From NCBI RefSeq assembly GCF_001270265.1, contig NZ_LGAP01000010.1:62001-126000 (forward strand): 64,000 nt of DNA, in the 5' to 3' direction. Shown piece by piece: positions 1-64,000 of this stretch. The stretch's first letter is position 1. The number at the start of each line of letters is the position of its first letter. The DNA is from Ensifer adhaerens. Its GTDB lineage: Bacteria > Pseudomonadota > Alphaproteobacteria > Rhizobiales > Rhizobiaceae. The notes beneath the pieces were generated by a model. The model was not told the DNA's origin. It saw only the letters and a program-made list of their open reading frames with translations, and did not search any database. Made by a program: the position numbers and the translations under genes.

Positions 1-436
1 TCAGCGCGCGGCCGATGGCAAGCATCTGCTGCTCGCCGCCTGAGAGCGTGTTGGCGTATTGGTCGCGACGCTCTCCGAGGCGGGGGAAAAGCGCGACGAC
101 CTTCTCCAAGGTCCACTCGTTGCCGCGGGCGGTGGCAACGAGGTTCTCCAAGACCGTGAGGTTCGGGAAGCAGCGCCGTCCCTCGGGAACGAGGCCCAGG
201 CCGAGCCTGGCGATCCGGTGCGGCCGCATGCCGAAGATTGCCTTGCCCGCGAAACTGATCGCGCCGGCGCGCGGGCGCACGAGGCCGAGGATCGAGTTGA
301 TGGTCGTCGTCTTGCCCATGCCGTTGCGGCCCATGAGGGCGACCACCTCGCCCTCCCGCACATCGAGGTTGACGCCGAAGAGCGCCTGGGAAGCGCCATA
401 GAAGGTTTCGAGGTTTTTCAATTCGAGGAGGCTCAC
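1..436 (-). CDS. livF: Branched-chain amino acid ABC transporter ATP-binding protein LivF (partial)
   Basis: Cytoplasmic ATPase of a branched-chain amino-acid type importer. The gene runs off the left edge, so only about 145 N-terminal residues are visible. Reading the minus strand from a GTG at 434-436 gives MSLLELKNLETFYG, a Walker A of the form GRNGMGKTT, the LivF hallmark VPEGRRCFPNLTV, and the signature LSGGEQQML shortly before the edge. The GTG overlaps the livG stop (GTGA at 433-436), which indicates translational coupling and supports this start. It is the last visible gene of a livH-livM-livG-livF order. The longer-looking ORFs over the same bases are in other frames and lack ABC motifs. 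Confidence 0.93.
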   Translation of the reverse strand, partial: MSLLELKNLETFYGASQALFGVNLDVREGEVVALMGRNGMGKTTTINSILGLVRPRAGAISFAGKAIFGMRPHRIARLGLGLVPEGRRCFPNLTVLENLVATARGNEWTLEKVVALFPRLGERRDQYANTLSGGEQQMLAIGRAL

Positions 437-1182
437 GCGGCTTCTCCGAGATAGGCCCGGCGAACGTCGGGATCGCTGCGTATTTCGTCGACCGTGCCGG
501 TTGCGATGATGCGGCCGTAGACGAGCACGGATATGCGGTCCGCGAGCGCAAAGACCGCGTCCATGTCGTGCTCCACGAGCAGCATCGGCGCTTCGTGGCG
601 CAAGCCGTCGAGGAACGACGTCAGCCGCTTGGAGCCCTCCGGTCCCATGCCGGCCATCGGTTCGTCGAACAGGAAAGCCTTTGGCGAAAGCGCCAGCGCG
701 ATAGCGATTTCGAGCTGCCGGCGTTCGCCATGGGACAGTTCCGCCGCCGGTATATGGGCGCGCGCGGCGAGGCCCACACGCTCCAGCATCGCCATCGCCG
801 GTTCGGTCAGCTCCTTGTCATCAACCACCTGGCGGAAGAAGCGAAAGCTGCTGCCGTGGCTTGCCTGCACCGCCAGCATGACGTTGCGAAGGGCTGAGAA
901 CTCCTGCGCGAGCGAGGAGATCTGGAAGCTGCGTGCGAGACCGAGCCTGGCGCGGGCCGCCATGTCGAGCCCACCGATGTCCTGGCCGAGAAACCGGATC
1001 GTGCCGCTGTCGGCTTTGAGCGAACCGGCGATCTGGTGGATAAGGGTGCTCTTCCCGGCGCCATTCGGGCCGATCAGCGCATGGATTTGTCCCGGCCGAA
1101 GCTCGAGGCTGACCCCGTCCGTAGCCTTGAGTGCGCCGAAGGATTTTCTGAGATCGCGGATTTCGAGGACTGGCTCAGACAT
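433..1182 (-). CDS. livG: Branched-chain amino acid ABC transporter ATP-binding protein LivG
   Basis: Second ATPase of the Liv-type importer, 249 aa. I chose the ATG at 1180-1182 (MSEPVLEIRDLRKSFG) because family members begin just before the first strand; the upstream ATG at 1227 would add 15 unrelated residues lying inside livM. Walker A GPNGAGKST is near residues 38-46, the signature LSHGERRQLEIA near the middle, and Walker B FLFDEPMAGMG follows. The LivG-specific C-terminus (tgtvdEIRSDPDVRRAYLGE) is present. It overlaps livM upstream by 8 bp and livF downstream by 3 bp, so the genes are one transcript. Substrate specificity is set by the binding protein at 3168-4307, not by this subunit. 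Confidence 0.95.
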   Translation of the reverse strand: MSEPVLEIRDLRKSFGALKATDGVSLELRPGQIHALIGPNGAGKSTLIHQIAGSLKADSGTIRFLGQDIGGLDMAARARLGLARSFQISSLAQEFSALRNVMLAVQASHGSSFRFFRQVVDDKELTEPAMAMLERVGLAARAHIPAAELSHGERRQLEIAIALALSPKAFLFDEPMAGMGPEGSKRLTSFLDGLRHEAPMLLVEHDMDAVFALADRISVLVYGRIIATGTVDEIRSDPDVRRAYLGEAA

Positions 1183-2146
1183 GGCGCGGCTTTCCTGACA
1201 GGAGGCCCAGCAGCCCGCCGCGTGCAAAGAGCACGATGCCGAGCAGGATAAGGCCGAGGAAGAATTGCCAGCGCTCGGTGATGCCGCCGAGCACGTATTC
1301 GAAGAAGACGAAGATCATCGCGCCGGCGACGGGCCCGAAGAGCCGTCCCTTTCCGCCGAGGATGATGAGCACGATCAGTTCGCCTGACATGTGCCAGGAC
1401 AGCATCGAGGGGCCGACGAAGCGATTGAGATCGGCATAGAGGGCTCCGGCAAATCCGGTGATCATCGCCGAGACGGCGAAGGCGACGAGCCGGATGTTGA
1501 ACGGCTCGATGCCGACTGCGGCAAGGCGCGTTCCGTTCTGTCTCGCCGCCTGCAGGGCGCTGCCGAAGCGCGAGCCCTCGACGACGCGGAACAGGAGAAG
1601 CGTTGCCATGAGCGCGGCATAGCAGATCAGGAAATAGGGCAGGGGCTTGGCGGTGTTGACGCCGGGGAAGGCGTTGCGCATCGACATCGACAGGCCGTCT
1701 TCGCCGCCATAGGCCGGCCAGGAGATCGCGAAATAGTAGATCATCTGCGCGAAGGCGAGCGTGATCATGATGAAATAGACGCCGGTCGTGCGCAGGCTGA
1801 TCGCGCCGATCGGCAGCGCAACGAACCCGGCGACCACTACGGCCGTTATCCAGATGAGCGGCATCGACGTCGTGGCCGGAATACCGGCAACGAGCGGCTC
1901 GGCATTGAAGGCGTGGGTCGCGAGGATGCCTGCGACATAGCCGCCGAGACCGAAGAACGCCGCATGTCCGAAGGAAAGCAGTCCACCAAGCCCAAGCGCG
2001 AGATTGAGGCCGACGGCGGCAAGCGCCAGGACGACGACGCGGGTTGCAAGCGTCACGTAGAAGGGTTCGCCCATGCCGGCGGCGACAAGCGGTGCGCCGA
2101 GAAGGAGGAGGGCCAGCAGCAGATTGACTGTCGTTTCGCGGTTCAT
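1175..2146 (-). CDS. livM: Branched-chain amino acid ABC transporter permease LivM
   Basis: Inner-membrane permease of the Liv-type importer, about 323 aa from the ATG at 2144-2146 (MNRETTVNLLLALLLLGAP). The extra N-terminus from an upstream ATG at 2215 lies inside livH and is not hydrophobic, so I rejected it. Roughly eight to nine hydrophobic segments are visible. The family hallmark GLNLALGLGGLLSFGHAAFFGLGGY sits in the first third (given in part here: LLSFGHAAFFGLG), and LIVLIILGGKGRLFGPVAG near the C-terminus is the usual EAA-like loop. It lies 7 bp after livH and overlaps livG by 8 bp. Family assignment is secure; the transported molecule is inferred only from neighbours. Confidence 0.95.
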   Translation of the reverse strand: MNRETTVNLLLALLLLGAPLVAAGMGEPFYVTLATRVVVLALAAVGLNLALGLGGLLSFGHAAFFGLGGYVAGILATHAFNAEPLVAGIPATTSMPLIWITAVVVAGFVALPIGAISLRTTGVYFIMITLAFAQMIYYFAISWPAYGGEDGLSMSMRNAFPGVNTAKPLPYFLICYAALMATLLLFRVVEGSRFGSALQAARQNGTRLAAVGIEPFNIRLVAFAVSAMITGFAGALYADLNRFVGPSMLSWHMSGELIVLIILGGKGRLFGPVAGAMIFVFFEYVLGGITERWQFFLGLILLGIVLFARGGLLGLLSGKPRHV

Positions 2147-2153
2147 CGGGACC

Positions 2154-3107
2154 TCACGACTGCGCGGCGAACAGGCCGCTCGGCCTGAAGGCGAGGATGA
2201 GGGCCATGACGACATAGATCAGCATGGAAGCCAGCGCCGCCCCGATCGTGGTCGCCTGCGATGCAGGCATCGTCAGGGCCAGCATCGAGGGCAGCAGGAA
2301 GCGGCCCATGGTGTCGACGACCCCGACGATTACCGCGCCGACGAGGGCGCCCTTGATGGAGCCGATGCCGCCGATGACGATGACGACGAAGGCGAGGATG
2401 AGGACCGGTTCGCCCATTCCGACCTGCACCGACTGCAGCGCGCCGACCAATGCGCCGGCAAGGCCCGCAAGCGCCGCGCCGAGCGCGAAGACGACCGTGT
2501 AAAGCGTGCCGATATCGACGCCGAGCGCAGCAATCATCTCGCGGTCCGACTCGCCCGCACGGATGCGCATGCCGAGGCGGGTCCGGGAGATCAGCAGATA
2601 GAGGCCGACAGCCACGGCGACACCGACGCCAATGATTGCCAGACGATAGAGCTGATACTGGCCACCGCCCGGCAGGGGCACCGCACCCTGAAGCAGGGGC
2701 GGTATGTCGAGATAGAGCGGGAATGAGCCGAAGAGCCAGCGAGCGCCTTCAGAGAGTATCAGGATCAGCGCGAAGGTGGCGAGCACCTGATCGAGATGAT
2801 CACGGTCGTAGAGCCTGCGGATGACGGCGACCTCGATGATCGCGCCGACGCCAGCGGCCGCCGCGAGGCTGGCGATCAGCCCGATCCAGAAGGAGCCGGT
2901 GGCGGCGGCGACCGTGGCGCAGGCGAAGGCGCCGATCATGTAGAGTGAGCCGTGGGCAAGATTGATCAGGCCCATGACGCCGAAAATCAGCGTCAGGCCG
3001 GCGGCCATCAGAAACAGCATCACGCCGAGCTGGAGCCCGTTGAGCAGTTGTTCGATCAGGAGTGCGGTGAACAAGAGACCGGTCCAAGCTTGGTGGCAGG
3101 GTTGCAT
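2154..3107 (-). CDS. livH: Branched-chain amino acid ABC transporter permease LivH
   Basis: Partner permease to LivM. The typical LivH core is present: LLNGLQLGVMLFLMAAGL, LIFGVMGLINLAHGSLYM and VIVIGGIGSIKGALVGA. The ATG at 3105-3107 has no convincing ribosome site and gives about 16 residues (MQPCHQAWTGLLFTAL) before the conserved helix. A TTG or other non-ATG start slightly inside the gene is possible, so the N-terminus is uncertain. It is the first membrane gene after the binding protein (60 bp gap) and is followed 7 bp later by livM. About eight membrane segments are seen. Confidence 0.92.
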   Translation of the reverse strand: MQPCHQAWTGLLFTALLIEQLLNGLQLGVMLFLMAAGLTLIFGVMGLINLAHGSLYMIGAFACATVAAATGSFWIGLIASLAAAAGVGAIIEVAVIRRLYDRDHLDQVLATFALILILSEGARWLFGSFPLYLDIPPLLQGAVPLPGGGQYQLYRLAIIGVGVAVAVGLYLLISRTRLGMRIRAGESDREMIAALGVDIGTLYTVVFALGAALAGLAGALVGALQSVQVGMGEPVLILAFVVIVIGGIGSIKGALVGAVIVGVVDTMGRFLLPSMLALTMPASQATTIGAALASMLIYVVMALILAFRPSGLFAAQS

Positions 3108-3167
3108 GGATCATCGACCGGATGTCGGCATCGAAGCCGAACACCCGGGCGACAACAGGTGCAAGCG

Positions 3168-4307
3168 TTACATCCCGCACTTCTCGGCGTAGGCATCCTT
3201 GTGATCTTCGAAGGCAGTCGCGATGATCTTGTTGGTCAGGACGCCGTCGTCTTCTTTCACCACCTCGCGCACATAGATGTTCTGGATCGGGTGGTTGTTG
3301 TTGTTGAAGGCGAACTCGCCGCGCACGGACTTGAAATCCGCCGCCTTGAGCGCCGTGCGGAAGGCGTCCTTGTCCTTGACGCTCGCCTTTGAAAGCGCAG
3401 CGAGGATCAGGTTCGCCGTATCCCAGCTCTGGGCCGCATAGATCGACGGCAGGCGCTTGTACTCGGCCTTGAAGGCTTCGACGAATTTCTTGTTGGCCTC
3501 GTTGTCGAGATCCTTGGACCAGGTCGCCGAGTTCTTGACGCCGAGAGCGGCGTCGCCGATCGCCGGCAGAACGTCCTGGCTAAAGGAGAAGCCGGGGCCC
3601 GTGACCGGGATACCGACGCCCGATTGGGCATATTGCTTCATGAAGGCGATGCCCATGCCGCCGGGCAGAAAGAAATAGACGGAGTCGGCGCCCGAGGCGC
3701 GGATCTGGGCGATTTCTGCGGCATAGTCGGTCTGGCCGACCTGCGTGTAGATCTCGCCGGCTAGCGCCCCTTTGTAGTAGCGCTTGAAACCGGTCAGCGC
3801 ATCCTTTCCGGCCGGATAGTTCGGCGCCAGGATAAAGGCGTTCTTGTAGTCCTTGTTGGCGTATTGCCCCATCGCCTCATGGAAATTGTCGTTCTGATAG
3901 GCGACGTTGAAATAGTTCGGATTGCAGTTCGCACCGGCAAGCGCCGAGGGACCGGCATTGGGCGAAAGATAGATCACATCCTGCGCGACGGCGTTCGGTA
4001 CGACGGCCATGGCAAGGTTCGACCAGATGATCCCGGTCATGAGGTCGACCTTGTCGCCCTGGATCATCTTCTCGGCGATCTGTACCGCAAGTTCCGGCTT
4101 CTGGGCATCGTCCTCGATCACCAGCTCCAAGTCCTTGTTGCCCGATTGCTTGATCGCAAGTGTGAATGCGTCGCGCATGTCGATGCCGAGACCGGCGCCG
4201 CCGCCCGAAAGCGTGGTGATGACGCCGATCTTCACCGGCTCGGCGTTAGCGAGGCTTGACGTCGCAAGCGAGAGGCCAAGAAGGCTCGCTGCCAGAATGC
4301 GGTTCAT
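3168..4307 (-). CDS. Periplasmic substrate-binding protein, LivJ/Peripla_BP_6 type
   Basis: Periplasmic receptor of the Liv-type ABC importer, 379 aa. It starts with a clear signal peptide (MNRILAASLLGLSLATSSLANA, shown in part: LAASLLGLSLATSSLANA) with cleavage expected after about residue 22. The mature protein opens with EPVKIGVITTLSGGGAGLG, the usual first strand of this family, followed by typical lobes (IWSNLAMAVVP, ILAPNYPAGKDAL, FFLPGGMGIAFMKQY). A cysteine pair (N-terminal half and the C-terminal EKCGM) could form a disulfide. GGAGGAG-type ribosome site lies just before the ATG. It precedes livH and sits next to tryptophan and anthranilate catabolic genes, so an aromatic amino acid or kynurenine/anthranilate ligand is inferred rather than seen. 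Confidence 0.93.
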   Translation of the reverse strand: MNRILAASLLGLSLATSSLANAEPVKIGVITTLSGGGAGLGIDMRDAFTLAIKQSGNKDLELVIEDDAQKPELAVQIAEKMIQGDKVDLMTGIIWSNLAMAVVPNAVAQDVIYLSPNAGPSALAGANCNPNYFNVAYQNDNFHEAMGQYANKDYKNAFILAPNYPAGKDALTGFKRYYKGALAGEIYTQVGQTDYAAEIAQIRASGADSVYFFLPGGMGIAFMKQYAQSGVGIPVTGPGFSFSQDVLPAIGDAALGVKNSATWSKDLDNEANKKFVEAFKAEYKRLPSIYAAQSWDTANLILAALSKASVKDKDAFRTALKAADFKSVRGEFAFNNNNHPIQNIYVREVVKEDDGVLTNKIIATAFEDHKDAYAEKCGM

Positions 4308-4349
4308 GCTGTTCTCCTCCTAATAGGTTCCCTTTTGAGTTGTGTTCTA

Positions 4350-5186
4350 TCAGAGACCTGTACGCACGTGCCAGAGCTCGGGGAAGAGTTCCACTTCGAG
4401 CATCTTCTTGAGGTAGGATGCGCCGGATGTTCCCCCGGTTCCGCGCTTCATGCCGATGATGCGTTCGACTGTCGTGACGTGGTTGAAGCGCCAGCGGCGG
4501 AAATAGTCTTCGAAATCGACAAGCTTCTCGGCGAGCTCATAGAGCATCCAGTAGCGCTCCGGATCGCGGTAGACGGTCTGCCAGGCCGCAAAGACCTTGC
4601 CGCTCTCCGTGCGCGTTTCGCGCCAATCGGTCTTGTCCGCTTCCTCGCCGACATCGAACCCTTTGCGAGCCAGGAGACGGATCGCTTCGTCATAGAGCGA
4701 CGGCGCGGCGAGAATCATCTCCAGCTTTTCCATGATGTCGGGGCGGTGTGCATGCGGCCCGAGCATGGCGACGTTGCGATTGCCGGCGAGAAACTCGATC
4801 GCCCGGTACTGCCACGACTGGAAGCCGGAGGATTGCCCAAGGGATTCGCGGAACGTGGTGTATTCGCTTGGTGTCATCGTGCGAAGCACGTCCCAGGCGC
4901 TGTTCAGCTGTTCGAAGATGCGCGCCACCCGCGTCAGCATCTTGAAGGCGGGTTCCAGTCGGTCTTCGCGGATCGAGCGGACCGCCGCGTTGATCTCGTG
5001 AAGTGCGAGCTTCATCCAAAGCTCTGACGTCTGATGCTGAATGATGAACAGCATCTCGTCATGCGCCTTTGAGAGCGGCTCCTGTGCATCGAGCACTTTT
5101 TCCAACATCAGGTAGTCGCTGTAGGACATGCGTCCTTTGAACGACATCTGGGCGCCTTCCTTCGAAGGATCGTATGACTTGCTCAT
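4350..5186 (-). CDS. kynA: Tryptophan 2,3-dioxygenase
   Basis: Heme enzyme that opens the indole ring of L-tryptophan with O2 to give N-formylkynurenine, the first step of the kynurenine pathway. Length (278 aa) matches bacterial family members. Key residues are visible: distal His51 in [13 protein letters not shown], Arg113 and the GFQSWQYR motif near residues 121-128, and proximal heme-ligand His236 in [13 protein letters not shown]. The glycine-rich GTGGTSG loop (about 249-255) that closes over the substrate is also present. The start codon lies 3 bp after the stop of the CoA-ligase gene, so the two are co-transcribed. Soluble cytoplasmic enzyme. Confidence 0.97.
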
Positions 5187-5189
5187 GTT

Positions 5190-6809
5190 TCAGTTCTCCG
5201 ACCGCAATCGGAACCGCTGGATCTTGCCCGTGGCTGTTTTCGGCAGGCTGTCCAGGAACTTTACCGATCGCGGATACTTGTAAGGCGCGATCGTTGCCTT
5301 GACATGATCCTGCAAGCGCTTGATCGTCGCATCGTCTGCCGCTACCCCGGCTGAAAGCACCACATAGGCTTCGACGATCTGGCCGCGCTCAGTATCGGGC
5401 GCACCGACGACAGCGCACTCCGCGACTTCCGGATGCGAGATCAAGGCCGCCTCGACCTCGGGGCCGGCTATATTGTAGCCGGCGGTGATGATCATGTCGT
5501 CCGAACGGGCGGCGAAATGGAAGAAACCGTCCTCGTCCTGATAGAAGGCGTCACCCGTCAAGTTCCAGCCTTCGCGCACATAATTGCGCTGGCGGGCATC
5601 GGCCATGTAGCGGCAGCCGGTCGGGCCGCGCACGGCGAGCTTGCCGATCGTGCCGCGCGGCACTTCGCGCATCTCGTCGTCGACAATCCGTGCTTCGTAA
5701 CCACCGACGGGTTTGCCTGTCGACGCGGCCTTGCGATCCTCGAAGCGGTTGGAAATGAAGATGTGCAACATTTCGGTCGCGCCGATCCCGTCGAGGATCG
5801 GTTTGCCGGTTTTCGCGGTCCATTCCTCGAAGACGGGACCCGGAAGCGTTTCCCCGGCCGAGATCGCGACCCGCAGGGATGAAAGATCCGCGCCGTTGTC
5901 CATCGCCTTCATCATTGCCCGATAGGCGGTGGGGGCAGTGAACGAGATCGTCGCTTTGTATCTCTCGATGATCTCCACCATGTTTGAGGGCGTCGCGTGC
6001 TCGAGCAGTGTTGCCGCCGCCCCGAAGCGTAAGGGGAAGATCGCAAGGCCGCCGAGACCGAAGGTGAAGGCGAGCGGCGGCGAGCCGACGAAGACATCGT
6101 CGGGCGTGACCCCGAGAACTTCTCTGGCATAACCGTCGGCGATCATCATTAGATCGCGGTGAAAATGCATCGTCGCTTTCGGGACCCCTGTCGTCCCTGA
6201 TGTGAAGCCGAGGAGCGCCACGTCATCCCGACCCGTGCTCACAGCCTCGAAGACGACCGGCTTGTCGAGCGCAACCCGGTCGAGCTCGGCGTCATGGTTC
6301 GCCGTCCCGTCGAAGCCGATGACCTGTTTCAGGTAGCGGCTGTCTTTTGCGCAGGCGATCATCTCGTCCATAAGGCGCGTGTCGCAGAGAGCCAGGCTGA
6401 TCTCCGCCTTGTCGACGATCTTGGTCAGTTCGCCGGCTCTGAGCATCGGCATGGTGTTGACGACGACGGCGCCGGCCTTAGTGGCCGCCAGCCAGCAGGC
6501 GACCATGGCCGGATTGTTGGCGGAGCGGATCAGGACGCGATTGCCGGGCTTTACGCCGTAGTTCTCGACCAGCGCATGCGCCAGCCGGTTCGTCCAGTCG
6601 GACAGTTCCTTGTAGGTTCGGCGGCGCCCGTTGCCGATCAGCGCGGTGTGGTCGCCAAAACCCTTTGCAACGACGGCGTCCGTCAGTTCGACGGCAGCGT
6701 TGAGATGATCCGGATAGTCGAAACCTTCGAGAAGGAATTCAGGCCATTCTTCCGGTGGTGGCAGATGATCGCGTGTGAACGTATCGACGTGCGAGGTCGG
6801 TCCAAGCAT
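5190..6809 (-). CDS. Acyl-CoA synthetase, probable 2-aminobenzoate (anthranilate)-CoA ligase
   Basis: ATP-dependent acyl-adenylate-forming ligase, about 539 aa from the ATG at 6807-6809 (MLGPTSHVDTFTRDHLPPPE); an ATG 45 bp upstream is possible but its extension is polar and unlike the family. Motifs in order: LLGFTSGTTGVPKATMH (AMP/phosphate-binding), GIGATEMLHIF, GWNLTGDAFYQDEDGFFHF, and the C-terminal catalytic lysine in LPKTATGKIQRFRL. The GATEMLHIF form and lengths fit the benzoate/2-aminobenzoate-CoA ligase branch. Its coupling to kynA (3 bp gap) and a facing formamidase suggests that anthranilate from kynurenine is activated to anthraniloyl-CoA. Other aryl-CoA substrates cannot be excluded. 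Kynureninase is not in the window. Confidence 0.83.
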   Translation of the reverse strand: MLGPTSHVDTFTRDHLPPPEEWPEFLLEGFDYPDHLNAAVELTDAVVAKGFGDHTALIGNGRRRTYKELSDWTNRLAHALVENYGVKPGNRVLIRSANNPAMVACWLAATKAGAVVVNTMPMLRAGELTKIVDKAEISLALCDTRLMDEMIACAKDSRYLKQVIGFDGTANHDAELDRVALDKPVVFEAVSTGRDDVALLGFTSGTTGVPKATMHFHRDLMMIADGYAREVLGVTPDDVFVGSPPLAFTFGLGGLAIFPLRFGAAATLLEHATPSNMVEIIERYKATISFTAPTAYRAMMKAMDNGADLSSLRVAISAGETLPGPVFEEWTAKTGKPILDGIGATEMLHIFISNRFEDRKAASTGKPVGGYEARIVDDEMREVPRGTIGKLAVRGPTGCRYMADARQRNYVREGWNLTGDAFYQDEDGFFHFAARSDDMIITAGYNIAGPEVEAALISHPEVAECAVVGAPDTERGQIVEAYVVLSAGVAADDATIKRLQDHVKATIAPYKYPRSVKFLDSLPKTATGKIQRFRLRSEN

Positions 6810-7121
6810 GTGGCGGCTGTTCCCCTGTTCAGTTCCTGCCTGTTGCTCAGGCATTTTTCAAAGCCGGCTAAAGTTCGTGCGGTCGTGCGAACAGGTAGCA
6901 AGCATCGCCACATCGTTGCCGATGGGCTGCGCCGTCGCTGCGACGACTCCAATGATCGTGATGGGCACAGCGAGACCTCCACTTCTCAGCTGAACATGGG
7001 GCAGCATTGCACCAGTCCAAAATTATTTCAAGCCTAAAGTTTTTTTGAATCTCGGCATTGCGTTTGTCGATGGGGCGGGTGATTTCTATGCTTGGGGGAC
7101 ATCAACTGGAGGATTTTGTCG
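6810..7121. promoter_or_regulatory. Divergent intergenic region between CoA ligase and formamidase
   Basis: About 310 bp shared by the leftward kynA/CoA-ligase operon and the rightward formamidase gene. An AT-rich core (about 7015-7055, with a run of seven T) stands out from the GC-rich surroundings and is the best place for promoters. A GGAGG ribosome site at 7108-7112 lies 9 nt before the ATG at 7122. I could not define a clear palindromic operator. ORFs crossing this stretch are shadows. Confidence 0.5.
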
Positions 7122-7952
7122 ATGGTCGAACACCGTGTTTCGGACTGGAACGACGCCTATGCCAACGGCGTGAACATCGCACGCGGCGACCGGTGGCCGG
7201 AGGCGTGGGTTGGGCCTGCCGAGGCATTCCGCAACGCTCTCTCGGCATCAGGGCTTGCGAAACTTGACCTTGCCTATGGCGAGCGACCCAGAAACCGCAT
7301 GGACCTGTTTTTCCCCGATGGCCCAGCCAAAGGTCTGGTCGTCTTCGTGCATGGCGGATTCTGGTTGCAACTCGACAAAAGCTTTTGGTCGCATCTGGCC
7401 GAAGGGGCCATCGCCAGTGGTTATGCCGTTGCCATGCCCTCCTACACGCTCTGCCCGGAGATCCGCATCGCGGGGATCGTCGAGGAAGTCGCCGCCGCAA
7501 TCAGCGAGGCCTCGAAACTGGTCGAGGGTCCGATGATGCTGACCGGCCATTCGGCGGGCGGCCATCTCGTCAGCCGGATGATCACGGCGACCGCGCCGCT
7601 CTCGCCGCACGCCCAGGAGCGGATCCGAAACGTCGTCTCGATCTCAGGTGTGCATGATCTGCGTCCGATCATGTCGACAGCGATGAACGAGAGGCTGGCG
7701 ATCGACGAGGCCGAGGCGCTTTCGCAGAGCCCGGCATTGCTGCGACCCATGCGAAATGCCCGCATCACCTGCTGGGTCGGCGGCGGCGAGCGCTCGGAAT
7801 TCCTGCGCCAGAACGCGTTGCTTGCCAATATCTGGACGGGAGTGGGCGCAACCACGGCTACTGTCGTGGAACCGGACAGGCATCACTTCAACGTCATCGA
7901 CGGCCTTGCCGACGCCAGACATCCGCTGACGCGGGTCCTGCTATCGGCGTGA
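7122..7952 (+). CDS. Alpha/beta hydrolase, probable kynurenine formamidase (arylformamidase)
   Basis: Likely hydrolyses N-formylkynurenine to kynurenine and formate, the step after KynA. It is 276 aa from the ATG at 7122, which has a GGAGG site; the ATG at 7092 lacks one. Visible features are the oxyanion motif HGGFW at residues 77-81 and the nucleophile elbow GHSAGG with Ser144. A late His (PDRHHFN, 254-255) and an acidic residue near 223 complete a plausible triad. This is the esterase-lipase fold used by eukaryotic-type formamidases, not the metal-dependent cyclase-fold KynB. It diverges from the kynA operon. Some related enzymes are general esterases, so function rests partly on context. 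Confidence 0.8.
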   Translation: MVEHRVSDWNDAYANGVNIARGDRWPEAWVGPAEAFRNALSASGLAKLDLAYGERPRNRMDLFFPDGPAKGLVVFVHGGFWLQLDKSFWSHLAEGAIASGYAVAMPSYTLCPEIRIAGIVEEVAAAISEASKLVEGPMMLTGHSAGGHLVSRMITATAPLSPHAQERIRNVVSISGVHDLRPIMSTAMNERLAIDEAEALSQSPALLRPMRNARITCWVGGGERSEFLRQNALLANIWTGVGATTATVVEPDRHHFNVIDGLADARHPLTRVLLSA

Positions 7953-8119
7953 GAAGGTGTGATCATTGACTACAGAGCCAACTCCGACCCCGCAAAATTG
8001 GGTTTAGAAGTCTCGGCGATTGTCTTCGCAACGTTGCGAGAAGCCAGCCGACTTTAAATTGGTCGACCTTTGACTTTAAATCAGTCGGGATATCGCCGAA
8101 CATTCCGGGCAATTGGTGA

Positions 8120-8281
8120 ACGGCGACGGTCAAATCGGACGACTTCAGAGGTTTGAGGCAGCTACAGGACGCCGTCGGGGATCGCTTCATACGCGGCCTG
8201 GTGCTTCACGATCATGATCGCGTGACCCCCTTCGGAGAGAAGTTGCACGCCGCCCCGCTATCGGTTCTCTGGTCGATGTAG
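8120..8281 (+). pseudogene. C-terminal remnant of an AAA ATPase with DUF4143
   Basis: Reading + strand codons ending in TAG at 8279-8281 gives ATVKSDDFRGLRQLQDAVG, then RFIRGLVLHDHDRVTPFGEKLHA and PLSVLW. This matches the last ~50 residues of the ATPase/DUF4143 family, whose tail typically reads ...GDxFxxGvVLYxGdxxxPFGdrlxAvPlsaLW. Upstream the frame meets a stop (TGA 8117-8119) and no P-loop is present, so only the tail survives. The overlapping minus-strand 75-codon ORF is taken as a shadow. It sits beside a tRNA-like scrap and a broken XRE gene, in line with a decayed insertion point. Confidence 0.6.
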
Positions 8282-8345
8282 GAACAATAGAAATCGTAGA
8301 GCGCCATGCCGCGGACTCGCCAATCCGGTTCGGCAGAGAGGGGGC

Positions 8346-8373
8346 GGCGGTTCGAGTCCTTTCAAACCGACCA
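8346..8373 (+). pseudogene. tRNA-like 3' end (T-loop, acceptor strand, CCA)
   Basis: The stretch has the geometry of a tRNA 3' half: T-loop TTCGAGT (8351-8357), five stem bases CCTTT, seven acceptor bases CAAACCG, discriminator A and CCA, with exact spacing. The 5' side of the T-stem (GGCGG) pairs poorly, and I could not find a matching D-arm, anticodon arm or 5' acceptor upstream. It is therefore not an intact tRNA. Such 3' tRNA copies are common at attachment sites of integrated elements. Confidence 0.4.
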
Positions 8374-8389
8374 ACTGATTTTCAGAGAC

Positions 8390-8681
8390 ATGATCGCGCC
8401 CGCTCATATCAAGGCCATAAGGGCCATGCTCGACTGGAAACAAGCGGACCTAGCCAAGGTGTCTGGCCATTCGGAGCTGAGCGTCAAGAATGTTGAGAAG
8501 GGGCAGGAGGATCCGAGGATGAGCCCCATCCAGTCCATTCGATCCGCCCTCGAAGCTGCCGGAGCTCTTAATCGACCAAAACGGCAACCGTCCTGGCGTT
8601 CGGCTGCGCGACCGCCAGGGATACCCCCTTCCGCCTATAAATCGGCACTATCGACAATTGTACGCGTTGCGTAGATGCTGA
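8390..8681 (+). pseudogene. Frameshifted XRE-family helix-turn-helix regulator
   Basis: From the ATG at 8390 the frame reads MIAPAHIKAIRAMLDWKQ, then DLAKVSGHSELSVKNVEKG, a typical short Cro/CI-type DNA-binding domain, up to SALEAAGA near 8565. After that the expected family tail (IDQNGNRPGVRLRDRQGYPLP) is found in the +2 frame, ending at TGA 8679-8681, whereas the original frame runs into an unrelated tail ending at TAG 8672. Between GGA and ATC only seven bases remain where a multiple of three is expected. So the regulator appears broken by a small indel, though the HTH itself may still be made. The ATG lies 16 bp after the tRNA-like scrap. Confidence 0.65.
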
Positions 8682-8743
8682 ACCTCATGCCGAGGATGCC
8701 ACGGTGAAATGCTCAGGTTGATATCGAGCGAAGGGGTGAAAGC

Positions 8744-8998
8744 ATGAGAAAGCTTATCATTGCGGTTGGAATGATTGGTACCCTCGCGTCCTGCACTCAG
8801 ACAGAGCGAGGGACTGCGATCGGTGCAGGAACCGGCGCAATCATCGGAGGCGTTGTGAGTGATAGCTGGGGCGGTGCGGCTATCGGCGCTGTGGCCGGTG
8901 GAATTATGGGCAACCTGATAGGCCGTTCCCGCGAGCGCGAAGGCTATTGTATCTATCGTGATCGCTATGGGCGCCGATTCGAAGCACGCTGCCGATGA
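8744..8998 (+). CDS. Small glycine-zipper outer-membrane lipoprotein
   Basis: 84-aa protein with a lipoprotein signal peptide (MRKLIIAVGMIGTLASC; lipobox LASC, lipidated Cys at residue 17). The middle consists of glycine-zipper repeats of the kind GAGTGAIIGGVVS and GAAIGAVAGGIMGNLIG, which pack as a helical hairpin in membranes. The basic C-terminus (YCIYRDRYGRRFEARC) contains two cysteines. This matches the YmgG/17-kDa-antigen-like glycine-zipper proteins common in rhizobia. A GAAGGGG-type ribosome site precedes the ATG. Function is unknown beyond likely envelope structure. Confidence 0.85.
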   Translation: MRKLIIAVGMIGTLASCTQTERGTAIGAGTGAIIGGVVSDSWGGAAIGAVAGGIMGNLIGRSREREGYCIYRDRYGRRFEARCR

Positions 8999-9135
8999 CA
9001 GCAGCCCATTTTGCCGAAGTAGCCGGTGTGTCGCCCTGGACGCTTCGTCAGTTCGGGTCCGGCAAGCGGGTACTGATCGCCAACGGCGGCAAGGTGCGCG
9101 GCGACGATCAGGATGAGACGGCGAACCATGAATGA
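8995..9135 (+). CDS. Small ORF overlapping the lipoprotein gene, unknown
   Basis: 46 codons starting at ATG 8995, whose ATGA overlaps the lipoprotein stop. It begins MTAAHFAEVAGVSPWTLRQF, which looks like the start of a helix-turn-helix recognition element, and ends in a polar tail. It might be a real coupled gene or a leftover of a regulator. I recognise no full family; a shadow ORF is equally possible. Confidence 0.25.
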   Translation: MTAAHFAEVAGVSPWTLRQFGSGKRVLIANGGKVRGDDQDETANHE

Positions 9136-9169
9136 CGCGCCACGCCTTATCGGTCGCAAGAGCGGCGCT

Positions 9170-9298
9170 CTATTGCGGCACACAGGTGTGCTGGGCCGAT
9201 AGCTCGGAAATGACCTCGCCAAGACTGCGGTGTTGCTGGACTGCCATCGCCTTGGCGGCAATCAGGACATCGTCATCGATCGCAAGTGTCGTTCTCAT
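9170..9298 (-). pseudogene. Truncated VapB-type ribbon-helix-helix antitoxin
   Basis: The minus strand from ATG (9296-9298) encodes 42 aa beginning MRTTLAIDDDVLIAAKAMA and continuing QQHRSLGEVISEL, the standard start of rhizobial VapB-like/DUF2191 antitoxins. Intact relatives run to about 70-85 aa with a toxin-binding C-terminus and are followed by a PIN-domain VapC. Here the frame leaves the family after ISEL and stops at 9170-9172, and no PIN gene follows. It is probably a remnant, though a short DNA-binding peptide could still be made. Confidence 0.6.
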
Positions 9299-9508
9299 AT
9301 CTGTCTCATCGCGCATCAGCCATCACGCATCATATCGGGCAGGAGGTTGAATTTCTCAGGACGGATACAGAAGGGCGGAGCAGCCGTTCAGCCTGTGTGC
9401 CCGGGGAGGGCGGCCAGGAATCACGTCGACTTGGCCAACGTTGCGGTATCGACGTTTGCTTTTGGGCAAAGCAAATTGCGTTTTCCGAAATGGTGACCGA
9501 AGGGAGCC

Positions 9509-10588
9509 CTACTCGGCTTCGCAATCGATGCCCAGTTCACGGAACAACGCGGCCGTAGCAGCTCTATCCCCTCGGGACATGTAGCCCATTCCGGCCTGGA
9601 TCGCATAGCGCCAGGCCTCTCCCCTCTCCCAGGCTTCCTTGAGAGCGTCCGACAGCTCATCGAGACGGTTGGAAGCATCGAGTGCGTCGAAGAGCAGGAT
9701 TGCTTGCCTCAAGTCCTTGTCGCGCTTTGCAGCCCCAATCGTATCGACTACGCGGCGGGAGGCCACGATCAGCTTGTGAACAGCATAGCGCTCCGGAGAC
9801 GGGACGATCACGGAGATGCCGCTTTTGTGTAGCAGGACGGCTCGCACGGGCTCATAGATGAGGAAATCCAAAAACCGCAGCGGATCGGCGCTTGCCCCAC
9901 CCAGGGCGGGCATGTCGGCCGGTTTATCGAGATAATCATCACTACCCCTATTTCCGGTCAAGAATTCCACATTGTAGCCCGCCCGGTTCTTGAATGCCGT
10001 TGATCGGGCTGACCCTGAGCGATGCGGGATCGGCCGGAAGGTCGGATCGACGCCTTGTAGGATTTCGAGAATGGGTGGAAGCGAATCCCCTACTTCGGAG
10101 CTGATCGCGTAGTCCTGGGCGAAATCAGCATCACCCGTCATCATCGAGGCGGCAGGAAGACGGACGCCAAGATGGCCCGCATAGGTCGAGAACGCTACCG
10201 TTCCTACCAAGCAGGCCCGCAAGCGGAAAATGCCAGCTTTGGCCAGCGCCTCGACGACATCGCCGGAAAACGGTTCGGGAGCTGGTAATCCAGCCTCGCG
10301 AACAAGGGTGGTGACCAGCTTACGGCGGGCCTTGGCGTCGTCCTTGACCGCGCGGAAGTCCTCTACCCGCCTGTTGATTTCGGGATCGTCGGCCGGTCCA
10401 ACATACCGGCGTTGCTGCCGGTGGCCCTCGCCTTCCCCTGGCTGGTCGAAATACCAGTATTTGCGGGCTTTGACCGTGACCGGCACGAAGCGACCTTCGA
10501 TCGGGAAATCGGCCGAGAAGCTGGCGTCGAGCAGACGTTGGCCGAGTTCGGCGGTCATCGTGCGATACATCAGGTCGATCTGGCGCAT
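9509..10588 (-). CDS. Nucleotidyltransferase-fold protein (NTP_transf_8-like)
   Basis: 359-aa soluble protein. Residues 127-160 read as a minimal nucleotidyltransferase core: the LVGTVAFSTYAG strand-turn (Gly129) followed by the metal-binding pair in GDADF (Asp153, Asp155). The N-terminus is a conserved alpha/beta region with YWYFDQP near residues 44-50. This architecture fits the uncharacterised bacterial NTP_transf_8 family, related to nucleotidyltransferases seen in toxin-antitoxin and phage-defence settings. It stands alone with no obvious partner gene, between mobile-element debris. Two perfect inverted repeats lie immediately upstream of the start (10598-10687), so it is probably tightly repressed. 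Substrate is unknown. Confidence 0.75.
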   Translation of the reverse strand: MRQIDLMYRTMTAELGQRLLDASFSADFPIEGRFVPVTVKARKYWYFDQPGEGEGHRQQRRYVGPADDPEINRRVEDFRAVKDDAKARRKLVTTLVREAGLPAPEPFSGDVVEALAKAGIFRLRACLVGTVAFSTYAGHLGVRLPAASMMTGDADFAQDYAISSEVGDSLPPILEILQGVDPTFRPIPHRSGSARSTAFKNRAGYNVEFLTGNRGSDDYLDKPADMPALGGASADPLRFLDFLIYEPVRAVLLHKSGISVIVPSPERYAVHKLIVASRRVVDTIGAAKRDKDLRQAILLFDALDASNRLDELSDALKEAWERGEAWRYAIQAGMGYMSRGDRAATAALFRELGIDCEAE

Positions 10589-10597
10589 ATTGCCCCC

Positions 10598-10687
10598 GTT
10601 ATACTGAATCGCGAAGGTTAGTATAACGGCCGAAGACTCAGGTGGGAGCGGCGTTATACTGATTTTGGGAATTTAGTATAACGCCGC
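10598..10687 (-). promoter_or_regulatory. Tandem palindromic operators/promoter of the nucleotidyltransferase gene
   Basis: Two inverted repeats share the half-site GTTATACT and an identical 14-bp spacer. Site 1 is 10598-10627 (8-bp arms GTTATACT / AGTATAAC). Site 2 is 10648-10687 with perfect 13-bp arms GCGGCGTTATACT / AGTATAACGCCGC. Site 1 ends 10 bp before the ATG at 10588. TATACT within the arms resembles a -10 box, so a bound repressor would sit on the promoter. The binding protein is not evident; autoregulation or a remote regulator are both possible. Confidence 0.75.
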
Positions 10688-10939
10688 TGACCTTATTTTC
10701 AAGAGCAATCGACGACGGCGGCGCAAAGGAGTGGGTCGCGTAAAAGCTTGCGGTAGCGTCGACGGCGATCCTCAGCCATCTGATGGGCCGTTACGTGTCA
10801 GTAGCCTTCGGCGACGAGAACCTCACGGTCATGCCCGAAATTCCAGGGGTAGACGTTTAAAAAACGAGCCCAACGAACAGCATCGCTTGCTTGAGGCCCA
10901 GCGACAGGATTAGTTTCGAAGGAAGTCACTGACCGGAAA

Positions 10940-11131
10940 CTTTCCAGCCGTCGCTATTGGCCTCGCCGACTAGGCTCGCAACCGGCGTCGCTGTTGATGC
11001 CGTGCATTCCAGTGACCACGGCCCTGATCGGCATCGTGGTGCTCGGTGAAACACCGACATCTCTCCAGTTCATCGCCATCGTTGTCATAACATTTGGAAT
11101 GGTCTTCCCATCAATTTTTCAGCGATCCTAG
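10940..11131 (+). pseudogene. C-terminal remnant of an EamA/DMT-family transporter
   Basis: Codons ending at TAG 11129-11131 read LGSQPASLLMPCIPVTTALI, then VVLGETPTSLQFIAIVVITF. The pattern of PVVTALxGxxxLGExPtxxQxxGxxxIxxGM is the diagnostic final two helices of drug/metabolite (EamA) transporters. No start or other helices are found upstream, so only about 50 residues survive. The rest of 10690-10940 shows no gene I can support. Confidence 0.65.
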
Positions 11132-11161
11132 CCTCGGCTACTAAAGTGATCGCTGTTGCCG

Positions 11162-12313
11162 CTACTTCTGCGCCTGCTCCGCCGGCATCGGTTTGACCGG
11201 CGCGCCGGGGAAGATCTTCTGCAGGTTTCCGGCGATCACCTGGTCGCCTTCCGAAACACCCGAGGCCAACCCAATGAGATCACCGCTGGTCGGGCCGAGG
11301 GTGACGAGCCGCTGCTCGACCGTATCGTCCTTGCCGACGACATAGACATATTTGCCGAGCTGGCTCGATCCGAGCGCCGTCTCCGGCACCATCATCACGT
11401 TCGGTTCATCCCTGATCTTGAGGCGCACGCGGACATACTGACCGGGAAGCAGGGTCAGATCGGCATTGTCGATCGTGGCGCGCGCTACCACCGTTCCGGT
11501 ATTGCCCTCGACCATGTTGTTTATGAAGCTGAGGTCGCCGCGGTAACGCGGTTCCTTGTCGCCGGGCAGAAGCACCTCTGCCTCCACTTTGCCCTTTGTC
11601 CGGGCCTTCTGGATGTCGGCGAGTTCGGTTTCGCTCGGGTTGAACGAGACATAGATCGGTGAAAGCTGCACAAGGTTGTTGAGCGGGGTTCCGGTCGTGT
11701 TGCTGACCAGTGTTCCCTCCGGCGCCAGGTTGCGCCCGAGCCGCCCGGCAAAGGGCGCGCGGATTTCGGTGTAGTCGAGGTTGATCTCAGCGGTGCGCAC
11801 CGCCGCCCGCGACATGGCAAGTGCAGCCTCCGCTTGATGTACTGCGCTCTGACGCTGGTCGAAACTGTCCTTGTCCAGATAGCCTGTCGTGGCAAGCTCG
11901 TTGCCGCGCGTGAGATTGGATCGGAGATAGGCGAGTGACGCTTCGTCCCTTTCGGCCTGGGCCTTTGCCTGATCCAGTTCCGCCCGATAGTCGCGTGTGT
12001 CGATCCGGTAGAGGAGGTCGCCGCGCTGAACATCCGAACCGTCCGAAACCGCCTGTGACGCGATATAGCCGGAGACCTTGGCGCGAAGCGTCACGTTGCG
12101 GATCGCCTCGGTCCGTGCGGAATAGTCGAGATAGATGGGGATCGTTTTCTTGACGACCGCCGCGACGGGAACGGGCATGGCCTGTTGCGCCGGAGCCGGG
12201 GCGGCCCCGGCATCGCCGCCTTTGATCTCAAACCCGCCATTCCTGTAGTGATAGGCCGCAGCAAGGGCAGCGATTATGACCACTGCGGCAACGACCAGTC
12301 TTAAACCACGCAT
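11162..12313 (-). CDS. RND efflux periplasmic adaptor (membrane fusion protein)
   Basis: Periplasmic adaptor linking an inner-membrane RND pump to an outer-membrane channel, 383 aa. I chose ATG 12311-12313 (MRGLRLVVAAVVIIAALAAA) because GGAG lies 6 nt upstream; a second ATG four codons earlier has no better site. After the N-terminal anchor come the lipoyl half-motifs (LRAKVSGYIASQAVSDGSDV, then LDYTEIRAPFAGRLGR), a coiled-coil hairpin with alternating Ala/Glu/Arg between about residues 120 and 175, and beta-barrel strands (LLPGQYVRVRLKI). It lies 15 bp after the pump gene. This is the MexE/AcrA/BepF type. No outer-membrane factor gene follows, so a TolC encoded elsewhere is presumably used. 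Confidence 0.93.
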   Translation of the reverse strand: MRGLRLVVAAVVIIAALAAAYHYRNGGFEIKGGDAGAAPAPAQQAMPVPVAAVVKKTIPIYLDYSARTEAIRNVTLRAKVSGYIASQAVSDGSDVQRGDLLYRIDTRDYRAELDQAKAQAERDEASLAYLRSNLTRGNELATTGYLDKDSFDQRQSAVHQAEAALAMSRAAVRTAEINLDYTEIRAPFAGRLGRNLAPEGTLVSNTTGTPLNNLVQLSPIYVSFNPSETELADIQKARTKGKVEAEVLLPGDKEPRYRGDLSFINNMVEGNTGTVVARATIDNADLTLLPGQYVRVRLKIRDEPNVMMVPETALGSSQLGKYVYVVGKDDTVEQRLVTLGPTSGDLIGLASGVSEGDQVIAGNLQKIFPGAPVKPMPAEQAQK

Positions 12314-12328
12314 GTCAGGCTCCAATCC

Positions 12329-15300
12329 TTATTCCGCCGCCTCCGGCTCCCGCTGCTGGCCGACGGGCTTCGAGGAAAGTCCCTCCCGCCATTGTTCGAT
12401 GACCGCGTAGAAGACCGGGACGAAAATGAGCGTGAGAACGGTCGCCACGAGCATGCCGCCGAACACGGTGGTGCCGATCGACTGGCGGCTGGCAGCACCG
12501 GCGCCCTTGGCGTACATCAGCGGCAGCACGCCGAGGATGAAGGCGAAGGCCGTCATCAGGATCGGGCGCAAGCGCAGGCGCGCCGCTTCCGCTGCTGCTG
12601 CCACAACGTCCAGCCCTTCTTCGCGCCGCCGGCGGGCGAACTCGATGATCAGGATGGCGTTTTTGGCGGCAAGTCCTACCAACATCACGAAACCGATCTG
12701 CGAATAGACATCGATCTGCATTCCACGGAGCCATAGCGCCGACAGCGCGCCCAGAAGCGCCAACGGCACCGAGAGCAGCACCATGAACGGCATCGACCAG
12801 CTTTCGTACTGGGCGGCCAGGATCAGGAAGCAGAAAACGAGCGCGAGCGCGAAGACGAGCGCGGCGATCGAACCTGCGCGGATCTCCTGATAGGTAATGC
12901 CGGTCCATTCGAATGTGTAGTCCCGCGGCAGCGTCGTACGGGCCACCCGCTCCATCGCCGCCACCGCCTGGCTCGAACTGAAGCCGGGCGCTGCCGCGCC
13001 ATTGATCAGCGCCGACGGGTAGTTGTTGTAGTGGGTGATGGTCTCGGGACCGACCGTCGGCTTGAACGAACCAAGCGTGTTGAGCGGCACCATCTCGCCC
13101 GCCGCGTTGCGAACATAGAGGCGCGAAAGATCCGTGGCCGAGGCCCGCGCGCCCTGGTCGGCTTGCAGCGTCACGCGGAAGGTGCGGCCGAACAGGTTGA
13201 AGTCGTTGACGTAGAGCGAGCCGAAATAGATCTGCAGCGTATTGAAGATGTCGGGCAGGTTCAGGCCGAGCAGCTTGGCCTTATCGCGGTCGAGGTCATA
13301 GTCGAATTGCGGGCTCGACGTGCTGAAGGTGGAGAAGAGCTGGTAGGGATTGATCTCCGGCTGCTTGCGCGCCTCGGCAATCAGCGCCTGCGTGGCGTCG
13401 CCTAGCGCTTGAGCGCTGCGCCCGCCCAGGTCCTCGACCTGGAACTCGAAGCCGCCGGTCGCCCCCAGCCCCTGGATCGACGGGGGATCGAAGGCGAGCA
13501 CGAGCGCGTCCGGGATTTGCAGCAGTTGCGGCGTCACTGCCTCGCGCAGCGCCGAGGCACCTTGTTCTGGGGGGCGCTCGTCCCATGGTTTGAGGACGGC
13601 GAACTGCACTGCGGAATTCGACTGGGCGGCAAACGACAGGAAATTGAAGCCGACGACGGAGCCGACGAAATCGACACCGGCGGTGCCGCGAAGGATCTCC
13701 TCGGATCGCCGCGCGACGGTCTCGGTCCGTTCGAGCGAGGCACCGTCAGGTAGCTGGATGACGACGAAGAAATAGCCCTGGTCTTCGACCGGCAGGAAGG
13801 TCGACGGCGTGCGCTGCCACAGCGCGTAAGTGGAACCGATGGCGAGGAGGAAGAGGGCAAACAGCGCCCAGCGCCAGCGCACGAGCCCTGCTATGCTGCG
13901 TGCATAGCCGTGCGACAGCGCATGAAAGCCGGTGTTGAACCAGCGGAAGAGCGCAAAGCGCGGTTCGCCGCGATAACGCAGGAAAGCGGCGCTCAGCGCC
14001 GGGCTGAGGGTCAGCGAATTGAAGGCGGAAAAGGCGACCGAGATTGCGACCGTCAGGGCGAACTGGTTGTAGAGGCTGCCGGCGACGCCTGGAATGAAGG
14101 CAACTGGAATGAAGACGGCGAGAAGCACGGCCGTCGTCGCGATGATCGGCCCGGTCACCTCCTGCATCGCCTTGCGTGTGGCGGCCAGCGGCGGCAGTCC
14201 GGCCTCGAGCTGACGCTCGACGTTCTCGACGACGACGATCGCGTCGTCGACCACCAGACCGATGGCGAGCACCATGCCGAGCAGGCTCAGCATGTTCAGA
14301 GAAAAGCCGAATAGGTACATGACGACCAGCGTCGCGATCAGCGATACCGGAATGGCGATCGTCGGGATGATCGTGGTGCGCAGGTTCTGCAGGAAGATGA
14401 AGACGACGAAAACGACGAGGGCGAGCGCCTCGAGCAGCGTGAACACGACATCCTTCATCGCCGCCGAGACGAAACGCGTGGTGTCGTAGAACATGTGATA
14501 GGCGATGCCTGCGGGAAAGCGCTGCGAAAGCTCGTCCATCTTGGTCTGGACACGGCTTTGCAGATCGAGCGCGTTGGAGCCAGGCGCTTGGAATACGGCG
14601 AGTACGACACTTTCCTTGCCGTTGAAGGTGACCGACGACGAGTAGAGCAAGGCGCCGAGTTCGATGCGTGCCACATCGCGCAGCCGCGTCGTCGCCCCGG
14701 TCGTCTGGTCGGCCCGAAGCACGATGTCGCCGAACTGCGCCGGATCGCTCAATCGGCCAAGCGCGTTGATCTGCATCTCGAAGGGTGTCCCGGCCGGTGC
14801 CGGCGATTGCCCGATCTTGCCACCTGCGACCTGGATGTTCTGCTCGGCAATGACGTTCTGCACGTCGACGGCGGTGATGCCGAGATTGGCCATACGGTCG
14901 GGATCGAGCCAGACGCGCATCGAGTAGCGACGCTCGCCGAAGAGCTGGACGTCGCCGACCCCAGGCAGGCGCTTCAATGGATCGAGGATCTGCAGGTAGG
15001 CGTAGTTGCTGACCGAGGCGAAGTCGACCGAATTGTCGGGCGAATCCAGGCTCACCAGCACGGTGAAGTTCGGGATCTGCTTGGCAATGGTCACGCCGGT
15101 CTGGTTGACGAGCGCGGGAAGCGAGGATGCTGCCTGCGAAACGCGGTTCTGGACGTCGAGTGCGGCGACGTCGATCGGATAGCCCACTTCGAAGGAAATG
15201 ATGATCCGCGACGAGCCGTCATTCGAACTCGTCGAGGTCATATAGAGCATGCCCGGCACGCCGTTGATCTGCTGTTCGAGCGGCGTCGTCACCGTATCGG

Positions 15301-15472
15301 CGACGACCTGGGCACTGGCACCCGGATAGTTGGCGGCGACGACGATCTGTGGCGGCGTCACATCGGGAAACTGCGAGATCGGCAGCAGGAAATAGCAGAT
15401 GCCGCCGGCGAGGGTCATGATGATCGCGATTGCCGACGCGAAGATCGGCCGGTGAATGAAGAAGTCGATCAT
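12329..15472 (-). CDS. RND family multidrug efflux pump, inner-membrane transporter
   Basis: Proton-driven HAE1-type pump, 1047 aa from the ATG at 15470-15472 (MIDFFIHRPIFASAIAIIM); the ATG 42 bp upstream adds a basic stretch unlike the family. It shows the expected 12-helix layout with two large periplasmic loops. The proton-relay aspartates are visible in GLVVDDAIVVVENVERQ (TM4), and the second half has the matching AKNAILIIEFARRRREEG. Other marks are PVSLIATLVVMYLFGFSLNM and the C-terminal GGMLVATVLTLIFVPVFYAV. Length is usual for AcrB/MexF/BepG proteins. It is transcribed with the adaptor gene 15 bp downstream, away from a TetR regulator. Confidence 0.96.
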   Translation of the reverse strand: MIDFFIHRPIFASAIAIIMTLAGGICYFLLPISQFPDVTPPQIVVAANYPGASAQVVADTVTTPLEQQINGVPGMLYMTSTSSNDGSSRIIISFEVGYPIDVAALDVQNRVSQAASSLPALVNQTGVTIAKQIPNFTVLVSLDSPDNSVDFASVSNYAYLQILDPLKRLPGVGDVQLFGERRYSMRVWLDPDRMANLGITAVDVQNVIAEQNIQVAGGKIGQSPAPAGTPFEMQINALGRLSDPAQFGDIVLRADQTTGATTRLRDVARIELGALLYSSSVTFNGKESVVLAVFQAPGSNALDLQSRVQTKMDELSQRFPAGIAYHMFYDTTRFVSAAMKDVVFTLLEALALVVFVVFIFLQNLRTTIIPTIAIPVSLIATLVVMYLFGFSLNMLSLLGMVLAIGLVVDDAIVVVENVERQLEAGLPPLAATRKAMQEVTGPIIATTAVLLAVFIPVAFIPGVAGSLYNQFALTVAISVAFSAFNSLTLSPALSAAFLRYRGEPRFALFRWFNTGFHALSHGYARSIAGLVRWRWALFALFLLAIGSTYALWQRTPSTFLPVEDQGYFFVVIQLPDGASLERTETVARRSEEILRGTAGVDFVGSVVGFNFLSFAAQSNSAVQFAVLKPWDERPPEQGASALREAVTPQLLQIPDALVLAFDPPSIQGLGATGGFEFQVEDLGGRSAQALGDATQALIAEARKQPEINPYQLFSTFSTSSPQFDYDLDRDKAKLLGLNLPDIFNTLQIYFGSLYVNDFNLFGRTFRVTLQADQGARASATDLSRLYVRNAAGEMVPLNTLGSFKPTVGPETITHYNNYPSALINGAAAPGFSSSQAVAAMERVARTTLPRDYTFEWTGITYQEIRAGSIAALVFALALVFCFLILAAQYESWSMPFMVLLSVPLALLGALSALWLRGMQIDVYSQIGFVMLVGLAAKNAILIIEFARRRREEGLDVVAAAAEAARLRLRPILMTAFAFILGVLPLMYAKGAGAASRQSIGTTVFGGMLVATVLTLIFVPVFYAVIEQWREGLSSKPVGQQREPEAAE

Positions 15473-15996
15473 GGCGGGATCGATCCTTGCAAGGCGGCGC
15501 CGTGAAGGGTCCACGGGGCGTCGTTTTGGTAAGGTGCCCCGCGATTGGAGCGTTCGTCTGGCAGAATGTTTGCGGCAGGGATGCTGGCGGCATTTCGGGA
15601 GATCCCGAAAACGGGCAGGCAGATGTCTGCCACGCGGACCATGCGGTCAGCGGCGCGGTTCTTCGCCTTCGGCCCATCCAGCATGCGCATCGTAAGGCTC
15701 CAGCACGAGATCACGATGGGCCGGACCGACCCAAATCTTGAACGTGATCGAAGCTTATAAGTCTGAGCGGTGTGCACTCTGGCTAAAAGACGCCTGACGA
15801 CCGCGCCCACCGACATTACGCTAGAAATTTTTCTGCGGTTACCGCCGTGTCCCGGAAGCCTTCGCTACAAACGGCCACTCCTCGATGTGCCGCTGGCGAA
15901 AATGTTACTGGTCGGTAACACCGTCGCATGTTATCGATCGCCAACAGGTCGTCAAGGGGCAAGTTTTTCCATGCCGACGACGTCGAGCCGAATGCG
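15473..15996. promoter_or_regulatory. Divergent promoter region of the RND operon and tetR
   Basis: About 520 bp without a supportable gene. It must hold the leftward efflux promoter and the rightward tetR promoter. An inverted repeat TGTTAC-N6-GTAACA at 15903-15920 lies 77 bp before the tetR ATG and is the best TetR operator candidate; its centre TGGTCG resembles sites of other rhizobial TetR repressors. Basic ORFs over this stretch look like shadows. Confidence 0.6.
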
Positions 15997-16599
15997 ATGA
16001 CCACGGATTCCTGCAAGCAACCACGTCTTTTGCCGCGCGATCGCATCGTCGAGGCGGCGCGCGAGCTGTTCCGCAGGCGCGGCATTCGCGGGACCGGTGT
16101 CGACGCCATCGCCGATGCCGCCAGCAGCAACAAGATGACGCTATATCGTCACTTCAATTCGAAGGACGAACTCATCGTCGAATGTCTTCAGCGCGCGGGA
16201 ATGGAGATGGACGGCTTCTGGCGGGAGCTGGAGGACGCCCACCCCGGCGACGGGCTGGCGCAGCTCAGGGCCTGGGTCCGGCGGATCGCCGAGCACCTCG
16301 GCGACGACAATTGCCACTGCGAAATGATGAGCGCCGCCGTCCAGCTGACGGACGAGGACCATCCCGGCAGGTCGGTGATCCGGAAGTTCAAGGATGCGCA
16401 ACGCGATCGCGTCGTGGTGCTTTGCCGCAAGGCCGGTGTCGCCAATGCGGAACTGCTCTGCGACACGTTGCTGCTGTTGATCGAGGGCGCGCGTGTCGCC
16501 CAGCAGAGCAGCGGGGTGCAAGGGCCGAGTGCCCGCTTTGCGGAAATCGCCGACGCGGCGATCCTGTCCTTTTCCGGGAGCGGTGCCGTCCCCAGATAG
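15997..16599 (+). CDS. TetR-family transcriptional regulator of the efflux operon
   Basis: 200-aa repressor from ATG 15997 (MTTDSCKQPRLLPRDRIVEA); the longer ORF start at 15928 reads through the presumed operator region and has no family match. Residues about 12-60 form the TetR HTH: AARELFRRRGIRGTGVDAIA, then SNKMTLYRHFNSKDEL. The C-terminal ligand domain is helical, with a run DDNCHCEMMSAA whose cysteines might sense a reactive compound. It diverges from the RND pump, the usual arrangement for local repression released by pump substrates. Confidence 0.88.
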   Translation: MTTDSCKQPRLLPRDRIVEAARELFRRRGIRGTGVDAIADAASSNKMTLYRHFNSKDELIVECLQRAGMEMDGFWRELEDAHPGDGLAQLRAWVRRIAEHLGDDNCHCEMMSAAVQLTDEDHPGRSVIRKFKDAQRDRVVVLCRKAGVANAELLCDTLLLLIEGARVAQQSSGVQGPSARFAEIADAAILSFSGSGAVPR

Positions 16600-16635
16600 C
16601 GGCGCGTTTGCCTACCGCTCCGCCGGCCATTCGGG

Positions 16636-16926
16636 ATGGTGGCTGTCGATCTCGGTCGCTACATCCTCAAGTTCTCCTACGGAGACGTGTTCTCGACGCC
16701 GGGTCTTGATATCAAGTCCCGCGAATTGGCGAGCGTCGCCGCGCTCACTGCGCGCGGGACTATGGCGCATGAAATGCCGCTGAAGGTACATGTCCAGGGT
16801 GCGCTGAATACGGGAGCCACGAGGCAGGAGGTGAGCGAAGCCATTCTCCACATGCTTCCCTATGCTGGCTTCAGTCGTGTTCAGTCAGCAATGGCATTGG
16901 CAGGCGAGGTATTCTCCCAGCAATAG
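16636..16926 (+). pseudogene. Carboxymuconolactone decarboxylase-family protein, N-terminally clipped
   Basis: The 96 codons read MVAVDLGRYILKFSYGDVFS, then GLDIKSRELASVAALTARG, HVQGALNTGATRQEVSEAIL and YAGFSRVQSAMALAGEVF. This is the CMD/AhpD-like helical fold of the gamma-carboxymuconolactone decarboxylase type, without a CxxC redox pair. Intact relatives have about 25-35 more residues before the FxYGDVxSRPGLD segment; here those are missing and the region upstream is the tetR 3' end. The ATG at 16636 is merely internal, so I treat it as a truncated gene, possibly still translated. Confidence 0.6.
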
Positions 16927-16943
16927 AACACAGGCCCGAAAGC

Positions 16944-16970
16944 GGGCGAGCGGGCCAACTCTGCTCGCCC
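16944..16970 (+). terminator. GC-rich hairpin after the CMD remnant
   Basis: Perfect 8-bp stem GGGCGAGC / GCTCGCCC with an 11-nt loop, 18 bp after the CMD stop. No T-run follows, so it is a weak terminator candidate. Confidence 0.35.
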
Positions 16971-17018
16971 AAGCCAACATCCCAGCCTTGTGCAAGCGCA
17001 TGTGGCTCTGCGCGGTCT

Positions 17019-17141
17019 CTATAGCGTCCTGGTCACAACCTGCGCCGCAACCGCGACCAGTAGACCCGCCAAAGCCACGGCGGTCCCGTATCTAACCACC
17101 TTCATCCGGCGCCAGCGGGCGCCATCCCAATCATAGCCCAT
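17019..17141 (-). CDS. Tiny single-helix membrane protein (YDW-GAR type, copy 1)
   Basis: 40 aa from ATG 17139-17141: a motif MGYDWDGARWRRM followed by one hydrophobic helix (GTAVALAGLLVAVAAQVV). GGAG lies 6 nt before the ATG. A second gene at 18665-18775 encodes a protein with the same plan (MTYDWEGARRRRF plus one helix), so the two are paralogues, which supports both being real. They flank a broken phage lysozyme gene and may be phage-derived. Function unknown. Confidence 0.55.
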   Translation of the reverse strand: MGYDWDGARWRRMKVVRYGTAVALAGLLVAVAAQVVTRTL

Positions 17142-17161
17142 CTGCTGCTCCGTCACGGGAA

Positions 17162-17191
17162 AACCGCAATCCGGAGAGTTGGATTGCGGTT
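17162..17191 (-). terminator. Rho-independent-type terminator (minus strand)
   Basis: Perfect 11-bp stem AACCGCAATCC / GGATTGCGGTT with an 8-nt loop. Read on the minus strand it is followed by TTTTCCC, giving a standard terminator for leftward transcripts coming from the hypothetical gene at 17320-17625. Confidence 0.65.
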
Positions 17192-17319
17192 CCGAGTTGC
17201 CGGCGGGGGGTCAGGGGGCGACGGCAACTAACGAGAGCATGCCGTTCACTTGTTAAGCGAAGATTGCGAACTGGTCGTACCTTTTCGCTACTGAGAATCT
17301 ACTGGGAACAAAGTGGATG

Positions 17320-17625
17320 TTAGCGAACCATTCGCGGGCTCACACTAGCCAGCATCTTGATAATGTCGTCCTCCAGTTTTTGGCAGAGATCTTCATACTC
17401 TTCCATGTTCCTGGGGTCTGGCATCAATTGCTCGCGTAACTCATCGCGCTTCACAGCGGCTAGGCCGTAGGCTTCCAGCAAATCGTTGATCGCAAGAAAG
17501 TTGGCATCGGAAATTTGTTTCCGGTGTCGTGGCAGCCGCATCATCATTCGGCTTCGCCCGACTTTTTCGAAATCCATCACCCACTCCTCAGTCTGTCGGC
17601 TGAGAAGATACTCCTCCACCACCAT
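17320..17625 (-). CDS. Hypothetical protein, about 101 aa
   Basis: Charged, helix-rich soluble protein from the ATG at 17623-17625 (MVVEEYLLSRQTEEWVMDFE). The longer start at 17688 overlaps the divergent lysozyme fragment and is probably not used. It contains a methionine/arginine patch (RSRMMMRLPRHRKQ) and ends SVSPRMVR. I recognise no family. A terminator-like hairpin lies about 130 bp downstream. Located in a decayed prophage-like region. Confidence 0.45.
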   Translation of the reverse strand: MVVEEYLLSRQTEEWVMDFEKVGRSRMMMRLPRHRKQISDANFLAINDLLEAYGLAAVKRDELREQLMPDPRNMEEYEDLCQKLEDDIIKMLASVSPRMVR

Positions 17626-17637
17626 GAAAGTAGCAAC

Positions 17638-17924
17638 ATGACTTTGAACCGACGCATCAATGCGGCGGGCCTCACACTCGTCAAACAATGGGAAGGCCTG
17701 AAGACGAGGGCCTATCGGGACGTCGCTGACGTCCTGACCATCGGCGCGCCGGCCACGCCAGCGCGGCCGGCGCGCCGATGGTGAAGCCGAACATGGTCAT
17801 CACCGAGGTGCGCGCCGAAGAGATCCTTCGCGCCGTGATCGAACCCATAATTCGGGCACGTTTTGATGCCGGGAGGCGGCACCCTTTGATAAGGCGCCTG
17901 CGATCTCTATGGGCAAAGTACTGA
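17638..17924 (+). pseudogene. GH24 phage-type lysozyme, frameshifted and truncated
   Basis: Peptidoglycan-cleaving endolysin remnant. From ATG 17638: MTLNRRINAAGLTLVKQWEG, with catalytic Glu in QWEGLKTRAYRDVADVLTIG. The expected continuation GHASAAGAPMVKPNMVITEV and EEILRAVIEP is found in another frame from 17751. The shift occurs at 17747-17751, where five bases (GCGCC) stand where a single Tyr codon is expected (TIGYGH). After about residue 70 homology ends and the frame stops at TGA 17922-17924, so the C-terminal two thirds of the domain are also lost. The shift lies inside a perfect 18-bp inverted repeat. Confidence 0.72.
17737..17782. repeat. Perfect 18-bp inverted repeat inside the lysozyme remnant
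   Basis: Arms ACCATCGGCGCGCCGGCC (17737-17754) and its exact complement (17765-17782) around a 10-nt loop. Each arm contains GGCGCGCC. The left arm covers the codons for TIG and the inserted bases; the right arm codes AAGAPMV of the lysozyme in the shifted frame. Confidence 0.85.
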
Positions 17925-18062
17925 TTGGGGGATCGCCTACGCGCTCGGCGTCACCGGCATTGCAGCGATGGCACTCGGCGTCAGCTTTGCTGAGGCGATC
18001 CGGCGCATCGTGTAGGGAAAGGGTGAGATGGGGGAAGAATGCGCGGTCTCGCACGCTTGGTA
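17925..18062 (+). other. Gap with possible membrane-protein tail
   Basis: No complete gene. In one + frame, codons ending at TAG near 18015 read DWGIAYALGVTGIAAMALGV followed by SFAEAIRRIV, one hydrophobic helix with a basic end. It may be the tail of a holin-like or lysozyme-associated protein fused here by deletion, but I see no start codon. Confidence 0.3.
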
Positions 18063-18341
18063 TCAGTGCCGCCTCTTGGCCACCATCTTTTTCACAAATG
18101 CCGGCGTACGGACGGGCGGCTTCTTTTTGCAGCGGACAAGCCATCTGGCGCACTCTAAAAGAGACTCTTCCTCTCTGTTTCCGACGTCGAACTCGTCAAT
18201 AATGAACTTGGCAAGCCGTTCGGCTCGGATGTCCATTTTCGGAATTCGCTCTTCCACGCACACCCGATTGAAAATCCGTTGGAGCATTTCCGCTTCGGTG
18301 GCGCTGAGGTTACCCGCCGAGGGATCAGGAAGATTGAGCAT
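18063..18341 (-). CDS. Hypothetical rhizobial protein, about 92 aa
   Basis: I prefer the internal ATG at 18339-18341 (MLNLPDPSAGNLSATEAEML), since the part upstream to 18560 is basic and low in family-like composition. The protein has the pattern EAEMLQRIFNRVCVEERIPK, then LAKFIIDEFDVGNREEESL, resembling small rhizobial proteins of unknown function built on two helices around QRxFxRVCxER. C-terminus is lysine/arginine rich. No operon partner. Confidence 0.5.
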   Translation of the reverse strand: MLNLPDPSAGNLSATEAEMLQRIFNRVCVEERIPKMDIRAERLAKFIIDEFDVGNREEESLLECARWLVRCKKKPPVRTPAFVKKMVAKRRH

Positions 18342-18602
18342 GAAGGAACTCCCATTCTGCTTATCACACGCCACGAATGCGACGCGCTGCCAGTTTTCTC
18401 GCGTGGAAAGACCGGCCGCTGTGGCAGGGCGGAACCGCAGAAATTGACTTAATGCAGGCGAAACGCGCGATGTGGCGTCGGGTTCCACGAAGAAGCCTTT
18501 TCGCCAACTGCGGGTAGGCCAGATTGATTTCAAAGATCTAAGCGAACAAAAACTCGTCAATCACCAGATTGCGCGTATACTAGCGTATTGCTGATATTAC
18601 TA

Positions 18603-18648
18603 GCGGCCTTCCATTCTCCAACGTCAACTCCGCGAAGGCCGCTTTTTT
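18603..18648 (+). terminator. Rho-independent terminator (plus strand)
   Basis: Stem GCGGCCTTC (18603-18611) / GAAGGCCGC (18634-18642) followed directly by six T. The 22-nt loop is long. No protein gene ends just upstream on the plus strand, so it may close a small RNA or an old phage transcript. Confidence 0.6.
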
Positions 18649-18664
18649 GCGGGTAGCGCCTGTG

Positions 18665-18775
18665 TCACGAGGGTAGGGCGATGGCGACAAACCATGCGAA
18701 TAGCGCCAACAACAGCCAAATTCTCGCCTGCCTGAAACGCCGCCTGCGGGCGCCTTCCCAATCATAGGTCATCAT
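18665..18775 (-). CDS. Tiny single-helix membrane protein (YDW-GAR type, copy 2)
   Basis: 36 aa beginning MMTYDWEGARRRRFRQ and ending in a single hydrophobic helix (WLLLALFAWFVAIALP). Two tandem ATG codons (18773-18775 and 18770-18772) follow a GAGG site. It shares the YDW-[DE]-GAR-x-RR motif with the gene at 17019-17141. The charge pattern (strongly basic N-terminus, then helix) predicts an N-in inner-membrane protein. Function unknown. Confidence 0.55.
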   Translation of the reverse strand: MMTYDWEGARRRRFRQARIWLLLALFAWFVAIALPS

Positions 18776-18972
18776 GGTTCCTCTCGGCGGCGCACAATGC
18801 ACTATTTCTCGCGAGTGGAAAAGTGCCCCTGCAACCCAAGATGTGAAGCCTATATAAGGTTCGCCGAGCGCTTTGAAATCCCAGGCGACCGCCGATTGGA
18901 GAGAAGACCGCCTGGTCGTCGGGGGGTGCGAAGAGGAATCCGCCGATCGGACAGTTTGTTCCGCAACCAGGA

Positions 18973-19179
18973 TCAGTGCCCGAGATTGGATTGTTCCGCG
19001 GCACGAAGCTCCTCGACCTTCCGATCGAGGTCGAATTTATGAGGTCCGAATTTCGCGAACAGCTCGCGTGCGGCTAGAGGTTGAAGCCCGTGTGCCCGGA
19101 TGAATTCATCCAGATCGTACCGCGTGTTCCAGCCGCGGACCACCTTGCTGTACTGTTCTCTGGTGTCTTCGTCACGCAT
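18973..19179 (-). CDS. Hypothetical protein, 68 aa
   Basis: From the internal ATG at 19177-19179: MRDEDTREQYSKVVRGWNTR, then LDEFIRAHGLQPLAARELF and FGPHKFDLDRKVEELRAA. It is short, charged and helical, with an RxHGLxxxxARELFxKFG segment that looks like a degenerate helix-turn-helix. The ORF start at 19302 adds an unlikely basic leader. No family recognised. Confidence 0.5.
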   Translation of the reverse strand: MRDEDTREQYSKVVRGWNTRYDLDEFIRAHGLQPLAARELFAKFGPHKFDLDRKVEELRAAEQSNLGH

Positions 19180-19584
19180 GGGCGTGCTCTGTTTCCGTGA
19201 ATGGAAATGACTGCCTCGTTTGCCGGAGGCTGCCTCCTCAGCAGTAAATCGCGTTTGTTTCGAAAGGTTCCACCGGGTGCGGTCTCGTGGACAGCGCAGC
19301 AAACTGCGCGTGTATAAACAGTTCCGCTACCACTCAATTGAGCAGGGTTATCGATCGCCAGAAGAAATCGAGGGCAAGAGCGGGTTTCTAACCCTACTCA
19401 ACGATTCCGATGCCGAATGGGCGACCGAGGATGAAATCTCTCGAAGTGTCTGGGCGAACTATCAGATTTTCGAGGCATAGCCTCAGCAGTTACGAGAAGC
19501 TTTAAGGCGCGTCCACCCAATGACCGCCGTCTAGCGCGACACTCGGCGTCGGTAGCGTGCTCGCAGTAGTCTCGCAAGTATACC

Positions 19585-19809
19585 CTATTGAGCTGGCGCA
19601 GTCGTTGAAGGCTGGGTCGTAGAGGGCTGAGTGGTCGACGGTTCAGTAGTCGACGGAGTCGTCGTCGAGGGCTGGGCGGTCGGCTCGGTCGTAGTCGCCG
19701 GCGGTGTCGCTGTTTCCGTTGTGGTCGTCTTGCCCGGAAGTAGGAAGACAACGGCAAGGATGATTACGACGACGGCGACAATGACGCCAATAACGGTGTT
19801 TCTGCTCAT
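19585..19809 (-). CDS. Small membrane-anchored protein with Thr/Pro/Ser repeat tail
   Basis: 74 aa, start supported by a strong AGGAGGAG site just before the ATG at 19807-19809. One N-terminal membrane helix (VIGVIVAVVVIILAVVFLLP) is followed by a low-complexity periplasmic tail of TTTTE and five STT[TE]PSTT-like units (QPSTTTPSTTEPSTTQPS). Tandem repeats of about 15 bp encode the tail and may vary in number between strains. Common as orphan proteins in rhizobia; function unknown. Confidence 0.7.
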   Translation of the reverse strand: MSRNTVIGVIVAVVVIILAVVFLLPGKTTTTETATPPATTTEPTAQPSTTTPSTTEPSTTQPSTTQPSTTAPAQ

Positions 19810-19892
19810 AACTGCTCCTCCTGGGCGTGTTTACCCGTACTTTATAAACTGGAGCAGCGGGGTTAGTTTTCAATTCTGAAGTCGGCGTATAG

Positions 19893-20229
19893 CAATTAGC
19901 CGAGCTGCTGGCCTATGCCCGCGCCGGCGACACACTCGCCGTCGTCCGGCTCGATCGGCTCGGACGATCACTCGCGGAGTTGCTGGAAACGGTGAAAATG
20001 CTACGGGAACGGCAGATCGACCTTCTCAGCCTTGAGGAGAAGATCGACACCTCTTCGGCCGCTGGCGAGCTGATCTTCCATGTGTTCGGCGCCATCGCAC
20101 ATTTTGAGCGTCGGCTGATCTCGGAACGGGCAAAGGATGGCATTGCTGCCGCGCGTGCGAAGGGAAATAAGCCGGGACGCCAGCCGCTCGACATGAAGAG
20201 AGACGAGGCTGCCATGAAGCTGGTCCAGG
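19893..20229 (+). pseudogene. Serine recombinase (resolvase/invertase) internal fragment
   Basis: The frame reads LAELLAYARAGDTLAVVRLD, RLGRSLAELLETVKMLRERQ, then AGELIFHVFGAIAHFERRLI and ERAKDGIAAARAKGNKPGRQ. This is the middle of a Tn3/Gin-type serine recombinase. The N-terminal catalytic Ser segment is absent (a TAG at 19890-19892 precedes), and the C-terminal HTH is replaced after about 20229 by unrelated sequence that reads antisense as a dehydrogenase fragment. Inactive remnant of a transposon or integrative element. Confidence 0.8.
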
Positions 20230-20239
20230 CCAGAACAGG

Positions 20240-20354
20240 CGCTGTCGGCAAGGACCGCCAGGTGCTCGGCAGCGTAATCGTTGATGAAGGCGAACGCCTC
20301 CTCTTCGGATGCAACGACGACGATGCCGCCCTTGCTACCGGTCAGGACAGACAT
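20240..20354 (-). pseudogene. Fragment resembling histidinol dehydrogenase family
   Basis: Minus-strand codons from 20354 read MSVLTGSKGGIVVVASEEEA then FAFINDYAAEHLAVLADSA. The EEAxxxxNxxAxEHLxvL pattern is typical of the HisD/sulfopropanediol dehydrogenase family. Only about 38 residues are present before the sequence becomes the antisense of the recombinase remnant, so this is a junction scrap. Confidence 0.45.
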
Positions 20355-20433
20355 TGATCGAACTTGTGAGCGAGCTGGTATATGTCCGTCTGGCACCAAA
20401 AGTTAGGTTCCAAAAACGGCTGCGTCCGCGACG

Positions 20434-20512
20434 CCAAGACGCCGGCATGGATCAAACGCGATCCAGGAACTCAAGCACTCGGCTGGTGAGTAGCGCGGTT
20501 TCATCCGCGTCA
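20434..20512 (-). repeat. 79-bp segment repeated inverted at 46990-47068
   Basis: Read on the minus strand it matches the + strand at 46990-47068 at 75 of 79 bases by eye. It covers the last ~20 codons of a dienelactone-hydrolase gene (ALLTSRVLEFLDRV, stop) plus about 20 bp of downstream non-coding DNA, so it is a DNA duplication rather than coding conservation alone. The gene body is absent here. Confidence 0.85.
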
Positions 20513-20519
20513 GGATTTG

Positions 20520-20877
20520 CTCGAGGCTCAACGCGACTTTGGCTTTTTGTGTTGAAGTAGGCGGAACTGCGGAGCCTACATTTGCAAATCTGCGTAAGTC
20601 TGTCTCTGCGGAAGGAGCAAGCGGCATATGTGGCAGCGCCTGTAGTATGAGCGTTTCATCGGGCGTCGCTGGCCGCCCGATGAAACGCTCCCAAATGACG
20701 ATCCGAGCGTTGACATCCTGTACGACATTCAAAGCGGTTAAAGTACTGAAAATCCGACCGCCGCTGCCGAGTTCGCGGCCCTGTGTCGGTCTCTCACAGG
20801 CGCAACGGACAGGCGAAGGGTTGCATAGAAGTCCGAATGAGACTATTTTTGATCTCAACTGAGGTGAGGATATCCCG
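20520..20877. other. Gene-poor stretch with a perfect 17-bp hairpin
   Basis: No supportable gene on either strand. A perfect inverted repeat GAGCGTTTCATCGGGCG (20649-20665) / complement (20674-20690) with an 8-nt loop is the only clear feature. It has no T-run and could be an IS end, an operator or a palindrome made by template switching. The end of the stretch supplies the promoter and ribosome site of the antitoxin gene at 20878. Confidence 0.6.
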
Positions 20878-21309
20878 ATGTTGGCATTTGAAAAAGTTGC
20901 GGATGTACTCGGTCTTCCTGCCAGGGAAACCGCAGCGCGGTCTCCGCTCGGCCTCATCTCCCGAATCGAGGGGGGGTTGCCGATCGCTGTGCTTGAGCGT
21001 GTCTCTCAACTGCTTGCTCCGAATGACGGGCATTTCAAGTATCGGTTCGTTCCCAAGGCCACTTTGGAGCGACGTAAGATCAGCCTTCGTCTGTCACCCG
21101 ATGAAGGGATGAGAGTCGCGCGTGTTGCCCGCGTATGGAACCTGGCGGTTGACGTCTGGCAGAGCCCGGAGGCCGCGCGAGATTTCCTGTTCAGAAGCCA
21201 TCCCATGCTCGAGGATAGAGCTCCGGTCGATGTGGTCATTCAAAATGAGATAGGGGCCGAACTGGTGTTGGAGATCCTCGCTAGTTTGAAATACGGAAGC
21301 GCTGCGTGA
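20878..21309 (+). CDS. Xre/MbcA-type antitoxin (DUF2384 C-terminal domain)
   Basis: 143-aa antitoxin partner of the RES toxin. An N-terminal HTH-like half (FEKVADVLGLPARE...GLISRIEGGLPIAVLERV) precedes the C-terminal DUF2384 part with LSPDEGMRVARVARVWNLA, DVWQSPEAARDFLFRSHPML and IGAELVLEILASLKYG. It would neutralise the toxin and repress its own promoter. The stop overlaps the toxin start (GTGA at 21306-21309), the usual coupling for this pair. Confidence 0.9.
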   Translation: MLAFEKVADVLGLPARETAARSPLGLISRIEGGLPIAVLERVSQLLAPNDGHFKYRFVPKATLERRKISLRLSPDEGMRVARVARVWNLAVDVWQSPEAARDFLFRSHPMLEDRAPVDVVIQNEIGAELVLEILASLKYGSAA

Positions 21310-21788
21310 CGGCTCAAGTTCTTGATCGAACGCTGTCATCCTTCCGAATAGGCGATCCCAACGGGGCTTACCCGATCTTTGATGCCACAGGCTCTACGAT
21401 CGCGCCAGGCCGATGGAACACGCCGGGAAGTCCGGTTATCTACAGCAGTGAACATTATTCGACTGCTGTACTGGAAAAGCTTGTTCACGGCAGTGGGCGG
21501 CTACCGCCAAACCAGCATTATGTGCAGGTTACAATTCCCCGAGGGCTGACCTACGAGGTATTGTTGGGGGCGGCCGTACCGGGCTGGGATACCATGCCGG
21601 CAGTCGTCAGCAAGCGATTTGGTGAGGATTGGTGTCTGCAAAAGCGCAGTGCCATTCTGTTCGTGCCAAGCGTTGTCGCCAGACTCGATAATAACATTCT
21701 TATCAACCCCGCTCATCCTGAGTTCTCGAGCATCGCTGTGAGCCTTCATCAGCCAGTCTATTGGGACAAGCGGTTGTTCGGAGCGTGA
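21306..21788 (+). CDS. RES-domain toxin (NAD+-depleting)
   Basis: 160-aa toxin with GTG start coupled to the antitoxin stop. RES-domain marks are seen: FRIGDP with Arg14, APGRWNTPGSPVIYSSEH around residues 34-50 (Arg36, Tyr46), and AVLEKLVH with Glu57, plus the C-terminal NPAHPEFSSI segment. Characterised RES toxins degrade NAD+ by phosphorolysis or hydrolysis, halting growth. The catalytic Arg/Tyr/Glu set looks intact, so the pair is probably functional and may stabilise the neighbouring island. Confidence 0.9.
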   Translation: MTAQVLDRTLSSFRIGDPNGAYPIFDATGSTIAPGRWNTPGSPVIYSSEHYSTAVLEKLVHGSGRLPPNQHYVQVTIPRGLTYEVLLGAAVPGWDTMPAVVSKRFGEDWCLQKRSAILFVPSVVARLDNNILINPAHPEFSSIAVSLHQPVYWDKRLFGA

Positions 21789-21959
21789 TGAGCTGACTGA
21801 CCTTCCCGGCTGTCATTTTCCTGCACGTCATTCTCGACAAGTGGGATTTGCAGCCTGGGCATGATTCGAGCGCCCTCATGGAAAGCATAGTGCGCGATCC
21901 AATGATCACGAACGCCCTGCTTATTAGTCGGACGGGCGCAAAGGCGGAGTCACCCGGCA

Positions 21960-22967
21960 TCAGAGCTCGCCACCGCAGGACTTTCTGACAACAAGACTGC
22001 AAGGCAATCTGGTCGTGCCGGTGTCAACGTCTTCGCCAGCAGCGAGCGCCAAGATCGCAAGCCCAGCACGGCGCCCCAACTCTTTGAGCTCCATATCGAC
22101 GGTGGTGAGTGGCGGGCGTGTCTGCTTGGCAATGACTTCCCAATTGTCGAAGCCGATGACTGCTACGTCATTGGGAACGCCGATGCCCTTGTCCCGCAGG
22201 GCATCGATAACTCCGCGCGCAATCTCGTCATTTCCGCAAAAGATCGCGTCAGGCTTTTCACCAGTACGGGAAAAGACTGCGTCGATGGCGAAATGGCCCC
22301 ATTCCTCGCTCCAGTCGCCATAGAGAACTTCCGCACCTTCACCGACGCTGTCTCGATAGGCATTGGCTCGGCGGCGCACCGCGACATAGTCATCGGGGCC
22401 GGTAATGTGGAGGATGCGCGACCGGCCGCTGTTCTTCAAATGCTCGACTGCAAGCCTTGCGCCATGGGCGTCATCAGGGACGAAGCTGATGTGGTCCGAC
22501 GGCCCCTCTGCGAAGACATACACGACAGGGATCGGGAGCTTCGACAATTCAATGGGCGGCGGGAGGTCGAGGCGTGTAGCCGTGAAAATGATGCCGTCGA
22601 CCTGTCGATCAAGCAGTGCCTCCAGATGCAGTCGGGCGAGGCGAGGATCATTGTTGGTGGCGCAAAGAAAGACCGAAAGCCCTTGGTCGACCAGTACTTC
22701 TGAAACCCCGGCGGCCATCGGCAGCGTCAGTCGCCCGTAGGTATCGTTGGTGAGCATGCCGATCGCGTGGCTACGTTTCGTCAGCAAGCTGCGTGCAAGC
22801 GCATTTGGTCGAAAGCCTATGTCTTTCGCTACACGCTTAACGCGCTCTCTCGTTTCGGCGTTCGTGCGCCCAGTGCCGTTCAGCGCGTTCGATGCCGTTG
22901 AAATACTGACGCCGGCCGCCTTCGCGACGTCATGGATCGTGCGCCTGCGGATGTCCTTATCAGTCAA
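21960..22967 (-). CDS. LacI-family regulator of the arabinofuranoside operon
   Basis: About 335 aa from a TTG at 22965-22967 (LTDKDIRRRTIHDVAKAAGV), which has an AAAAGGACG ribosome site; the ORF could extend to an ATG at 23144 but that would run through both operators and into the next promoter. The LacI HTH and hinge are clear: TIHDVAKAAGVSISTASNAL, NALARSLLTKRSHAIGML. The effector domain has the usual sugar-binding fold (DGIIFTATR, DAIFCGNDEIARGVIDALR, VIGFDNWEVI). It diverges from the ABC/GH127 operon and most likely represses it until a sugar binds. Confidence 0.93.
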   Translation of the reverse strand: MTDKDIRRRTIHDVAKAAGVSISTASNALNGTGRTNAETRERVKRVAKDIGFRPNALARSLLTKRSHAIGMLTNDTYGRLTLPMAAGVSEVLVDQGLSVFLCATNNDPRLARLHLEALLDRQVDGIIFTATRLDLPPPIELSKLPIPVVYVFAEGPSDHISFVPDDAHGARLAVEHLKNSGRSRILHITGPDDYVAVRRRANAYRDSVGEGAEVLYGDWSEEWGHFAIDAVFSRTGEKPDAIFCGNDEIARGVIDALRDKGIGVPNDVAVIGFDNWEVIAKQTRPPLTTVDMELKELGRRAGLAILALAAGEDVDTGTTRLPCSLVVRKSCGGEL

Positions 22968-22990
22968 GTTTTCGTCCTTTTGATCCCGAT

Positions 22991-23037
22991 GATAAAACCT
23001 TTTAGCAGAAATAATCGTGATGGTAAAAGGTTTTATC
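22991..23037. promoter_or_regulatory. Paired LacI-type operators in the divergent promoter
   Basis: GATAAAACCTTTTA (22991-23004) and its exact complement TAAAAGGTTTTATC (23024-23037) form a 14-bp inverted repeat with 19 bp between. Each arm is itself nearly palindromic (TAAAACC/GGTTTTA), as expected for a LacI dimer site, so this is probably two operators half bound by one tetramer or two dimers. A separate TGTCGACA palindrome (23056-23063) follows. Confidence 0.8.
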
Positions 23038-23138
23038 AGATTCATGCCCACAAACTGTCGACAACTGGAATTTTGTCGCATAACGTTTTGGCCATGCCAC
23101 CGGGAGGTTAAGGGTGGCGTCGAAAAAGGGGAACTGCC

Positions 23139-24383
23139 ATGCACAAGTATAAGTTGATGATATCCGCGCTTTCCTTGCTGGCCAGCGCGACTCTTGCAAA
23201 TGCCGCCGAGGTCACGCTTTGGGTGCGCACGTCATCCGGGGCAGTGCTCCAGGCGCTGGCCGAACGATATAATGCCACCCACCCCGATAAGATCGTGGTG
23301 ACGCAAATAACCGCCGAACAGATGGTGCCCAAGCTCGGTGCTGCGATAGCCGGCGGTGCCCCGCCTGACGGCGCCGTGCTTGACCTGATCTACCTGCCGA
23401 CATTCGCGGCCGCTGACGGCCTGGAAGACATCACCGATTGGGTCAAGGGTCGCCCAGAAGCCTCCGCCATGAGCCCATCTCACATCCGGCTCGCCACCTA
23501 CGAAGGCAAGATCTACGGTGTCCCGGCGCTCCCCGACGCTTCGATCATCGCCTACAATACCGAACTCTTCGAAAAGGCAGGTCTCGACCCGAAGAAGGCT
23601 CCTGCCACACTTCAGGAGATTACCGAAAGTGCCAAGAAGATTGCCGCGCTCGGCGACGGGACCTACGGGTTTTATTTCGTCGCGAATTCCGGCAGTTGGC
23701 TGATCTACGATTTTCTGCCGCATCTGTGGGCCGCAGGCGCAGACATTCTGAGCGAGGACGGTCGCGCGGCAACCGTCGACACGCCGGCGCTGCGCGAAAC
23801 GATTGCCGCCTATCGCGACATGTGGAAAGCCGGTGCGATCCATCCAACGTCGCGTTCAGGCAATGGCAATAATGCCGTCGAAGCCTTCGCCTCCGGCAAG
23901 GTTGGCATCCTCATGACCGGTTCCTACATCGTCAATCTTCTAACAGCTAAGTATCCGGATGTGAAATTTGAGGTAGCACCAATCCCTGGTCCGAGCGGCG
24001 GTGCTTCAAGCTTTGCCGGAGGTGACAGCCTGGCGCTGATGAAGGGTATCGACGAGGAGAAGAAGCGGATCGCCCTTGACTTCGTCGACTTCTACATGAC
24101 GCCGGAACAACAGGTCTTCATTACAAAGGAAGCGGGCATGCCTTCGCGAACGGATCTCGCCAAGGAAGCATACGCCAAGTTCGATCAGCGCAATCTCGTT
24201 GCCTATGACGTTCTGTCCAAGGCGCGCACGCCCTATACGTTCTCGTCTGACGAACTGTTCGTCAGCCGAACCGGGCCCTTCGTCAATCTGGTCCAGGGGG
24301 CCATCTTCGGAGACGACGTCGACGGGTCGATCTCCAAGGCACAGAGCGACTTCACGCGCATACTGGAGCGAACCAACCCGTAG
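23139..24383 (+). CDS. Sugar ABC transporter substrate-binding protein (SBP_bac_1)
   Basis: 414-aa periplasmic receptor of a CUT1 sugar importer. Signal peptide MHKYKLMISALSLLASATLA with cleavage near ANAA. Mature protein starts EVTLWVRTSSG; family marks are AAVDT-like and GKVGILMTGSYIVNLL, FAGGDSLALMKGIDEEKKRI and the C-terminal MTPEQQVFITKEAGMPSRTD. It opens the operon SBP, permease, permease, GH127, ATPase. The GH127 gene suggests that the imported ligand is a beta-L-arabinofuranose-containing oligosaccharide from plant cell-wall glycoproteins. Confidence 0.94.
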   Translation: MHKYKLMISALSLLASATLANAAEVTLWVRTSSGAVLQALAERYNATHPDKIVVTQITAEQMVPKLGAAIAGGAPPDGAVLDLIYLPTFAAADGLEDITDWVKGRPEASAMSPSHIRLATYEGKIYGVPALPDASIIAYNTELFEKAGLDPKKAPATLQEITESAKKIAALGDGTYGFYFVANSGSWLIYDFLPHLWAAGADILSEDGRAATVDTPALRETIAAYRDMWKAGAIHPTSRSGNGNNAVEAFASGKVGILMTGSYIVNLLTAKYPDVKFEVAPIPGPSGGASSFAGGDSLALMKGIDEEKKRIALDFVDFYMTPEQQVFITKEAGMPSRTDLAKEAYAKFDQRNLVAYDVLSKARTPYTFSSDELFVSRTGPFVNLVQGAIFGDDVDGSISKAQSDFTRILERTNP

Positions 24384-24398
24384 TGGCGGAGCCACGAC

Positions 24399-24442
24399 GG
24401 GCGCGCGGGCGGGGCACTCTCTCCCTTGTCCTGCCCGCGCCC
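24399..24442 (+). other. Hairpin between binding-protein and permease genes
   Basis: Imperfect GC-rich stem-loop (GGGCGCGCGGGC... against TGCCCGCGCCC). Such hairpins after SBP genes usually stabilise the upstream mRNA or attenuate the permeases so that more binding protein is made. Confidence 0.4.
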
Positions 24443-24490
24443 AATCAAACTTTCGCCCCGCCGCTTCGATCATTAGAAGGACCGTAGACC

Positions 24491-25420
24491 ATGGGTTCCG
24501 TGGCTAAGGAAACGACTGCGCGCAGTGATGACTTAGAGCTGAACAAGCCGGAGCCTGAAGGCTGGCTCGGCCTGTTGTTCATGCTTCCGAGCATCGCGTT
24601 CATCACAGGCCTGTTCATAATTCCGCTCATCATGACGATCTGGATGAGCTTTCACAATTGGCCGCTGCTTGGTCGCACCAAGTTTGTCGGACTGGCCAAT
24701 TACATCGAGCTTCTGGGTGACAGCCAGCTATGGCACTCGCTTGGGTTCACCTTGCTCTACACGGGGCTAGTGACGGCAGCGATCATGATGGTCGCTTTTC
24801 CGTTGGCTTTGCTCGTCGACCGCCCACTTCGGCTCGCCGGCGTGTTTCGCACCATCTACTTCATGCCGGTGGTCATCGGCTTTGGCGCCGCTTCCACCCT
24901 GTGGATGTGGCTTCTCAATCCGGACAGTGGGGTTTTCGCGCAAATACTCGTCGGCAACGGTCTCGTCGACAAGGCACCAAGACCGCTGGAGAGTTTCTGG
25001 CCAGCCCTCTCGATCGTCATCCTCATGGTCGTATGGAAAACGGCGGGGTTTACGATGGTGATCCTCTTGACTGGACTGCAGAGCATTCCAGGCGATGTCA
25101 TGGAGGCCGCAAAGATCGATGGTGCAAATGCTTTGACCCGCTTCCGGCGCATCACCCTACCGCTGATGCGCAACTCCTTTATGCTGGCGCTTGTGCTGAA
25201 CATCACATCCTCAATGCTCGCCTTCGACCAGTTCTTCATCATCACCCAAGGTGGGCCGGAAAACAGCACTATCTCTGCGGTCTTCTCGATCTATCTCGCC
25301 TCATTCTCCTCCTATCGCCTTGGCTATGGATCGGCGATGTCGTTCGCATTGCTCGTCGTACTCGTTGCGATCAGCTCGATCCAGCTCACCTTCATGCGCC
25401 AACGGCCGGAGGAAAGCTGA
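24491..25420 (+). CDS. Sugar ABC transporter permease (MalF/UgpA type)
   Basis: 309-aa inner-membrane permease, six predicted helices. An N-terminal cytoplasmic stretch precedes GWLGLLFMLPSIAFITGLFI. The coupling EAA loop is EAAKIDGANALTRFRRITLP. FDQFFIITQGGPENSTISAV is the characteristic MalF-type segment. Stop overlaps the next permease start (ATGA). Part of the LacI-controlled sugar operon. Confidence 0.94.
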   Translation: MGSVAKETTARSDDLELNKPEPEGWLGLLFMLPSIAFITGLFIIPLIMTIWMSFHNWPLLGRTKFVGLANYIELLGDSQLWHSLGFTLLYTGLVTAAIMMVAFPLALLVDRPLRLAGVFRTIYFMPVVIGFGAASTLWMWLLNPDSGVFAQILVGNGLVDKAPRPLESFWPALSIVILMVVWKTAGFTMVILLTGLQSIPGDVMEAAKIDGANALTRFRRITLPLMRNSFMLALVLNITSSMLAFDQFFIITQGGPENSTISAVFSIYLASFSSYRLGYGSAMSFALLVVLVAISSIQLTFMRQRPEES

Positions 25421-26289
25421 TGAATGTTCCCAAACACACTTCCTCGGCGTTGCCGGTCGGCGAGCGGCTCGGATTTGTGGCTTTCGTCGCAGTCTCGATC
25501 CTGTTCGCTATCTTCTTCCTGATGCCGATCATCTGGTCGTTCGCCAACTCGCTCAAGCCCGCCGCGGAGGCACTGGCAAACCCGGCAGCCCTGTTTTCTA
25601 AGGCGTTTTCCTTTGAAAACTACCGCCGACTCGAGAATGTCGGTGCTGGATGGTACGTCTATGCGGGCAACTCAATCCTGATCGCATTCGGCACGATTGT
25701 CCTGACGGTGCTGGTCTCAGTTCCGGCCGGCTACGGCTTTGCGAAGTTCCGATTCCCCGGCCAGTCCCTGATCTTCGTCGTCGTTATGGCGACCATGATG
25801 ATCCCATTCCAGTCGATCCTGACACCGCTGTTTCTGATTCTGAAGATATTGCGGCTGCAGAACAATCTGTTCGGCCTGGTGCTGATCTACGTCACGTTCC
25901 AGCTACCGTTCTCGATCTTCATGATGCGCAATGCCTTCGATGCCGTACCGAGAGCACTAATCGAGGCAGCGCGCATCGACGGTGCTTCGCAGTGGACGAT
26001 TTTGCGACGGATCATGCTGCCGATCGCGCTGCCTGGTGTCGCAACCGTTGCGATGTTCGCCTTCCTCAATTCTTGGAACGAGTTCCTCGCGGCTCTGATT
26101 TTCCTGTCGGATCAGAACAAGTTCACCCTGCCGATCATGCTGGTGAACGTTTCCTCCGGCATCTATGGGATCATCGACTGGGGCGCGCTGCAGGCCGGCG
26201 TAACCGTGACGATGGTTCCCTGCATCATCCTCTTCCTGTTGTTGCAACGCTACTACGTGCGCGGCCTGACCGCCGGCGCAGTGAAGTGA
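25420..26289 (+). CDS. Sugar ABC transporter permease (MalG/UgpE type)
   Basis: 289-aa partner permease from ATG 25420 (MNVPKHTSSALPVGERLGFV), overlapping the previous stop; longer in-frame extensions belong to a shadow of the first permease. Six helices, with the EAA loop EAARIDGASQWTILRRIMLP and the MalG-type NSWNEFLAALIFLSD segment. Ends 29 bp before the GH127 gene. Confidence 0.94.
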   Translation: MNVPKHTSSALPVGERLGFVAFVAVSILFAIFFLMPIIWSFANSLKPAAEALANPAALFSKAFSFENYRRLENVGAGWYVYAGNSILIAFGTIVLTVLVSVPAGYGFAKFRFPGQSLIFVVVMATMMIPFQSILTPLFLILKILRLQNNLFGLVLIYVTFQLPFSIFMMRNAFDAVPRALIEAARIDGASQWTILRRIMLPIALPGVATVAMFAFLNSWNEFLAALIFLSDQNKFTLPIMLVNVSSGIYGIIDWGALQAGVTVTMVPCIILFLLLQRYYVRGLTAGAVK

Positions 26290-26318
26290 ATACGCGGTTT
26301 TCCGCGAAAAGGAGTTCC

Positions 26319-28262
26319 ATGTCCCAGTCTCTCAAATTCTCCGCCAAGCCTGCGGCGCCCGCCGGCCGCTTTGTGCCCGCCGATCATGCCCGTGTCGATT
26401 TCACCGGTGGTTTCTGGCAAAGCTGGTCGCAGACCGTCCGCGACGTCACCATTCCCACGCAGCATATGCGGCTGGATGAAGAAGACTTCCTTGAAGTGCT
26501 CGATTTCGACAAGCCAGCCGGCCCGCTTGCGCGGCCAATCCAGCCGAGCGGCCTCTCCATGCAGCACTTCTTCGATTCCGACTTCGGTAAGTGGATCGAG
26601 GCGGCGAGTTATACCCTGAAAGCGTATCCCAATCCGGAGATCGAGGCGAAGATCGACGACATCGTCGAGCAACTAGCGAAGGGCCAGATGGCCGACGGCT
26701 ATCTCAATAGCTGGTTCATCCGCCGCGAACCTGAGAAGCGCTGGACCAATCTACGCGATTTGCACGAAATGTACTCGATGGGGCACCTGCTGGAAGGAGC
26801 CGTCGCCTACTACGAGGCGACCGGCAAGCGCCGCTTCCTTGATGTCATGATCCGCGCGGTCGACCATATCATCGGCACATTCGGCCGTGAGCCCGGCAAG
26901 CTTGCCGGATACGATGCTCACGAAGAGATAGAGCTTGCGCTCGTCAAGCTCTATCGTGTGACCCGCGATCCCAGGCATCTCGAGCTTGCAACCTACTTCG
27001 TCGACGAGCGCGGTGTGATGCCGTCCTATTATGACGAGGAGGCGCGCAAGCGCGGCGAGGATCCGGCCGATTACGTCTACCAGACCTACGCCTATAGCCA
27101 GGCGCATATGCCGGTGCGAGAGCAGGGGCAGGTGGTCGGCCATGCCGTGCGTGCAATGTATCTCTTCTCCGCCATGGCTGATCTCGCCTATGAGAACGAT
27201 GATCCCACGCTCAAAGAGGCATGCGATCGTCTGTTCGACAACCTTGTCGGCCGGCAGCTTTACGTGACCGGCGGTCTCGGTCCGTCCGCTTCAAATGAGG
27301 GCTTCACCCGCGAATACGACCTGCCGAATGAAACTGCTTATGCGGAAACCTGCGCAGCCGTCGCGCTCGGCTTCTGGAGCCACCGCATGGCCCAGACAGA
27401 TCTTAACAGCAAGTTTACCGACAGGCTCGAAACGGTGTTGTTCAACGGCGCGCTCTCCGGCATTTCGCGCGACGGCGAACATTACTTCTATGAAAACGTC
27501 CTCGAGAGCCATGGGCAAAACCGTCGCTGGAAGTGGCACTATTGCCCCTGCTGCCCGACAAACATCGCGCGCTTCATCACCTCTCTTGGCCAATACTATT
27601 ATTCGTCGCGGGAGGGCGAGCTTGCCGTCCATCTCTATGGTGCCAACACCGCTGAACTGATGGTCGGCGAGACGTTCGTAAGGTTGAAGCAGGACACGCA
27701 ATATCCGTGGAATGGCGACGTGCGCCTTGCCCTCAATCTGGACAAGCCAAGCCGCTTTACCCTTCACCTGCGCATCCCCGGCTGGTGCCGCGACGCCAAC
27801 GTCACTGTCAACGGTCGGACGATCGACCTCGCTGCGTGCACGCACAAGGGCTATGCCGCGATCACTCGTGACTGGCAGGACGGTGACGAAGTGCGCCTTT
27901 CCATCGCGATGCCGGTCGATCGCCTCTACGCTCATCCGGCTGCAAGCGAAGATGCCGGCCGAGTGGCACTGCAGCGCGGACCGGTCGTCTACTGCGTCGA
28001 GGAAACCGACATCGGCGGCGAGCCGCAGCGATTGCGCCTTCCGGCCGATGCGGAGATCACCGCGCGCTTCGACGCGGATCTGCTTGGCGGGGCGGTCGTT
28101 CTCGAAGGACAGGCGCTCGAGGCTGGTTCCGAAGACTGGGATGGAAGTCTTTACCGAACATCGCCGCCGGTCCTCAAGCCCAAAGCGTTCAAGGCAATTC
28201 CGTATCACCTCTGGGCCAATCGCGAAGCGGGCGCCATGCTCGTCTGGCTGCAGGAAAAGTAG
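26319..28262 (+). CDS. GH127 beta-L-arabinofuranosidase
   Basis: Glycosidase (647 aa) that releases L-arabinose from beta-linked arabinofuranosides such as those on plant hydroxyproline-rich proteins. ATG 26319 follows AAAAGGAG and a small CGCGG-TTTT-CCGCG hairpin. No signal peptide is seen, so it acts on imported sugar in the cytoplasm. The (alpha/alpha)6 barrel motifs LHEMYSMGHLLEGAVAYYEA and GHAVRAMYLFSAMADLA are present. By comparison with HypBA1 the acid/base Glu327 (SNEGF), zinc ligands Glu343 and Cys345 (AETC), and Cys411/Cys412 (CPCCPTN; one ligand, one nucleophile) are all kept. Its place between permeases and ATPase makes it the first catabolic step. Confidence 0.93.
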   Translation: MSQSLKFSAKPAAPAGRFVPADHARVDFTGGFWQSWSQTVRDVTIPTQHMRLDEEDFLEVLDFDKPAGPLARPIQPSGLSMQHFFDSDFGKWIEAASYTLKAYPNPEIEAKIDDIVEQLAKGQMADGYLNSWFIRREPEKRWTNLRDLHEMYSMGHLLEGAVAYYEATGKRRFLDVMIRAVDHIIGTFGREPGKLAGYDAHEEIELALVKLYRVTRDPRHLELATYFVDERGVMPSYYDEEARKRGEDPADYVYQTYAYSQAHMPVREQGQVVGHAVRAMYLFSAMADLAYENDDPTLKEACDRLFDNLVGRQLYVTGGLGPSASNEGFTREYDLPNETAYAETCAAVALGFWSHRMAQTDLNSKFTDRLETVLFNGALSGISRDGEHYFYENVLESHGQNRRWKWHYCPCCPTNIARFITSLGQYYYSSREGELAVHLYGANTAELMVGETFVRLKQDTQYPWNGDVRLALNLDKPSRFTLHLRIPGWCRDANVTVNGRTIDLAACTHKGYAAITRDWQDGDEVRLSIAMPVDRLYAHPAASEDAGRVALQRGPVVYCVEETDIGGEPQRLRLPADAEITARFDADLLGGAVVLEGQALEAGSEDWDGSLYRTSPPVLKPKAFKAIPYHLWANREAGAMLVWLQEK

Positions 28263-28271
28263 GAGGCTCCG

Positions 28272-29372
28272 ATGGCTCGACTGCAACTGAAGAACGTCGT
28301 CAAATCCTACGGCATCTACGAGGCTGTGCGCGGCATCAACCTGGAAATCGAAGACAATGAGTTCGTTGTCTTCGTCGGACCATCGGGATGCGGCAAGTCG
28401 ACGACACTCAGAATGATCGCCGGCCTGGAGCATATCACAGCGGGCGAGATCGTCATCGGAGATCAGATTGTCAACCGCCTGGGCCCCGGCAAACGCGACA
28501 TAGCGATGGTGTTCCAGAACTACGCGCTCTATCCGCATATGTCGGTTCGCGAAAACATCTCATTCTGCCTGGAGCAGCAGAAAATCTCGAAGGAGGAAAT
28601 TCAGCGCCGCATCGTCACGGCGGCCGAAACGCTTCATATCGGCGAGCTTCTCGACCGTCGCCCTGGTCAGTTGTCCGGCGGCCAGCGCCAGCGTGTCGCG
28701 ATGGGGAGGGCGATCGTGCGTAATCCCAAGGTTTTCCTCTTCGACGAACCGCTCTCCAACCTTGATGCCAAGCTCAGGGTTCAGATGCGCACGGAGATCA
28801 AACGGCTGCACCAACTGCTGCCGACGACGACGGTGTATGTGACACATGATCAGGTGGAGGCCATGACCATGGCTGATCGTGTAGTAGTGATGAATGGCGG
28901 CGTCATTGAACAGGTTGGACCGCCGCAAGAGCTCTATCATCGGCCAGTCAGCCAGTTCGTCGCAGGTTTCATAGGGTCGCCGGCGATGAACTTCATGCCT
29001 GCGACCCTCGTTTCAGGCGGCAAGGGCCTGCTCGTGCAGCTTGAGGACGGTAGTTCGTTGCCGGTGCCAGTCGCGCGCATTGAGCTCTATGAGCGTCACG
29101 TCGGCAAGACCGTCACTTTCGGCATTCGACCAGAGTCGATCAGTGATCGGCAGGAGCGCCCGGGCTTTGCCGAAATCCAGGCGAAGATCGATCTGGTAGA
29201 GCCACTCGGACCTGAGACTATGGTCTATTTTGCTGTCGGGGATCGAGGCCTGTGCGCCTGCATCGACCCCGAAAGTAATCCGAAGCCCAAGTCCACGATG
29301 CCGCTGTCGTTCAACATGAATCAGATGCATCTGTTCGACCCGACGACGGGTCGCTCGCTGGCGATGGGCTGA
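28272..29372 (+). CDS. ugpC: Sugar ABC transporter ATP-binding protein (UgpC/MalK type)
   Basis: 366-aa ATPase that powers the two upstream permeases. Walker [12 protein letters not shown] near residues 37-47, Q-loop [13 protein letters not shown], signature [16 protein letters not shown], Walker [18 protein letters not shown]-loop [14 protein letters not shown]. The C-terminal TOBE region (ITFGIRPES-like: [13 protein letters not shown]) is complete, ending in [15 protein letters not shown]. Starts 9 bp after GH127. It could also be shared with other CUT1 permeases in the cell, as is known for UgpC/MsmK-type ATPases. Confidence 0.95.
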
Positions 29373-29433
29373 TTAGTGATTTGGCCAGGGCAGGGGCATG
29401 GCGAGCCGTTGTCGTTTGATGTCGAGAGATGTT

Positions 29434-29460
29434 GCGGAGCGAGCCGTTGCGCCGCTCCGC
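29434..29460 (+). terminator. Hairpin downstream of the sugar operon
   Basis: 8-bp stem GCGGAGCG / CGCTCCGC with an 11-nt loop, about 60 bp after the ugpC stop. There is no T-run. The 29373-29612 gap between convergent genes holds nothing else I can support. Confidence 0.35.
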
Positions 29461-29612
29461 GGCTGTCGAATCTCGGCAGGCAGTGGACCAAAGCACGTAC
29501 AGGAACCGTGGTCCGTTTTCGCCAGGATGCGCCAACATCCTGAACCGGTGGCAGCATGCCCCCTTGTCTGGTTCTCAGGCTCGAAATCCGGCGCGAGCGC
29601 AGCTCATGTCGT

Positions 29613-30755
29613 TCAAGCAAAAGGCTTGGTTGGGCCGGTGGCGGGTTGCGTGAACCAGCGCGGTCCAGTGTCGGACATGAATATGTGGTCTTCGAGCCGG
29701 ATTCCGAACTGACCCGGTACGACGATCATTGGTTCGTTGGAGAAGCACATGCCGGCACGAAGGCGCGTGTCGTTACCGCGCACAATGTAAGGTTCCTCGT
29801 GGATCTCGAGGCCCAGACCATGACCGGCCCGATGGGGTAGGCCCGGTAATCTGTAATCCGGACCAAGGCCCTTGCGCACCAGCACTGCTCGGGCCGCGTC
29901 ATCCAGCAGGCGGGCTTCCACGCCGAGCTGCGCGGCTTCGAAGACCGCCTGTTGTGCCTCGCGCTCGATCGACCAGACGCGCTCAAACTCTGCATCCGCC
30001 TCGTCCAGCATGTAGGTGCGGGTGAGGTCCGAGTGATAGCCGTCGATGCGTGTGCCCGTATCGACAAGGATCGCCTGTCCTTTCTCGAGCACCTGGTCGC
30101 CATCAGACCCGTGAGGCAGGGATGTGGCGGTTCCGAATGATACGATACAAAAGGTCGAGCCACCGGAGGCGCCGAGCTCGCGATGCTGTTCATCAATATA
30201 GCGCACGACATCGGAGGCCCGTACACCCGGCTCCATGATGGCGTGCGCGCGTTTGTGAACCTCGAGGGTGAGGTCCATGGCGTACTGGATCAGCGCGATT
30301 TCGGCTGCTGACTTGCACAGCCTGAGATCACGGATCAAACGAGCACCATCGCCGATGCGATCAACGCCCAGATTCCTGACGAGTTCATGATAGGCAAACA
30401 GCGGCAACGCATCGTCGAGGGCGAGCCGGTCATTGGCTCGCAGCAGTGAAGCGATGAACCGAGCGGGGCTTTCCTCTTCCTCCCAGGTGGCGATTTCGCC
30501 AGGCAAGTGCGGCAGTGACTCCACGCGACTGCGCTCGAAACCCGGAACGATGTACGTAAGTGTCGTGGGTGTCACCAGCACACCGAGGAGCCGTTCGCTT
30601 TGATGCCAGACAAGGCCGGTGAAATAGCGAAGGCTTTCTGTCGCTCCGATTAGAACGGCCGAGAAACCGGCAGCTTCCATGTTTTCGCGCAATCTTCCCA
30701 ATCGCGCATGTCTTTCCGTTGCGGAGATCGAGGCAGGGCGGGATGGCAAAGGCAT
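29613..30755 (-). CDS. M24 family metallopeptidase (Xaa-Pro aminopeptidase/PepQ-like)
   Basis: 380-aa cytoplasmic dimetal peptidase or creatinase-fold hydrolase from ATG 30753-30755 (MPLPSRPASISATERHARLG). The N-terminal creatinase domain is followed by the pita-bread domain with the metal ligands in order: Asp and Asp in DTGTRIDGYHSDLTRTYML, His in HRAGHGLGLEIHEEPYI, Glu in CFSNEPMIV, Glu in IRLEDHIF. All five ligands are present. Such enzymes cleave X-Pro (or X-hydroxyproline) peptides, which would fit the proline/hydroxyproline genes farther right, but the substrate is not shown by sequence. Convergent with ugpC. Confidence 0.88.
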   Translation of the reverse strand: MPLPSRPASISATERHARLGRLRENMEAAGFSAVLIGATESLRYFTGLVWHQSERLLGVLVTPTTLTYIVPGFERSRVESLPHLPGEIATWEEEESPARFIASLLRANDRLALDDALPLFAYHELVRNLGVDRIGDGARLIRDLRLCKSAAEIALIQYAMDLTLEVHKRAHAIMEPGVRASDVVRYIDEQHRELGASGGSTFCIVSFGTATSLPHGSDGDQVLEKGQAILVDTGTRIDGYHSDLTRTYMLDEADAEFERVWSIEREAQQAVFEAAQLGVEARLLDDAARAVLVRKGLGPDYRLPGLPHRAGHGLGLEIHEEPYIVRGNDTRLRAGMCFSNEPMIVVPGQFGIRLEDHIFMSDTGPRWFTQPATGPTKPFA

Positions 30756-31080
30756 GTCGGCTCCTGTGTCGGATTCTTTGAGGCTTAGCCAATGTACGAG
30801 GCCGAAACCCATCTGTCGATTTTATATATTTTACATGTAGGCAATTTGTCGACAATGATATTGGCAGAGAGTTCGATGAAATGGTTGCTCATAAGCGGAG
30901 TTCCTAGAGGAAAGACTTTCCTCTAATGATGCGAAGTAGGGATCGAGGCAGGTAATCTGGTCGGATATTTCCATTTCTTGTGCTCCATGTTGTTGGAGCG
31001 ACAAATTTCATGCCAGAACATCGGCATGTAATCAGGATTCAGCCTTTGCCGATGTGGCCACCTACACGGGGAGCGGCCGT
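30756..31080. promoter_or_regulatory. Intergenic region upstream of the M24 peptidase gene
   Basis: 325 bp without a gene. It contains a perfect palindrome TTGTCGACAA at 30846-30855 beside an AT-rich TATATATTT-like tract (about 30818-30835). That is a plausible GntR/FadR-type operator next to the leftward peptidase promoter. A small hairpin GCTCCA-N6-TGGAGC lies at 30982-30999. Confidence 0.5.
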
Positions 31081-31971
31081 TCAGCTATCTCGCGCGTGAC
31101 CGATCAGCTCACCCCGCAAGGCTTCTACCAGATAATCCCGCGCCAGTTTCACACGTGGCAGGGACTGTGACTGTTCGTGTGTGAGTAGCCACAGGTCCGA
31201 CGCAAGCCCGGGCAATTCGACAAGCCCCGGCAAAAGCCCGGCCGGAACAGCGGCAAAGTCAGGCAGGACGGCCCATCCCGCACCACTGCGGGCGGCCGAC
31301 AGTTGCGCCCCAAGGGAGGAGAGACGAAGCGACGGTTGAATTCCAGGACAGACGCTTTCGAGCCATGTCGCCATGGTTAGGAAGTGAAGGTCCTCCGTCC
31401 AGCCGATAATCCTGTGCCGGTGCAAATCCTCAGATCGGGCTGGAATACCGTTGCGCCGAATATACTCGTCGGACGCATAGAGACCGAACCCGATCTCTCC
31501 AATCTTTTTCATGCGATAGCTGCCGTGATCCGGGCGCACGAGACGCAGAACGATATCGGCTTCTTCTGCGGCAAGCCGCACTGGCCGCACCGAGCTTCGC
31601 AATTCGATGCGGATCGACGGATACATGTCCATGAATCGCACCATCACCGGCAGCAACAAATCCTGCCCCAGAAGTTCCGGCGCCTCGATCCGCACCGGCC
31701 CGGCGAGGTCGCTGTCCTTTTCCTGCGCGCTGCGTTCGAATACCCGCATCTGCGCGCCCGCCCGCTCTGCGGCTGGCACAAGGCCATGCCCGGCTTCGGT
31801 CAGGTCATAACCATCGCGGCGGGCGTGGAACAGCTTCACCTGAAGCGCCTGTTCAAGCGCCTCGATCCGCCGGGAAACCGTCGACGGGCTGACCCCGAGT
31901 TGGATTGCCGCCGCTGACAGGGATTTCGCATGGGCGACGGCGAGAAAGAATTTTAGGTCGTTCCAGTCCAT
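31081..31971 (-). CDS. LysR-family transcriptional regulator
   Basis: 296 aa from ATG 31969-31971 (MDWNDLKFFLAVAHAKSLSA); the ORF start 81 bp earlier is in the divergent promoter. The winged HTH AAAIQLGVSPSTVSRRIEAL and the inducer-binding domain (GPVRIEAPELLGQDLLLPVM) are complete. The WNDLKFFLAV opening and E-x-D-S-D-LAGPVR are typical of the subgroup that controls oxidoreductase genes. It diverges from the quinone reductase gene 95 bp away and most likely regulates it. Confidence 0.9.
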   Translation of the reverse strand: MDWNDLKFFLAVAHAKSLSAAAIQLGVSPSTVSRRIEALEQALQVKLFHARRDGYDLTEAGHGLVPAAERAGAQMRVFERSAQEKDSDLAGPVRIEAPELLGQDLLLPVMVRFMDMYPSIRIELRSSVRPVRLAAEEADIVLRLVRPDHGSYRMKKIGEIGFGLYASDEYIRRNGIPARSEDLHRHRIIGWTEDLHFLTMATWLESVCPGIQPSLRLSSLGAQLSAARSGAGWAVLPDFAAVPAGLLPGLVELPGLASDLWLLTHEQSQSLPRVKLARDYLVEALRGELIGHARDS

Positions 31972-32066
31972 TCGCTTTCCATTTTTGCAAAACCATATCC
32001 CGGAAACACAAATCGACAAAAGCAGTAAATCAGGAGACTTTTGTGCGAACAAGAGGATGATGAGCC

Positions 32067-33056
32067 ATGTCCCATATCATTGATGCCATCCGGCTTTCCA
32101 AATATGGAGAGTCGGAAGTCCTGTCTCTCCAGCAAATCGAACTGCTGCCTCCCGGTTCTGGGGAGATTCAGATTCGCCACTTCGCCATTGGCGTGAACTA
32201 TCTCGACATCTATCATCGAAAGGGCGTGTTCGCCGCGAAGCTGCCGCTTCCGACCGGCCTGGGCGTGGAGGGGGTGGGCGAGGTCACCGCACTCGGCCCG
32301 GATGTTTCCGGATTCGCGATCGGCGATCGGGTGGCTTATGTCGGTGGACCTCCGGGTGGATATGCAATCTGCCGCAATGTCCCCGCCGCCCGGGCCTTGC
32401 ATGTGCCTGCCGGACTGGACAGCGAAACGGTCGCCGCCACAGTGTTCAAGGGGCTGACCGCCGAGTATCTGACCCATCGCTGCGTGACCCTCAAGGCGGG
32501 CGACACGGTGCTGCTGCATGCGGCAGCCGGAGGCGTCGGATCGCTGGCAAGCCAATGGCTGAAAGCGCTCGGCGTCACAGTGATCGGAACGGTCAGCACC
32601 GAGGCGAAGGCCGAAACCGCCCGTGCCTACGGATGCGATCATGTCATCCTCTATGCCCGCGAAGACTTCCGCGAGCGCGTGAGCCAGATCACAGGCGGCA
32701 AAGGCGTCAAGGTGGTCTTCGACTCGGTTGGTGCAGATACCTTCATGGGATCACTCGACTGCCTTCAGCCGCGCGGCATCCTCGTCAGCTTCGGCGAAAG
32801 CTCGGGTCCGGTAGAACCTTTGCCGATTAGCATGCTCGGAGCTAAGGGTTCGCTCTATGTAACCCGGCCTTCGATTGCGCACTACACGGCGGATCGCACC
32901 GAATACGAAGCTGCGGCACAGCGCTTGTTCTCGGCTATCGAAACCGGAGTTATCAAGACTGCAAAACCTCGAGTTTATGCCCTGAAGGACGCGCCGCAGG
33001 CCCATGCTGATATGGAAGCTCGCCGAACCAGCGGTTCGGTCGTCCTGCTTCCATAA
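32067..33056 (+). CDS. NADPH:quinone reductase (zinc-free MDR family, QOR type)
   Basis: 329-aa cytoplasmic oxidoreductase. GroES-like half with GVNYLDIYHRKGVF and the LPTGLGVEGVGEVTALG motif; Rossmann half with LHAAAGGVGSLASQWLKALG, then GCDHVILYAREDF and VFDSVGADTF. No zinc-binding cysteines, as in QorA. It reduces quinones with NADPH by one or two electrons, protecting against quinone stress. Start ATG 32067 gives MSHIIDAIRLSKYG. Divergent LysR regulator suggests induction by an aromatic or electrophile. Confidence 0.92.
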   Translation: MSHIIDAIRLSKYGESEVLSLQQIELLPPGSGEIQIRHFAIGVNYLDIYHRKGVFAAKLPLPTGLGVEGVGEVTALGPDVSGFAIGDRVAYVGGPPGGYAICRNVPAARALHVPAGLDSETVAATVFKGLTAEYLTHRCVTLKAGDTVLLHAAAGGVGSLASQWLKALGVTVIGTVSTEAKAETARAYGCDHVILYAREDFRERVSQITGGKGVKVVFDSVGADTFMGSLDCLQPRGILVSFGESSGPVEPLPISMLGAKGSLYVTRPSIAHYTADRTEYEAAAQRLFSAIETGVIKTAKPRVYALKDAPQAHADMEARRTSGSVVLLP

Positions 33057-33741
33057 GGGGGGAGACTCCCCAGCAGGACCAACGCTGCTGTCGCAAGTCT
33101 CAACTACGCGACAACGTCGAGGCCGGCTTCCACGATGTTGTGAGATGGGAAATTTCGCATCAACCGCAATGTCTACGCAAAGCCTCTCGATCCGATATGC
33201 GTTGTAGACAGTTCGTCGGCTTATACCGAACTGTCGCATGGCCGAAAACAGACGCGACAGCCGCCAAACTCGGCCATGCTGCATAATCCATTTCCGTTGC
33301 GCCCGGATCGAGAACCTCTCTTTGGCAGATCGGGGCGTTCGTCAGTCTTGTTTCACCCGCGTTGGACCAACACGGCCGCGGCCACGATCAACAACAGAAA
33401 GAGCCCTGCCGCCGCCGCTGCTATGCACAAGATAGCCAGCCATGTCTGCGCACTGCCAAGGCTTGGTTGCCGGCCGCCAGCCGTCTTCGTCTTGCCTGCC
33501 GACCCTTGCGGCAACCGCTCCCGTTTACTTTGTGGGGCTTGGCCTGGTGAGCCTAGCCTCAGCTGCAAAGGATATGGACCCGTTTCCATCCACAGTCTTC
33601 GCGGACCCCGTGCTTTGGTTCCCGCTATCCGGCACGAGTGCTCTTGCCTGGGCCCTCATCCTGCTGACCAAACGTAGCGGTCTAAGCTGTTCTCCCACCC
33701 CAGGTAGGATGGAGCTAACCAATTCAGCCTGATATGACAGA
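33057..33741. other. Intergenic stretch with no firm gene
   Basis: About 685 bp. A minus-strand ORF (33353-33589) ends in a single hydrophobic helix (WLAILCIAAAAAGLFLLLIV) after a basic leader, so a 78-aa membrane protein is possible. The overlapping plus-strand ORF (33442-33732) is about as likely to be spurious. I see no transposase or RNA gene. Base composition is lower in GC than the neighbours in places. Confidence 0.3.
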
Positions 33742-34662
33742 GTGATGATCGTTCTCACGAAGTTACGCGAGCTCAATATCTCAGCGGCTGATGCCGGCAT
33801 CCGGCCTTTGCATCTCAGCGCTGCGAGCGGGCTCGTGTGCCTCAATTCGATCATGTACGTTGTTGCCGACGATGAGCTTCACCTAGGCGTGTTTTCCGTT
33901 GCGGACCGCAAGCCCGGACATCTGATCCGTCTGTTTGATGGGGTGTTGCCCGAAACTAAGGCTGCTCGTAAGCGGCAAAAACCCGATCTCGAAGCGCTTG
34001 CATGCCTTCCCGCTTTCCGGGATTTTCCTCATGGTGCGCTCTTGGCTTTTGGCTCAGGGTCCAGGCCCAACCGCCGCAGGGGCGTTCTACTTCGACTTGA
34101 CCCCCATGGCGCCATCTGCGGATCGCCGCGGAGCCTGGATCTTTCCCCCATCCTTGTTCCGCTCAACGAGGAATTTTCAGAGGTCAATATCGAAGGCGCG
34201 GTCGTCGTTGCCGATGAACTGCGCTTGTTTCAGCGCGGGAACAAGGGGCAAGCTGGCAACGCGATCATTCGGTACCAGCTTTCGACTGTACTGGATGCGT
34301 TGCAGAGCGAGCGTATCGACGCCATCAAGCCATCCGCTGTCGGCCGGCTGGACCTGGGTTCCATCCAAGGTGTTCCATTCTCTTTCACGGACGCAGCGGC
34401 TCTGCCTAACGGCAACATGGTTTTCAGCGCCGTTGCTGAAGATACCGAAGATGCAATCCGCGATGGGCCCTGCGTCGGCGCGGCTATTGGAATAGCTGAC
34501 AACAATGGCAACCTGCGTTCGTTGCACCGGCTTGACCGCCCATACAAGATCGAGGGCATCCACGCTCGATTGGATGAAAATCGTCTGGATCTTCTGCTCG
34601 TCACTGACGCGGACAACGCCGAGATACCCGCGGTGCTTTTTTCCACCACCATGAAAATTTAG
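33742..34662 (+). CDS. DUF6929-like uncharacterised protein (beta-propeller-like)
   Basis: About 306 aa, GTG at 33742 or ATG at 33745. It has no signal peptide and consists of beta-strand-rich repeats such as SGLVCLNSIMYVVADDELHL, RGVLLRLDPHGAICGS, SEVNIEGAVVVADELRLFQR, FTDAAALPNGNMVFSAVAED and IEGIHARLDENRLDLLLVTD. The GVxFxFTDAAALPxGxxVFSA pattern is what I associate with the DUF6929 family. Function unknown; possibly a lipid or sugar-binding propeller. It stands alone before the gntR gene. Confidence 0.65.
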   Translation: MMIVLTKLRELNISAADAGIRPLHLSAASGLVCLNSIMYVVADDELHLGVFSVADRKPGHLIRLFDGVLPETKAARKRQKPDLEALACLPAFRDFPHGALLAFGSGSRPNRRRGVLLRLDPHGAICGSPRSLDLSPILVPLNEEFSEVNIEGAVVVADELRLFQRGNKGQAGNAIIRYQLSTVLDALQSERIDAIKPSAVGRLDLGSIQGVPFSFTDAAALPNGNMVFSAVAEDTEDAIRDGPCVGAAIGIADNNGNLRSLHRLDRPYKIEGIHARLDENRLDLLLVTDADNAEIPAVLFSTTMKI

Positions 34663-35070
34663 GATCGCTAATATATTAAGCGGGCCAGCGCCCATATTCG
34701 TGGCTATCGCTTGGCGGAAGCCACAGTGGGCCATGATGCCGCCCGACTATCCCCACGGCCCGGTCATGTGATGCTCGCCTCCAGCAAGTTTTTCCTCCGA
34801 AAGGCCCTTGGCGACACTGAGCCTGCGCATGTTCCATCCAATGGTTTGCCTGTTCTCCAAAGCGCACCTTCGTGCGGTCCACGCTGGCTAACTGAACCTC
34901 GCCTCAGGTGGTGGAAACCTTGGTTGATTTTCGAATTGTATTTCTGGGTAATAAGCAATGTATACGGAGATTATACAATTTCATTGACTCAGTCGACCCA
35001 CTATGCGACCTTCCTGTCGTCAGCGCGGATCGATGGATCCACGCTCGCGGAATTCAGGAGGGATGTTTCG
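34663..35070. promoter_or_regulatory. Promoter/operator region of the gntR-led catabolic cluster
   Basis: 408 bp. An ORF start at 34711 would extend GntR by 120 unrelated residues, so I treat this as non-coding. AATTGTAT (34934-34941) and ATACAATT (34973-34980) form an inverted repeat around a central GTATAC palindrome (34960-34965). The GTA-TAC core fits FadR-subfamily GntR operators. AGGAGGG at about 35057-35062 serves the GTG start at 35071. Confidence 0.55.
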
Positions 35071-35781
35071 GTGAAGAGCGGAAAGAACGGTCTCTACGAC
35101 GATCTCAAGCGTCAGATTTTGACGATGGAACTTGATCCAGACCAAGACTTGGATGAGGTCAGTCTAGGTGAGCAATACGGGCTGTCTCGCACGCCCGTCC
35201 GGGAAATTTTCCGGCGGCTTGAGGGGGAGGGCTACATCGACATCCGCGCCAACCGTGGCGCGCGGGTCATCCCGATGAACCATCAGACGCTCAGGCACTT
35301 CTTTCTCGTCGCGCCGATGATCTACGCGGCGATCGGTCGCCTCGCGGTCCAGAACTTCAAGCAAAGGCAGCTTGGCGACCTCAAGGATACGCAGGAGCGG
35401 TTTCGCGCGGCCAGCGTGACCGGCGATGCACTCTCGATGGTGCTCGCGAACAACCGCTTTCATGAAATCATTGGCGAAATGTCCGGCAACGCCTACCTGC
35501 AGCCGAGCCTTGGCCGGCTTCTGATCGACCACGCACGGATCGGCCACACCTTCTTCCGACCCCGCAACGACGACATGCGCCAACGTCTTCAGGTCGCCGT
35601 GGAGCATCACGACGGCTTCATCGCCGCGATCGGTTCACATGACGAAGACACCGTCGTCGATCTGGTCTTCGAGCACTGGGAATTGTCGCGCGAGAACATG
35701 GAAATGTTCATCGCACCGGAGGGAATGAAGGCGGACGCGCTCGTGGAAGTCCCCGCTGCATCGATGGAGAAATCATCTTGA
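35071..35781 (+). CDS. GntR-family regulator (FCD/FadR subfamily)
   Basis: 236 aa from GTG 35071 with a strong AGGAGGG site. The winged HTH reads LYDDLKRQILTMELDPDQDL then LGEQYGLSRTPVREIFRRLE and GYIDIRANRGARVIPM, standard for GntR. The FCD effector domain follows, with metal-binding type His/Asp positions in NNRFHEIIGEMSGN and AVEHHDGFIAAIGSHDEDTV. It leads the hydroxyproline-type cluster, its stop overlapping the next start by 4 bp (TTGA). It is therefore probably the cluster's local repressor, responsive to a pathway intermediate. Confidence 0.9.
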   Translation: MKSGKNGLYDDLKRQILTMELDPDQDLDEVSLGEQYGLSRTPVREIFRRLEGEGYIDIRANRGARVIPMNHQTLRHFFLVAPMIYAAIGRLAVQNFKQRQLGDLKDTQERFRAASVTGDALSMVLANNRFHEIIGEMSGNAYLQPSLGRLLIDHARIGHTFFRPRNDDMRQRLQVAVEHHDGFIAAIGSHDEDTVVDLVFEHWELSRENMEMFIAPEGMKADALVEVPAASMEKSS

Positions 35782-36689
35782 AGTTCGAAGGTATTTATAC
35801 CCCGGCGATCACGCCGCTCGGACGGGACGGGCAGATAGACCGCGAAGCCTTCGCTGCCGTGCTTGAATCGCTGATTGAGGCGAAGGTACACGGCATTATC
35901 GTGGGCGGATCAACGGGTGAGTACTACGCCCAAAGTGCCGAGGAGCGCATCGATCTTGCTGCCTTCGCTAAGGACGTCATTGGCTCACGCCTGCCGCTCA
36001 TTGTTGGAACCGGTGCGACGAGAACCGAAGACTCGGTAGCTTATGCAATTGCCGCCAAGGAGATCGGTGCCGATGCGATCCTTGTGTCGTCTCCGCCGTA
36101 TGCTTTGCCGACAGCGCGCGAGAATGCGGTCCACGCACTCACGATCGACCGGGCGGCCAATTTACCGATCATGCTCTACAACTATCCCGCCCGCATGGGC
36201 GTGATGATGGGAGACGAATATTTCTCTCGCGTGGGCAGATCCAAAAACGTCGTAGCGATCAAGGAAAGCTCCGGCAACATGGCCAACCTCCATTTGTTGG
36301 CCCGGAAATTTCCGTACATTTCACTGTCCTGTGGCTGGGACGATCAAGCGCTCGAATTCTTTGCATGGGGTGCGAAGAGCTGGGTCTGTGCGGGCTCCAA
36401 CTTCCTCCCACGCGAACACGTCGCGCTATACGAAGCCTGCGTGCTGGAGAAAAACTTCGACAAGGGCCGCGCGATCATGACCGCGATGCTTCCGCTCATG
36501 GACTTCCTGGAATGCGGCAAGTTCGTCCAGTCGATCAAACACGGCTGCGAATTGATTGGCCTGAACGTAGGCCCGGTCCGGGCACCCCTGCGTCCACTCA
36601 ACTCCGAAGAGAAAAGAACGCTGCAGACTGTCGTCGCCACCTTGAAGCGCACGGTCGCCCAGATCACGTCGGGAGCCAATTATGCATGA
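35778..36689 (+). CDS. DapA/NAL-family lyase, candidate pyrroline-4-hydroxy-2-carboxylate deaminase
   Basis: 303-aa TIM-barrel Schiff-base enzyme, TTG start coupled to gntR. Family residues: GSTGEYYAQSAEER (carboxylate-binding Thr46), catalytic Tyr134 in MLYNYPARMG, Schiff-base Lys162 in VVAIKESSGNM. The set of neighbours (oxidase, semialdehyde-type dehydrogenase, proline-racemase homologue) makes the likely reaction the deamination of Delta1-pyrroline-4-hydroxy-2-carboxylate to 2-oxoglutarate semialdehyde, as for HypD/LhpC. DHDPS, N-acetylneuraminate lyase and KDG aldolase share the fold, so activity is inferred from context. Overlaps the ALDH start by 8 bp. Confidence 0.82.
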   Translation: MKFEGIYTPAITPLGRDGQIDREAFAAVLESLIEAKVHGIIVGGSTGEYYAQSAEERIDLAAFAKDVIGSRLPLIVGTGATRTEDSVAYAIAAKEIGADAILVSSPPYALPTARENAVHALTIDRAANLPIMLYNYPARMGVMMGDEYFSRVGRSKNVVAIKESSGNMANLHLLARKFPYISLSCGWDDQALEFFAWGAKSWVCAGSNFLPREHVALYEACVLEKNFDKGRAIMTAMLPLMDFLECGKFVQSIKHGCELIGLNVGPVRAPLRPLNSEEKRTLQTVVATLKRTVAQITSGANYA

Positions 36690-38199
36690 ACCCTTGACCG
36701 CCGCCGAATACAAGGCGATCGCCACGAACCTTCAATTGCCCACCAACGCGTTTATCGACGGAGCCTTTCGTCCGGCCCACTCGGGCAAGACGTTCAGGAC
36801 GACCAATCCCGCTACCGGCGAAACTTTGGCCGAGATCGCGGCTTGTGACGCCGTCGACGTGGACTTTGCTGTTGCGAATGCCAGGGCGGCCTTCGACGAT
36901 GGCCGCTGGCGTCTTCAATCGCCTGGTGATCGTAAGACCGCTCTGCTCAAGTTTGCCAAGCTGCTTGAGGAAAACCGTCACGAACTTGCCGTGATAGAGA
37001 GCCTCGACAGCGGCAAGCCGATCCGCGAGTGCCAGACCGTCGATATTCCCGACACCATTCACACCCTCCGCTGGCACGCGGAGTTGATTGACAAGCTTTA
37101 TGACAACACCGCTCCAGTCGCTTCGAACGCGCTGACATTGGTGGTGCGTGAACCCGTCGGCGTTGTCGGCTGCGTCCTGCCGTGGAACTTCCCCCTTTTA
37201 ATGCTGGCCTGGAAGATTGGCCCGGCGCTCGCCTCAGGGTGCTCCGTGATCGTCAAGCCTGCGCAGGAGACGACGCTCTCTACTCTGCGCGCAGCGGAAC
37301 TCGCCCATGAGGCTGGGATTCCGGCGGGCGTCTTCAACGTCGTTACCGGTAGCGGTAAGGATGTGGGAGAGCCGATCGGCATGCATATGGACGTTGACAT
37401 GGTGGCGTTCACCGGTTCGACGCCGACTGGCCGTCGTTTCCTGCACTACGCTGCCGATTCCAATCTGAAGCGTGTCGTCTTGGAATGCGGTGGGAAAAAC
37501 CCGGCGGTCGTGCTTGAGGATGCGGAAGACCTCGACCTGGTAGCAGAACAAGTCGTCAACGGCGCATTCTGGAACATGGGTGAGAACTGCTCAGCCACGT
37601 CGCGGCTCATCGTTCACTCCAAGATTAAGGACGAATTGCTCGAGCGCGTCGGTGCCTACATGCGCGAATGGAAGACAGGCGATCCGCTCGATCCCGAAAA
37701 CCGCATCGGTGCCCTCGTCAGCAAAAGCCACTTCGAAAAAGTGAAATCCTTCCTCGACGACGTGAAAACCGAGAAGCTCTCGGTTGCCCATGGCGGTGAA
37801 ACACAGAAAGGCATCTTCATCGAGCCGACGGTCGTCGACGGCGTCACGCCTAAGAGCCGTCTCTTCCAGGAAGAGATTTTCGGGCCGATCCTGTCCGTGA
37901 CCACATTTGAAACCATGGCCGAGGCCCTAGCACTTGCCAACGACACCAACTATGGCCTGACGGCGTCGATTTACACCGGAAGCCTTCGAAACGCGATCAA
38001 GCTCTCGCGCGAAATCCGGGCAGGTCTCGTGACCGTCAACTGCTTCGGCGAAGGCGACGCCACCACCCCATTCGGCGGTTACAAGGAGTCTGGCTTTGGC
38101 GGGCGCGATAAGTCGATTTTCGCGCATGACAACTATTGCGAGCTCAAGACGATCTGGATCGATATCTCAGACCGGTCGGTGGACGAGACGATCCGATGA
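36682..38199 (+). CDS. NAD(P)-dependent aldehyde dehydrogenase, candidate 2-oxoglutarate semialdehyde dehydrogenase
   Basis: 505-aa cytoplasmic dehydrogenase. Coenzyme loop GCVLPWNFPLLMLAWKIGPA, FTGSTPTGRRFLHYAA, general-base Glu in VVLECGGKNPAVV, nucleophile Cys in NMGENCSATSRLIV, and the EEIFGPILSVTTF and FGGYKESGFGG segments are all intact. Sequence style is closest to PuuC/betaine-aldehyde type enzymes. In this cluster it most likely oxidises 2-oxoglutarate semialdehyde to 2-oxoglutarate. An aminoaldehyde substrate (as in polyamine or betaine breakdown) is the main alternative. ATGA overlap with the FAD oxidase gene. Confidence 0.88.
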   Translation: MHEPLTAAEYKAIATNLQLPTNAFIDGAFRPAHSGKTFRTTNPATGETLAEIAACDAVDVDFAVANARAAFDDGRWRLQSPGDRKTALLKFAKLLEENRHELAVIESLDSGKPIRECQTVDIPDTIHTLRWHAELIDKLYDNTAPVASNALTLVVREPVGVVGCVLPWNFPLLMLAWKIGPALASGCSVIVKPAQETTLSTLRAAELAHEAGIPAGVFNVVTGSGKDVGEPIGMHMDVDMVAFTGSTPTGRRFLHYAADSNLKRVVLECGGKNPAVVLEDAEDLDLVAEQVVNGAFWNMGENCSATSRLIVHSKIKDELLERVGAYMREWKTGDPLDPENRIGALVSKSHFEKVKSFLDDVKTEKLSVAHGGETQKGIFIEPTVVDGVTPKSRLFQEEIFGPILSVTTFETMAEALALANDTNYGLTASIYTGSLRNAIKLSREIRAGLVTVNCFGEGDATTPFGGYKESGFGGRDKSIFAHDNYCELKTIWIDISDRSVDETIR

Positions 38200-39542
38200 T
38201 CACAAAGTCCGTCAAACGTTTGCCTGTCGAAAATGGCATCTCGGGCTGGGAGGCGATCAGTCAACGTTCGTTCCCGGTCCGTTGCCTAGACGGCAACGTG
38301 ACCGCGGACTGGCTGATTATTGGTGCAGGCTTTGCAGGTCTTTCTGCCGCCCGTCGCCTTCTTGAGCTACGGCCCGACGATAAGATTGTGGTCATCGATG
38401 CGAGCGAAGTGGGGAAGGGGACATCGGGCCGGAATTCGGGATTTATGATCGATGTCCCCCACAACCTCTCGTCCAGTGAGTATTCAAGCGGCGGCGCTGA
38501 CGCAACTAGAATTGAGATGGCGCAAAACCGCTCGGCGATAGCCTTTGCGTCCGAGGCGGCGGCGGAGTATGGGATGTCGCGCGAGACGTTCGATCCGTCT
38601 GGAAAGATAAACGCGGCCGCAACCGCACGCGGCATGAAGCTGAACCAGAGCTTCGGCGTATCACTGAAGAGCGCCGGCGAGAAACATACGTTCCTCGATG
38701 CCGCCGAAATGCGCGATCTCACGGGATCGGACTACTATCTCGGCGGGCTGTACACGCCGGGCGCTGTTCTGATCCAGCCCGCGGACTATATCCGCGAATT
38801 TGCCGCCGGGCTTTCGCGCAGGATCGACATCTTCGAACGCTCGCCTATCACCGCGTTGAAGCGCGAGAATGGCACTTGGACCGCCGTTTCTCCGTGGGGC
38901 AGGGTGACAGCCCGCAAGGTTATCCTAGGCGTCAACGGTCACATCGATGACTTTGGCCATTTCCGCGGGCGACTGATGCACATCTTCGCTTACGCGTCGA
39001 TGACCGCGGCTTTTCCTTCGGACGATTTCGGCCGTAAGGTTTCGGGGCGCGACGGATGGGCGCTGCTTCCCGCCGACGCAATGGGTGCGACCGTCAGGAA
39101 GATCACATCCGGTGGCCAGTCGCGCATCGCGATCCGGACGAAATATACGTACGACACCACCGTCACCGTGACAGGACGGCGTCTCGCGAAGATGGCGGAG
39201 GCGCATCGCAAATCACTCGACGCGCGGTTTCCAGGTCTCAAGGGGATACCATTCGACCATTGCTGGGCCGGGCGGATTTGTCTCAGCCTGAACCACGTGC
39301 CTGCCTTCGGCGAGATTGAAGAGGGACTTTTCTCCGCCTGCTGCGAAAACGGGCTAGGCACGGTGAAGAGTACGCTCGCTGGGATGATGGCAGCCGAGCT
39401 GGCGACCGGGACCACCTCCCGGCATCTCGAAAAATATATGGATCATCCCGAGCCGTCCCGGCTTCCGCCGGAGCCGTTCGCGTGGCTGGGCATCAACTCG
39501 GTGATCCGTCTGCAGGAATTGCGTGCAGGCCGCGAGGGATGA
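38196..39542 (+). CDS. FAD-dependent amino acid oxidase (DAO family)
   Basis: 448-aa flavoprotein; ATG 38196 in an ATGA overlap with the ALDH stop. The Rossmann FAD motif DWLIIGAGFAGLSAARRLLE starts near residue 38, followed by GKGTSGRNSGFMID, a flavin-contact motif of the DadA/PuuB/glycine-oxidase type. The C-terminal HCWAGRICLSLNHVPAFGEI and CCENGLGTVKSTLAGMMAAE are typical of gamma-glutamylputrescine/D-amino acid oxidases. In the cluster it would oxidise a cyclic D-amino acid (for example cis-4-hydroxy-D-proline) to the pyrroline. No membrane anchor. Substrate is inferred. Confidence 0.85.
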   Translation: MITKSVKRLPVENGISGWEAISQRSFPVRCLDGNVTADWLIIGAGFAGLSAARRLLELRPDDKIVVIDASEVGKGTSGRNSGFMIDVPHNLSSSEYSSGGADATRIEMAQNRSAIAFASEAAAEYGMSRETFDPSGKINAAATARGMKLNQSFGVSLKSAGEKHTFLDAAEMRDLTGSDYYLGGLYTPGAVLIQPADYIREFAAGLSRRIDIFERSPITALKRENGTWTAVSPWGRVTARKVILGVNGHIDDFGHFRGRLMHIFAYASMTAAFPSDDFGRKVSGRDGWALLPADAMGATVRKITSGGQSRIAIRTKYTYDTTVTVTGRRLAKMAEAHRKSLDARFPGLKGIPFDHCWAGRICLSLNHVPAFGEIEEGLFSACCENGLGTVKSTLAGMMAAELATGTTSRHLEKYMDHPEPSRLPPEPFAWLGINSVIRLQELRAGREG

Positions 39543-39560
39543 TCCCTCGCCGCGCAATGT

Positions 39561-39586
39561 GAAGACTGAGCCGCCCGCAAGTCTTC
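39561..39586 (+). other. Intercistronic hairpin before the betaine-type binding protein
   Basis: Perfect 7-bp stem GAAGACT / AGTCTTC with a 12-nt loop, between oxidase stop and binding-protein start. It may set mRNA ends or differential expression. Confidence 0.4.
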
Positions 39587-39622
39587 AATGAGAATGGGAA
39601 CAAAAAACTAGGAGTGAGTAAA

Positions 39623-40474
39623 ATGAAGACTTTGTGGAAAGCGCTCTGCGCCGCCGCGATGGTCGGGATGACCATGATGTCCGCTCACGCGGAAGAGAAG
39701 TCGATCACGATGGGCACGATGTCCTGGGAGGACCTCACCCCCATTTCCGGGATCACCAAGAAGGTGCTCGAGGACGCCGGCTACACGGTCAAGGTCGTGC
39801 CGTTCTCCGAGTGGGGTATCGCCTACGCCGCTCTCGGCAAAGGGGACATCCAAATCCTTGCCTCGCAGACGGATTACGTCGCTCAGGATTACTGGGACAA
39901 GAATAAAAACCGCCTGGAAAAAATCTCCCCGGTTTCGCACGGCCTCTTTCAGGGCGTCGCCGTGCCGAAATATGTAACGATCGATTCCATGGACCAGCTG
40001 AATGACAACGCCGACAAGTTCGGCGGCAAGATCGTTGGTATTGAACCGGGTTCGGGCCTGATGCGCGACACCAGCAACGCCGTCAAGGACTACGACCTTA
40101 AACTGCAGCTTGTGGAAGGCAGCACCGCCGCCATGACCGCTGCACTCAAGTCGGCCGTCGATCGGCAGGAATGGATCGCGGTCACAATCTGGGAACCGTC
40201 CTGGATGATGCAGAAGTATGACGTCAAGTTCCTCCATGATCCCAAGGCCGTTTTCCCGCCACCGCAGAGCTACTACTGGATTGGCCAGAAGGGCTTCTCC
40301 GCCGAATATCCGCATGCACGCGAAATTATCGCCAGCGTCTATGTACCGCTCGCCGACATCACCGCGATCAATGGCGCGGTCAACGACGGGAAGGCAATGG
40401 ACGATGCTATCAAGGCGTGGACTGACAGCCATACCGATCTCCTAAAGCGTTGGGGCAACATAAAGGCCGAATGA
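39623..40474 (+). CDS. Glycine betaine/proline-type ABC substrate-binding protein (OpuAC/ProX)
   Basis: 283-aa periplasmic receptor; ATG 39623 lies 8 nt after AGGAG, better than the GTG nine bases upstream. Signal peptide MKTLWKALCAAAMVGMTMMS with cleavage after SAHA. The OpuAC fold is evident: KSITMGTMSWEDLTPISGIT, EPGSGLMRDTSNAV, TIWEPSWMMQKYDVKFL. Several aromatic residues (Trp in SWEDL, SEWGIAYAAL, TIWEPSW and YYWIGQ) could form the aromatic cage that binds a quaternary or secondary ammonium. This points to a betaine, proline betaine or hydroxyproline-like ligand. It opens the transporter part of the operon. Confidence 0.9.
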   Translation: MKTLWKALCAAAMVGMTMMSAHAEEKSITMGTMSWEDLTPISGITKKVLEDAGYTVKVVPFSEWGIAYAALGKGDIQILASQTDYVAQDYWDKNKNRLEKISPVSHGLFQGVAVPKYVTIDSMDQLNDNADKFGGKIVGIEPGSGLMRDTSNAVKDYDLKLQLVEGSTAAMTAALKSAVDRQEWIAVTIWEPSWMMQKYDVKFLHDPKAVFPPPQSYYWIGQKGFSAEYPHAREIIASVYVPLADITAINGAVNDGKAMDDAIKAWTDSHTDLLKRWGNIKAE

Positions 40475-40563
40475 ACCAAGCAAGGGCGGGCCGTTACGAT
40501 CACGGCTCGTCCCGGTCTCTCGAAACATGAAGGTTGGCATCAAGCCGGCCCGAGGGGAACGCA

Positions 40564-41655
40564 ATGAAAACAGCGATGAATGACTCCAATGAAGTATTGA
40601 TCGACTGCCAGAACGTCTGGAAGATTTTCGGCGCTCGCGCTCCAGCCGCCATTCAGGCGGTCGCAGATCGAGGCCTGTCAAAAAAGCAGATCCTCCAGGA
40701 CTTCAACTGTGTTGTCGGGGTGTCTGACGCCAGTCTCCATGTCCGCCGCGGCGAAATCTTCTGCATCATGGGCTTGTCCGGCAGCGGTAAATCGACCTTG
40801 ATCCGTTTGCTCAACCGCTTGATTGAACCGAGCCTCGGCACGATCACGGTTAAGGGAAAAGACGTCGCGAGGCTGAACGCCGCGCAGCTGCGCGACATGC
40901 GGGCACGCAACATCGGAATGGTGTTCCAGAGCGTGGCACTGCTTCCCAACAGGACCGTTCTCGAAAACGCTGCTTTCGGTCTCGAAGTTCGAGGGGTGGC
41001 CAAGGACGAACGACACAAGACTGCTCGGGCGGCGCTCGAAAAAGTCGGGCTCGCCGACTGGACTGCGCGATATCCCAACGAGTTATCGGGCGGTATGCAG
41101 CAGCGCGTTGGCCTTGCGCGAGCGCTAGCGGCCGACCCCGAAATAATCCTTATGGACGAGCCCTTCAGTGCGCTCGATCCGCTCATCCGCCGGCAGCTCC
41201 AGGACGAGTTTCGGCAATTGACAAAGTCGCTCGGCAAGTCCGCGGTGTTCATCACCCATGATCTCGAGGAAGCTATCCGCATTGGCGACCGGATCGCCAT
41301 CATGAAGGACGGCGTAATCGTGCAGGTCGGAACCGCCGAGGAAATCGTGACGAAGCCGGCCGACGATTACGTCTCCGATTTTGTCGCCGGAATTTCCAGA
41401 ATTCATCTGGTGAAAGCGCATTCAGTCATGCAGCCTGTCGCCAAATTCAGGGCCTCGCATCCCCAGCATGATGTCGAGGCACTGTTGCGAACATCACCTG
41501 ACGCGGACATCGGCGAGCTGATCGATCTTACCATGCAATCCAACCGTGACGCGGTCGCGGTCGTCGAGAATGGCACAGTAATCGGTGTCGTCACGACCCG
41601 CGCATTGCTCCGCGGCGTCGCCGGGACACCCGAGCACGAGCCCGCGGCGGCATAG
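40564..41655 (+). CDS. Glycine betaine/proline-type ABC transporter ATP-binding protein (ProV)
   Basis: 363 aa from ATG 40564 preceded by GAGGGG. ProV features: the N-terminal VWKIFGARAP and long insert before the P-loop [21 protein letters not shown]-loop MVFQSVALLPNRTV, signature LSGGMQQRVGLARALA, Walker B IILMDEPFSALDPLIR, ITHDLEEAIRIGDRIAIM. The C-terminal ~85 residues form a tandem CBS-like region (VAVVENGTVIGVVTTRALLR), which in OpuA senses ionic strength or nucleotides. Powers the two downstream permeases. Confidence 0.93.
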   Translation: MKTAMNDSNEVLIDCQNVWKIFGARAPAAIQAVADRGLSKKQILQDFNCVVGVSDASLHVRRGEIFCIMGLSGSGKSTLIRLLNRLIEPSLGTITVKGKDVARLNAAQLRDMRARNIGMVFQSVALLPNRTVLENAAFGLEVRGVAKDERHKTARAALEKVGLADWTARYPNELSGGMQQRVGLARALAADPEIILMDEPFSALDPLIRRQLQDEFRQLTKSLGKSAVFITHDLEEAIRIGDRIAIMKDGVIVQVGTAEEIVTKPADDYVSDFVAGISRIHLVKAHSVMQPVAKFRASHPQHDVEALLRTSPDADIGELIDLTMQSNRDAVAVVENGTVIGVVTTRALLRGVAGTPEHEPAAA

Positions 41656-41668
41656 GTGGAGGACGCAA

Positions 41669-42517
41669 ATGGACACCTCAATCATCACGGATCGTTTTGA
41701 CACTTGGACGGATGATGCACTTGCCTGGATCAACGACAACGGCGAGTGGCTGTTTGAATTCATCAGAATGCTTCTTGAGGGAACCTATGACGGCATCCTC
41801 TGGCTCCTTCAGCTTCCCCCGTTCTACATCATCGCAATCATCGCAGCGTTGCTCGGCTGGCGCTTAATCAACCTTGCATCCGGCATCCTCGCTGCGATCG
41901 CATTGATCTTCTGCGCTGTCATGGGGCTGTGGGCCGAAACGATGAGCACACTGGCGCTGGTGGCAACCGCTACAATCCTTGCTCTGGTTGTCGGAATACC
42001 CGTCGGTATCGTTGCTGGGTTTGTTCCATCCTTCAACCGGGTCCTTGAGCCTGTGCTCGACCTCATTCAGACCCTGCCACCTTACATTTATCTTCTGCCA
42101 GCGATCGCTCTGCTTGGTTACGGACCTGCGACAGCGCTCATCGCCACGTTCATCGTCGCGATGCCGCCCGCAATCCGGTTGACCTCGCTCGGCATCCGGA
42201 TGACGCCTCGGGAGTTCATCGAGTTGGGCCAGGCCAGTGGCCTCACGTCCTGGCAGATGTTCACGAAAATCCGACTGCCGTTCGCAATCCCAAGCATCAT
42301 GGCCGGGATAAACCAGAGCCTGATGATGGCTTTTGGAATGGTCGTCATCGCCGGCATCGTTGGGTCCGGTGGCCTCGGGGAGACGATCTATGGCGCGGTT
42401 CGAACGCTCGATATCGCCACATCCATCAATGCGGCAATTGCGATCGTCATTCTGACCATGGTGCTCGACAGGCTTACACAAAGTGCGGCTCGGCGCGCTA
42501 AGGCAGGTGGAAGATGA
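41669..42517 (+). CDS. Glycine betaine/proline-type ABC transporter permease (ProW), first copy
   Basis: 282 aa from ATG 41669 with GGTGGAGG upstream. An amphipathic N-terminus precedes six or seven helices; the core reads ETMSTLALVATATILALVVG, LDLIQTLPPYIYLLPAIALL and the EAA-like ELGQASGLTSWQMFTKIRLP. QSLMMAFGMVVIAGIVGSGG is the ProW hallmark. Overlaps the next permease by ATGA. Two separate ProW-like permeases imply a heterodimeric membrane channel. Confidence 0.93.
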   Translation: MDTSIITDRFDTWTDDALAWINDNGEWLFEFIRMLLEGTYDGILWLLQLPPFYIIAIIAALLGWRLINLASGILAAIALIFCAVMGLWAETMSTLALVATATILALVVGIPVGIVAGFVPSFNRVLEPVLDLIQTLPPYIYLLPAIALLGYGPATALIATFIVAMPPAIRLTSLGIRMTPREFIELGQASGLTSWQMFTKIRLPFAIPSIMAGINQSLMMAFGMVVIAGIVGSGGLGETIYGAVRTLDIATSINAAIAIVILTMVLDRLTQSAARRAKAGGR

Positions 42518-43377
42518 ACCTCGATCTATTTGAGTTTTCGCCGGGCGCATATCTTGCCCCTGCGGTGGATTGGTTGAATACGAACTTCCATCCATTCTTC
42601 GATGCGGTCACAAAGTTCATCGAAATGGTGCTTGGCGGGATAGAAGCCGGTCTTTTGTACCCACCTCCTTACGTGGTAATTGCCTTGGCTACCTTTCTTG
42701 CGGCGTATTTTATCACCGTCAGGGTTTCGATCGTGACGGCGGTAGCTCTCGCATTCTGCTTCGTTGCAGGGCTCTGGACGGCTTCGATGCAGACGCTTGG
42801 TCTGGTGACCGTGGCGGTCGTCATTTCGGTATCGATCGCGTTCCCGCTCGGAATCCTAGCTTCGCGCTATAAGGGATTTGAAGCCGGCATCCGCCCCGTC
42901 CTTGATATCATGCAGACCGTGCCGCCATGGGTCTATCTAATTCCGGCCGTCATGATCTTTAGCTTGGGCCGAGTGCCGGCAATCATCGCGACGATTGTGT
43001 ACGGCGTCCCTCCCATGCTGCGTCTCACCACGCTGGCGTTCAACCAGGTTCCCAAGGACCTTCTGGAGTTAGGGCAGGCAACGGGTGCGCCGCCCCGATC
43101 AATTCTGTTCAAGATCGAGATCCCATCGGCGACGCCAACGCTCTTGGTCGGCCTAAACCAGTGCATTCTTCTTTCACTGGCCATGGTCGTCCTTGCGGGT
43201 CTTGTGGGAGCCGGAGGCCTGGGTGCCGAAGTCACCCGCGGCCTGACCCGCATGGAAATGGGGCTCGGTCTTCGAGCCGGATTGGCCATCGTTGCAATTG
43301 CCATCCTCCTCGACAGGTTCTCCAAAGGCGCGCTGCAAGGCCGTCGAACGAGGGGCGCGGCAGAGACCACACACTAA
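42514..43377 (+). CDS. Glycine betaine/proline-type ABC transporter permease (ProW), second copy
   Basis: 287 aa. Same architecture as its neighbour: LDIMQTVPPWVYLIPAVMIF, coupling loop ELGQATGAPPRSILFKIEIP, NQCILLSLAMVVLAGLVGAG. Divergence between the two copies is considerable, so this is an old duplication rather than a recent one. Stop is followed 13 bp later by the racemase-family gene. Confidence 0.93.
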   Translation: MNLDLFEFSPGAYLAPAVDWLNTNFHPFFDAVTKFIEMVLGGIEAGLLYPPPYVVIALATFLAAYFITVRVSIVTAVALAFCFVAGLWTASMQTLGLVTVAVVISVSIAFPLGILASRYKGFEAGIRPVLDIMQTVPPWVYLIPAVMIFSLGRVPAIIATIVYGVPPMLRLTTLAFNQVPKDLLELGQATGAPPRSILFKIEIPSATPTLLVGLNQCILLSLAMVVLAGLVGAGGLGAEVTRGLTRMEMGLGLRAGLAIVAIAILLDRFSKGALQGRRTRGAAETTH

Positions 43378-43390
43378 GGGAAGCTAAACG

Positions 43391-44389
43391 ATGCGCCGCA
43401 GTTTCTTCTGTATCGACTCCCACACCTGCGGAAATCCTGTCCGACTTGTCGCGGGAGGAGGTCCACTATTGCCGCATCTCCCGATAGCAGAGCGACGCGA
43501 AATCTTTGTACGCGACCATGATTGGATTCGGCAGGCATTGATGTTCGAGCCGCGCGGTCACGACATGATGTCAGGGGCAATCATCTATCCTGCTTACCGA
43601 AAGGATTGTGACTTCGCTGTCATCTTCATCGAGGTTAGCGGGTGCCTGCCCATGTGCGGTGCGGGCACGATCGGTCTCGTGACAGCTGCAATAGAGGAAG
43701 GCCTGGTAACGCCACGTTCTCCGGGTAAGCTCTCGATCGAAACGCCTGCTGGAAGGGTGGACATTCAGTATGAGATGGTCGGAGACTTCGTGGAGTCCGT
43801 CCGGATGTTCAACGTCGCCAGCTATTTGCACGCCGCCGACGTCTCCGTGGACGTGCCGGGAATCGGCAGACTGGTTGTCGATATCGCCTATGGCGGGAAC
43901 TACTACGCTGTCGTCGAGCCGCAGGAGACGTGGAAGGGGTTGGACGGCATGACTGCTAGTGATGTGGTCGACTTCAGTCGCAGACTTCGCGACGCTCTCG
44001 CTCCTGTCTGCAACCCCGTTCATCCCTGGGACGATCGGATACGCGGCGTGCATCATGCTCTATGGTGCGACAAGCCGGCAAGGCCTGATGCCGATGGTAG
44101 AGGGGCTGTGTTTTATGGAGACAAAGCAATAGATCGCTCGCCAGGCGGAACGGGAACCTCGGCACGCATGGCTCAGCTTCACGGTAAGGGCCGGCTGAAA
44201 GTTGGCGAGACATTCCGCCAGGAAAGCTTGATCGGCACGGTGTTCGAAGGCCGTGTAGAGGAGGAGACTGACATTGGAAACTTCAGTGCCATCAAGCCCA
44301 GTGTGAGTGGCTGGGCGCGGATCATTGGCCACAACACGATCTTTGTGGATGATCGCGACCCGTTGGTCCACGGATTCCAGATTAGGTAG
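43391..44389 (+). CDS. Proline racemase/hydroxyproline epimerase family protein lacking catalytic residues
   Basis: 332 aa with the full family fold: CIDSHTCGNPVRLVAGGGP, FEPRGHDMMSGAI, DIAYGGNYYAVVEP, FYGDKAIDRSP, and the C-terminal NTIFVDDRDPLVHGFQ. The first catalytic Cys89 is present (PMCGAGTIG), but the usual MCGHGTIG has His replaced by Ala91, and the second site, normally SPCGTGTSAR in epimerases or SPTGT in dehydratases, reads SPGGTGTSAR with Gly252. Two-base 1,1-proton-transfer chemistry therefore seems impossible as known. It could be a one-base dehydratase or lyase, a binding protein, or inactive. It follows the betaine-type permeases by 13 bp. Confidence 0.85.
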   Translation: MRRSFFCIDSHTCGNPVRLVAGGGPLLPHLPIAERREIFVRDHDWIRQALMFEPRGHDMMSGAIIYPAYRKDCDFAVIFIEVSGCLPMCGAGTIGLVTAAIEEGLVTPRSPGKLSIETPAGRVDIQYEMVGDFVESVRMFNVASYLHAADVSVDVPGIGRLVVDIAYGGNYYAVVEPQETWKGLDGMTASDVVDFSRRLRDALAPVCNPVHPWDDRIRGVHHALWCDKPARPDADGRGAVFYGDKAIDRSPGGTGTSARMAQLHGKGRLKVGETFRQESLIGTVFEGRVEEETDIGNFSAIKPSVSGWARIIGHNTIFVDDRDPLVHGFQIR

Positions 44390-44472
44390 GATACGATGAT
44401 CATAGCCGGTTTTTACGCGGCATCCGGGAACGTCGAACCGCTGTCTGTGTATGAGGTTGAAATGAGGTGGTC

Positions 44473-45468
44473 ATGAACTCTGCAAACGATGTCCCAAGCG
44501 TCAGCCGATTGAAGATTGGCTTCATTCTCGCCCGGTCGTTTACGCTTTCGGCTTTCGCGTTGTTCGTCGACACTCTGAGACTGGCCAGCGACGAGGCCGA
44601 CAAATCCGGCAGGGTCTTGGCTGATTGGCAAGTGTTGGGAAGCACCCGCCACCTGATTACCTCCAGTTGCGGCGTACAGGTGGCGCCGACATCAGATTTC
44701 ATTGACCCAAGCGAGTTTAATTACATCGTGGTCGTCGGCGGGCTACTCAACAGCGAAACGCCGGTTGACCATCACACCGTGGAGTATCTGAAGAAAGCCG
44801 CCGCACGAAAGGTTTCGTTGATCGGTGTCTGTACGGGAACGTTCATCCTGGCGGAAGCTGGTTTGATGAAGAACCACCAAAGTTGCGTGAGCTGGCTTCA
44901 TCATGACGTGTTCCGAGAACGGTTTCCGGGGCACGAAGTCAGGGCAGACCGGATTTTCAATCTCGATCGCAACCGCGGGTCGTGTGCAGGTGGCAGCAGC
45001 GCCGCAGACATGGCCGCTTACATCGTAAGACGGCATATCAGCAAAGCCGCGGAGCGAAACGCCCTCGAAGTGTTACAGATCGACAAGGCCCGCACCGCCT
45101 TGCATATCCAGCCGCGTCGGCCGCTGTCCATAGAATCCAACGATCCCCGGCTCAAGGCGGCACTCATCATAATGGAGAGGAACATCGAAAAAACCATCTC
45201 CATCGACAAACTCGCAGCGTCCGTGGGACTGTCGCGACGGCAACTCGAGCGCCTTTTCGTCGAGAAAGCCAATAGCTCGCCGGCCATCATCTATCGGCGT
45301 ATGCGCCTGGAGCGCGCAAAGCACCTCGTGATGGAGACCGACGCCCCTTTGATCGAGATCGCGATGGAAGTTGGGTTTGAAAACGCCTCCCACTTCGCGA
45401 AGGCTTTCCGAAAAGCGTTTGGCCAATCGCCAACGAAGCTGAGGGATGTAGTCGCTGCCGTTCCGTGA
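44473..45468 (+). CDS. GlxA/CdhR-type AraC regulator (DJ-1/PfpI N-domain)
   Basis: 331 aa from ATG 44473 (a GTG two codons earlier is also possible). The N-terminal glutamine-amidotransferase-like domain (IGFILARSFTLSAFALFVDT, VVVGGLLNSETPV, IGVCTGTFILAEAGLM) acts as sensor. The C-terminal AraC pair of HTHs reads ISIDKLAASVGLSRRQLERL and LIEIAMEVGFENASHFAKAF with SPTKLRD. Members of this group regulate carnitine, betaine, arginine and polyamine catabolism. Its place at the end of the cluster suggests activation of the betaine-type transporter genes. Confidence 0.9.
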   Translation: MNSANDVPSVSRLKIGFILARSFTLSAFALFVDTLRLASDEADKSGRVLADWQVLGSTRHLITSSCGVQVAPTSDFIDPSEFNYIVVVGGLLNSETPVDHHTVEYLKKAAARKVSLIGVCTGTFILAEAGLMKNHQSCVSWLHHDVFRERFPGHEVRADRIFNLDRNRGSCAGGSSAADMAAYIVRRHISKAAERNALEVLQIDKARTALHIQPRRPLSIESNDPRLKAALIIMERNIEKTISIDKLAASVGLSRRQLERLFVEKANSSPAIIYRRMRLERAKHLVMETDAPLIEIAMEVGFENASHFAKAFRKAFGQSPTKLRDVVAAVP

Positions 45469-45713
45469 GGCTTTCGCTTGGACCGGTTGCTCTTCAGTCG
45501 AAACGATATGCTGTAAAATCTGTCTCGGTATCGGTTTTGTGCCGGAATGGACGCGAGATCTGTACAACCGCAATTTCGAGCTGCGCAATGTGGGCATCGA
45601 CTTCCGGATCGGGCTCGGGGCCACCAGGAACAATGAGAATCCGACCGCCGCGAGCGCTCTTGGAGCTTAAGCTCGAGGGAACCTTCACTCATTACAGCAG
45701 CCTCGGACGGGGC
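45469..45713. other. Short gap with a possible small minus-strand ORF
   Basis: A 64-codon minus-strand ORF at 45494-45688 contains ARGGRILIVPGGPEPDPEVD and AHIAQLEIAVVQISRPF, which looks protein-like but matches nothing I know. The rest of the gap is plain. Confidence 0.25.
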
Positions 45714-46055
45714 TTATTTTGCCGCTGCAATCTCCTTGCAGATATCTTCCAGTCTCTGCTGTGCCACGAGCAGCCGCTTATGGATGACGTTCGGTGTTTT
45801 GCGTACATGCACGAGAGTCTCCACCGATGTACCGATGATCTCCATTGGATGCGCTCCGAGCGCCTCGCACATTAGGATGAGTATAGGCACCGAAATCTGG
45901 TGCTTGCCATCTTCGTATCTCTGGACGTCTTGAATACTGATCCCGAGCGCCGTGGCTAGCTTCGCCTTTGAGCATCGTCGCTCCAGCCGCACCTCGCGCA
46001 AACGCTTGCTGAGTTCTGCCGTAAGTGCGGTTGCGGCATCAACTCTTGTTGCCAT
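45714..46055 (-). CDS. XRE-family helix-turn-helix regulator
   Basis: 113 aa. HTH: ELSKRLREVRLERRCSKAKL, then ALGISIQDVQRYEDGKHQIS, VPILILMCEALGAHPMEIIG, the typical Cro/CI domain of rhizobial orphan regulators. The C-terminal third is a helical tail (LLVAQQRLEDICKEIAAA). No toxin gene is next to it, so it is probably an orphan regulator or a remnant of the island's mobile functions. Confidence 0.85.
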   Translation of the reverse strand: MATRVDAATALTAELSKRLREVRLERRCSKAKLATALGISIQDVQRYEDGKHQISVPILILMCEALGAHPMEIIGTSVETLVHVRKTPNVIHKRLLVAQQRLEDICKEIAAAK

Positions 46056-46468
46056 GGCACTTCACCTCTAGCGGGTTTGTGATTGGCTCAGCGTGTGGCT
46101 TGGCGAGGATTTCGGCAATTCGGCCGTTCGCGGTAGGCGATTCAGAAAAAGCATCGAGAGGGGTAGGGCGGCTAACCGCCCGCGCCAAAATAGAAAACAA
46201 CACCTATCGCGTGACGATCCGTCGCGATACCGCAAGTCCGGTACCGGTCGGTCGCAAGGAAGGATGAGCTGCCATTGAAGCTGTAGCAGTCCCTTTATCC
46301 GATCCACGGAAAGTGCATAGCGGCATAGTTCAGACAAACCCGGCTTGTCGGGGTATTGTGCCGGAGTCGCCGACGTTACTTCTGTAACGTGTCCGCACTC
46401 TTCCCGGCGAGGCGATGACGCTGTAGGGTGGCCAAACGTGCACCAGACTATCCCAACCGGAGCTCCGT
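46056..46468. other. Intergenic region upstream of the dienelactone-hydrolase gene
   Basis: 413 bp with no gene I can support; ORFs in it are shadows on both strands. GTTACTTCTGTAAC (46375-46388) is a small inverted repeat of GTTAC/GTAAC and might be an operator. No ribosome site typical of the host genes is evident before the ATG at 46469. Confidence 0.4.
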
Positions 46469-47050
46469 ATGGCCGAGGTCTTGTTGTTCCACCACGCACA
46501 GGGGCTGACCTCAGGTGTGCGCGCGTTCGCCAACGACTTGCGGGCCACAGGCCACATCGTGCACACACCGGACCTGTTCGACGGACGCACGTTCCAGAGC
46601 ATCGATGAGGGTCTCGCCTATATCGGTAAGATCGGATTCGACGACATGCGGGAGCGCGGCGTCCGCGTCGCCGACGTACTGGCTCCCGAGCTCGTCTACG
46701 CCGGGTTCTCGTTCGGTGTGCTGCCGGCGCAGAAGCTGGCACAGACACGGCCCGGAGCCCGCGGAGCCCTGCTCTTCTACTCTTGCCTACCGATCAGTGG
46801 CGAGTGGTCCTTCGGATCCTGGCCGGATGGCGTCGCCGTCCAGATTCACGGTATGGACAACGACCCGATCTTCGTCGGCGAGGGCGATATCGACGCCGCC
46901 CGCGAGATCGTGGAGAAGGTCGAGGACGCGGAGCTTTTCCTGTACCCCGGCGATCAGCACTACTTCGCCGACAGCTCGCTCCCGTCGTATGACGCGGATG
47001 CAACCGTGCTACTCACCAGCCGAGTGCTCGAGTTCCTGGATCGCGTTTGA
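46469..47050 (+). CDS. Dienelactone hydrolase family protein, actinobacterial-looking
   Basis: 193-aa alpha/beta hydrolase. MAEVLLFHHAQGLTSGVRAF opens the first strands; the nucleophile elbow is YAGFSFGVLPAQK with Ser (not the Cys of classical dienelactone hydrolase); late motifs are QIHGMDNDPIFV (Asp) and LYPGDQHYFADSSLPS (His). Thus a Ser-Asp-His triad is visible. The overall style (HTPDLFDGRTF, RPGARGALLFYS) is what I associate with actinobacterial members, so horizontal transfer is suspected. Substrate unknown. The 3' end is duplicated at 20434-20512. Confidence 0.82.
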   Translation: MAEVLLFHHAQGLTSGVRAFANDLRATGHIVHTPDLFDGRTFQSIDEGLAYIGKIGFDDMRERGVRVADVLAPELVYAGFSFGVLPAQKLAQTRPGARGALLFYSCLPISGEWSFGSWPDGVAVQIHGMDNDPIFVGEGDIDAAREIVEKVEDAELFLYPGDQHYFADSSLPSYDADATVLLTSRVLEFLDRV

Positions 47051-47068
47051 TCCATGCCGGAGTCTTGG
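46990..47068 (+). repeat. 79-bp segment repeated inverted at 20434-20512
   Basis: Covers codons for the final residues of the hydrolase, its TGA (47048-47050) and 18 bp beyond. It differs from the other copy at about four positions. Beyond both ends the two loci are unrelated. Confidence 0.85.
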
Positions 47069-47274
47069 CTTGAGCTCAGGCCTGAAAGGTGGTCCCGCAA
47101 CAACGCTCTGATGTCAACACTTGGCCGCGCAAATTCGGCCGCGCATAGAGCGGCTGTTTATGAGATTGGTCGCGCATGGGTGGAGGCGGAACTCAAGGAC
47201 GTCGATGATCAAGCTCTGATGCACAGGTTGGTTACCGCATTCCCGATGCCAGTCGCTCTTGAGGTACACACGAG

Positions 47275-47415
47275 CTTTCCGTTGCCTTTCAGGTCCGCTT
47301 GCTCGGGATCAGCCGTGGCAGTGCCTATTACCTGCCGCGTCCGACGCCTGCGGCTGATGGTGTCGATGCCCGTATTCAAAGTTTGTCTGCCCCCATCAAA
47401 CGGGATGCTGTGTAA
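47275..47415 (+). pseudogene. IS3-family transposase OrfB N-terminal fragment
   Basis: Codons in the frame starting at 47281 read VAFQVRLLGISRGSAYYLPR then PTPAADGVDARIQ. QxxxLGISRGSxYYxPRP is the standard beginning of IS3-group OrfB integrases (IS2/IS51-like). The frame ends at TAA 47413-47415 without any DDE catalytic region. No inverted repeat ends were found. The stretch 47069-47274 before it has only an unrecognised ORF. Confidence 0.65.
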
Positions 47416-47488
47416 GATCTCCCCAATTCGAACCGGAACACAGCTCTGAGGGCTGCACACCGGTAATCTTCGTGCCTTGGGGAAAACC

Positions 47489-47920
47489 ATGGATCTCCAA
47501 AAGATCAAGACGCTTCTCGACTTTGTCGGGCGTTCGCGTGTCTCGGAGCTGACAGTCAGCGATGCGGATACGACTGTCGTCATTCGCAATCCGGCGCGCG
47601 AAGCGGCAGCCAAGGTAGATATTCCGACCTCAGATGGGCGAGAGCTTTCGACGGTCAAGCCGGTAAGCCTGGATGACCAGCCGCCAACCCAGCTTGTTCG
47701 TGCTTCGACCTCAGGCATCGTGCATCACTCAAATAGCCCGGGAGCCGCTCCAATCGTAGTGGTGGGCGATCAGGTGGAAGTGGGGCAGGCTCTCTGCATC
47801 GTGGAGGCCATGAAGGTCTTCACGACGGTCTCTGCTCCGTTCGCCGGCGTGGTCAAGCGCATCTTCTTTGATGATGGCCAGGAGGTCGCCTTCGGCGACC
47901 CGCTCGTGGAGATCGGCTGA
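47489..47920 (+). CDS. accB: Biotin carboxyl carrier protein (AccB paralogue)
   Basis: 143 aa from ATG 47489 (MDLQKIKTLLDFVGRSRVSE). An N-terminal helical domain and a proline/serine linker precede the C-terminal biotinyl domain, with biotin-accepting Lys109 in CIVEAMKVFTTV. This is a carrier for a biotin-dependent carboxylation with the AccC-like protein next door. As no carboxyltransferase lies nearby and the pxp genes follow, it is probably a dedicated paralogue rather than the housekeeping acetyl-CoA carboxylase subunit. Overlaps accC by 1 bp. Confidence 0.9.
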   Translation: MDLQKIKTLLDFVGRSRVSELTVSDADTTVVIRNPAREAAAKVDIPTSDGRELSTVKPVSLDDQPPTQLVRASTSGIVHHSNSPGAAPIVVVGDQVEVGQALCIVEAMKVFTTVSAPFAGVVKRIFFDDGQEVAFGDPLVEIG

Positions 47921-49317
47921 TGGACGCGTCTTTCAAGGCCGCTCGGGAAGTCGGTCGTCCGTTCAATTCCGTCCTCATCGCCAATCGCGGCGAAATCGCC
48001 GTCCGGATCGAGCGCGCCTGCAAGGAGCTTGGCCTTCGCCCGATTCTGGTTGCCTCCGAGGCAGACAAGGCGGGGGCGGCAACACCGAGCGAAGGCGGTT
48101 CGCTCTCGATCGGACCGTCGGCGCCTGCAAGGAGTTACCTCAACCAGGCGGCGATCCTCCTTGCAGCACGCGTGACCGGCGCCGAGGCGATCCATCCGGG
48201 CTACGGGTTCCTCTCGGAAAACGCCGATTTCGCCGAGGCCGTCGAAAGGGCCGGGCTGGTTTTCGTGGGCCCTCCGGCCTCGTCAATCCGCACCATGGGC
48301 GACAAGATCGCTGCAAAGCGCGCGATGATGGCGGCAGGCGTTCCCTGCGTTCCGGGACCGGGCGAACCGCTGCCGGAGGACGTCGACGCTGTGCCCGCCA
48401 TCGCTGAGGCCATTGGCTACCCGGTCATCGTCAAGGCGGCCGGTGGCGGAGGCGGACGGGGCATGCGCGTCGTGCGCGATAGCGCCGATATCACCGACGC
48501 CGTTGCCATCACGCGCGAGGAGGCACGCCGCGCCTTCGGCAGGCCCGAACTTTACCTGGAGAAATTCCTGGAGCACCCGCGCCACGTCGAGTTCCAGATA
48601 CTCTGTGACAATCACGGCAACGCTGTCTGGGTTGGCCATCGCGATTGCTCCGTCCAGCGGCGGCACCAGAAGGTAGTGGAGGAGGCGCCCGCGCCCGGCA
48701 TCGCGCCGGAACTCGCACAGAGGATCGGCGAGCGCTGCGCGGAGGCCTGCCGGCAGATCGGCTATCGCGGCGTCGGCACCTTCGAGTTCCTCTATGAGCG
48801 CGGCGAATTCTACTTCATCGAGATGAACACCCGGCTGCAGGTCGAGCATCCAGTGACGGAGGCGACGGCCGGTGTCGATCTCGTGCACGAGCAACTGCGT
48901 GCGGCGCAGGGAGAAGTGCTCGATACGACCCGTTTTTGCGGCGAGGCGCGGGGCCACGCCTTCGAATGTCGCATCAACGCGGAGGATCCTGTCACATTCA
49001 TTGCCGCGCCCGGACGCATTTCTTACGTTCGCTTTCCGAGCGGACCAGGCATTCGCGTCGATACCCATGTCTCGGCCGGATACCAGGTCTCCCCTTACTA
49101 CGATTCCTTGATCGCCAAGCTGATCGTCCACGCGCCGACCCGGGACGAGGCGATCCGGCGCATGCAGGTCGCCCTGTCTGAAGCCAGGATCGAGGGCATC
49201 TCCACCAACCTTCCGCTGCACGAAAGGATCTTCGCCGATCCCGATTTCGTGCGGGGCTGCGTCGATATCCATCATCTTGAAAAGCGTTTGAGGGAGGAAG
49301 CTGGTGTCCAGGCGTGA
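47920..49317 (+). CDS. accC: Biotin carboxylase (AccC paralogue)
   Basis: 465-aa ATP-grasp enzyme that carboxylates biotin with bicarbonate. Visible motifs: SVLIANRGEIAVRIERACKE, HPGYGFLSENADFAE, ATP-binding IVKAAGGGGGRGMRVV, CSVQRRHQKVVEEAPAP, catalytic EMNTRLQVEHPVTE, and C-terminal YYDSLIAKLIVHAPTRDEAI. All key Lys/Glu/Arg positions look intact. Starts at ATG 47920 on the accB stop and overlaps the next gene by 14 bp. Such accB/accC pairs are often found beside pxp genes, where their role is not settled. Confidence 0.94.
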   Translation: MDASFKAAREVGRPFNSVLIANRGEIAVRIERACKELGLRPILVASEADKAGAATPSEGGSLSIGPSAPARSYLNQAAILLAARVTGAEAIHPGYGFLSENADFAEAVERAGLVFVGPPASSIRTMGDKIAAKRAMMAAGVPCVPGPGEPLPEDVDAVPAIAEAIGYPVIVKAAGGGGGRGMRVVRDSADITDAVAITREEARRAFGRPELYLEKFLEHPRHVEFQILCDNHGNAVWVGHRDCSVQRRHQKVVEEAPAPGIAPELAQRIGERCAEACRQIGYRGVGTFEFLYERGEFYFIEMNTRLQVEHPVTEATAGVDLVHEQLRAAQGEVLDTTRFCGEARGHAFECRINAEDPVTFIAAPGRISYVRFPSGPGIRVDTHVSAGYQVSPYYDSLIAKLIVHAPTRDEAIRRMQVALSEARIEGISTNLPLHERIFADPDFVRGCVDIHHLEKRLREEAGVQA

Positions 49318-49771
49318 CCGCGCGACAAGCGCATCTGCGATCGGTGACTTCTCCGATCCGGCCCTCATCTCCACGCTCACCGCCTGGCTTGGCGCTTCGG
49401 GCGCGAGCGAGCTGGAAATCAGCACGAAGGACGGGCGCGCGCTGAAGATCGTTCTGAACCCAGGCGCCAGCCCGGTGGACGTTCGTGAAGCTGCTCCGGA
49501 CGTGACCGCGCCGCGGCCCGAAGGTCGGGTCCTCAAGGCGCCCCTCGCCGGGGTGTTTCGTGACCGGCATCCCGGTGCCCCCAATGTTTCGTCGCTTGCC
49601 GGCGAGGGGACGTCGCTCGAACCGGGCGCTGTTGCCGGTTTTGTCGAGATCGGGCCCATTCTGCTGCCCGTGATCGCGCGTGAGGCGGCCGTCGTCGCAA
49701 AAGTTCACGCCCGCGCCGGAGAGTTGATCGGTTATGGCGATCCTATTTTGACGATGGAGCACGCCCAATGA
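49304..49771 (+). CDS. BCCP-like protein without the biotin-accepting lysine
   Basis: 155 aa from GTG 49304. The N-terminal 60 residues resemble the AccB helical domain (LISTLTAWLGASGASELEIS, DGRALKIVL), then linker, then a biotinyl-type barrel: LKAPLAGVFRDR...LEPGAVAGFVEIGPILLPVI and the closing IGYGDPILTME. Where AccB has VEAMKV this protein has VEIGPI; Pro118 replaces the lysine, so it cannot be biotinylated there. It is coupled on both sides by short overlaps (accC by 14 bp, pxpB by ATGA), which argues for a conserved structural or regulatory role, for example a scaffold for the AccC or Pxp subunits. Confidence 0.8.
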   Translation: MSRRDRATSASAIGDFSDPALISTLTAWLGASGASELEISTKDGRALKIVLNPGASPVDVREAAPDVTAPRPEGRVLKAPLAGVFRDRHPGAPNVSSLAGEGTSLEPGAVAGFVEIGPILLPVIAREAAVVAKVHARAGELIGYGDPILTMEHAQ

Positions 49772-50478
49772 GCCTCCTGCAAAAGGCATCCTTCCCGTCT
49801 CCCGCCTCAATCGTTCCGAATGCCGAGGGACTGGCGAAAATCTCGTTCATCGGCACGCGCGCCTTCCTGTTGGAAGCGCCTGGCCCCTTCGACCTGCCGA
49901 ATCAGCGACGCATCTGGGCGCTCTCCCGCGCGCTCGAGGCGCATGAACAGGTCGCCGAGATCGTTCCGGGCATGACGAACCTTCTGGTGATCCTCAAGGA
50001 GACCCCGGACGATCCAGACACGGTCATCCACCAGCTACAGGAGAAATGGCAGCGAGCGCAGGGTATCGATCTTGCCGGTCGGCACATCGAGATCGCCGTC
50101 ACCTATGGCGGCGAACATGCGACCGACCTGCCGGCGCTTTGCGAGCTCAGCGGCCTCAGCGACCGGGAAGTCGTGCGCATTCACCACGAAGGCACCTATC
50201 GCGTCTTCGCCCTCGGCAGTGCGCCGGGCTTCGGGTACCTGCATGGGCTAGATCCACGCATCCACATGCCGCGAAAGACCGTGCCCTCACTCAAGATGGC
50301 GCGTGGTTGCGTCACGATCGGCGGCATGCAGACCGGCGTTGCGGTGCTGACCGGCCCGAATGGATGGAATTCGATCGGCTTTGCCGAAGTCCAGATGTTC
50401 GATCCGCTGGCCGCCGCGCCAGCCGTGATGGCGCCGGGCGATACCGTGCGTTTCCGCCCCGAAAGGATCGAGTTGTGA
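49768..50478 (+). CDS. pxpB: 5-oxoprolinase subunit PxpB (KipI-like)
   Basis: 236 aa. Subunit of the bacterial ATP-dependent 5-oxoprolinase that opens pyroglutamate to glutamate. KipI-fold marks: PNAEGLAKISFIGTRAFLLE, EIVPGMTNLLVIL, then the conserved IAVTYGGEHATDLPALCELS, HHEGTYRVFALGSAPGFGYL, VTIGGMQTGVAVLTGPNGWN. The last is shared by all PxpB/KipI proteins. Overlaps pxpC by GTGA. Cytoplasmic. Confidence 0.94.
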   Translation: MSLLQKASFPSPASIVPNAEGLAKISFIGTRAFLLEAPGPFDLPNQRRIWALSRALEAHEQVAEIVPGMTNLLVILKETPDDPDTVIHQLQEKWQRAQGIDLAGRHIEIAVTYGGEHATDLPALCELSGLSDREVVRIHHEGTYRVFALGSAPGFGYLHGLDPRIHMPRKTVPSLKMARGCVTIGGMQTGVAVLTGPNGWNSIGFAEVQMFDPLAAAPAVMAPGDTVRFRPERIEL

Positions 50479-51467
50479 TCGAGATCGTCGAAACGGGCCC
50501 GCTGAACACTGTCCAGGATATGGGACGGCCGGGCTATCGCAATATCGGAGTAACCGCCTGCGGAGCAATGGATCCTCTGGCTCTGGAGATCGGCAACATT
50601 CTCCTCGGCAACCCCGAGGGCGCGGCCGTAATCGAGGTACAGACTTTCCCGTTCCGGCTGCTCTTTACCAAACGTGGCGCATTCGCCGTCACCGGTGCCG
50701 ATTGCCGGGCGAAGCTCGACGGTGTCGCCCTGGCGCCCTGGTGGGCCGGGGAAGCCGAGCCCGGTCAGGTGCTGGAGCTCTTCCCGCCGCTTCGCGATGC
50801 GCGGGCCTATGTGAGCCTGTCTGGCGGCGTGGACGTGGCGCCGGTGATGGGCTCGCGCAGCACGTCGCTGCGTGGAAGCTTCGGCGGGCTTGGTGGAAGG
50901 GTCCTTGCGGTCGGCGACAGCATCGCGACTGGTGCAGTCCAGCCTGCTGCCGTGCCAAAGGGCGGCTTCGGCGCCGTGCCGCCGGCGGTGGCTTTGAAGG
51001 ACGTGTTTCCCGTCGGCGAGAATGGCGAACTCGTCATTCGCGCTCTGCCCGCCGGCGAACATGACCTTTTCGGGGCCGACGCAGAGCGGTTCTGGAGCCA
51101 GCCGTGGAAGATCTCGGCACGCAGCGACCGCACCGGCTACCGCCTGAGCGGCGATCCGATCCATCCGGTGGAAGTGGTGGAGATGCGTTCGCACGGTGTG
51201 GTGCCCGGCGTCATACAGGTGCCTCCAGCCGGGGAACCGATCGTCCAGATGAGCGATGCCAACACGGCCGGAGGCTATCCGAAGATCGCAGGCATTATAG
51301 AGGCCGATCTCTGGCGGATGGGGCAGGCTCGCATCGGCTCGACGCTGCGCTTTGTGCCGGCCACGCATGCAGAGGCCAAGGGCATAGAGAAGGCGCTCGC
51401 CACCTATGTCGACGATATCAGGCAGACCGCGCGCCTGGTCGGCAAGGCGCTTGCCGCCATGGCATAG
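50475..51467 (+). CDS. pxpC: 5-oxoprolinase subunit PxpC (KipA/urea amidolyase-like)
   Basis: 330 aa from GTG 50475, coupled to the pxpB stop. It reads VIEIVETGPLNTVQDMGRPG, GAMDPLALEIGNILLGNP, AYVSLSGGVDVAPVMGSRST, and the C-terminal SHGVVPGVIQVPPAGEPIVQ and MSDANTAGGYPKIAGII. These are signature PxpC/KipA and urea-amidolyase C-terminal motifs. It forms the ATP-using complex with PxpA and PxpB. Confidence 0.95.
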   Translation: MIEIVETGPLNTVQDMGRPGYRNIGVTACGAMDPLALEIGNILLGNPEGAAVIEVQTFPFRLLFTKRGAFAVTGADCRAKLDGVALAPWWAGEAEPGQVLELFPPLRDARAYVSLSGGVDVAPVMGSRSTSLRGSFGGLGGRVLAVGDSIATGAVQPAAVPKGGFGAVPPAVALKDVFPVGENGELVIRALPAGEHDLFGADAERFWSQPWKISARSDRTGYRLSGDPIHPVEVVEMRSHGVVPGVIQVPPAGEPIVQMSDANTAGGYPKIAGIIEADLWRMGQARIGSTLRFVPATHAEAKGIEKALATYVDDIRQTARLVGKALAAMA

Positions 51468-51476
51468 GAGCAATTC

Positions 51477-52244
51477 ATGAAGGTGGATCTCAATTCCGAC
51501 ATGGGCGAGGGCTTCGGGCCCTATTCCCTCTGCGATGATGAGGCGATGATGGATGTCATCACCTCCGCCAACGTTGCCTGCGGCTTTCATGCCGGCGATC
51601 CGGAGACAATGGCAAGGATGGTGCGCCTGGCGCGGAAGAGGGGTGTCGATATCGGTGCGCATCCAGGCTTGCCGGACCGGCAAGGTTTCGGCCGCCGCGA
51701 ACTGCCCTTCGGACCTGACGAACTGCGCCAGCAGATGCTTTACCAGCTCGGCGCACTGATCGCGATCGCTCGTGCGGAAAGTGTGCGGGTCTCTCATGTC
51801 AGCTTCCACGCAGCAATGGGCAACATGGTCAATCGTGACCCCGCCTTGGCCGCCGCGATGATGGCCGCGATGCGCACCGTCGATCCAGACCTCATCGTCT
51901 TCGGCACGGCCGGCAGCATCATTGAACGCGCGGCGCTCGAGGCCGGGCTCAGGACGCTGCCCCTCTTCCTTGCGGACCGAGCCTACGACGCCGAAGGCAA
52001 GCTCGTGCCCCGTGGAAAGCCGGGCGCGCTCGTCAAGGAGGAGGCCCTGGTGCGCGCACGGGTGCGGCAGTTTCTGATCGAGGGGACCGTAACCGCCGTC
52101 GACGGGACCGTCATCCCCATGCGGGCTCGTTCCATCCTCGTTCACAGTGATACGCCGGGCTCGCTCGAGCTCGCCCGCACCGTCCGCAACGAAATCGAGA
52201 CGGCCGGCGGCGTGGTCACGCCCGTCTCCAAGCTTCTGGGCTGA
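51477..52244 (+). CDS. pxpA: 5-oxoprolinase subunit PxpA (LamB/YcsF family)
   Basis: 255 aa. MKVDLNSDMGEGFGPYSLCD, SANVACGFHAGDPETMARMV, GVDIGAHPGLPDRQGFGRRE and SFHAAMGNMVNRDPALAAAM show the LamB/YcsF TIM-like fold with its conserved Asp, His and Glu residues. The typical HVKPHGALYN is here the variant VSFHAAMGNM. That is a noticeable change from the usual KPHGALYN motif. Together with PxpB and PxpC it would hydrolyse 5-oxoproline, preventing build-up of this cyclised glutamate product. Confidence 0.92.
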   Translation: MKVDLNSDMGEGFGPYSLCDDEAMMDVITSANVACGFHAGDPETMARMVRLARKRGVDIGAHPGLPDRQGFGRRELPFGPDELRQQMLYQLGALIAIARAESVRVSHVSFHAAMGNMVNRDPALAAAMMAAMRTVDPDLIVFGTAGSIIERAALEAGLRTLPLFLADRAYDAEGKLVPRGKPGALVKEEALVRARVRQFLIEGTVTAVDGTVIPMRARSILVHSDTPGSLELARTVRNEIETAGGVVTPVSKLLG

Positions 52245-52267
52245 GCCCTCGCACACCGCAAAACCTT

Positions 52268-53497
52268 ATGTCCGTCCTATCGAAAGCAACGATCATGCCC
52301 GCTATTGCCGACCGCCTGAAGAACGTTTCCGTTTCCGCTTCTGCTGCCATGAGCCAGCGTGCCCGCGACCTTGCGGCGAACGGCGTCAAGGTGATCAGTC
52401 TCTCCTCGGGCGAGCCCGATTTCCCGACGCCCGCAAACGCCGTTGAGGCGGCCCATGCCGCAGCTCTTGCCGGCGATACGAAGTATCCGCCGCTCGATGG
52501 AACGCCGGCCCTCAGGCAGGCCATTGCCCGCAAGTTCAAGCGGGATAACAATCTCGATTACGATCTCACCGAGATCGTCGTGGCCGGCGGCGGCAAGCAG
52601 ATCATCTTCAATGCTGTCCTCGCCACCTGCAACCCCGGCGACGAGGTGGTCATCCCTTCGCCTTCCTGGATCAGCTATGCGGATATCGTGAAATTCGCCG
52701 GCGCAGCGCCGGTTCCCGTCGATTGCCCGCAACAGAACGGTTTCAAACTGAGAGCCGAGGACCTCGATGCCGCCATAACACCCCGCACCAAATGGCTCTT
52801 CCTGAACTTCCCAAACAACCCGACCGGCGCGGCCTGCTCGCGCGCCGAGATGAAGGCGATTGCCGAGGTGATGCTCAAGCATCCGGATGTCTGGATCATG
52901 ACCGACGACATGTACGAGCACCTGATTTATGACGACTTCGAGTTCTGCACGATTGCCGAGGTCGAGCCGCGCCTTAGGGATCGCGTGCTGACGGTCAACG
53001 GTGCATCGAAGGCTTATGCGATGACCGGCTGGCGCCTTGGCTTCTGCGGCGGCCCGAAGGACCTGATCAAGGCGATCAGCAACGTCAATGGTCAGAACAG
53101 CGGGGGCACGTCGACGATCACGCAGGCCGCAGTTGCCGCCGTGCTGGACGGTCCGCAGAAGATCCTCAAAGAGCGGGCGGCGATCTACAGAAAGCGGCGT
53201 GACTTCGTGGTTGAGCGGCTGAGCGCGATCGCAGGGATCCGCTGCCATAAGCCTGAAGGCGCCTTCTACGTTTTCCCAAACATTGCTGAGCTCATCGGCC
53301 GGACCAGCAAAAAGGGTCGCAGGATCGAGAACGACACGGATTTCGTGTTGGCGCTGCTCGACGAGCATCATGTCACGACCGTGCAAGGTGCGGCCTACGG
53401 CATGAGCCCGTTCTTCCGCATTTCCTATGCCACCAGCATTGAACAGCTGAATGAGGCCTGCGGCCGCATCGCCGAATTCTGCGCCGGTCTGCGGTAA
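52268..53497 (+). CDS. Class I/II pyridoxal-phosphate aminotransferase (AspC-like)
   Basis: 409 aa from ATG 52268; an ATG at 52295 (MPAIADRLKNVSVSASAAMS) is equally plausible. PLP features: VISLSSGEPDFPTPANAVEA, FLNFPNNPTGAACSRAEM, DDMYEHLIYD, and Lys in VNGASKAYAMTGWRLGF. Arg of the substrate carboxylate clamp is in SPFFRISYA. This is the aspartate/aromatic aminotransferase Igamma branch. In context it may use glutamate made by 5-oxoprolinase. Ends 4 bp before the convergent LysR gene. Confidence 0.92.
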   Translation: MSVLSKATIMPAIADRLKNVSVSASAAMSQRARDLAANGVKVISLSSGEPDFPTPANAVEAAHAAALAGDTKYPPLDGTPALRQAIARKFKRDNNLDYDLTEIVVAGGGKQIIFNAVLATCNPGDEVVIPSPSWISYADIVKFAGAAPVPVDCPQQNGFKLRAEDLDAAITPRTKWLFLNFPNNPTGAACSRAEMKAIAEVMLKHPDVWIMTDDMYEHLIYDDFEFCTIAEVEPRLRDRVLTVNGASKAYAMTGWRLGFCGGPKDLIKAISNVNGQNSGGTSTITQAAVAAVLDGPQKILKERAAIYRKRRDFVVERLSAIAGIRCHKPEGAFYVFPNIAELIGRTSKKGRRIENDTDFVLALLDEHHVTTVQGAAYGMSPFFRISYATSIEQLNEACGRIAEFCAGLR

Positions 53498-53501
53498 GCG
53501 C

Positions 53502-54407
53502 TTAGCTCTTGAGGCGGGCGGTGAGTTCCATAAGGATCGATCTCACCGCCAGTGCCGGCTCCGATAATTCGCTCTGATCGGAAACGCAGAGCGATAAGGT
53601 CTCTTCGATCTTCGGCGTGACCATACGCGAGACCAGAGGCTCGGAGGACTCCGCGATGATCCGTTCGGCGATAGCGCGTGGCATGATCGTCGCGCCCACC
53701 CCGCCGCTGACCGCGCGCGCGAGTGTACGGACGATTTCGACCTCGGCCACGACATTCAGCGAGAAGCGGGCGCGCGTGAAGGCAAGGTCGATTGCCCGGC
53801 GCACGAAATTGTAGGGCGGCGGCAGGAGGAGCGGAACGTCGTTGAGCGCGCTCAACGCCAGCGGCGCGTCACCCGGTTCGACGCCGAAATCTCGGTGCGC
53901 CACGAGATGAAATTCTTCCACGAAGACAGGCTCGAACCGCACGCCCTTGATGGGGCCCGTGCCATGGATCAGCGCCATTTCCAGCCGACCGTTCATGATC
54001 ATCTGGCTGTAGGTCTGGCCAACACTTTCCGTAAGATGCAGCAAGATACCGGGATGCCGCTTGCGGGTTTCCGTCAACAGGTCGACGGAGAGCGTTGCAG
54101 CACTCGAAAAGGGCACGAGACCAACCGAGACGCGCCCGACAAGCGTGTCGCCGGCTGCCTTTACGTCCGCCTGTGCCTGGTCCATCTGGCGCAGGATGAT
54201 CTGAGCATGACGATAGACGGCCTTGCCAGCCTCCGTCATCGAGACCCCCTGCTGGCTGCGGATCAGAAGCTTCTGCCGGAAATGATCCTCCAGCGCAGCA
54301 AGCTGCTGGCTGAGGGCTGGCTGGGCGATGTGGAGCACGTCAGCGGCGCGCGTGATGCTGCCGGTGTCGACGATGACGATGAAGGATTTGAGACGCCTGA
54401 TATCCAT
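53502..54407 (-). CDS. LysR-family regulator (CynR/NAC-like)
   Basis: 301 aa from ATG 54405-54407 (MDIRRLKSFIVIVDTGSITR). HTH AADVLHIAQPALSQQLAALE is canonical; the effector domain includes GRVSVGLVPFSSAATLSVDL. The DIRRLKSFIVIVDTGSITRA form is close to nitrogen-assimilation-type LysR proteins. It diverges from the SDR/transporter operon starting at 54556 and converges on the aminotransferase, so it could control either side. Confidence 0.92.
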   Translation of the reverse strand: MDIRRLKSFIVIVDTGSITRAADVLHIAQPALSQQLAALEDHFRQKLLIRSQQGVSMTEAGKAVYRHAQIILRQMDQAQADVKAAGDTLVGRVSVGLVPFSSAATLSVDLLTETRKRHPGILLHLTESVGQTYSQMIMNGRLEMALIHGTGPIKGVRFEPVFVEEFHLVAHRDFGVEPGDAPLALSALNDVPLLLPPPYNFVRRAIDLAFTRARFSLNVVAEVEIVRTLARAVSGGVGATIMPRAIAERIIAESSEPLVSRMVTPKIEETLSLCVSDQSELSEPALAVRSILMELTARLKS

Positions 54408-54555
54408 ATGCCCTGCCTGCCTGTTCGGCCCGCATGTTACAGGGCAGCGGGCTCGCCGCAAGTCCATAAGCCTTCCTTATCCATCCAGATTCAAACGGTC
54501 TTATCCAGAGCCGGAAAGCTTCGCTACTCTCTCTTTCAACAACAGGGGAACTACA

Positions 54556-55323
54556 ATGTCCTTTTCCGATTACAGAACCGCGCTCGTGACGGGCGCATCC
54601 TCCGGGATCGGTGCTGCGGTCGTCGAGCGGCTCCGCCGCGAGGGCCTCGAAGTGCATGCGGTCGCCCGCAGCATCGATGCGCTCAAGGCACTCGCAGAGC
54701 GTACAGGCTGCATTCCCCACGCTATCGACGTGACGGACCGTGCCGCCTTGGCAAAGCTTGCCGGTGAAGTGGAATTCGACATTCTGGTGAACAATGCCGG
54801 CGTCGACCGGCCGAAGAAGTTCCTCGAGGCGGAGGATGGCGACATTGATCTCCTCGTCGATGTCAACCTGCGCGCCGTCCTCCATCTCTGCCGGCTGATC
54901 GTGCCTGGCATGGCTGCGCGCGACCGCGGCCATGTCATCAACATCTCCTCGATTGCCGGCAACTACAATTTCGGTGGCAACTCCACCTATCACGCCACCA
55001 AGGCTGGCGTCAGCATGCTGTCAAACCAGCTGCGCATCGACACGTTCGGCAAGCGCGTGCGTGTGACGGAGATCTGCCCGGGCCGGGTCGCGACGGATAT
55101 CTTCGCTCACGTTCACGGCGACGATCCGTCGATCCGAGAGCGCTTCATCGACGGTTTCGAGTTGCCCCAGGCATCTGATATCGCCGACGCCATCGCCTAT
55201 GCGATCGCCGCGCCTATAGCCGTGAATATCGGGCATATGGAGATTACGCCGACACTTCAGGTCATGGGTGGTCTCCAGACGGCGCGGCCGCAAGCCACCG
55301 GCTCCGGCGAACCAAAGGAGTGA
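54556..55323 (+). CDS. Short-chain dehydrogenase/reductase (YdfG-like)
   Basis: 255 aa from ATG 54556 preceded by AGGGGAA. TGASSGIGAAVVERLRREG is the NAD(P)-binding motif, NNAGVDRPKKFLE follows, and the catalytic set is Ser in INISSIAGNYNFGGNS with Tyr and Lys in YHATKAG. The ICPGRVATDIFAHVHGD and substrate loop resemble L-allo-threonine/serine 3-dehydrogenases (YdfG). It leads an operon with a polar amino acid transporter (stop overlaps the next start), so a hydroxy-amino-acid substrate is reasonable but unproven. Confidence 0.88.
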   Translation: MSFSDYRTALVTGASSGIGAAVVERLRREGLEVHAVARSIDALKALAERTGCIPHAIDVTDRAALAKLAGEVEFDILVNNAGVDRPKKFLEAEDGDIDLLVDVNLRAVLHLCRLIVPGMAARDRGHVINISSIAGNYNFGGNSTYHATKAGVSMLSNQLRIDTFGKRVRVTEICPGRVATDIFAHVHGDDPSIRERFIDGFELPQASDIADAIAYAIAAPIAVNIGHMEITPTLQVMGGLQTARPQATGSGEPKE

Positions 55324-56036
55324 CCGCCGTGAAGGGCTTCGATCTCGCCGTGATTTTGGGCAACCCGGAATACGTGGCCATGCTTGTGCATGGCATTGAG
55401 ATGACGTTCATCATCGCCATTTTCTCATGGCTGCTGGCGATGAGCCTCGCGGTTTTGTTGCTTGCGGTGCGCTTTTCGCCTGGTCGGATCGGCAACGCCG
55501 CCGTTGCGGCCTACGTCTCCTACCACCGCAATGTACCCACTCTCGTACAGCTTATGCTCTGGTACTTCGGTATCTACACGATCCTTCCATCGGGAGTGTC
55601 TGACTGGCTTTCCGCGCACTCGGCGGAAATGATCTTCGCAGTTCTCGGCCTCGGCCTTTGTCAGGCGGCCTATTTCAGCGAAGACCTTCGCTCTGGCCTG
55701 CGCTCGGTGAGCCCCGGCCAGATGGAAGCAGCGCGCGCTTTGGGGCACGGCTATGTCTCCGCCATGCGCTTCGTTCTCATCCCGCAGGGCGTGCGCAATG
55801 CCTTGCCCGCGCTTGTCAACCACAGTGTTTCGCTCTTCAAGAACAGCAGTCTTGCCATCGTGATCGGCGCGCCGGAGCTCAGCCATGCCGTCAAGGAAAT
55901 CGAGAACCTCAGTTTCCGGACCTTCGAGATCTACCTGATCGGGACGATCCTCTATCTCTTCTTCTCCCTGATGATCATGGCCGCTGGCGCCTATCTCACG
56001 TGGCGTGCTGATCCGGCGAATGGAGCCAGACGATGA
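55320..56036 (+). CDS. Polar amino acid ABC transporter permease, first
   Basis: 238 aa; GTG at 55320 overlaps the SDR stop, a second GTG at 55329 is possible. HisM/GlnP-type permease: MLVHGIEMTFIIAIFSWLLA, YRNVPTLVQLMLWYFG-like YHRNVPTLVQLMLWYF, EAA loop EAARALGHGYVSAMRFVLIP and NSSLAIVIGAPELS. About five helices. ATGA overlap with the second permease. Confidence 0.94.
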   Translation: MTAVKGFDLAVILGNPEYVAMLVHGIEMTFIIAIFSWLLAMSLAVLLLAVRFSPGRIGNAAVAAYVSYHRNVPTLVQLMLWYFGIYTILPSGVSDWLSAHSAEMIFAVLGLGLCQAAYFSEDLRSGLRSVSPGQMEAARALGHGYVSAMRFVLIPQGVRNALPALVNHSVSLFKNSSLAIVIGAPELSHAVKEIENLSFRTFEIYLIGTILYLFFSLMIMAAGAYLTWRADPANGARR

Positions 56037-56797
56037 TCCACGACCTGATCGCCATCATCGACGAATATTGGCTGCTGCTCCTCATCGGACAATACCCGAA
56101 CGGTCCGCTGGGCGGCCTTGCAAATACGCTGATACTGTCGGCACTCAGCATCGTGCTCGCCTTTCCGTTCGCCATTCTTCTCGCCTTCGGGCGCCTTTCC
56201 AAGTACCGGGTTCTGCGCTGGCCGGTGACGGTGTTGGTCTATGTTACGCGCGGCGTGCCGCTCTTGATGCTCGTGCTCTGGAGCTATTTCCTCGTGCCGC
56301 TGCTAACCGGCGCCGACGTGCCAAGCTTCCTGACCATGCTGACGACCTTGGTCGTCTATCAGGGCGCTTTCCTGAGCGAGATCATCCGTGCCGGCATCGT
56401 CGCGTTGGGGCAGGGGCAGATGGATGCGGCTCGCGCGCTCGGTCACAGCTATTTCAGCGCGATGCGCTACGTGATCCTGCCGCAGGCGCTCTACAACATG
56501 ATCCCCAGCATGTTGTCGACCTTCGTCGCGACCATCAAGGACACGACGCTCGGCTATGTCATCAACGTGCCGGACCTCACATTCGCTGCCAGCCAGGTCA
56601 ATAATCAGCTCCTCACGCAGCCCTTCCAGGTCTTCCTCATCTTGGCGCTGACCTACTACGTGATCTGCTGGTCGCTCACCTGGCTCACCAATGTTGTCGA
56701 GCGGCGAATCACGCGCCGGCGCGCCGGCCTGATTGCCCCGAAACGCCGTGGGCAGTTCCAGACTTCCCTGACACCGAACGCCACGGAGCAGCCATGA
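56033..56797 (+). CDS. Polar amino acid ABC transporter permease, second
   Basis: 254 aa. [20 protein letters not shown] and [20 protein letters not shown] are the family N-terminal helices; the EAA loop is [40 protein letters not shown] follows. It forms a heterodimer with the previous permease. Overlaps the ATPase start (ATGA at 56794). Confidence 0.94.
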
Positions 56798-57561
56798 CCG
56801 CTTCAATATCCTCCTTTGCGAAGGATCAGACGATCCGCCTCGCCGATGTCCGCAAGAGCTATGGCGACTATGACGTATTGAAAGGAATCGACGCGACGGT
56901 GGCGCGCGGCGAAGTGGTCGTCATCTGCGGCCCCTCCGGCTCGGGAAAGTCGACCTTGATCCGCACCGTGAACCGGCTTGAGGAGATCAACAGTGGTTCG
57001 ATCTTTTTCGAAGGGCAGGATGTTCACGCGCAGATGAGCGGGCGAGAACTCAACCGCCTGCGTAGCCGCATCGGCTTCGTGTTCCAGAGCTTCAATCTCT
57101 TCCCGCACCTCTCCGCGGTGGACAATGTCGCGATGTCCCCGATCCGGGTGAAGGGTGTGGCGCCGGCGGAGGCCCACGAGAAGGCGCTGAAGCTGCTCGA
57201 CCGTGTCGGCCTTCGCGAAAAGGCAAACTCCTATCCGGGCCAATTGTCCGGCGGACAGCAGCAACGCGTGGCGATCGCTCGCGCGCTCGCCATGGAGCCG
57301 CCCGTGATGTTGTTCGATGAACCGACCAGCGCGCTCGACCCGGAAATGGTCGGTGAAGTGCTGAACGTCATGAAGTCCCTGGCCGCCGAAGGCATGACCA
57401 TGATGTGCGTCACGCACGAAATGGGCTTCGCCCGTGATGTCGCCGACCGCATCTGGTTCATCGACGCAGGTCAGATCATCGAGACCGCGACGCCTGAGGA
57501 GTTCTTCAAAAACCCCAGGCATCCGCGTGCGCAGCGGTTTCTCGCTGACCTGCGCCACTAG
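56794..57561 (+). CDS. Polar amino acid ABC transporter ATP-binding protein (GlnQ-like)
   Basis: 255 aa. Walker [22 protein letters not shown]-loop [18 protein letters not shown], signature [17 protein letters not shown], Walker [41 protein letters not shown]. Highly typical of GlnQ/HisP proteins. Next gene is the binding protein, 30 bp downstream. Confidence 0.96.
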
Positions 57562-57591
57562 AACAAGCAAAACCAACGAAGGAGAACAGCC

Positions 57592-58428
57592 ATGAAGTGC
57601 AGCCAACTTATCCTCGGAATGACCGTTGCGGCGGTAGCGCTCGCGGGACCGGCCAAGGCCGATCAGCTCGGTGACATCATCGCAAACAAGACGTTGCGGT
57701 GCGCGACCTTTGCGGATGTGCCGCCTTTTGCTGCTCCGGATTCCAAGACCCGTGAAATGGTCGGCTTCGATGTCGATCTTTGCGGCGCAATCGCCCGCGA
57801 ACTCGGCGTGAAGGCAGAGATCAAGCCGGTTTCGGTGGAAGCCCGCGTGCCGGAGGTGAAGCTCGGCCGTGTCGACATCACCGTCGCCAACCTTGCCTAT
57901 ACTCAAAGCCGTGCCGAACAGATCCAGTTCAGCGATCCCTACTATCTGGCCAAGGAAATGCTGATCGTGCCGGCAGACGATGCGGGCAAGGCAAAGACTG
58001 ACTATGTCGGCAAGCGCCTTGCCTCCACCAAGGGCTCGACCTCCGAAATGTCGATCAAGCTCAATAAGTCCGATCCGTTGACTTTCCAGGATACGGCTTC
58101 GGCCTATCTCGCCGTGCAGCAGGGCAAGGCGCGCGGCATGGTCGCCAACACGATGACGACCACCAAGCTGGTCAACGAATCGAAGACCCGTGGCAAGGAA
58201 ATGCGCATGATCCCGGAGCCCATGCTGTTCCAGCCGATCGGCATCGGCATGGCGAAGGATCAGCCGGCGCTGACGACCAAGATCAACGAGGTGCTGCGCA
58301 AGCTCGATGATAGCGGCGAGCTCAACCAGATCTGGGACAAGTGGCTTGGCCCGAACACCGAATACAAGATGGCTCGCACCGACAAGGTTGCACCGCTGTC
58401 TGAGTTGAAGTTCGACCCGATCCCCTGA
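57592..58428 (+). CDS. Polar amino acid ABC substrate-binding protein (SBP_bac_3)
   Basis: 278 aa. Signal peptide MKCSQLILGMTVAAVALAGP with cleavage after AKA. Mature protein: TLRCATFADVPPFAAPDSKT, MVGFDVDLCGAIARELGVKA, VDITVANLAYTQSRAEQIQF. The usual binding residues (Arg in SRAEQ, Asp and others) are conserved. Cognate ligand is unknown; neighbours include an SDR and sugar-acid enzymes, so acids other than amino acids should also be considered. Confidence 0.93.
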   Translation: MKCSQLILGMTVAAVALAGPAKADQLGDIIANKTLRCATFADVPPFAAPDSKTREMVGFDVDLCGAIARELGVKAEIKPVSVEARVPEVKLGRVDITVANLAYTQSRAEQIQFSDPYYLAKEMLIVPADDAGKAKTDYVGKRLASTKGSTSEMSIKLNKSDPLTFQDTASAYLAVQQGKARGMVANTMTTTKLVNESKTRGKEMRMIPEPMLFQPIGIGMAKDQPALTTKINEVLRKLDDSGELNQIWDKWLGPNTEYKMARTDKVAPLSELKFDPIP

Positions 58429-58435
58429 TTAGGTC

Positions 58436-58507
58436 GGGTCGCGTGTAAGCGACCCCCTGTTTCCGAAATGTCTTGAACAACGCAAACGGCGGGCTTCTCG
58501 CCCGCCG
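58436..58507 (+). terminator. Two hairpins between the binding-protein and RraA-like genes
   Basis: GGGTCGC-N6-GCGACCC at 58436-58455 and CGGCGGGC-TTCTC-GCCCGCCG at 58487-58507. Neither has a T-run. They probably protect the mRNA of the transporter genes or attenuate the following genes; the second lies close to the next ribosome site. Confidence 0.45.
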
Positions 58508-58528
58508 CGACCACCTGTGGGAAAAATC

Positions 58529-59203
58529 ATGACGCATATCAAGAAAATGCCCGTTCGCCCGAGTGCCGCCGAAGTGGAAGCGGTGGCCAAGTTTTCGCCG
58601 GCAACGATCCATGAGGCGCAGGGGCGCCGGGGAGCATTGTCCTCCCGCATCAAGCCTGTCGACTACCGCATGAAGCTCTGCGGTCCGGCCTTCACGGTTC
58701 GTTGCGCCCCCCGCGACAACATCATGCTGCAGCTTGCAATCAACTACGCTCAGCCCGGCGACATCATCGTCGTTTCGGCCGGCGAGTATGAGGAGGCCGG
58801 CTCGTTTGGCGACGTCCTCGCCAATGCCTGCCTTGCCAAGGGAATTGGCGGACTTGTGACGGACAGCGGCGTGCGCGACACCCTGCAATTGCGAGAGCTG
58901 GGCTTCCCGGTGTTCTCGCTCAGCGTCTGCATCAAGGGGACGGTCAAGGAAACCCTGACCTCCACCAACGATCCGATTGTCATCGGCGGGGAGCTCGTCC
59001 ACCCCGGCGACATCATCGTCGGCGACGCCGACGGCCTGGTCGTCGTGCGGCGGGGAGAAGCCTTTGAAGTCGCGAAGCTGTCGCAAGCGCGCGAAGAGGC
59101 CGAAGCCGAGTACATTGCGGCATACAAGGCTGGAAAATCGGTCATCGAAGTCAGCAAGCTTGAGCCGGTGCTGAAGGCAAAAGGGCTCGTGGTCGAAGGC
59201 TGA
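58529..59203 (+). CDS. RraA-like protein / HMG-CHA aldolase family
   Basis: About 224 aa from ATG 58529 (MTHIKKMPVRPSAAEVEAVA); a GTG four codons upstream is possible. The RraA-fold marks are SPATIHEAQGRRGALSSRIK, RCAPRDNIMLQLAINYAQPG, GSFGDVLANACLAKGIGGLV and TDSGVRDTLQLRELGFPVFS. The Arg-Asp pair in GVRD, which binds substrate and metal in 4-carboxy-4-hydroxy-2-oxoadipate aldolases (LigK/GalC), is kept. This suggests a metal-dependent aldolase or oxaloacetate decarboxylase rather than the RNase E inhibitor. Precedes the sugar-acid genes. Confidence 0.82.
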   Translation: MTHIKKMPVRPSAAEVEAVAKFSPATIHEAQGRRGALSSRIKPVDYRMKLCGPAFTVRCAPRDNIMLQLAINYAQPGDIIVVSAGEYEEAGSFGDVLANACLAKGIGGLVTDSGVRDTLQLRELGFPVFSLSVCIKGTVKETLTSTNDPIVIGGELVHPGDIIVGDADGLVVVRRGEAFEVAKLSQAREEAEAEYIAAYKAGKSVIEVSKLEPVLKAKGLVVEG

Positions 59204-59261
59204 CGCGGGGATCGAGATGTCTCGCCTGCGCAGCGGCGCTCGACGGTGAAGGAGAACAGGT

Positions 59262-60029
59262 TTGTCATTTCCACTTTTCGACCTCAAAGGCCGGCGCGCC
59301 TTGGTGACGGGTTCGTCGCAGGGCATCGGGCTCGCGTTGGCGCGTGGTCTCGCCGAGCACGGCGCGGCGTTAGTCCTGAACGGTCGCGACCGCTCGAAGC
59401 TGGAGGCGGCCGCTGCCTCATTGAAGAACGCCGACCACACTGTCGATGTCGCGGATTTCGACGTCACGGACGCCGAAGCGGTGAAGCGTGGCGTCGATGC
59501 GATCGAGCAGGATGTCGGCGCCATCGACATCCTCGTCAACAATGCCGGCACGCAGTTCCGCTCCCCGCTTGAGGACTTTCCGGTCGAGCGCTTCGAGCAA
59601 CTGCTAAAGACGAATATTTCGAGCGTCTTCTACGTCGGTCAGGCGGTTGCCCGACACATGATCGGTCGCGGTCGCGGCAAGATCATCAACATCGCCTCGG
59701 TGCAGAGCGAGCTCGCGCGCCCGTCGATCGCCCCCTACACTGCGACCAAGGGTGCGGTCAGGAACCTGACGCGCGGCATGTGCACGGACTGGGCGAAATA
59801 CGGATTGCAGGTGAATGCGATCGCGCCCGGCTACTTCAAGACGCCGCTGAACCAGGCGCTGGTCGATAGCGTCGAGTTTTCCTCCTGGCTGGAAAAGCGC
59901 ACGCCCGCGGCCCGCTGGGGTGAGGTCGAAGAATTGGTGGGCGCGGCCGTCTTCCTGGCGAGCAACGCCTCCTCCTTTGTCAACGGACACACGCTCTATG
60001 TCGATGGCGGCATCACTACCAGCCTCTGA
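59262..60029 (+). CDS. Gluconate 5-dehydrogenase / SDR (IdnO-like)
   Basis: 255 aa from TTG 59262 with AAGGAG 7 nt upstream. FDLKGRRALVTGSSQGIGLA is the Ga5DH-type opening; NNAGTQFRSPLEDFPVERFE, IINIASVQSELARPSIAPYT with catalytic Ser, Tyr and Lys (YTATKGA), and the C-terminal GHTLYVDGGITTS fit IdnO/GnO. It would reduce 5-keto-D-gluconate to D-gluconate with NAD(P)H. Overlaps gluconokinase by 26 bp, and IdnD lies two genes downstream, forming an L-idonate route. Confidence 0.9.
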   Translation: MSFPLFDLKGRRALVTGSSQGIGLALARGLAEHGAALVLNGRDRSKLEAAAASLKNADHTVDVADFDVTDAEAVKRGVDAIEQDVGAIDILVNNAGTQFRSPLEDFPVERFEQLLKTNISSVFYVGQAVARHMIGRGRGKIINIASVQSELARPSIAPYTATKGAVRNLTRGMCTDWAKYGLQVNAIAPGYFKTPLNQALVDSVEFSSWLEKRTPAARWGEVEELVGAAVFLASNASSFVNGHTLYVDGGITTSL

Positions 60030-60576
60030 GATCCGCCGCGGCTTCGGCCCGGTCGTCGTCATGGGCGTGTCCGGCTGCGGTAAGTCCGCGGTTGGCGAAC
60101 GGCTCGCCACCTATCTGGGTGCGAGCTTCATCGAGGGCGACAGCCTGCATTCGGTTCAAAATGTCGAGAAGATGCGCAGCGGCATCCCGCTGACCGATGC
60201 CGACCGCTGGCCCTGGCTCGAGGAGATCGGCGCGCGGCTGGCAAGCCCAGCGGCCACCGTCGTGTCGTGTTCGGCCTTGAAGCGAGCCTATCGCGAGCGG
60301 CTGCGGGAGGTTGCCTGGCAGCCAATCACCTTCGTCTTCCTGCAGGGCACCCGGGCGTTGCTCGCGACGCGCCTGGCAGAGCGAAAGGGCCACTACATGC
60401 CGCTGTCGCTGCTCGACAGCCAACTTGCCATCCTCGAGCTGCCCTTAGGGGAGGCGGACGTCGTGACCATCGAAATCGATCAGTCGCTGGAGCGCATCGT
60501 GGCGCTGGCGATGAACACCCTGGCGATCCGCGCGGATCGCGCGGCCAGTGAAGAACCCACGGGAGGAAAATCATGA
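60004..60576 (+). CDS. gntK: Gluconokinase
   Basis: 190-aa P-loop kinase from ATG 60004 (MAASLPASEIRRGFGPVVVM), overlapping the SDR gene by 26 bp. GVSGCGKSAVGERLATYLGA is the P-loop; EGDSLHSVQNVEKMRSGIPL, TDADRWPWLEEIGARL and CSALKRAYRERLRE are diagnostic for GntK/IdnK. It phosphorylates gluconate to 6-phosphogluconate, feeding the Gnd enzyme encoded 2 kb downstream. Starts early enough that translational coupling to the SDR is likely. Confidence 0.94.
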   Translation: MAASLPASEIRRGFGPVVVMGVSGCGKSAVGERLATYLGASFIEGDSLHSVQNVEKMRSGIPLTDADRWPWLEEIGARLASPAATVVSCSALKRAYRERLREVAWQPITFVFLQGTRALLATRLAERKGHYMPLSLLDSQLAILELPLGEADVVTIEIDQSLERIVALAMNTLAIRADRAASEEPTGGKS

Positions 60577-61520
60577 CGAAACCGGACATCCTGTTGATGG
60601 GACCCTATCCGGATTGGGACCTGGTGGATCTCGAAGCGCGTTACGCGGTCCACAAGATCTATGAGGCCGAGGATCGGGATGCGTTCCTTGCGACGCACGG
60701 GCCGACCATCCGGGCGATCGCCACTCGAGGCGAGCTCGGCGCATCGGCGGACCTGATCGGCAAGCTCCCGCAGGTGGAGATCGTATCTGTCTATGGTGTC
60801 GGTTACGACGCCGTCGACCTCGCTGCCTGCCGTGAGCGCGGTATCCGCGTCACCAATACCCCTGACGTGCTGACCAATGACGTTGCCGATCTCGGCGTCG
60901 CCATGATGCTCTGCCAGTCGAGGGGCATGATCGGCGCGGAAAGCTGGGTCAGGGACGGAAGCTGGAGGACACAAGGCCTCTATCCGCTGAAGCGGCGGGT
61001 CTGGGGGCAGAGGGCCGGCGTGCTCGGCCTCGGCCGCATCGGTTTTGAAGTGGCCAAGCGCCTCAGCGGCTTCGACATGGACATCGCCTATAGCGACGTC
61101 ACTGAGAAGCCCTATGCGGACGGCATGACGTTTGTCGCTGATCCCGTCGCTCTGGCAGAGCGCTCGGATGTCTTGTTTGTGACGCTCGCAGCCTCTGCCG
61201 CGACGCGGCACATCGTCTCGAAGGAGGTCATCGAGGCGCTCGGCCCGGAGGGGATGCTGATCAACATCTCGCGGGCCTCCAACATCGACGAGGACGCTCT
61301 CCTTGATGCGCTCGAAAGCGGGACACTCGGTTCGGCAGCGCTCGATGTCTTCGAGGGCGAACCGATGCTCAATCCTCGCTTCCTGAACCTCGACAACGTC
61401 CTGCTACAGCCCCACCATGCCTCCGGCACGATCGAGACCCGCAAGGCGATGGGCAAGCTCGTCCGTGACAATCTTGCCGCGCATTTTGCCGGCGAAGCAC
61501 TGCCAACCCCTGTCGTCTGA
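60573..61520 (+). CDS. D-isomer-specific 2-hydroxyacid dehydrogenase (hydroxypyruvate/2-ketogluconate reductase)
   Basis: 315 aa, ATGA overlap with gntK. NAD(P) motif LGLGRIGFEVAKRLSGF in the middle; catalytic Arg in LINISRASNID, Glu in DVFEGEPML, His in LQPHHASGTIETR. The GYDAVDLAACRERGIRVTNT segment is typical of GhrB/hydroxypyruvate reductases. Reduces 2-keto acids such as hydroxypyruvate, glyoxylate or 2-ketogluconate. Position between gluconokinase and IdnD favours a ketogluconate. Confidence 0.9.
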   Translation: MTKPDILLMGPYPDWDLVDLEARYAVHKIYEAEDRDAFLATHGPTIRAIATRGELGASADLIGKLPQVEIVSVYGVGYDAVDLAACRERGIRVTNTPDVLTNDVADLGVAMMLCQSRGMIGAESWVRDGSWRTQGLYPLKRRVWGQRAGVLGLGRIGFEVAKRLSGFDMDIAYSDVTEKPYADGMTFVADPVALAERSDVLFVTLAASAATRHIVSKEVIEALGPEGMLINISRASNIDEDALLDALESGTLGSAALDVFEGEPMLNPRFLNLDNVLLQPHHASGTIETRKAMGKLVRDNLAAHFAGEALPTPVV

Positions 61521-61529
61521 GGCCATAAG

Positions 61530-62561
61530 ATGAAAGCCGTTGTCATTCACGCCGCCAAGGATTTGCGGATCGAGGATCGCGAGACGGAGGCCCCGGGACC
61601 GGGCCAGGTCGAGGTTCAGATCGAAGCCGGCGGTATCTGCGGATCCGACCTGCACTACTACAACCATGGCGGCTTCGGCACGGTGCGCCTGCGCGAGCCG
61701 ATGATCCTCGGCCATGAGGTCGCCGGCACGATCAGGGCGCTCGGTGACGGTGTCCGCGGCCTCTCTATCGGTGACCGGGTGGCCGTGTCGCCGAGCCGCC
61801 CCTGCGGGACGTGCGACTATTGCCAGCGCGGTCAGCAGAACCATTGCCTGAACATGCGCTTCTACGGCAGCGCCATGCCGATGTCGCATATCCAGGGAGC
61901 GTTTCGGCAGCGCCTGGTCGCCGAGGCGTGGCAGTGCCACAAGGTCGCTGATGGCGTCTCGAGCAACGAGGCGGCACTCGCCGAACCCTTTGCCGTGACC
62001 CTTCACGCCGTGGCGCGCGCGGGCTCTTTGCTTGGCAAGCGGGTTCTCGTCACCGGCTGTGGGCCGATCGGGGCACTGGCGATCATCGCCGCGCGCGTTC
62101 ACGGTGCGCGTGAGATCGTCGCCACCGACGTCATGGACGGCGTGCTTGACAAGGCGCTATCGATCGGAGCCGATCGGGTGATCAATGTCGCCAACAATCC
62201 CGATCAGCTCGCCGCCTACGCCGCCAACAAGGGCACCTTCGATGTCCAGTTCGAGGCCTCGGGAAATGCGCAGGCGGTGCGCTCCGGTCTCGACGTCCTG
62301 AAGCCGCGATCGGTGCTCGTCCAGCTCGGGCTGGGCGGCGATGTTGCCATCCCGCAAAACCTCGTGGTGGCAAAAGAGATCGAGATGCGCGGCACGTTCC
62401 GGTTCCATGAAGAGTTCGGGCTGGCCGTCGATCTCATCAACGCCGGCCGGGTGGACTTGACCCCATTGTTGACCGGGATCTTCCCCCTGGAAGACGCGGT
62501 GCGTGCTTTCGAGACTGCCGGCGACCGCAGTCGTTCGATGAAAGTGCAACTCGCCTTCTAG
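61530..62561 (+). CDS. idnD: L-idonate 5-dehydrogenase
   Basis: 343-aa zinc alcohol dehydrogenase superfamily enzyme. Catalytic zinc ligands: Cys37 in GICGSDLHYYNHGGFG, His62/Glu63 in LGHEVAG, later Glu in LAEPFAVTLHAV. Structural zinc: four cysteines in RPCGTCDYCQRGQQNHC. GSDLHYYNHGGFGTVRLREP is the IdnD hallmark. NAD motif VTGCGPIGALAIIAARVHG. It oxidises L-idonate to 5-keto-D-gluconate, which the SDR and kinase upstream then convert to 6-phosphogluconate. Last gene before a hairpin and a RIME-like element. Confidence 0.93.
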   Translation: MKAVVIHAAKDLRIEDRETEAPGPGQVEVQIEAGGICGSDLHYYNHGGFGTVRLREPMILGHEVAGTIRALGDGVRGLSIGDRVAVSPSRPCGTCDYCQRGQQNHCLNMRFYGSAMPMSHIQGAFRQRLVAEAWQCHKVADGVSSNEAALAEPFAVTLHAVARAGSLLGKRVLVTGCGPIGALAIIAARVHGAREIVATDVMDGVLDKALSIGADRVINVANNPDQLAAYAANKGTFDVQFEASGNAQAVRSGLDVLKPRSVLVQLGLGGDVAIPQNLVVAKEIEMRGTFRFHEEFGLAVDLINAGRVDLTPLLTGIFPLEDAVRAFETAGDRSRSMKVQLAF

Positions 62562-62570
62562 TCGCCATTG

Positions 62571-62606
62571 CTCCAGGCGACCGCGGGATCCCACGATCGC
62601 CTGGAG
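62571..62606 (+). terminator. Hairpin terminator after idnD
   Basis: Perfect 10-bp stem CTCCAGGCGA / TCGCCTGGAG with a 16-nt loop, 10 bp after the idnD stop. Only a weak T/C tract follows (CCTTCACC). Confidence 0.55.
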
Positions 62607-62636
62607 CCTTCACCCCGAGCGCTCGGAAACATCACC

Positions 62637-62738
62637 TAAAGCGCGTTGCGGTTAAGCAGCGTCGTGCAACGCGCTTTAACTGTTTGATTTTACGCATGTC
62701 GTTATCGCAAAACCGCTGCGCACTTTTGCGCGACATGC
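62637..62738. repeat. RIME-type palindromic intergenic element
   Basis: Two palindromes in tandem: TAAAGCGCGTTGC (62637-62649) / GCAACGCGCTTTA (62666-62678), then GCATGTCG (62694-62701) / CGACATGC (62731-62738), joined by GTTTGATTTTACGCAT. The order and wording (AAAGCGCG...CGCGCTTTA, TTTTACGCATGTC, AAACCGC-GCGCAC, GCGCGACATGC) match the Rhizobium intergenic mosaic element as I know it. Non-coding, non-autonomous. Confidence 0.75.
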
Positions 62739-62770
62739 TCTAGCGTCCAATCTCCTGAGGAGGCAATCAC

Positions 62771-64000
62771 GTGTCACAGGCGGAAATCGGCCTTATCGGT
62801 CTCGGTGTCATGGGCTCGAACCTGGCGCTCAACATCGCTGAAAAAGGCAACAAGATCGCGGTGTTCAACCGCACCGTCGAGGCGACGCACAAATTCTACG
62901 CGGAAGCCGGCGAGCTTCAGGGCCAGATCGTGCCCTGCGACACCATCGAAGCGTTTGTCGCCGCCATCCGCCCGCCGCGCCCGATCATCATCATGATCAA
63001 GGCCGGCGAGCCGGTCGACCAGCAGATGGAAATCCTCAAGCCCTACCTCGCCAAGGGCGACATCATGATCGATGCCGGCAATGCCAATTTCCGCGACACG
63101 ATGCGCCGCTTCGAGGCGCTGACGGATTCGGGCCTGACCTTCATCGGCATGGGCGTTTCCGGCGGTGAAGAGGGCGCCCGTCATGGCCCGTCGATCATGG
63201 TCGGCGGCACGGAAGACTCCTGGAAGCGCGTCGAGACGGTGCTGACCTCGATCGCCGCCAAATACGACAACGACCCGTGTGTTGCCTGGCTCGGCGAAAA
63301 CGGCGCCGGTCACTTCGTCAAGACGATCCACAACGGCATCGAATATGCCGACATGCAGATGATCGCCGAGATCTACGGCATCCTGCGCGACGGCCTGAAG
63401 ATGACGGCCGGCGAAATCGGCGAGGTGTTTGGCGCCTGGAACAAGGGCCGGCTGAACTCCTACCTGATCGAGATCACCGAGAAGGTCTTGAAGGCGGCAG
63501 ACCCGCTGACCGGCAAGCCGATCGTCGACCTGATCCTCGACAAGGCCGGCCAGAAGGGCACCGGCAAGTGGTCGGTGATCGAGGCGCAGACCATGGGCGT
63601 GCCGGCAACCGCGATCGAAGCGGCCGTTGCCGCGCGCAGCATCTCGTCGGCGAAGGCAGAGCGCGAAGCCGCCGAGACGATTCTTGGCCTGCCGGCTGTC
63701 GGCGCGTTCGAGGTCACCGATAAGGCAGCCTTCATCAAGGACCTGGAAAACGCGCTGCTGGCCGCCAAGATCGGCGCCTATGCGCAAGGCTTTGCCGTCA
63801 TGTCCGCTGCGTCGAAGGAGTTTGACTGGTCGCTGCCGATGCCAACGATTGCCAAGATCTGGCGCGCCGGCTGCATCATCCGCTCGCAGTTCTTGGATGA
63901 AATCACCACTGCCTTCACCAAGGCGCCCGATGCCGCCAACCTGATCGTCACGCCGGCCTTTGCCGCCATGGTCAAGGAAACCGACGCAGCACTGCGCCGC
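62771..64000 (+). CDS. gnd: 6-phosphogluconate dehydrogenase, decarboxylating (partial)
   Basis: GTG start at 62771, 7 nt after GAGGAGG; at least 410 codons to the window edge, where the gene continues. Oxidises 6-phosphogluconate to ribulose 5-phosphate and CO2. NADP motif IGLIGLGVMGSNLALNIAEK, NRTV, DAGNANFRDTMRRFEAL, catalytic VSGGEEGARHGPSIMVGG, and Lys in GHFVKTIHNGIEYADMQMIA, as well as GTGKWSVIEAQTMGVP. It is separated from idnD by a terminator and the RIME element, so it has its own promoter, but it receives the product of the idonate/gluconate genes. Confidence 0.97.
   Translation, partial: MSQAEIGLIGLGVMGSNLALNIAEKGNKIAVFNRTVEATHKFYAEAGELQGQIVPCDTIEAFVAAIRPPRPIIIMIKAGEPVDQQMEILKPYLAKGDIMIDAGNANFRDTMRRFEALTDSGLTFIGMGVSGGEEGARHGPSIMVGGTEDSWKRVETVLTSIAAKYDNDPCVAWLGENGAGHFVKTIHNGIEYADMQMIAEIYGILRDGLKMTAGEIGEVFGAWNKGRLNSYLIEITEKVLKAADPLTGKPIVDLILDKAGQKGTGKWSVIEAQTMGVPATAIEAAVAARSISSAKAEREAAETILGLPAVGAFEVTDKAAFIKDLENALLAAKIGAYAQGFAVMSAASKEFDWSLPMPTIAKIWRAGCIIRSQFLDEITTAFTKAPDAANLIVTPAFAAMVKETDAALRR

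Follow-up and report, generated by a model that had tools for sequence, protein, structure and literature searches.

A conserved proline racemase superfamily clade that has lost part of its catalytic pair, encoded in a betaine/hydroxyproline-type operon

The closest described relatives of the protein analyzed here are the 4-hydroxyproline 2-epimerases (4HypE) of the proline racemase superfamily (PRS) that carry a catalytic pair of cysteines. In the excerpted text of a 2014 survey of this superfamily, the prolyl nitrogen is coordinated by His90 and Asp232 in 4HypE structures, and a figure legend assigns trans-to-cis conversion by B9JQV3 to the first-motif residue and cis-to-trans conversion to the second Cys (PMC4113996). 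The same excerpts describe another PRS epimerase with Ser-Cys instead of Cys-Cys, trans-3-hydroxyproline dehydratases (t3HypD) that keep the first base only, and PRS clusters that lack one or both cysteines (PMC4113996). The subfamily described below may be among those clusters without being commented on. The pairs listed in the excerpted part of a second study are Cys-Cys, Cys-Thr, Ser-Cys and Ser-Thr, none of them with Gly (PMC4364671). The published partners of Cys-Cys 4HypE belong to the D-amino-acid oxidase (DAO), DHDPS and ALDH families, which together make up a route from D-hydroxyproline to 2-oxoglutarate (PMC4113996). Proline betaine derivatives were among the compounds screened in the survey, the excerpts of which mention no betaine activity (PMC4113996).

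We found no description of an Ala/Gly PRS subfamily or of a PRS betaine epimerase in the openly licensed PMC literature. A hydroxyproline betaine 2-epimerase of the enolase superfamily was reportedly described by Zhao in 2013 and Kumar in 2014 (as cited in PMC4113996 and PMC5144071); we take this enzyme to be HpbD, and PDB entries 2PMQ and 4H2H to be HpbD structures. Proline betaine (stachydrine) catabolism is a further point of comparison, and here we take PDB entries 4QUP and 3VCA to be stachydrine demethylase (Stc2). Proline betaine itself would not need a 4-hydroxy-acid route via DHDPS and ALDH.

The gene considered here lies in a stretch of 64,000 nucleotides from Ensifer adhaerens, hereafter the window, and belongs to a block of genes that reads as follows.

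35071..35781, plus strand: GntR/FCD regulator, with which the block opens (approximate start, placed by homology)
35778..36689, plus strand: DHDPS-family gene
36682..38199, plus strand: ALDH, candidate 2-oxoglutarate semialdehyde dehydrogenase
38193..39542, plus strand: FAD-dependent oxidoreductase of the D-amino-acid oxidase family
39614..40474, plus strand: OpuAC-type betaine substrate-binding protein
40564..41655, plus strand: ABC transporter ATPase, ProV/ChoV-like
41669..42517, plus strand: ABC transporter permease 1
42514..43377, plus strand: ABC transporter permease 2
43391..44389, plus strand: PRS protein of 332 residues, Ala91/Gly252 subfamily
43655..43657, plus strand: Cys89 codon TGC, the retained acid/base
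43661..43663, plus strand: Ala91 codon GCG, His in the sister group by alignment
44144..44146, plus strand: Gly252 codon GGC, Cys (the second base) in the sister group by alignment
44473..45468, plus strand: AraC/GlxA-type regulator

The assignment to the PRS, made from profile matches, alignment and tree, is secure at the level of fold. The profile PF05544 matches residues 7-330 of the 332 with 432.6 bits, and the AlphaFold model (pLDDT 86.5) has 6r76, 6hjg and 1w61 as its top Foldseek matches (TMq 0.91-0.93); confidence falls to a pLDDT of only 50-65 in blocks 51-60, 81-90 and 241-250, which hold the active-site loops, and lower still at the C-terminus. Relatives are annotated as 4-hydroxyproline epimerase, and the window protein scores 566.1 bits against NF010578, the NCBIfam model of that name (cut-off 376). 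An earlier sequence-only reading had called Cys89, Ala91 and Gly252 in a full-length, frame-intact gene 13 bp behind a transporter operon. The three codons stand where it placed them, the reading frame is unbroken, and the gap from the end of permease 2 is indeed 13 bp, but the gene is better described as closing the structural part of a conserved operon, in which catabolic enzymes are encoded as well as a transporter.

To place the altered residues we aligned 113 PRS proteins (108 rows distinct in sequence), from loci found with the window protein as query (best 80 and best 30 matches), a draw that samples the wider superfamily unevenly. Ala91 together with Gly252 occurs in 67 of the 113, the window protein (locus L001) included, at 69-100% identity to it (the A/G group), and His91 with Cys252 in 44, at 57-68% identity (the H/C group). 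The remaining two are remote paralogues, L003 and L004, with other motifs, and not one of the 113 has a mixed Ala91/Cys252 or His91/Gly252 state. The A/G proteins come from Rhizobium, Ensifer/Sinorhizobium, Mesorhizobium, Agrobacterium, Neorhizobium, Microvirga, Pseudomonas, Salinicola and Rhodoferax and lie together on one side of a branch with 100/99 support, so that the tree needs just one change between the two states. The genome of the window also encodes a normal His91/Cys252 epimerase-like protein, L002, at 59% identity.

The altered residues are fixed in the A/G clade. Across 59 loci all four synonymous codons are used both for Ala91 (GCC 32, GCG 18, GCA 6, GCT 3) and for Gly252 (GGC 47, GGT 7, GGA 3, GGG 2), and in 11 of 13 comparisons dN/dS falls within 0.03-0.15, with the other two saturated and dS high (1.4-2.8) for pairs that include the window gene itself. 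The A/G clade is under purifying selection. A search of 394 genomes of the family gave 22 matches at E<=1e-140, 20 of them A/G and two H/C (G018 and G242); 18 of 19 loci newly fetched from this draw were A/G and one was H/C (L152, 61% identity). Close homologues that share Ala91 and Gly252, for which the sequence-only reading had proposed to look, thus exist in number: the 67 closest proteins all carry the pair, and none has the His and Cys that a private mutation would have left in its neighbors. Its suggestion of a recent knock-out does not stand, given fixation of both residues in a clade that spans Rhizobiales, Pseudomonas, Salinicola and Rhodoferax and the low dN/dS.

Cys89, Asp248, Ser61, His222 and Tyr242, among others, are invariant in both the A/G and the H/C groups. 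The last three align with Phe62, Leu221 and Trp241 of 6j7c, a proline-racemase-like protein of T. litoralis that we take to be TlProR. For these sites the excerpted text of the second study gives Ser/Val, His and Cys/Tyr as the residues of hydroxyproline epimerases (PMC4364671), so the sites that read the 4-hydroxyproline ring are kept. On the other side of the ledger, all 67 A/G proteins have Ala91 for the His that follows MCG and Gly252 for the second Cys, so that an acid/base residue on both faces, as in Cys-Cys 4HypE, is lacking; the Thr that t3HypD enzymes have at the second position is absent too. By alignment, the A/G clade would retain the L-to-D base and the Asp, and the base for D-to-L conversion would be gone along with the His that contacts the nitrogen.

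Three further non-conservative changes set the clade apart: His221 (67 of 67 A/G proteins, none of 44 H/C), Gly236 (67 of 67 and 1 of 44) and Arg276 (66 of 67 and none of 44). At each of these positions the nearest H/C relatives, L007, L092 and L097, agree with the H/C group. Conservative differences between the groups lie at positions 65, 75, 174 and 280, and the positions where these three relatives share the A/G state include 43, 181, 209 and 314. His221, which is specific to the clade, is a candidate replacement base, but its neighbor His222 aligns with the hydroxyl-reading His of hydroxyproline epimerases. In characterized PRS epimerases both faces are served by an acid/base; we identified no replacement donor for the second face, and this counts against a one-base epimerase.

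The gene neighborhood differs between the two groups. With an orthologue defined by at least 40% identity over 60% of the length, the DHDPS, ALDH, binding-protein, ATPase and permease 1 genes each recur at 60 of 64 A/G loci, permease 2 at 61, the oxidase at 57 and the AraC/GlxA-type regulator at 42, all against none of 16 H/C loci; a relative of the GntR/FCD regulator is found at 50 of 64 and 1 of 16. The H/C control is thin: out of 44 H/C loci just 16 have long flanks, and more than 20 kb is available for 57 A/G and 9 H/C loci. A remote DHDPS homologue (26-31%) is present at six of these 16, something that a locus for plain hydroxyproline breakdown could also show. The A/G loci without the binding-protein and DHDPS genes are L050, which keeps permease 2, L082, which reaches back just 180 bp from the gene, L096 and L098; in the last, from Salinicola, a different OpuAC-type binding protein adjoins the PRS gene. 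The AraC/GlxA-type regulator has GbdR as its best NCBIfam model (225 bits, below the cut-off of 480), and this GbdR-like regulator, with the OpuAC-like binding protein, points to a betaine. The window oxidase matches no PDB chain at E<=1e-5 in a phmmer search.

Most of the operon also occurs on stretches with no PRS match. Searches with the binding protein and the oxidase as queries found four Rhodobacterales plasmid stretches: Paracoccus L114 (DHDPS, ALDH, oxidase and transporter), Paracoccus L115 (the end of an ALDH gene, oxidase and transporter, on a stretch truncated where its record begins), Leisingera L116 (DHDPS, ALDH and oxidase) and Cereibacter L117, where the DHDPS/ALDH/oxidase trio adjoins betaine-type transporter genes. 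The absence of a PRS match within these four stretches counts against a betaine epimerase of this family. An enolase-superfamily gene beside the Leisingera trio (L120) was considered as an HpbD orthologue but is not supported as one: its best matches are 2PS2 and 2PCE (533 and 473 bits) and 2PMQ/4H2H reach only 189 bits. The H/C sister loci L092 and L097 are surrounded by genes that show no evident connection, transglycosylase genes among them, and are uninformative about the ancestral pathway.

Several features around these loci are recorded here in their own right. In the gammaproteobacterial loci L074, L094 and L095 the operon oxidase is replaced by another DAO-family protein (31-32% identity); the L095 copy has L-pipecolate oxidase as its best model, below the cut-off, and by eye an MFS-like transporter adjoins it. 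The Rhodoferax locus has at its edge, beside the operon, a second, remote PRS gene (L093:2-877, minus strand; 29.5%) with the motifs MMSGGNT and DRCPCGTGT. In the window itself, positions 47477-52244 encode in one run two biotin-carrier-like proteins, a biotin carboxylase, two proteins like allophanate hydrolase/5-oxoprolinase subunits and a LamB/YcsF-like protein, which by eye from the translations form a carboxylase-linked cluster of the 5-oxoprolinase type. Positions 25650-28262, upstream of the operon, hold a gene of the GH127 beta-L-arabinofuranosidase family in the company of sugar ABC transporter genes, possibly a plant cell-wall theme (hydroxyproline-rich glycoprotein).

A betaine-demethylase-like Rieske oxygenase of the group to which 4QUP and 3VCA belong (at least 35% identity) lies within 10 kb of the PRS gene at 32 of 64 A/G loci and at none of the 16 H/C loci; the other 32 A/G loci, without such a gene in that span, weigh against a betaine. 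These oxygenases are of at least three kinds. That of L036, which adjoins the A/G gene and provides the link to stachydrine catabolism, belongs to the Stc2 group (813 bits to 4QUP), and those of eight Pseudomonas loci are 53-54% identical to it. A kind typified by Rhizobium leguminosarum is found at 22 loci (345 bits to 3VCA), and the Rhodoferax oxygenase is nearest to it (56%). None of four Rieske oxygenases tested passes the GbcA model (398-505 bits, cut-off 670).

The fullest cluster, on R. leguminosarum plasmid L118, combines the whole operon with an M24 protein, a Rieske oxygenase and its reductase, an FMN oxidoreductase, EtfB, EtfA, two DMSP-lyase-type cupins and three formaldehyde-disposal genes. 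FMN oxidoreductases and Etf proteins have roles in N-demethylation. The cupins (L118:3244-3846 and 5599-6294) match Pfam DMSP_lyase with 188 and 94 bits and lie among the FMN oxidoreductase and Etf genes. In Pseudomonas L075 the Rieske oxygenase lies on one side and the FMN oxidoreductase (78%), EtfB and AdhC on the other, and Rhodoferax L093 has a Rieske oxygenase and reductase, an MTTB methyltransferase and a PurU-type formyl-transferase. Uptake, Rieske, oxidase, DHDPS and ALDH genes stand in one cluster in L118 and L075. They are split over contigs in the genome of the window: the window has no demethylation genes, which counts against a betaine, and these sit on contig C26 (R. leguminosarum-type Rieske oxygenase, 86%, and reductase, 73%) and contig C16 (FMN oxidoreductase, 90%, cupin and EtfBA). 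The C16 cupin (L130:2001-2591) is a 65% identical orthologue of the first L118 cupin.

The A/G gene is present at 72% identity or more in 20 of the 394 family genomes. The L118 Rieske oxygenase has a match at E<=1e-150 in 41, of which 26 are at 78% or above, a cut set by eye at the gap down to 67%. This L118-type oxygenase is found in 12 of the 20 A/G genomes and in 14 of the 374 others (odds ratio 38.6; Fisher p 3.7e-11, a value overstated because the genomes are related); the eight A/G genomes without it speak against a betaine. Inspected by hand, seven of the 12 genomes with both genes have them within about 14 kb on one contig, and five, including that of the window, on different contigs. 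The FMN oxidoreductase was dropped as a marker of co-occurrence, being too common (236 of 394 genomes) to be informative.

These observations lead us to propose that the A/G protein is a 2-epimerase of an N-methylated 4-hydroxyproline, either 4-hydroxyproline betaine or N-methyl-hydroxyproline, that works with one protein base, a reading to which we give somewhat less than an even chance. We count in its favor the fixed and coupled Ala91 and Gly252, the residues kept, the operon orthologues, the co-occurring Rieske oxygenase and the further demethylation-type genes, those on other contigs of this genome included. We envision the following scenario for the substrate and its reaction, the proton donor and the sequence of steps. 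Cys89 would take the C2 proton from the L substrate; the loss of His91 and Cys252 would free space near the substituted nitrogen as well as on the other face, where water or another group would reprotonate the product. Other enzymes would then demethylate it, and the operon oxidase, the DHDPS-family protein and the ALDH would carry it to 2-oxoglutarate. Quaternization of the nitrogen makes the C2 proton more acidic, and a second protein acid could for that reason be dispensable. The sequence-only reading had allowed for a one-base enzyme of new chemistry, perhaps a dehydratase or a beta-eliminase acting on a betaine. Context best supports the one-base and betaine parts of that suggestion; as to the chemistry, we favor an epimerase over a dehydratase or beta-eliminase because the 4-hydroxyl sites, the L-to-D base and the downstream genes of D-hydroxyproline type are all retained.

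The competing account that holds up best is that of an ordinary 4-hydroxyproline 2-epimerase acting on free trans-4-hydroxy-L-proline and tolerating the loss of His91 and Cys252, for instance with water as the second acid. The protein resembles Cys-Cys 4HypE such as L002 in overall identity, fold family, Cys89, Asp248 and the residues that read the 4-hydroxyl; it is accompanied by the same DAO, DHDPS and ALDH families; its NF010578 score is far above the cut-off, and the Ser-Cys epimerase of the survey excerpts (PMC4113996) is a precedent for departure from Cys-Cys. It differs in His91 to Ala, Cys252 to Gly, His221, Gly236 and Arg276, and its loci differ in that a betaine-type transporter is encoded there and a Rieske oxygenase is often close by. 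Since this genome already has a normal protein in L002, and the pairs in the excerpted list (PMC4364671) include none with Gly, we consider a plain epimerase fairly unlikely.

Also unlikely is a PRS fold without catalytic activity that has been retained to bind the betaine or to act as a regulator in response to it. It would account for the loss of one of two bases and of the nitrogen-contacting His, for a gene placed between transporter and regulator, and for the plasmid stretches that do without the PRS, and a binding protein would likewise be kept by purifying selection. It fits poorly with the invariance of Cys89, Asp248 and the hydroxyl-reading residues, and no other gene of the window operon looks able to invert C2.

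Quite unlikely, in our estimate, is a one-base eliminase on N-methylated hydroxyproline, in which Cys89 would take the C2 proton and a leaving group would depart as in the trans-3-hydroxyproline dehydratases. The retention of the first base only is shared with t3HypD as the excerpts describe it (PMC4113996), but the A/G clade has Gly for Thr, other neighbors that are those of a 4-hydroxyproline route, and only 26-36% identity in structure matches. P5C-reductase-family genes (assigned by Pfam on the L035 copy only) stand directly 3' of the PRS gene in four rhizobial loci (L035:10803-11627, L036:10996-11799, L037:11002-11826 and L044:11012-11818), and relatives lie 4-6 kb from it in five Pseudomonas loci. 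Such a gene might serve an eliminase, and since the epimerase pathway that we propose does not need it, it counts against our proposal; it is near the PRS in only nine loci in all. A strain-specific inactivating mutation or a sequencing error, for which TGC to GGC is a single base, is refuted for practical purposes by a state common to all 67 A/G proteins, by synonymous variation at both codons and by low dN/dS.

It is nearly certain, then, that the A/G proteins form a PRS subfamily that is conserved and under selection, that their catalytic pair is reduced, and that their operon is of the betaine/hydroxyproline type. As NF010578 passes proteins without the catalytic pair, the 4-hydroxyproline epimerase labels on the A/G clade are probably wrong and the name over-extended. 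A bolder form of the one-base epimerase proposal, which we hold more tentatively, is that the clade is a new branch of the PRS in which a quaternary betaine is epimerized by a single protein base, the Cys and His having been traded away together to fit the N-methyl groups. It would share with HpbD its reaction and its position in the pathway, the equivalence being one of reaction only between unrelated folds (enolase superfamily and PRS), and would thus be an independent solution. A clade that has dropped one base and is yet selected in a catabolic operon tests the need for two protein bases when the substrate nitrogen is quaternary. If the proposal is true, the A/G protein supplies the epimerase that a betaine pathway of rhizobia and pseudomonads calls for.
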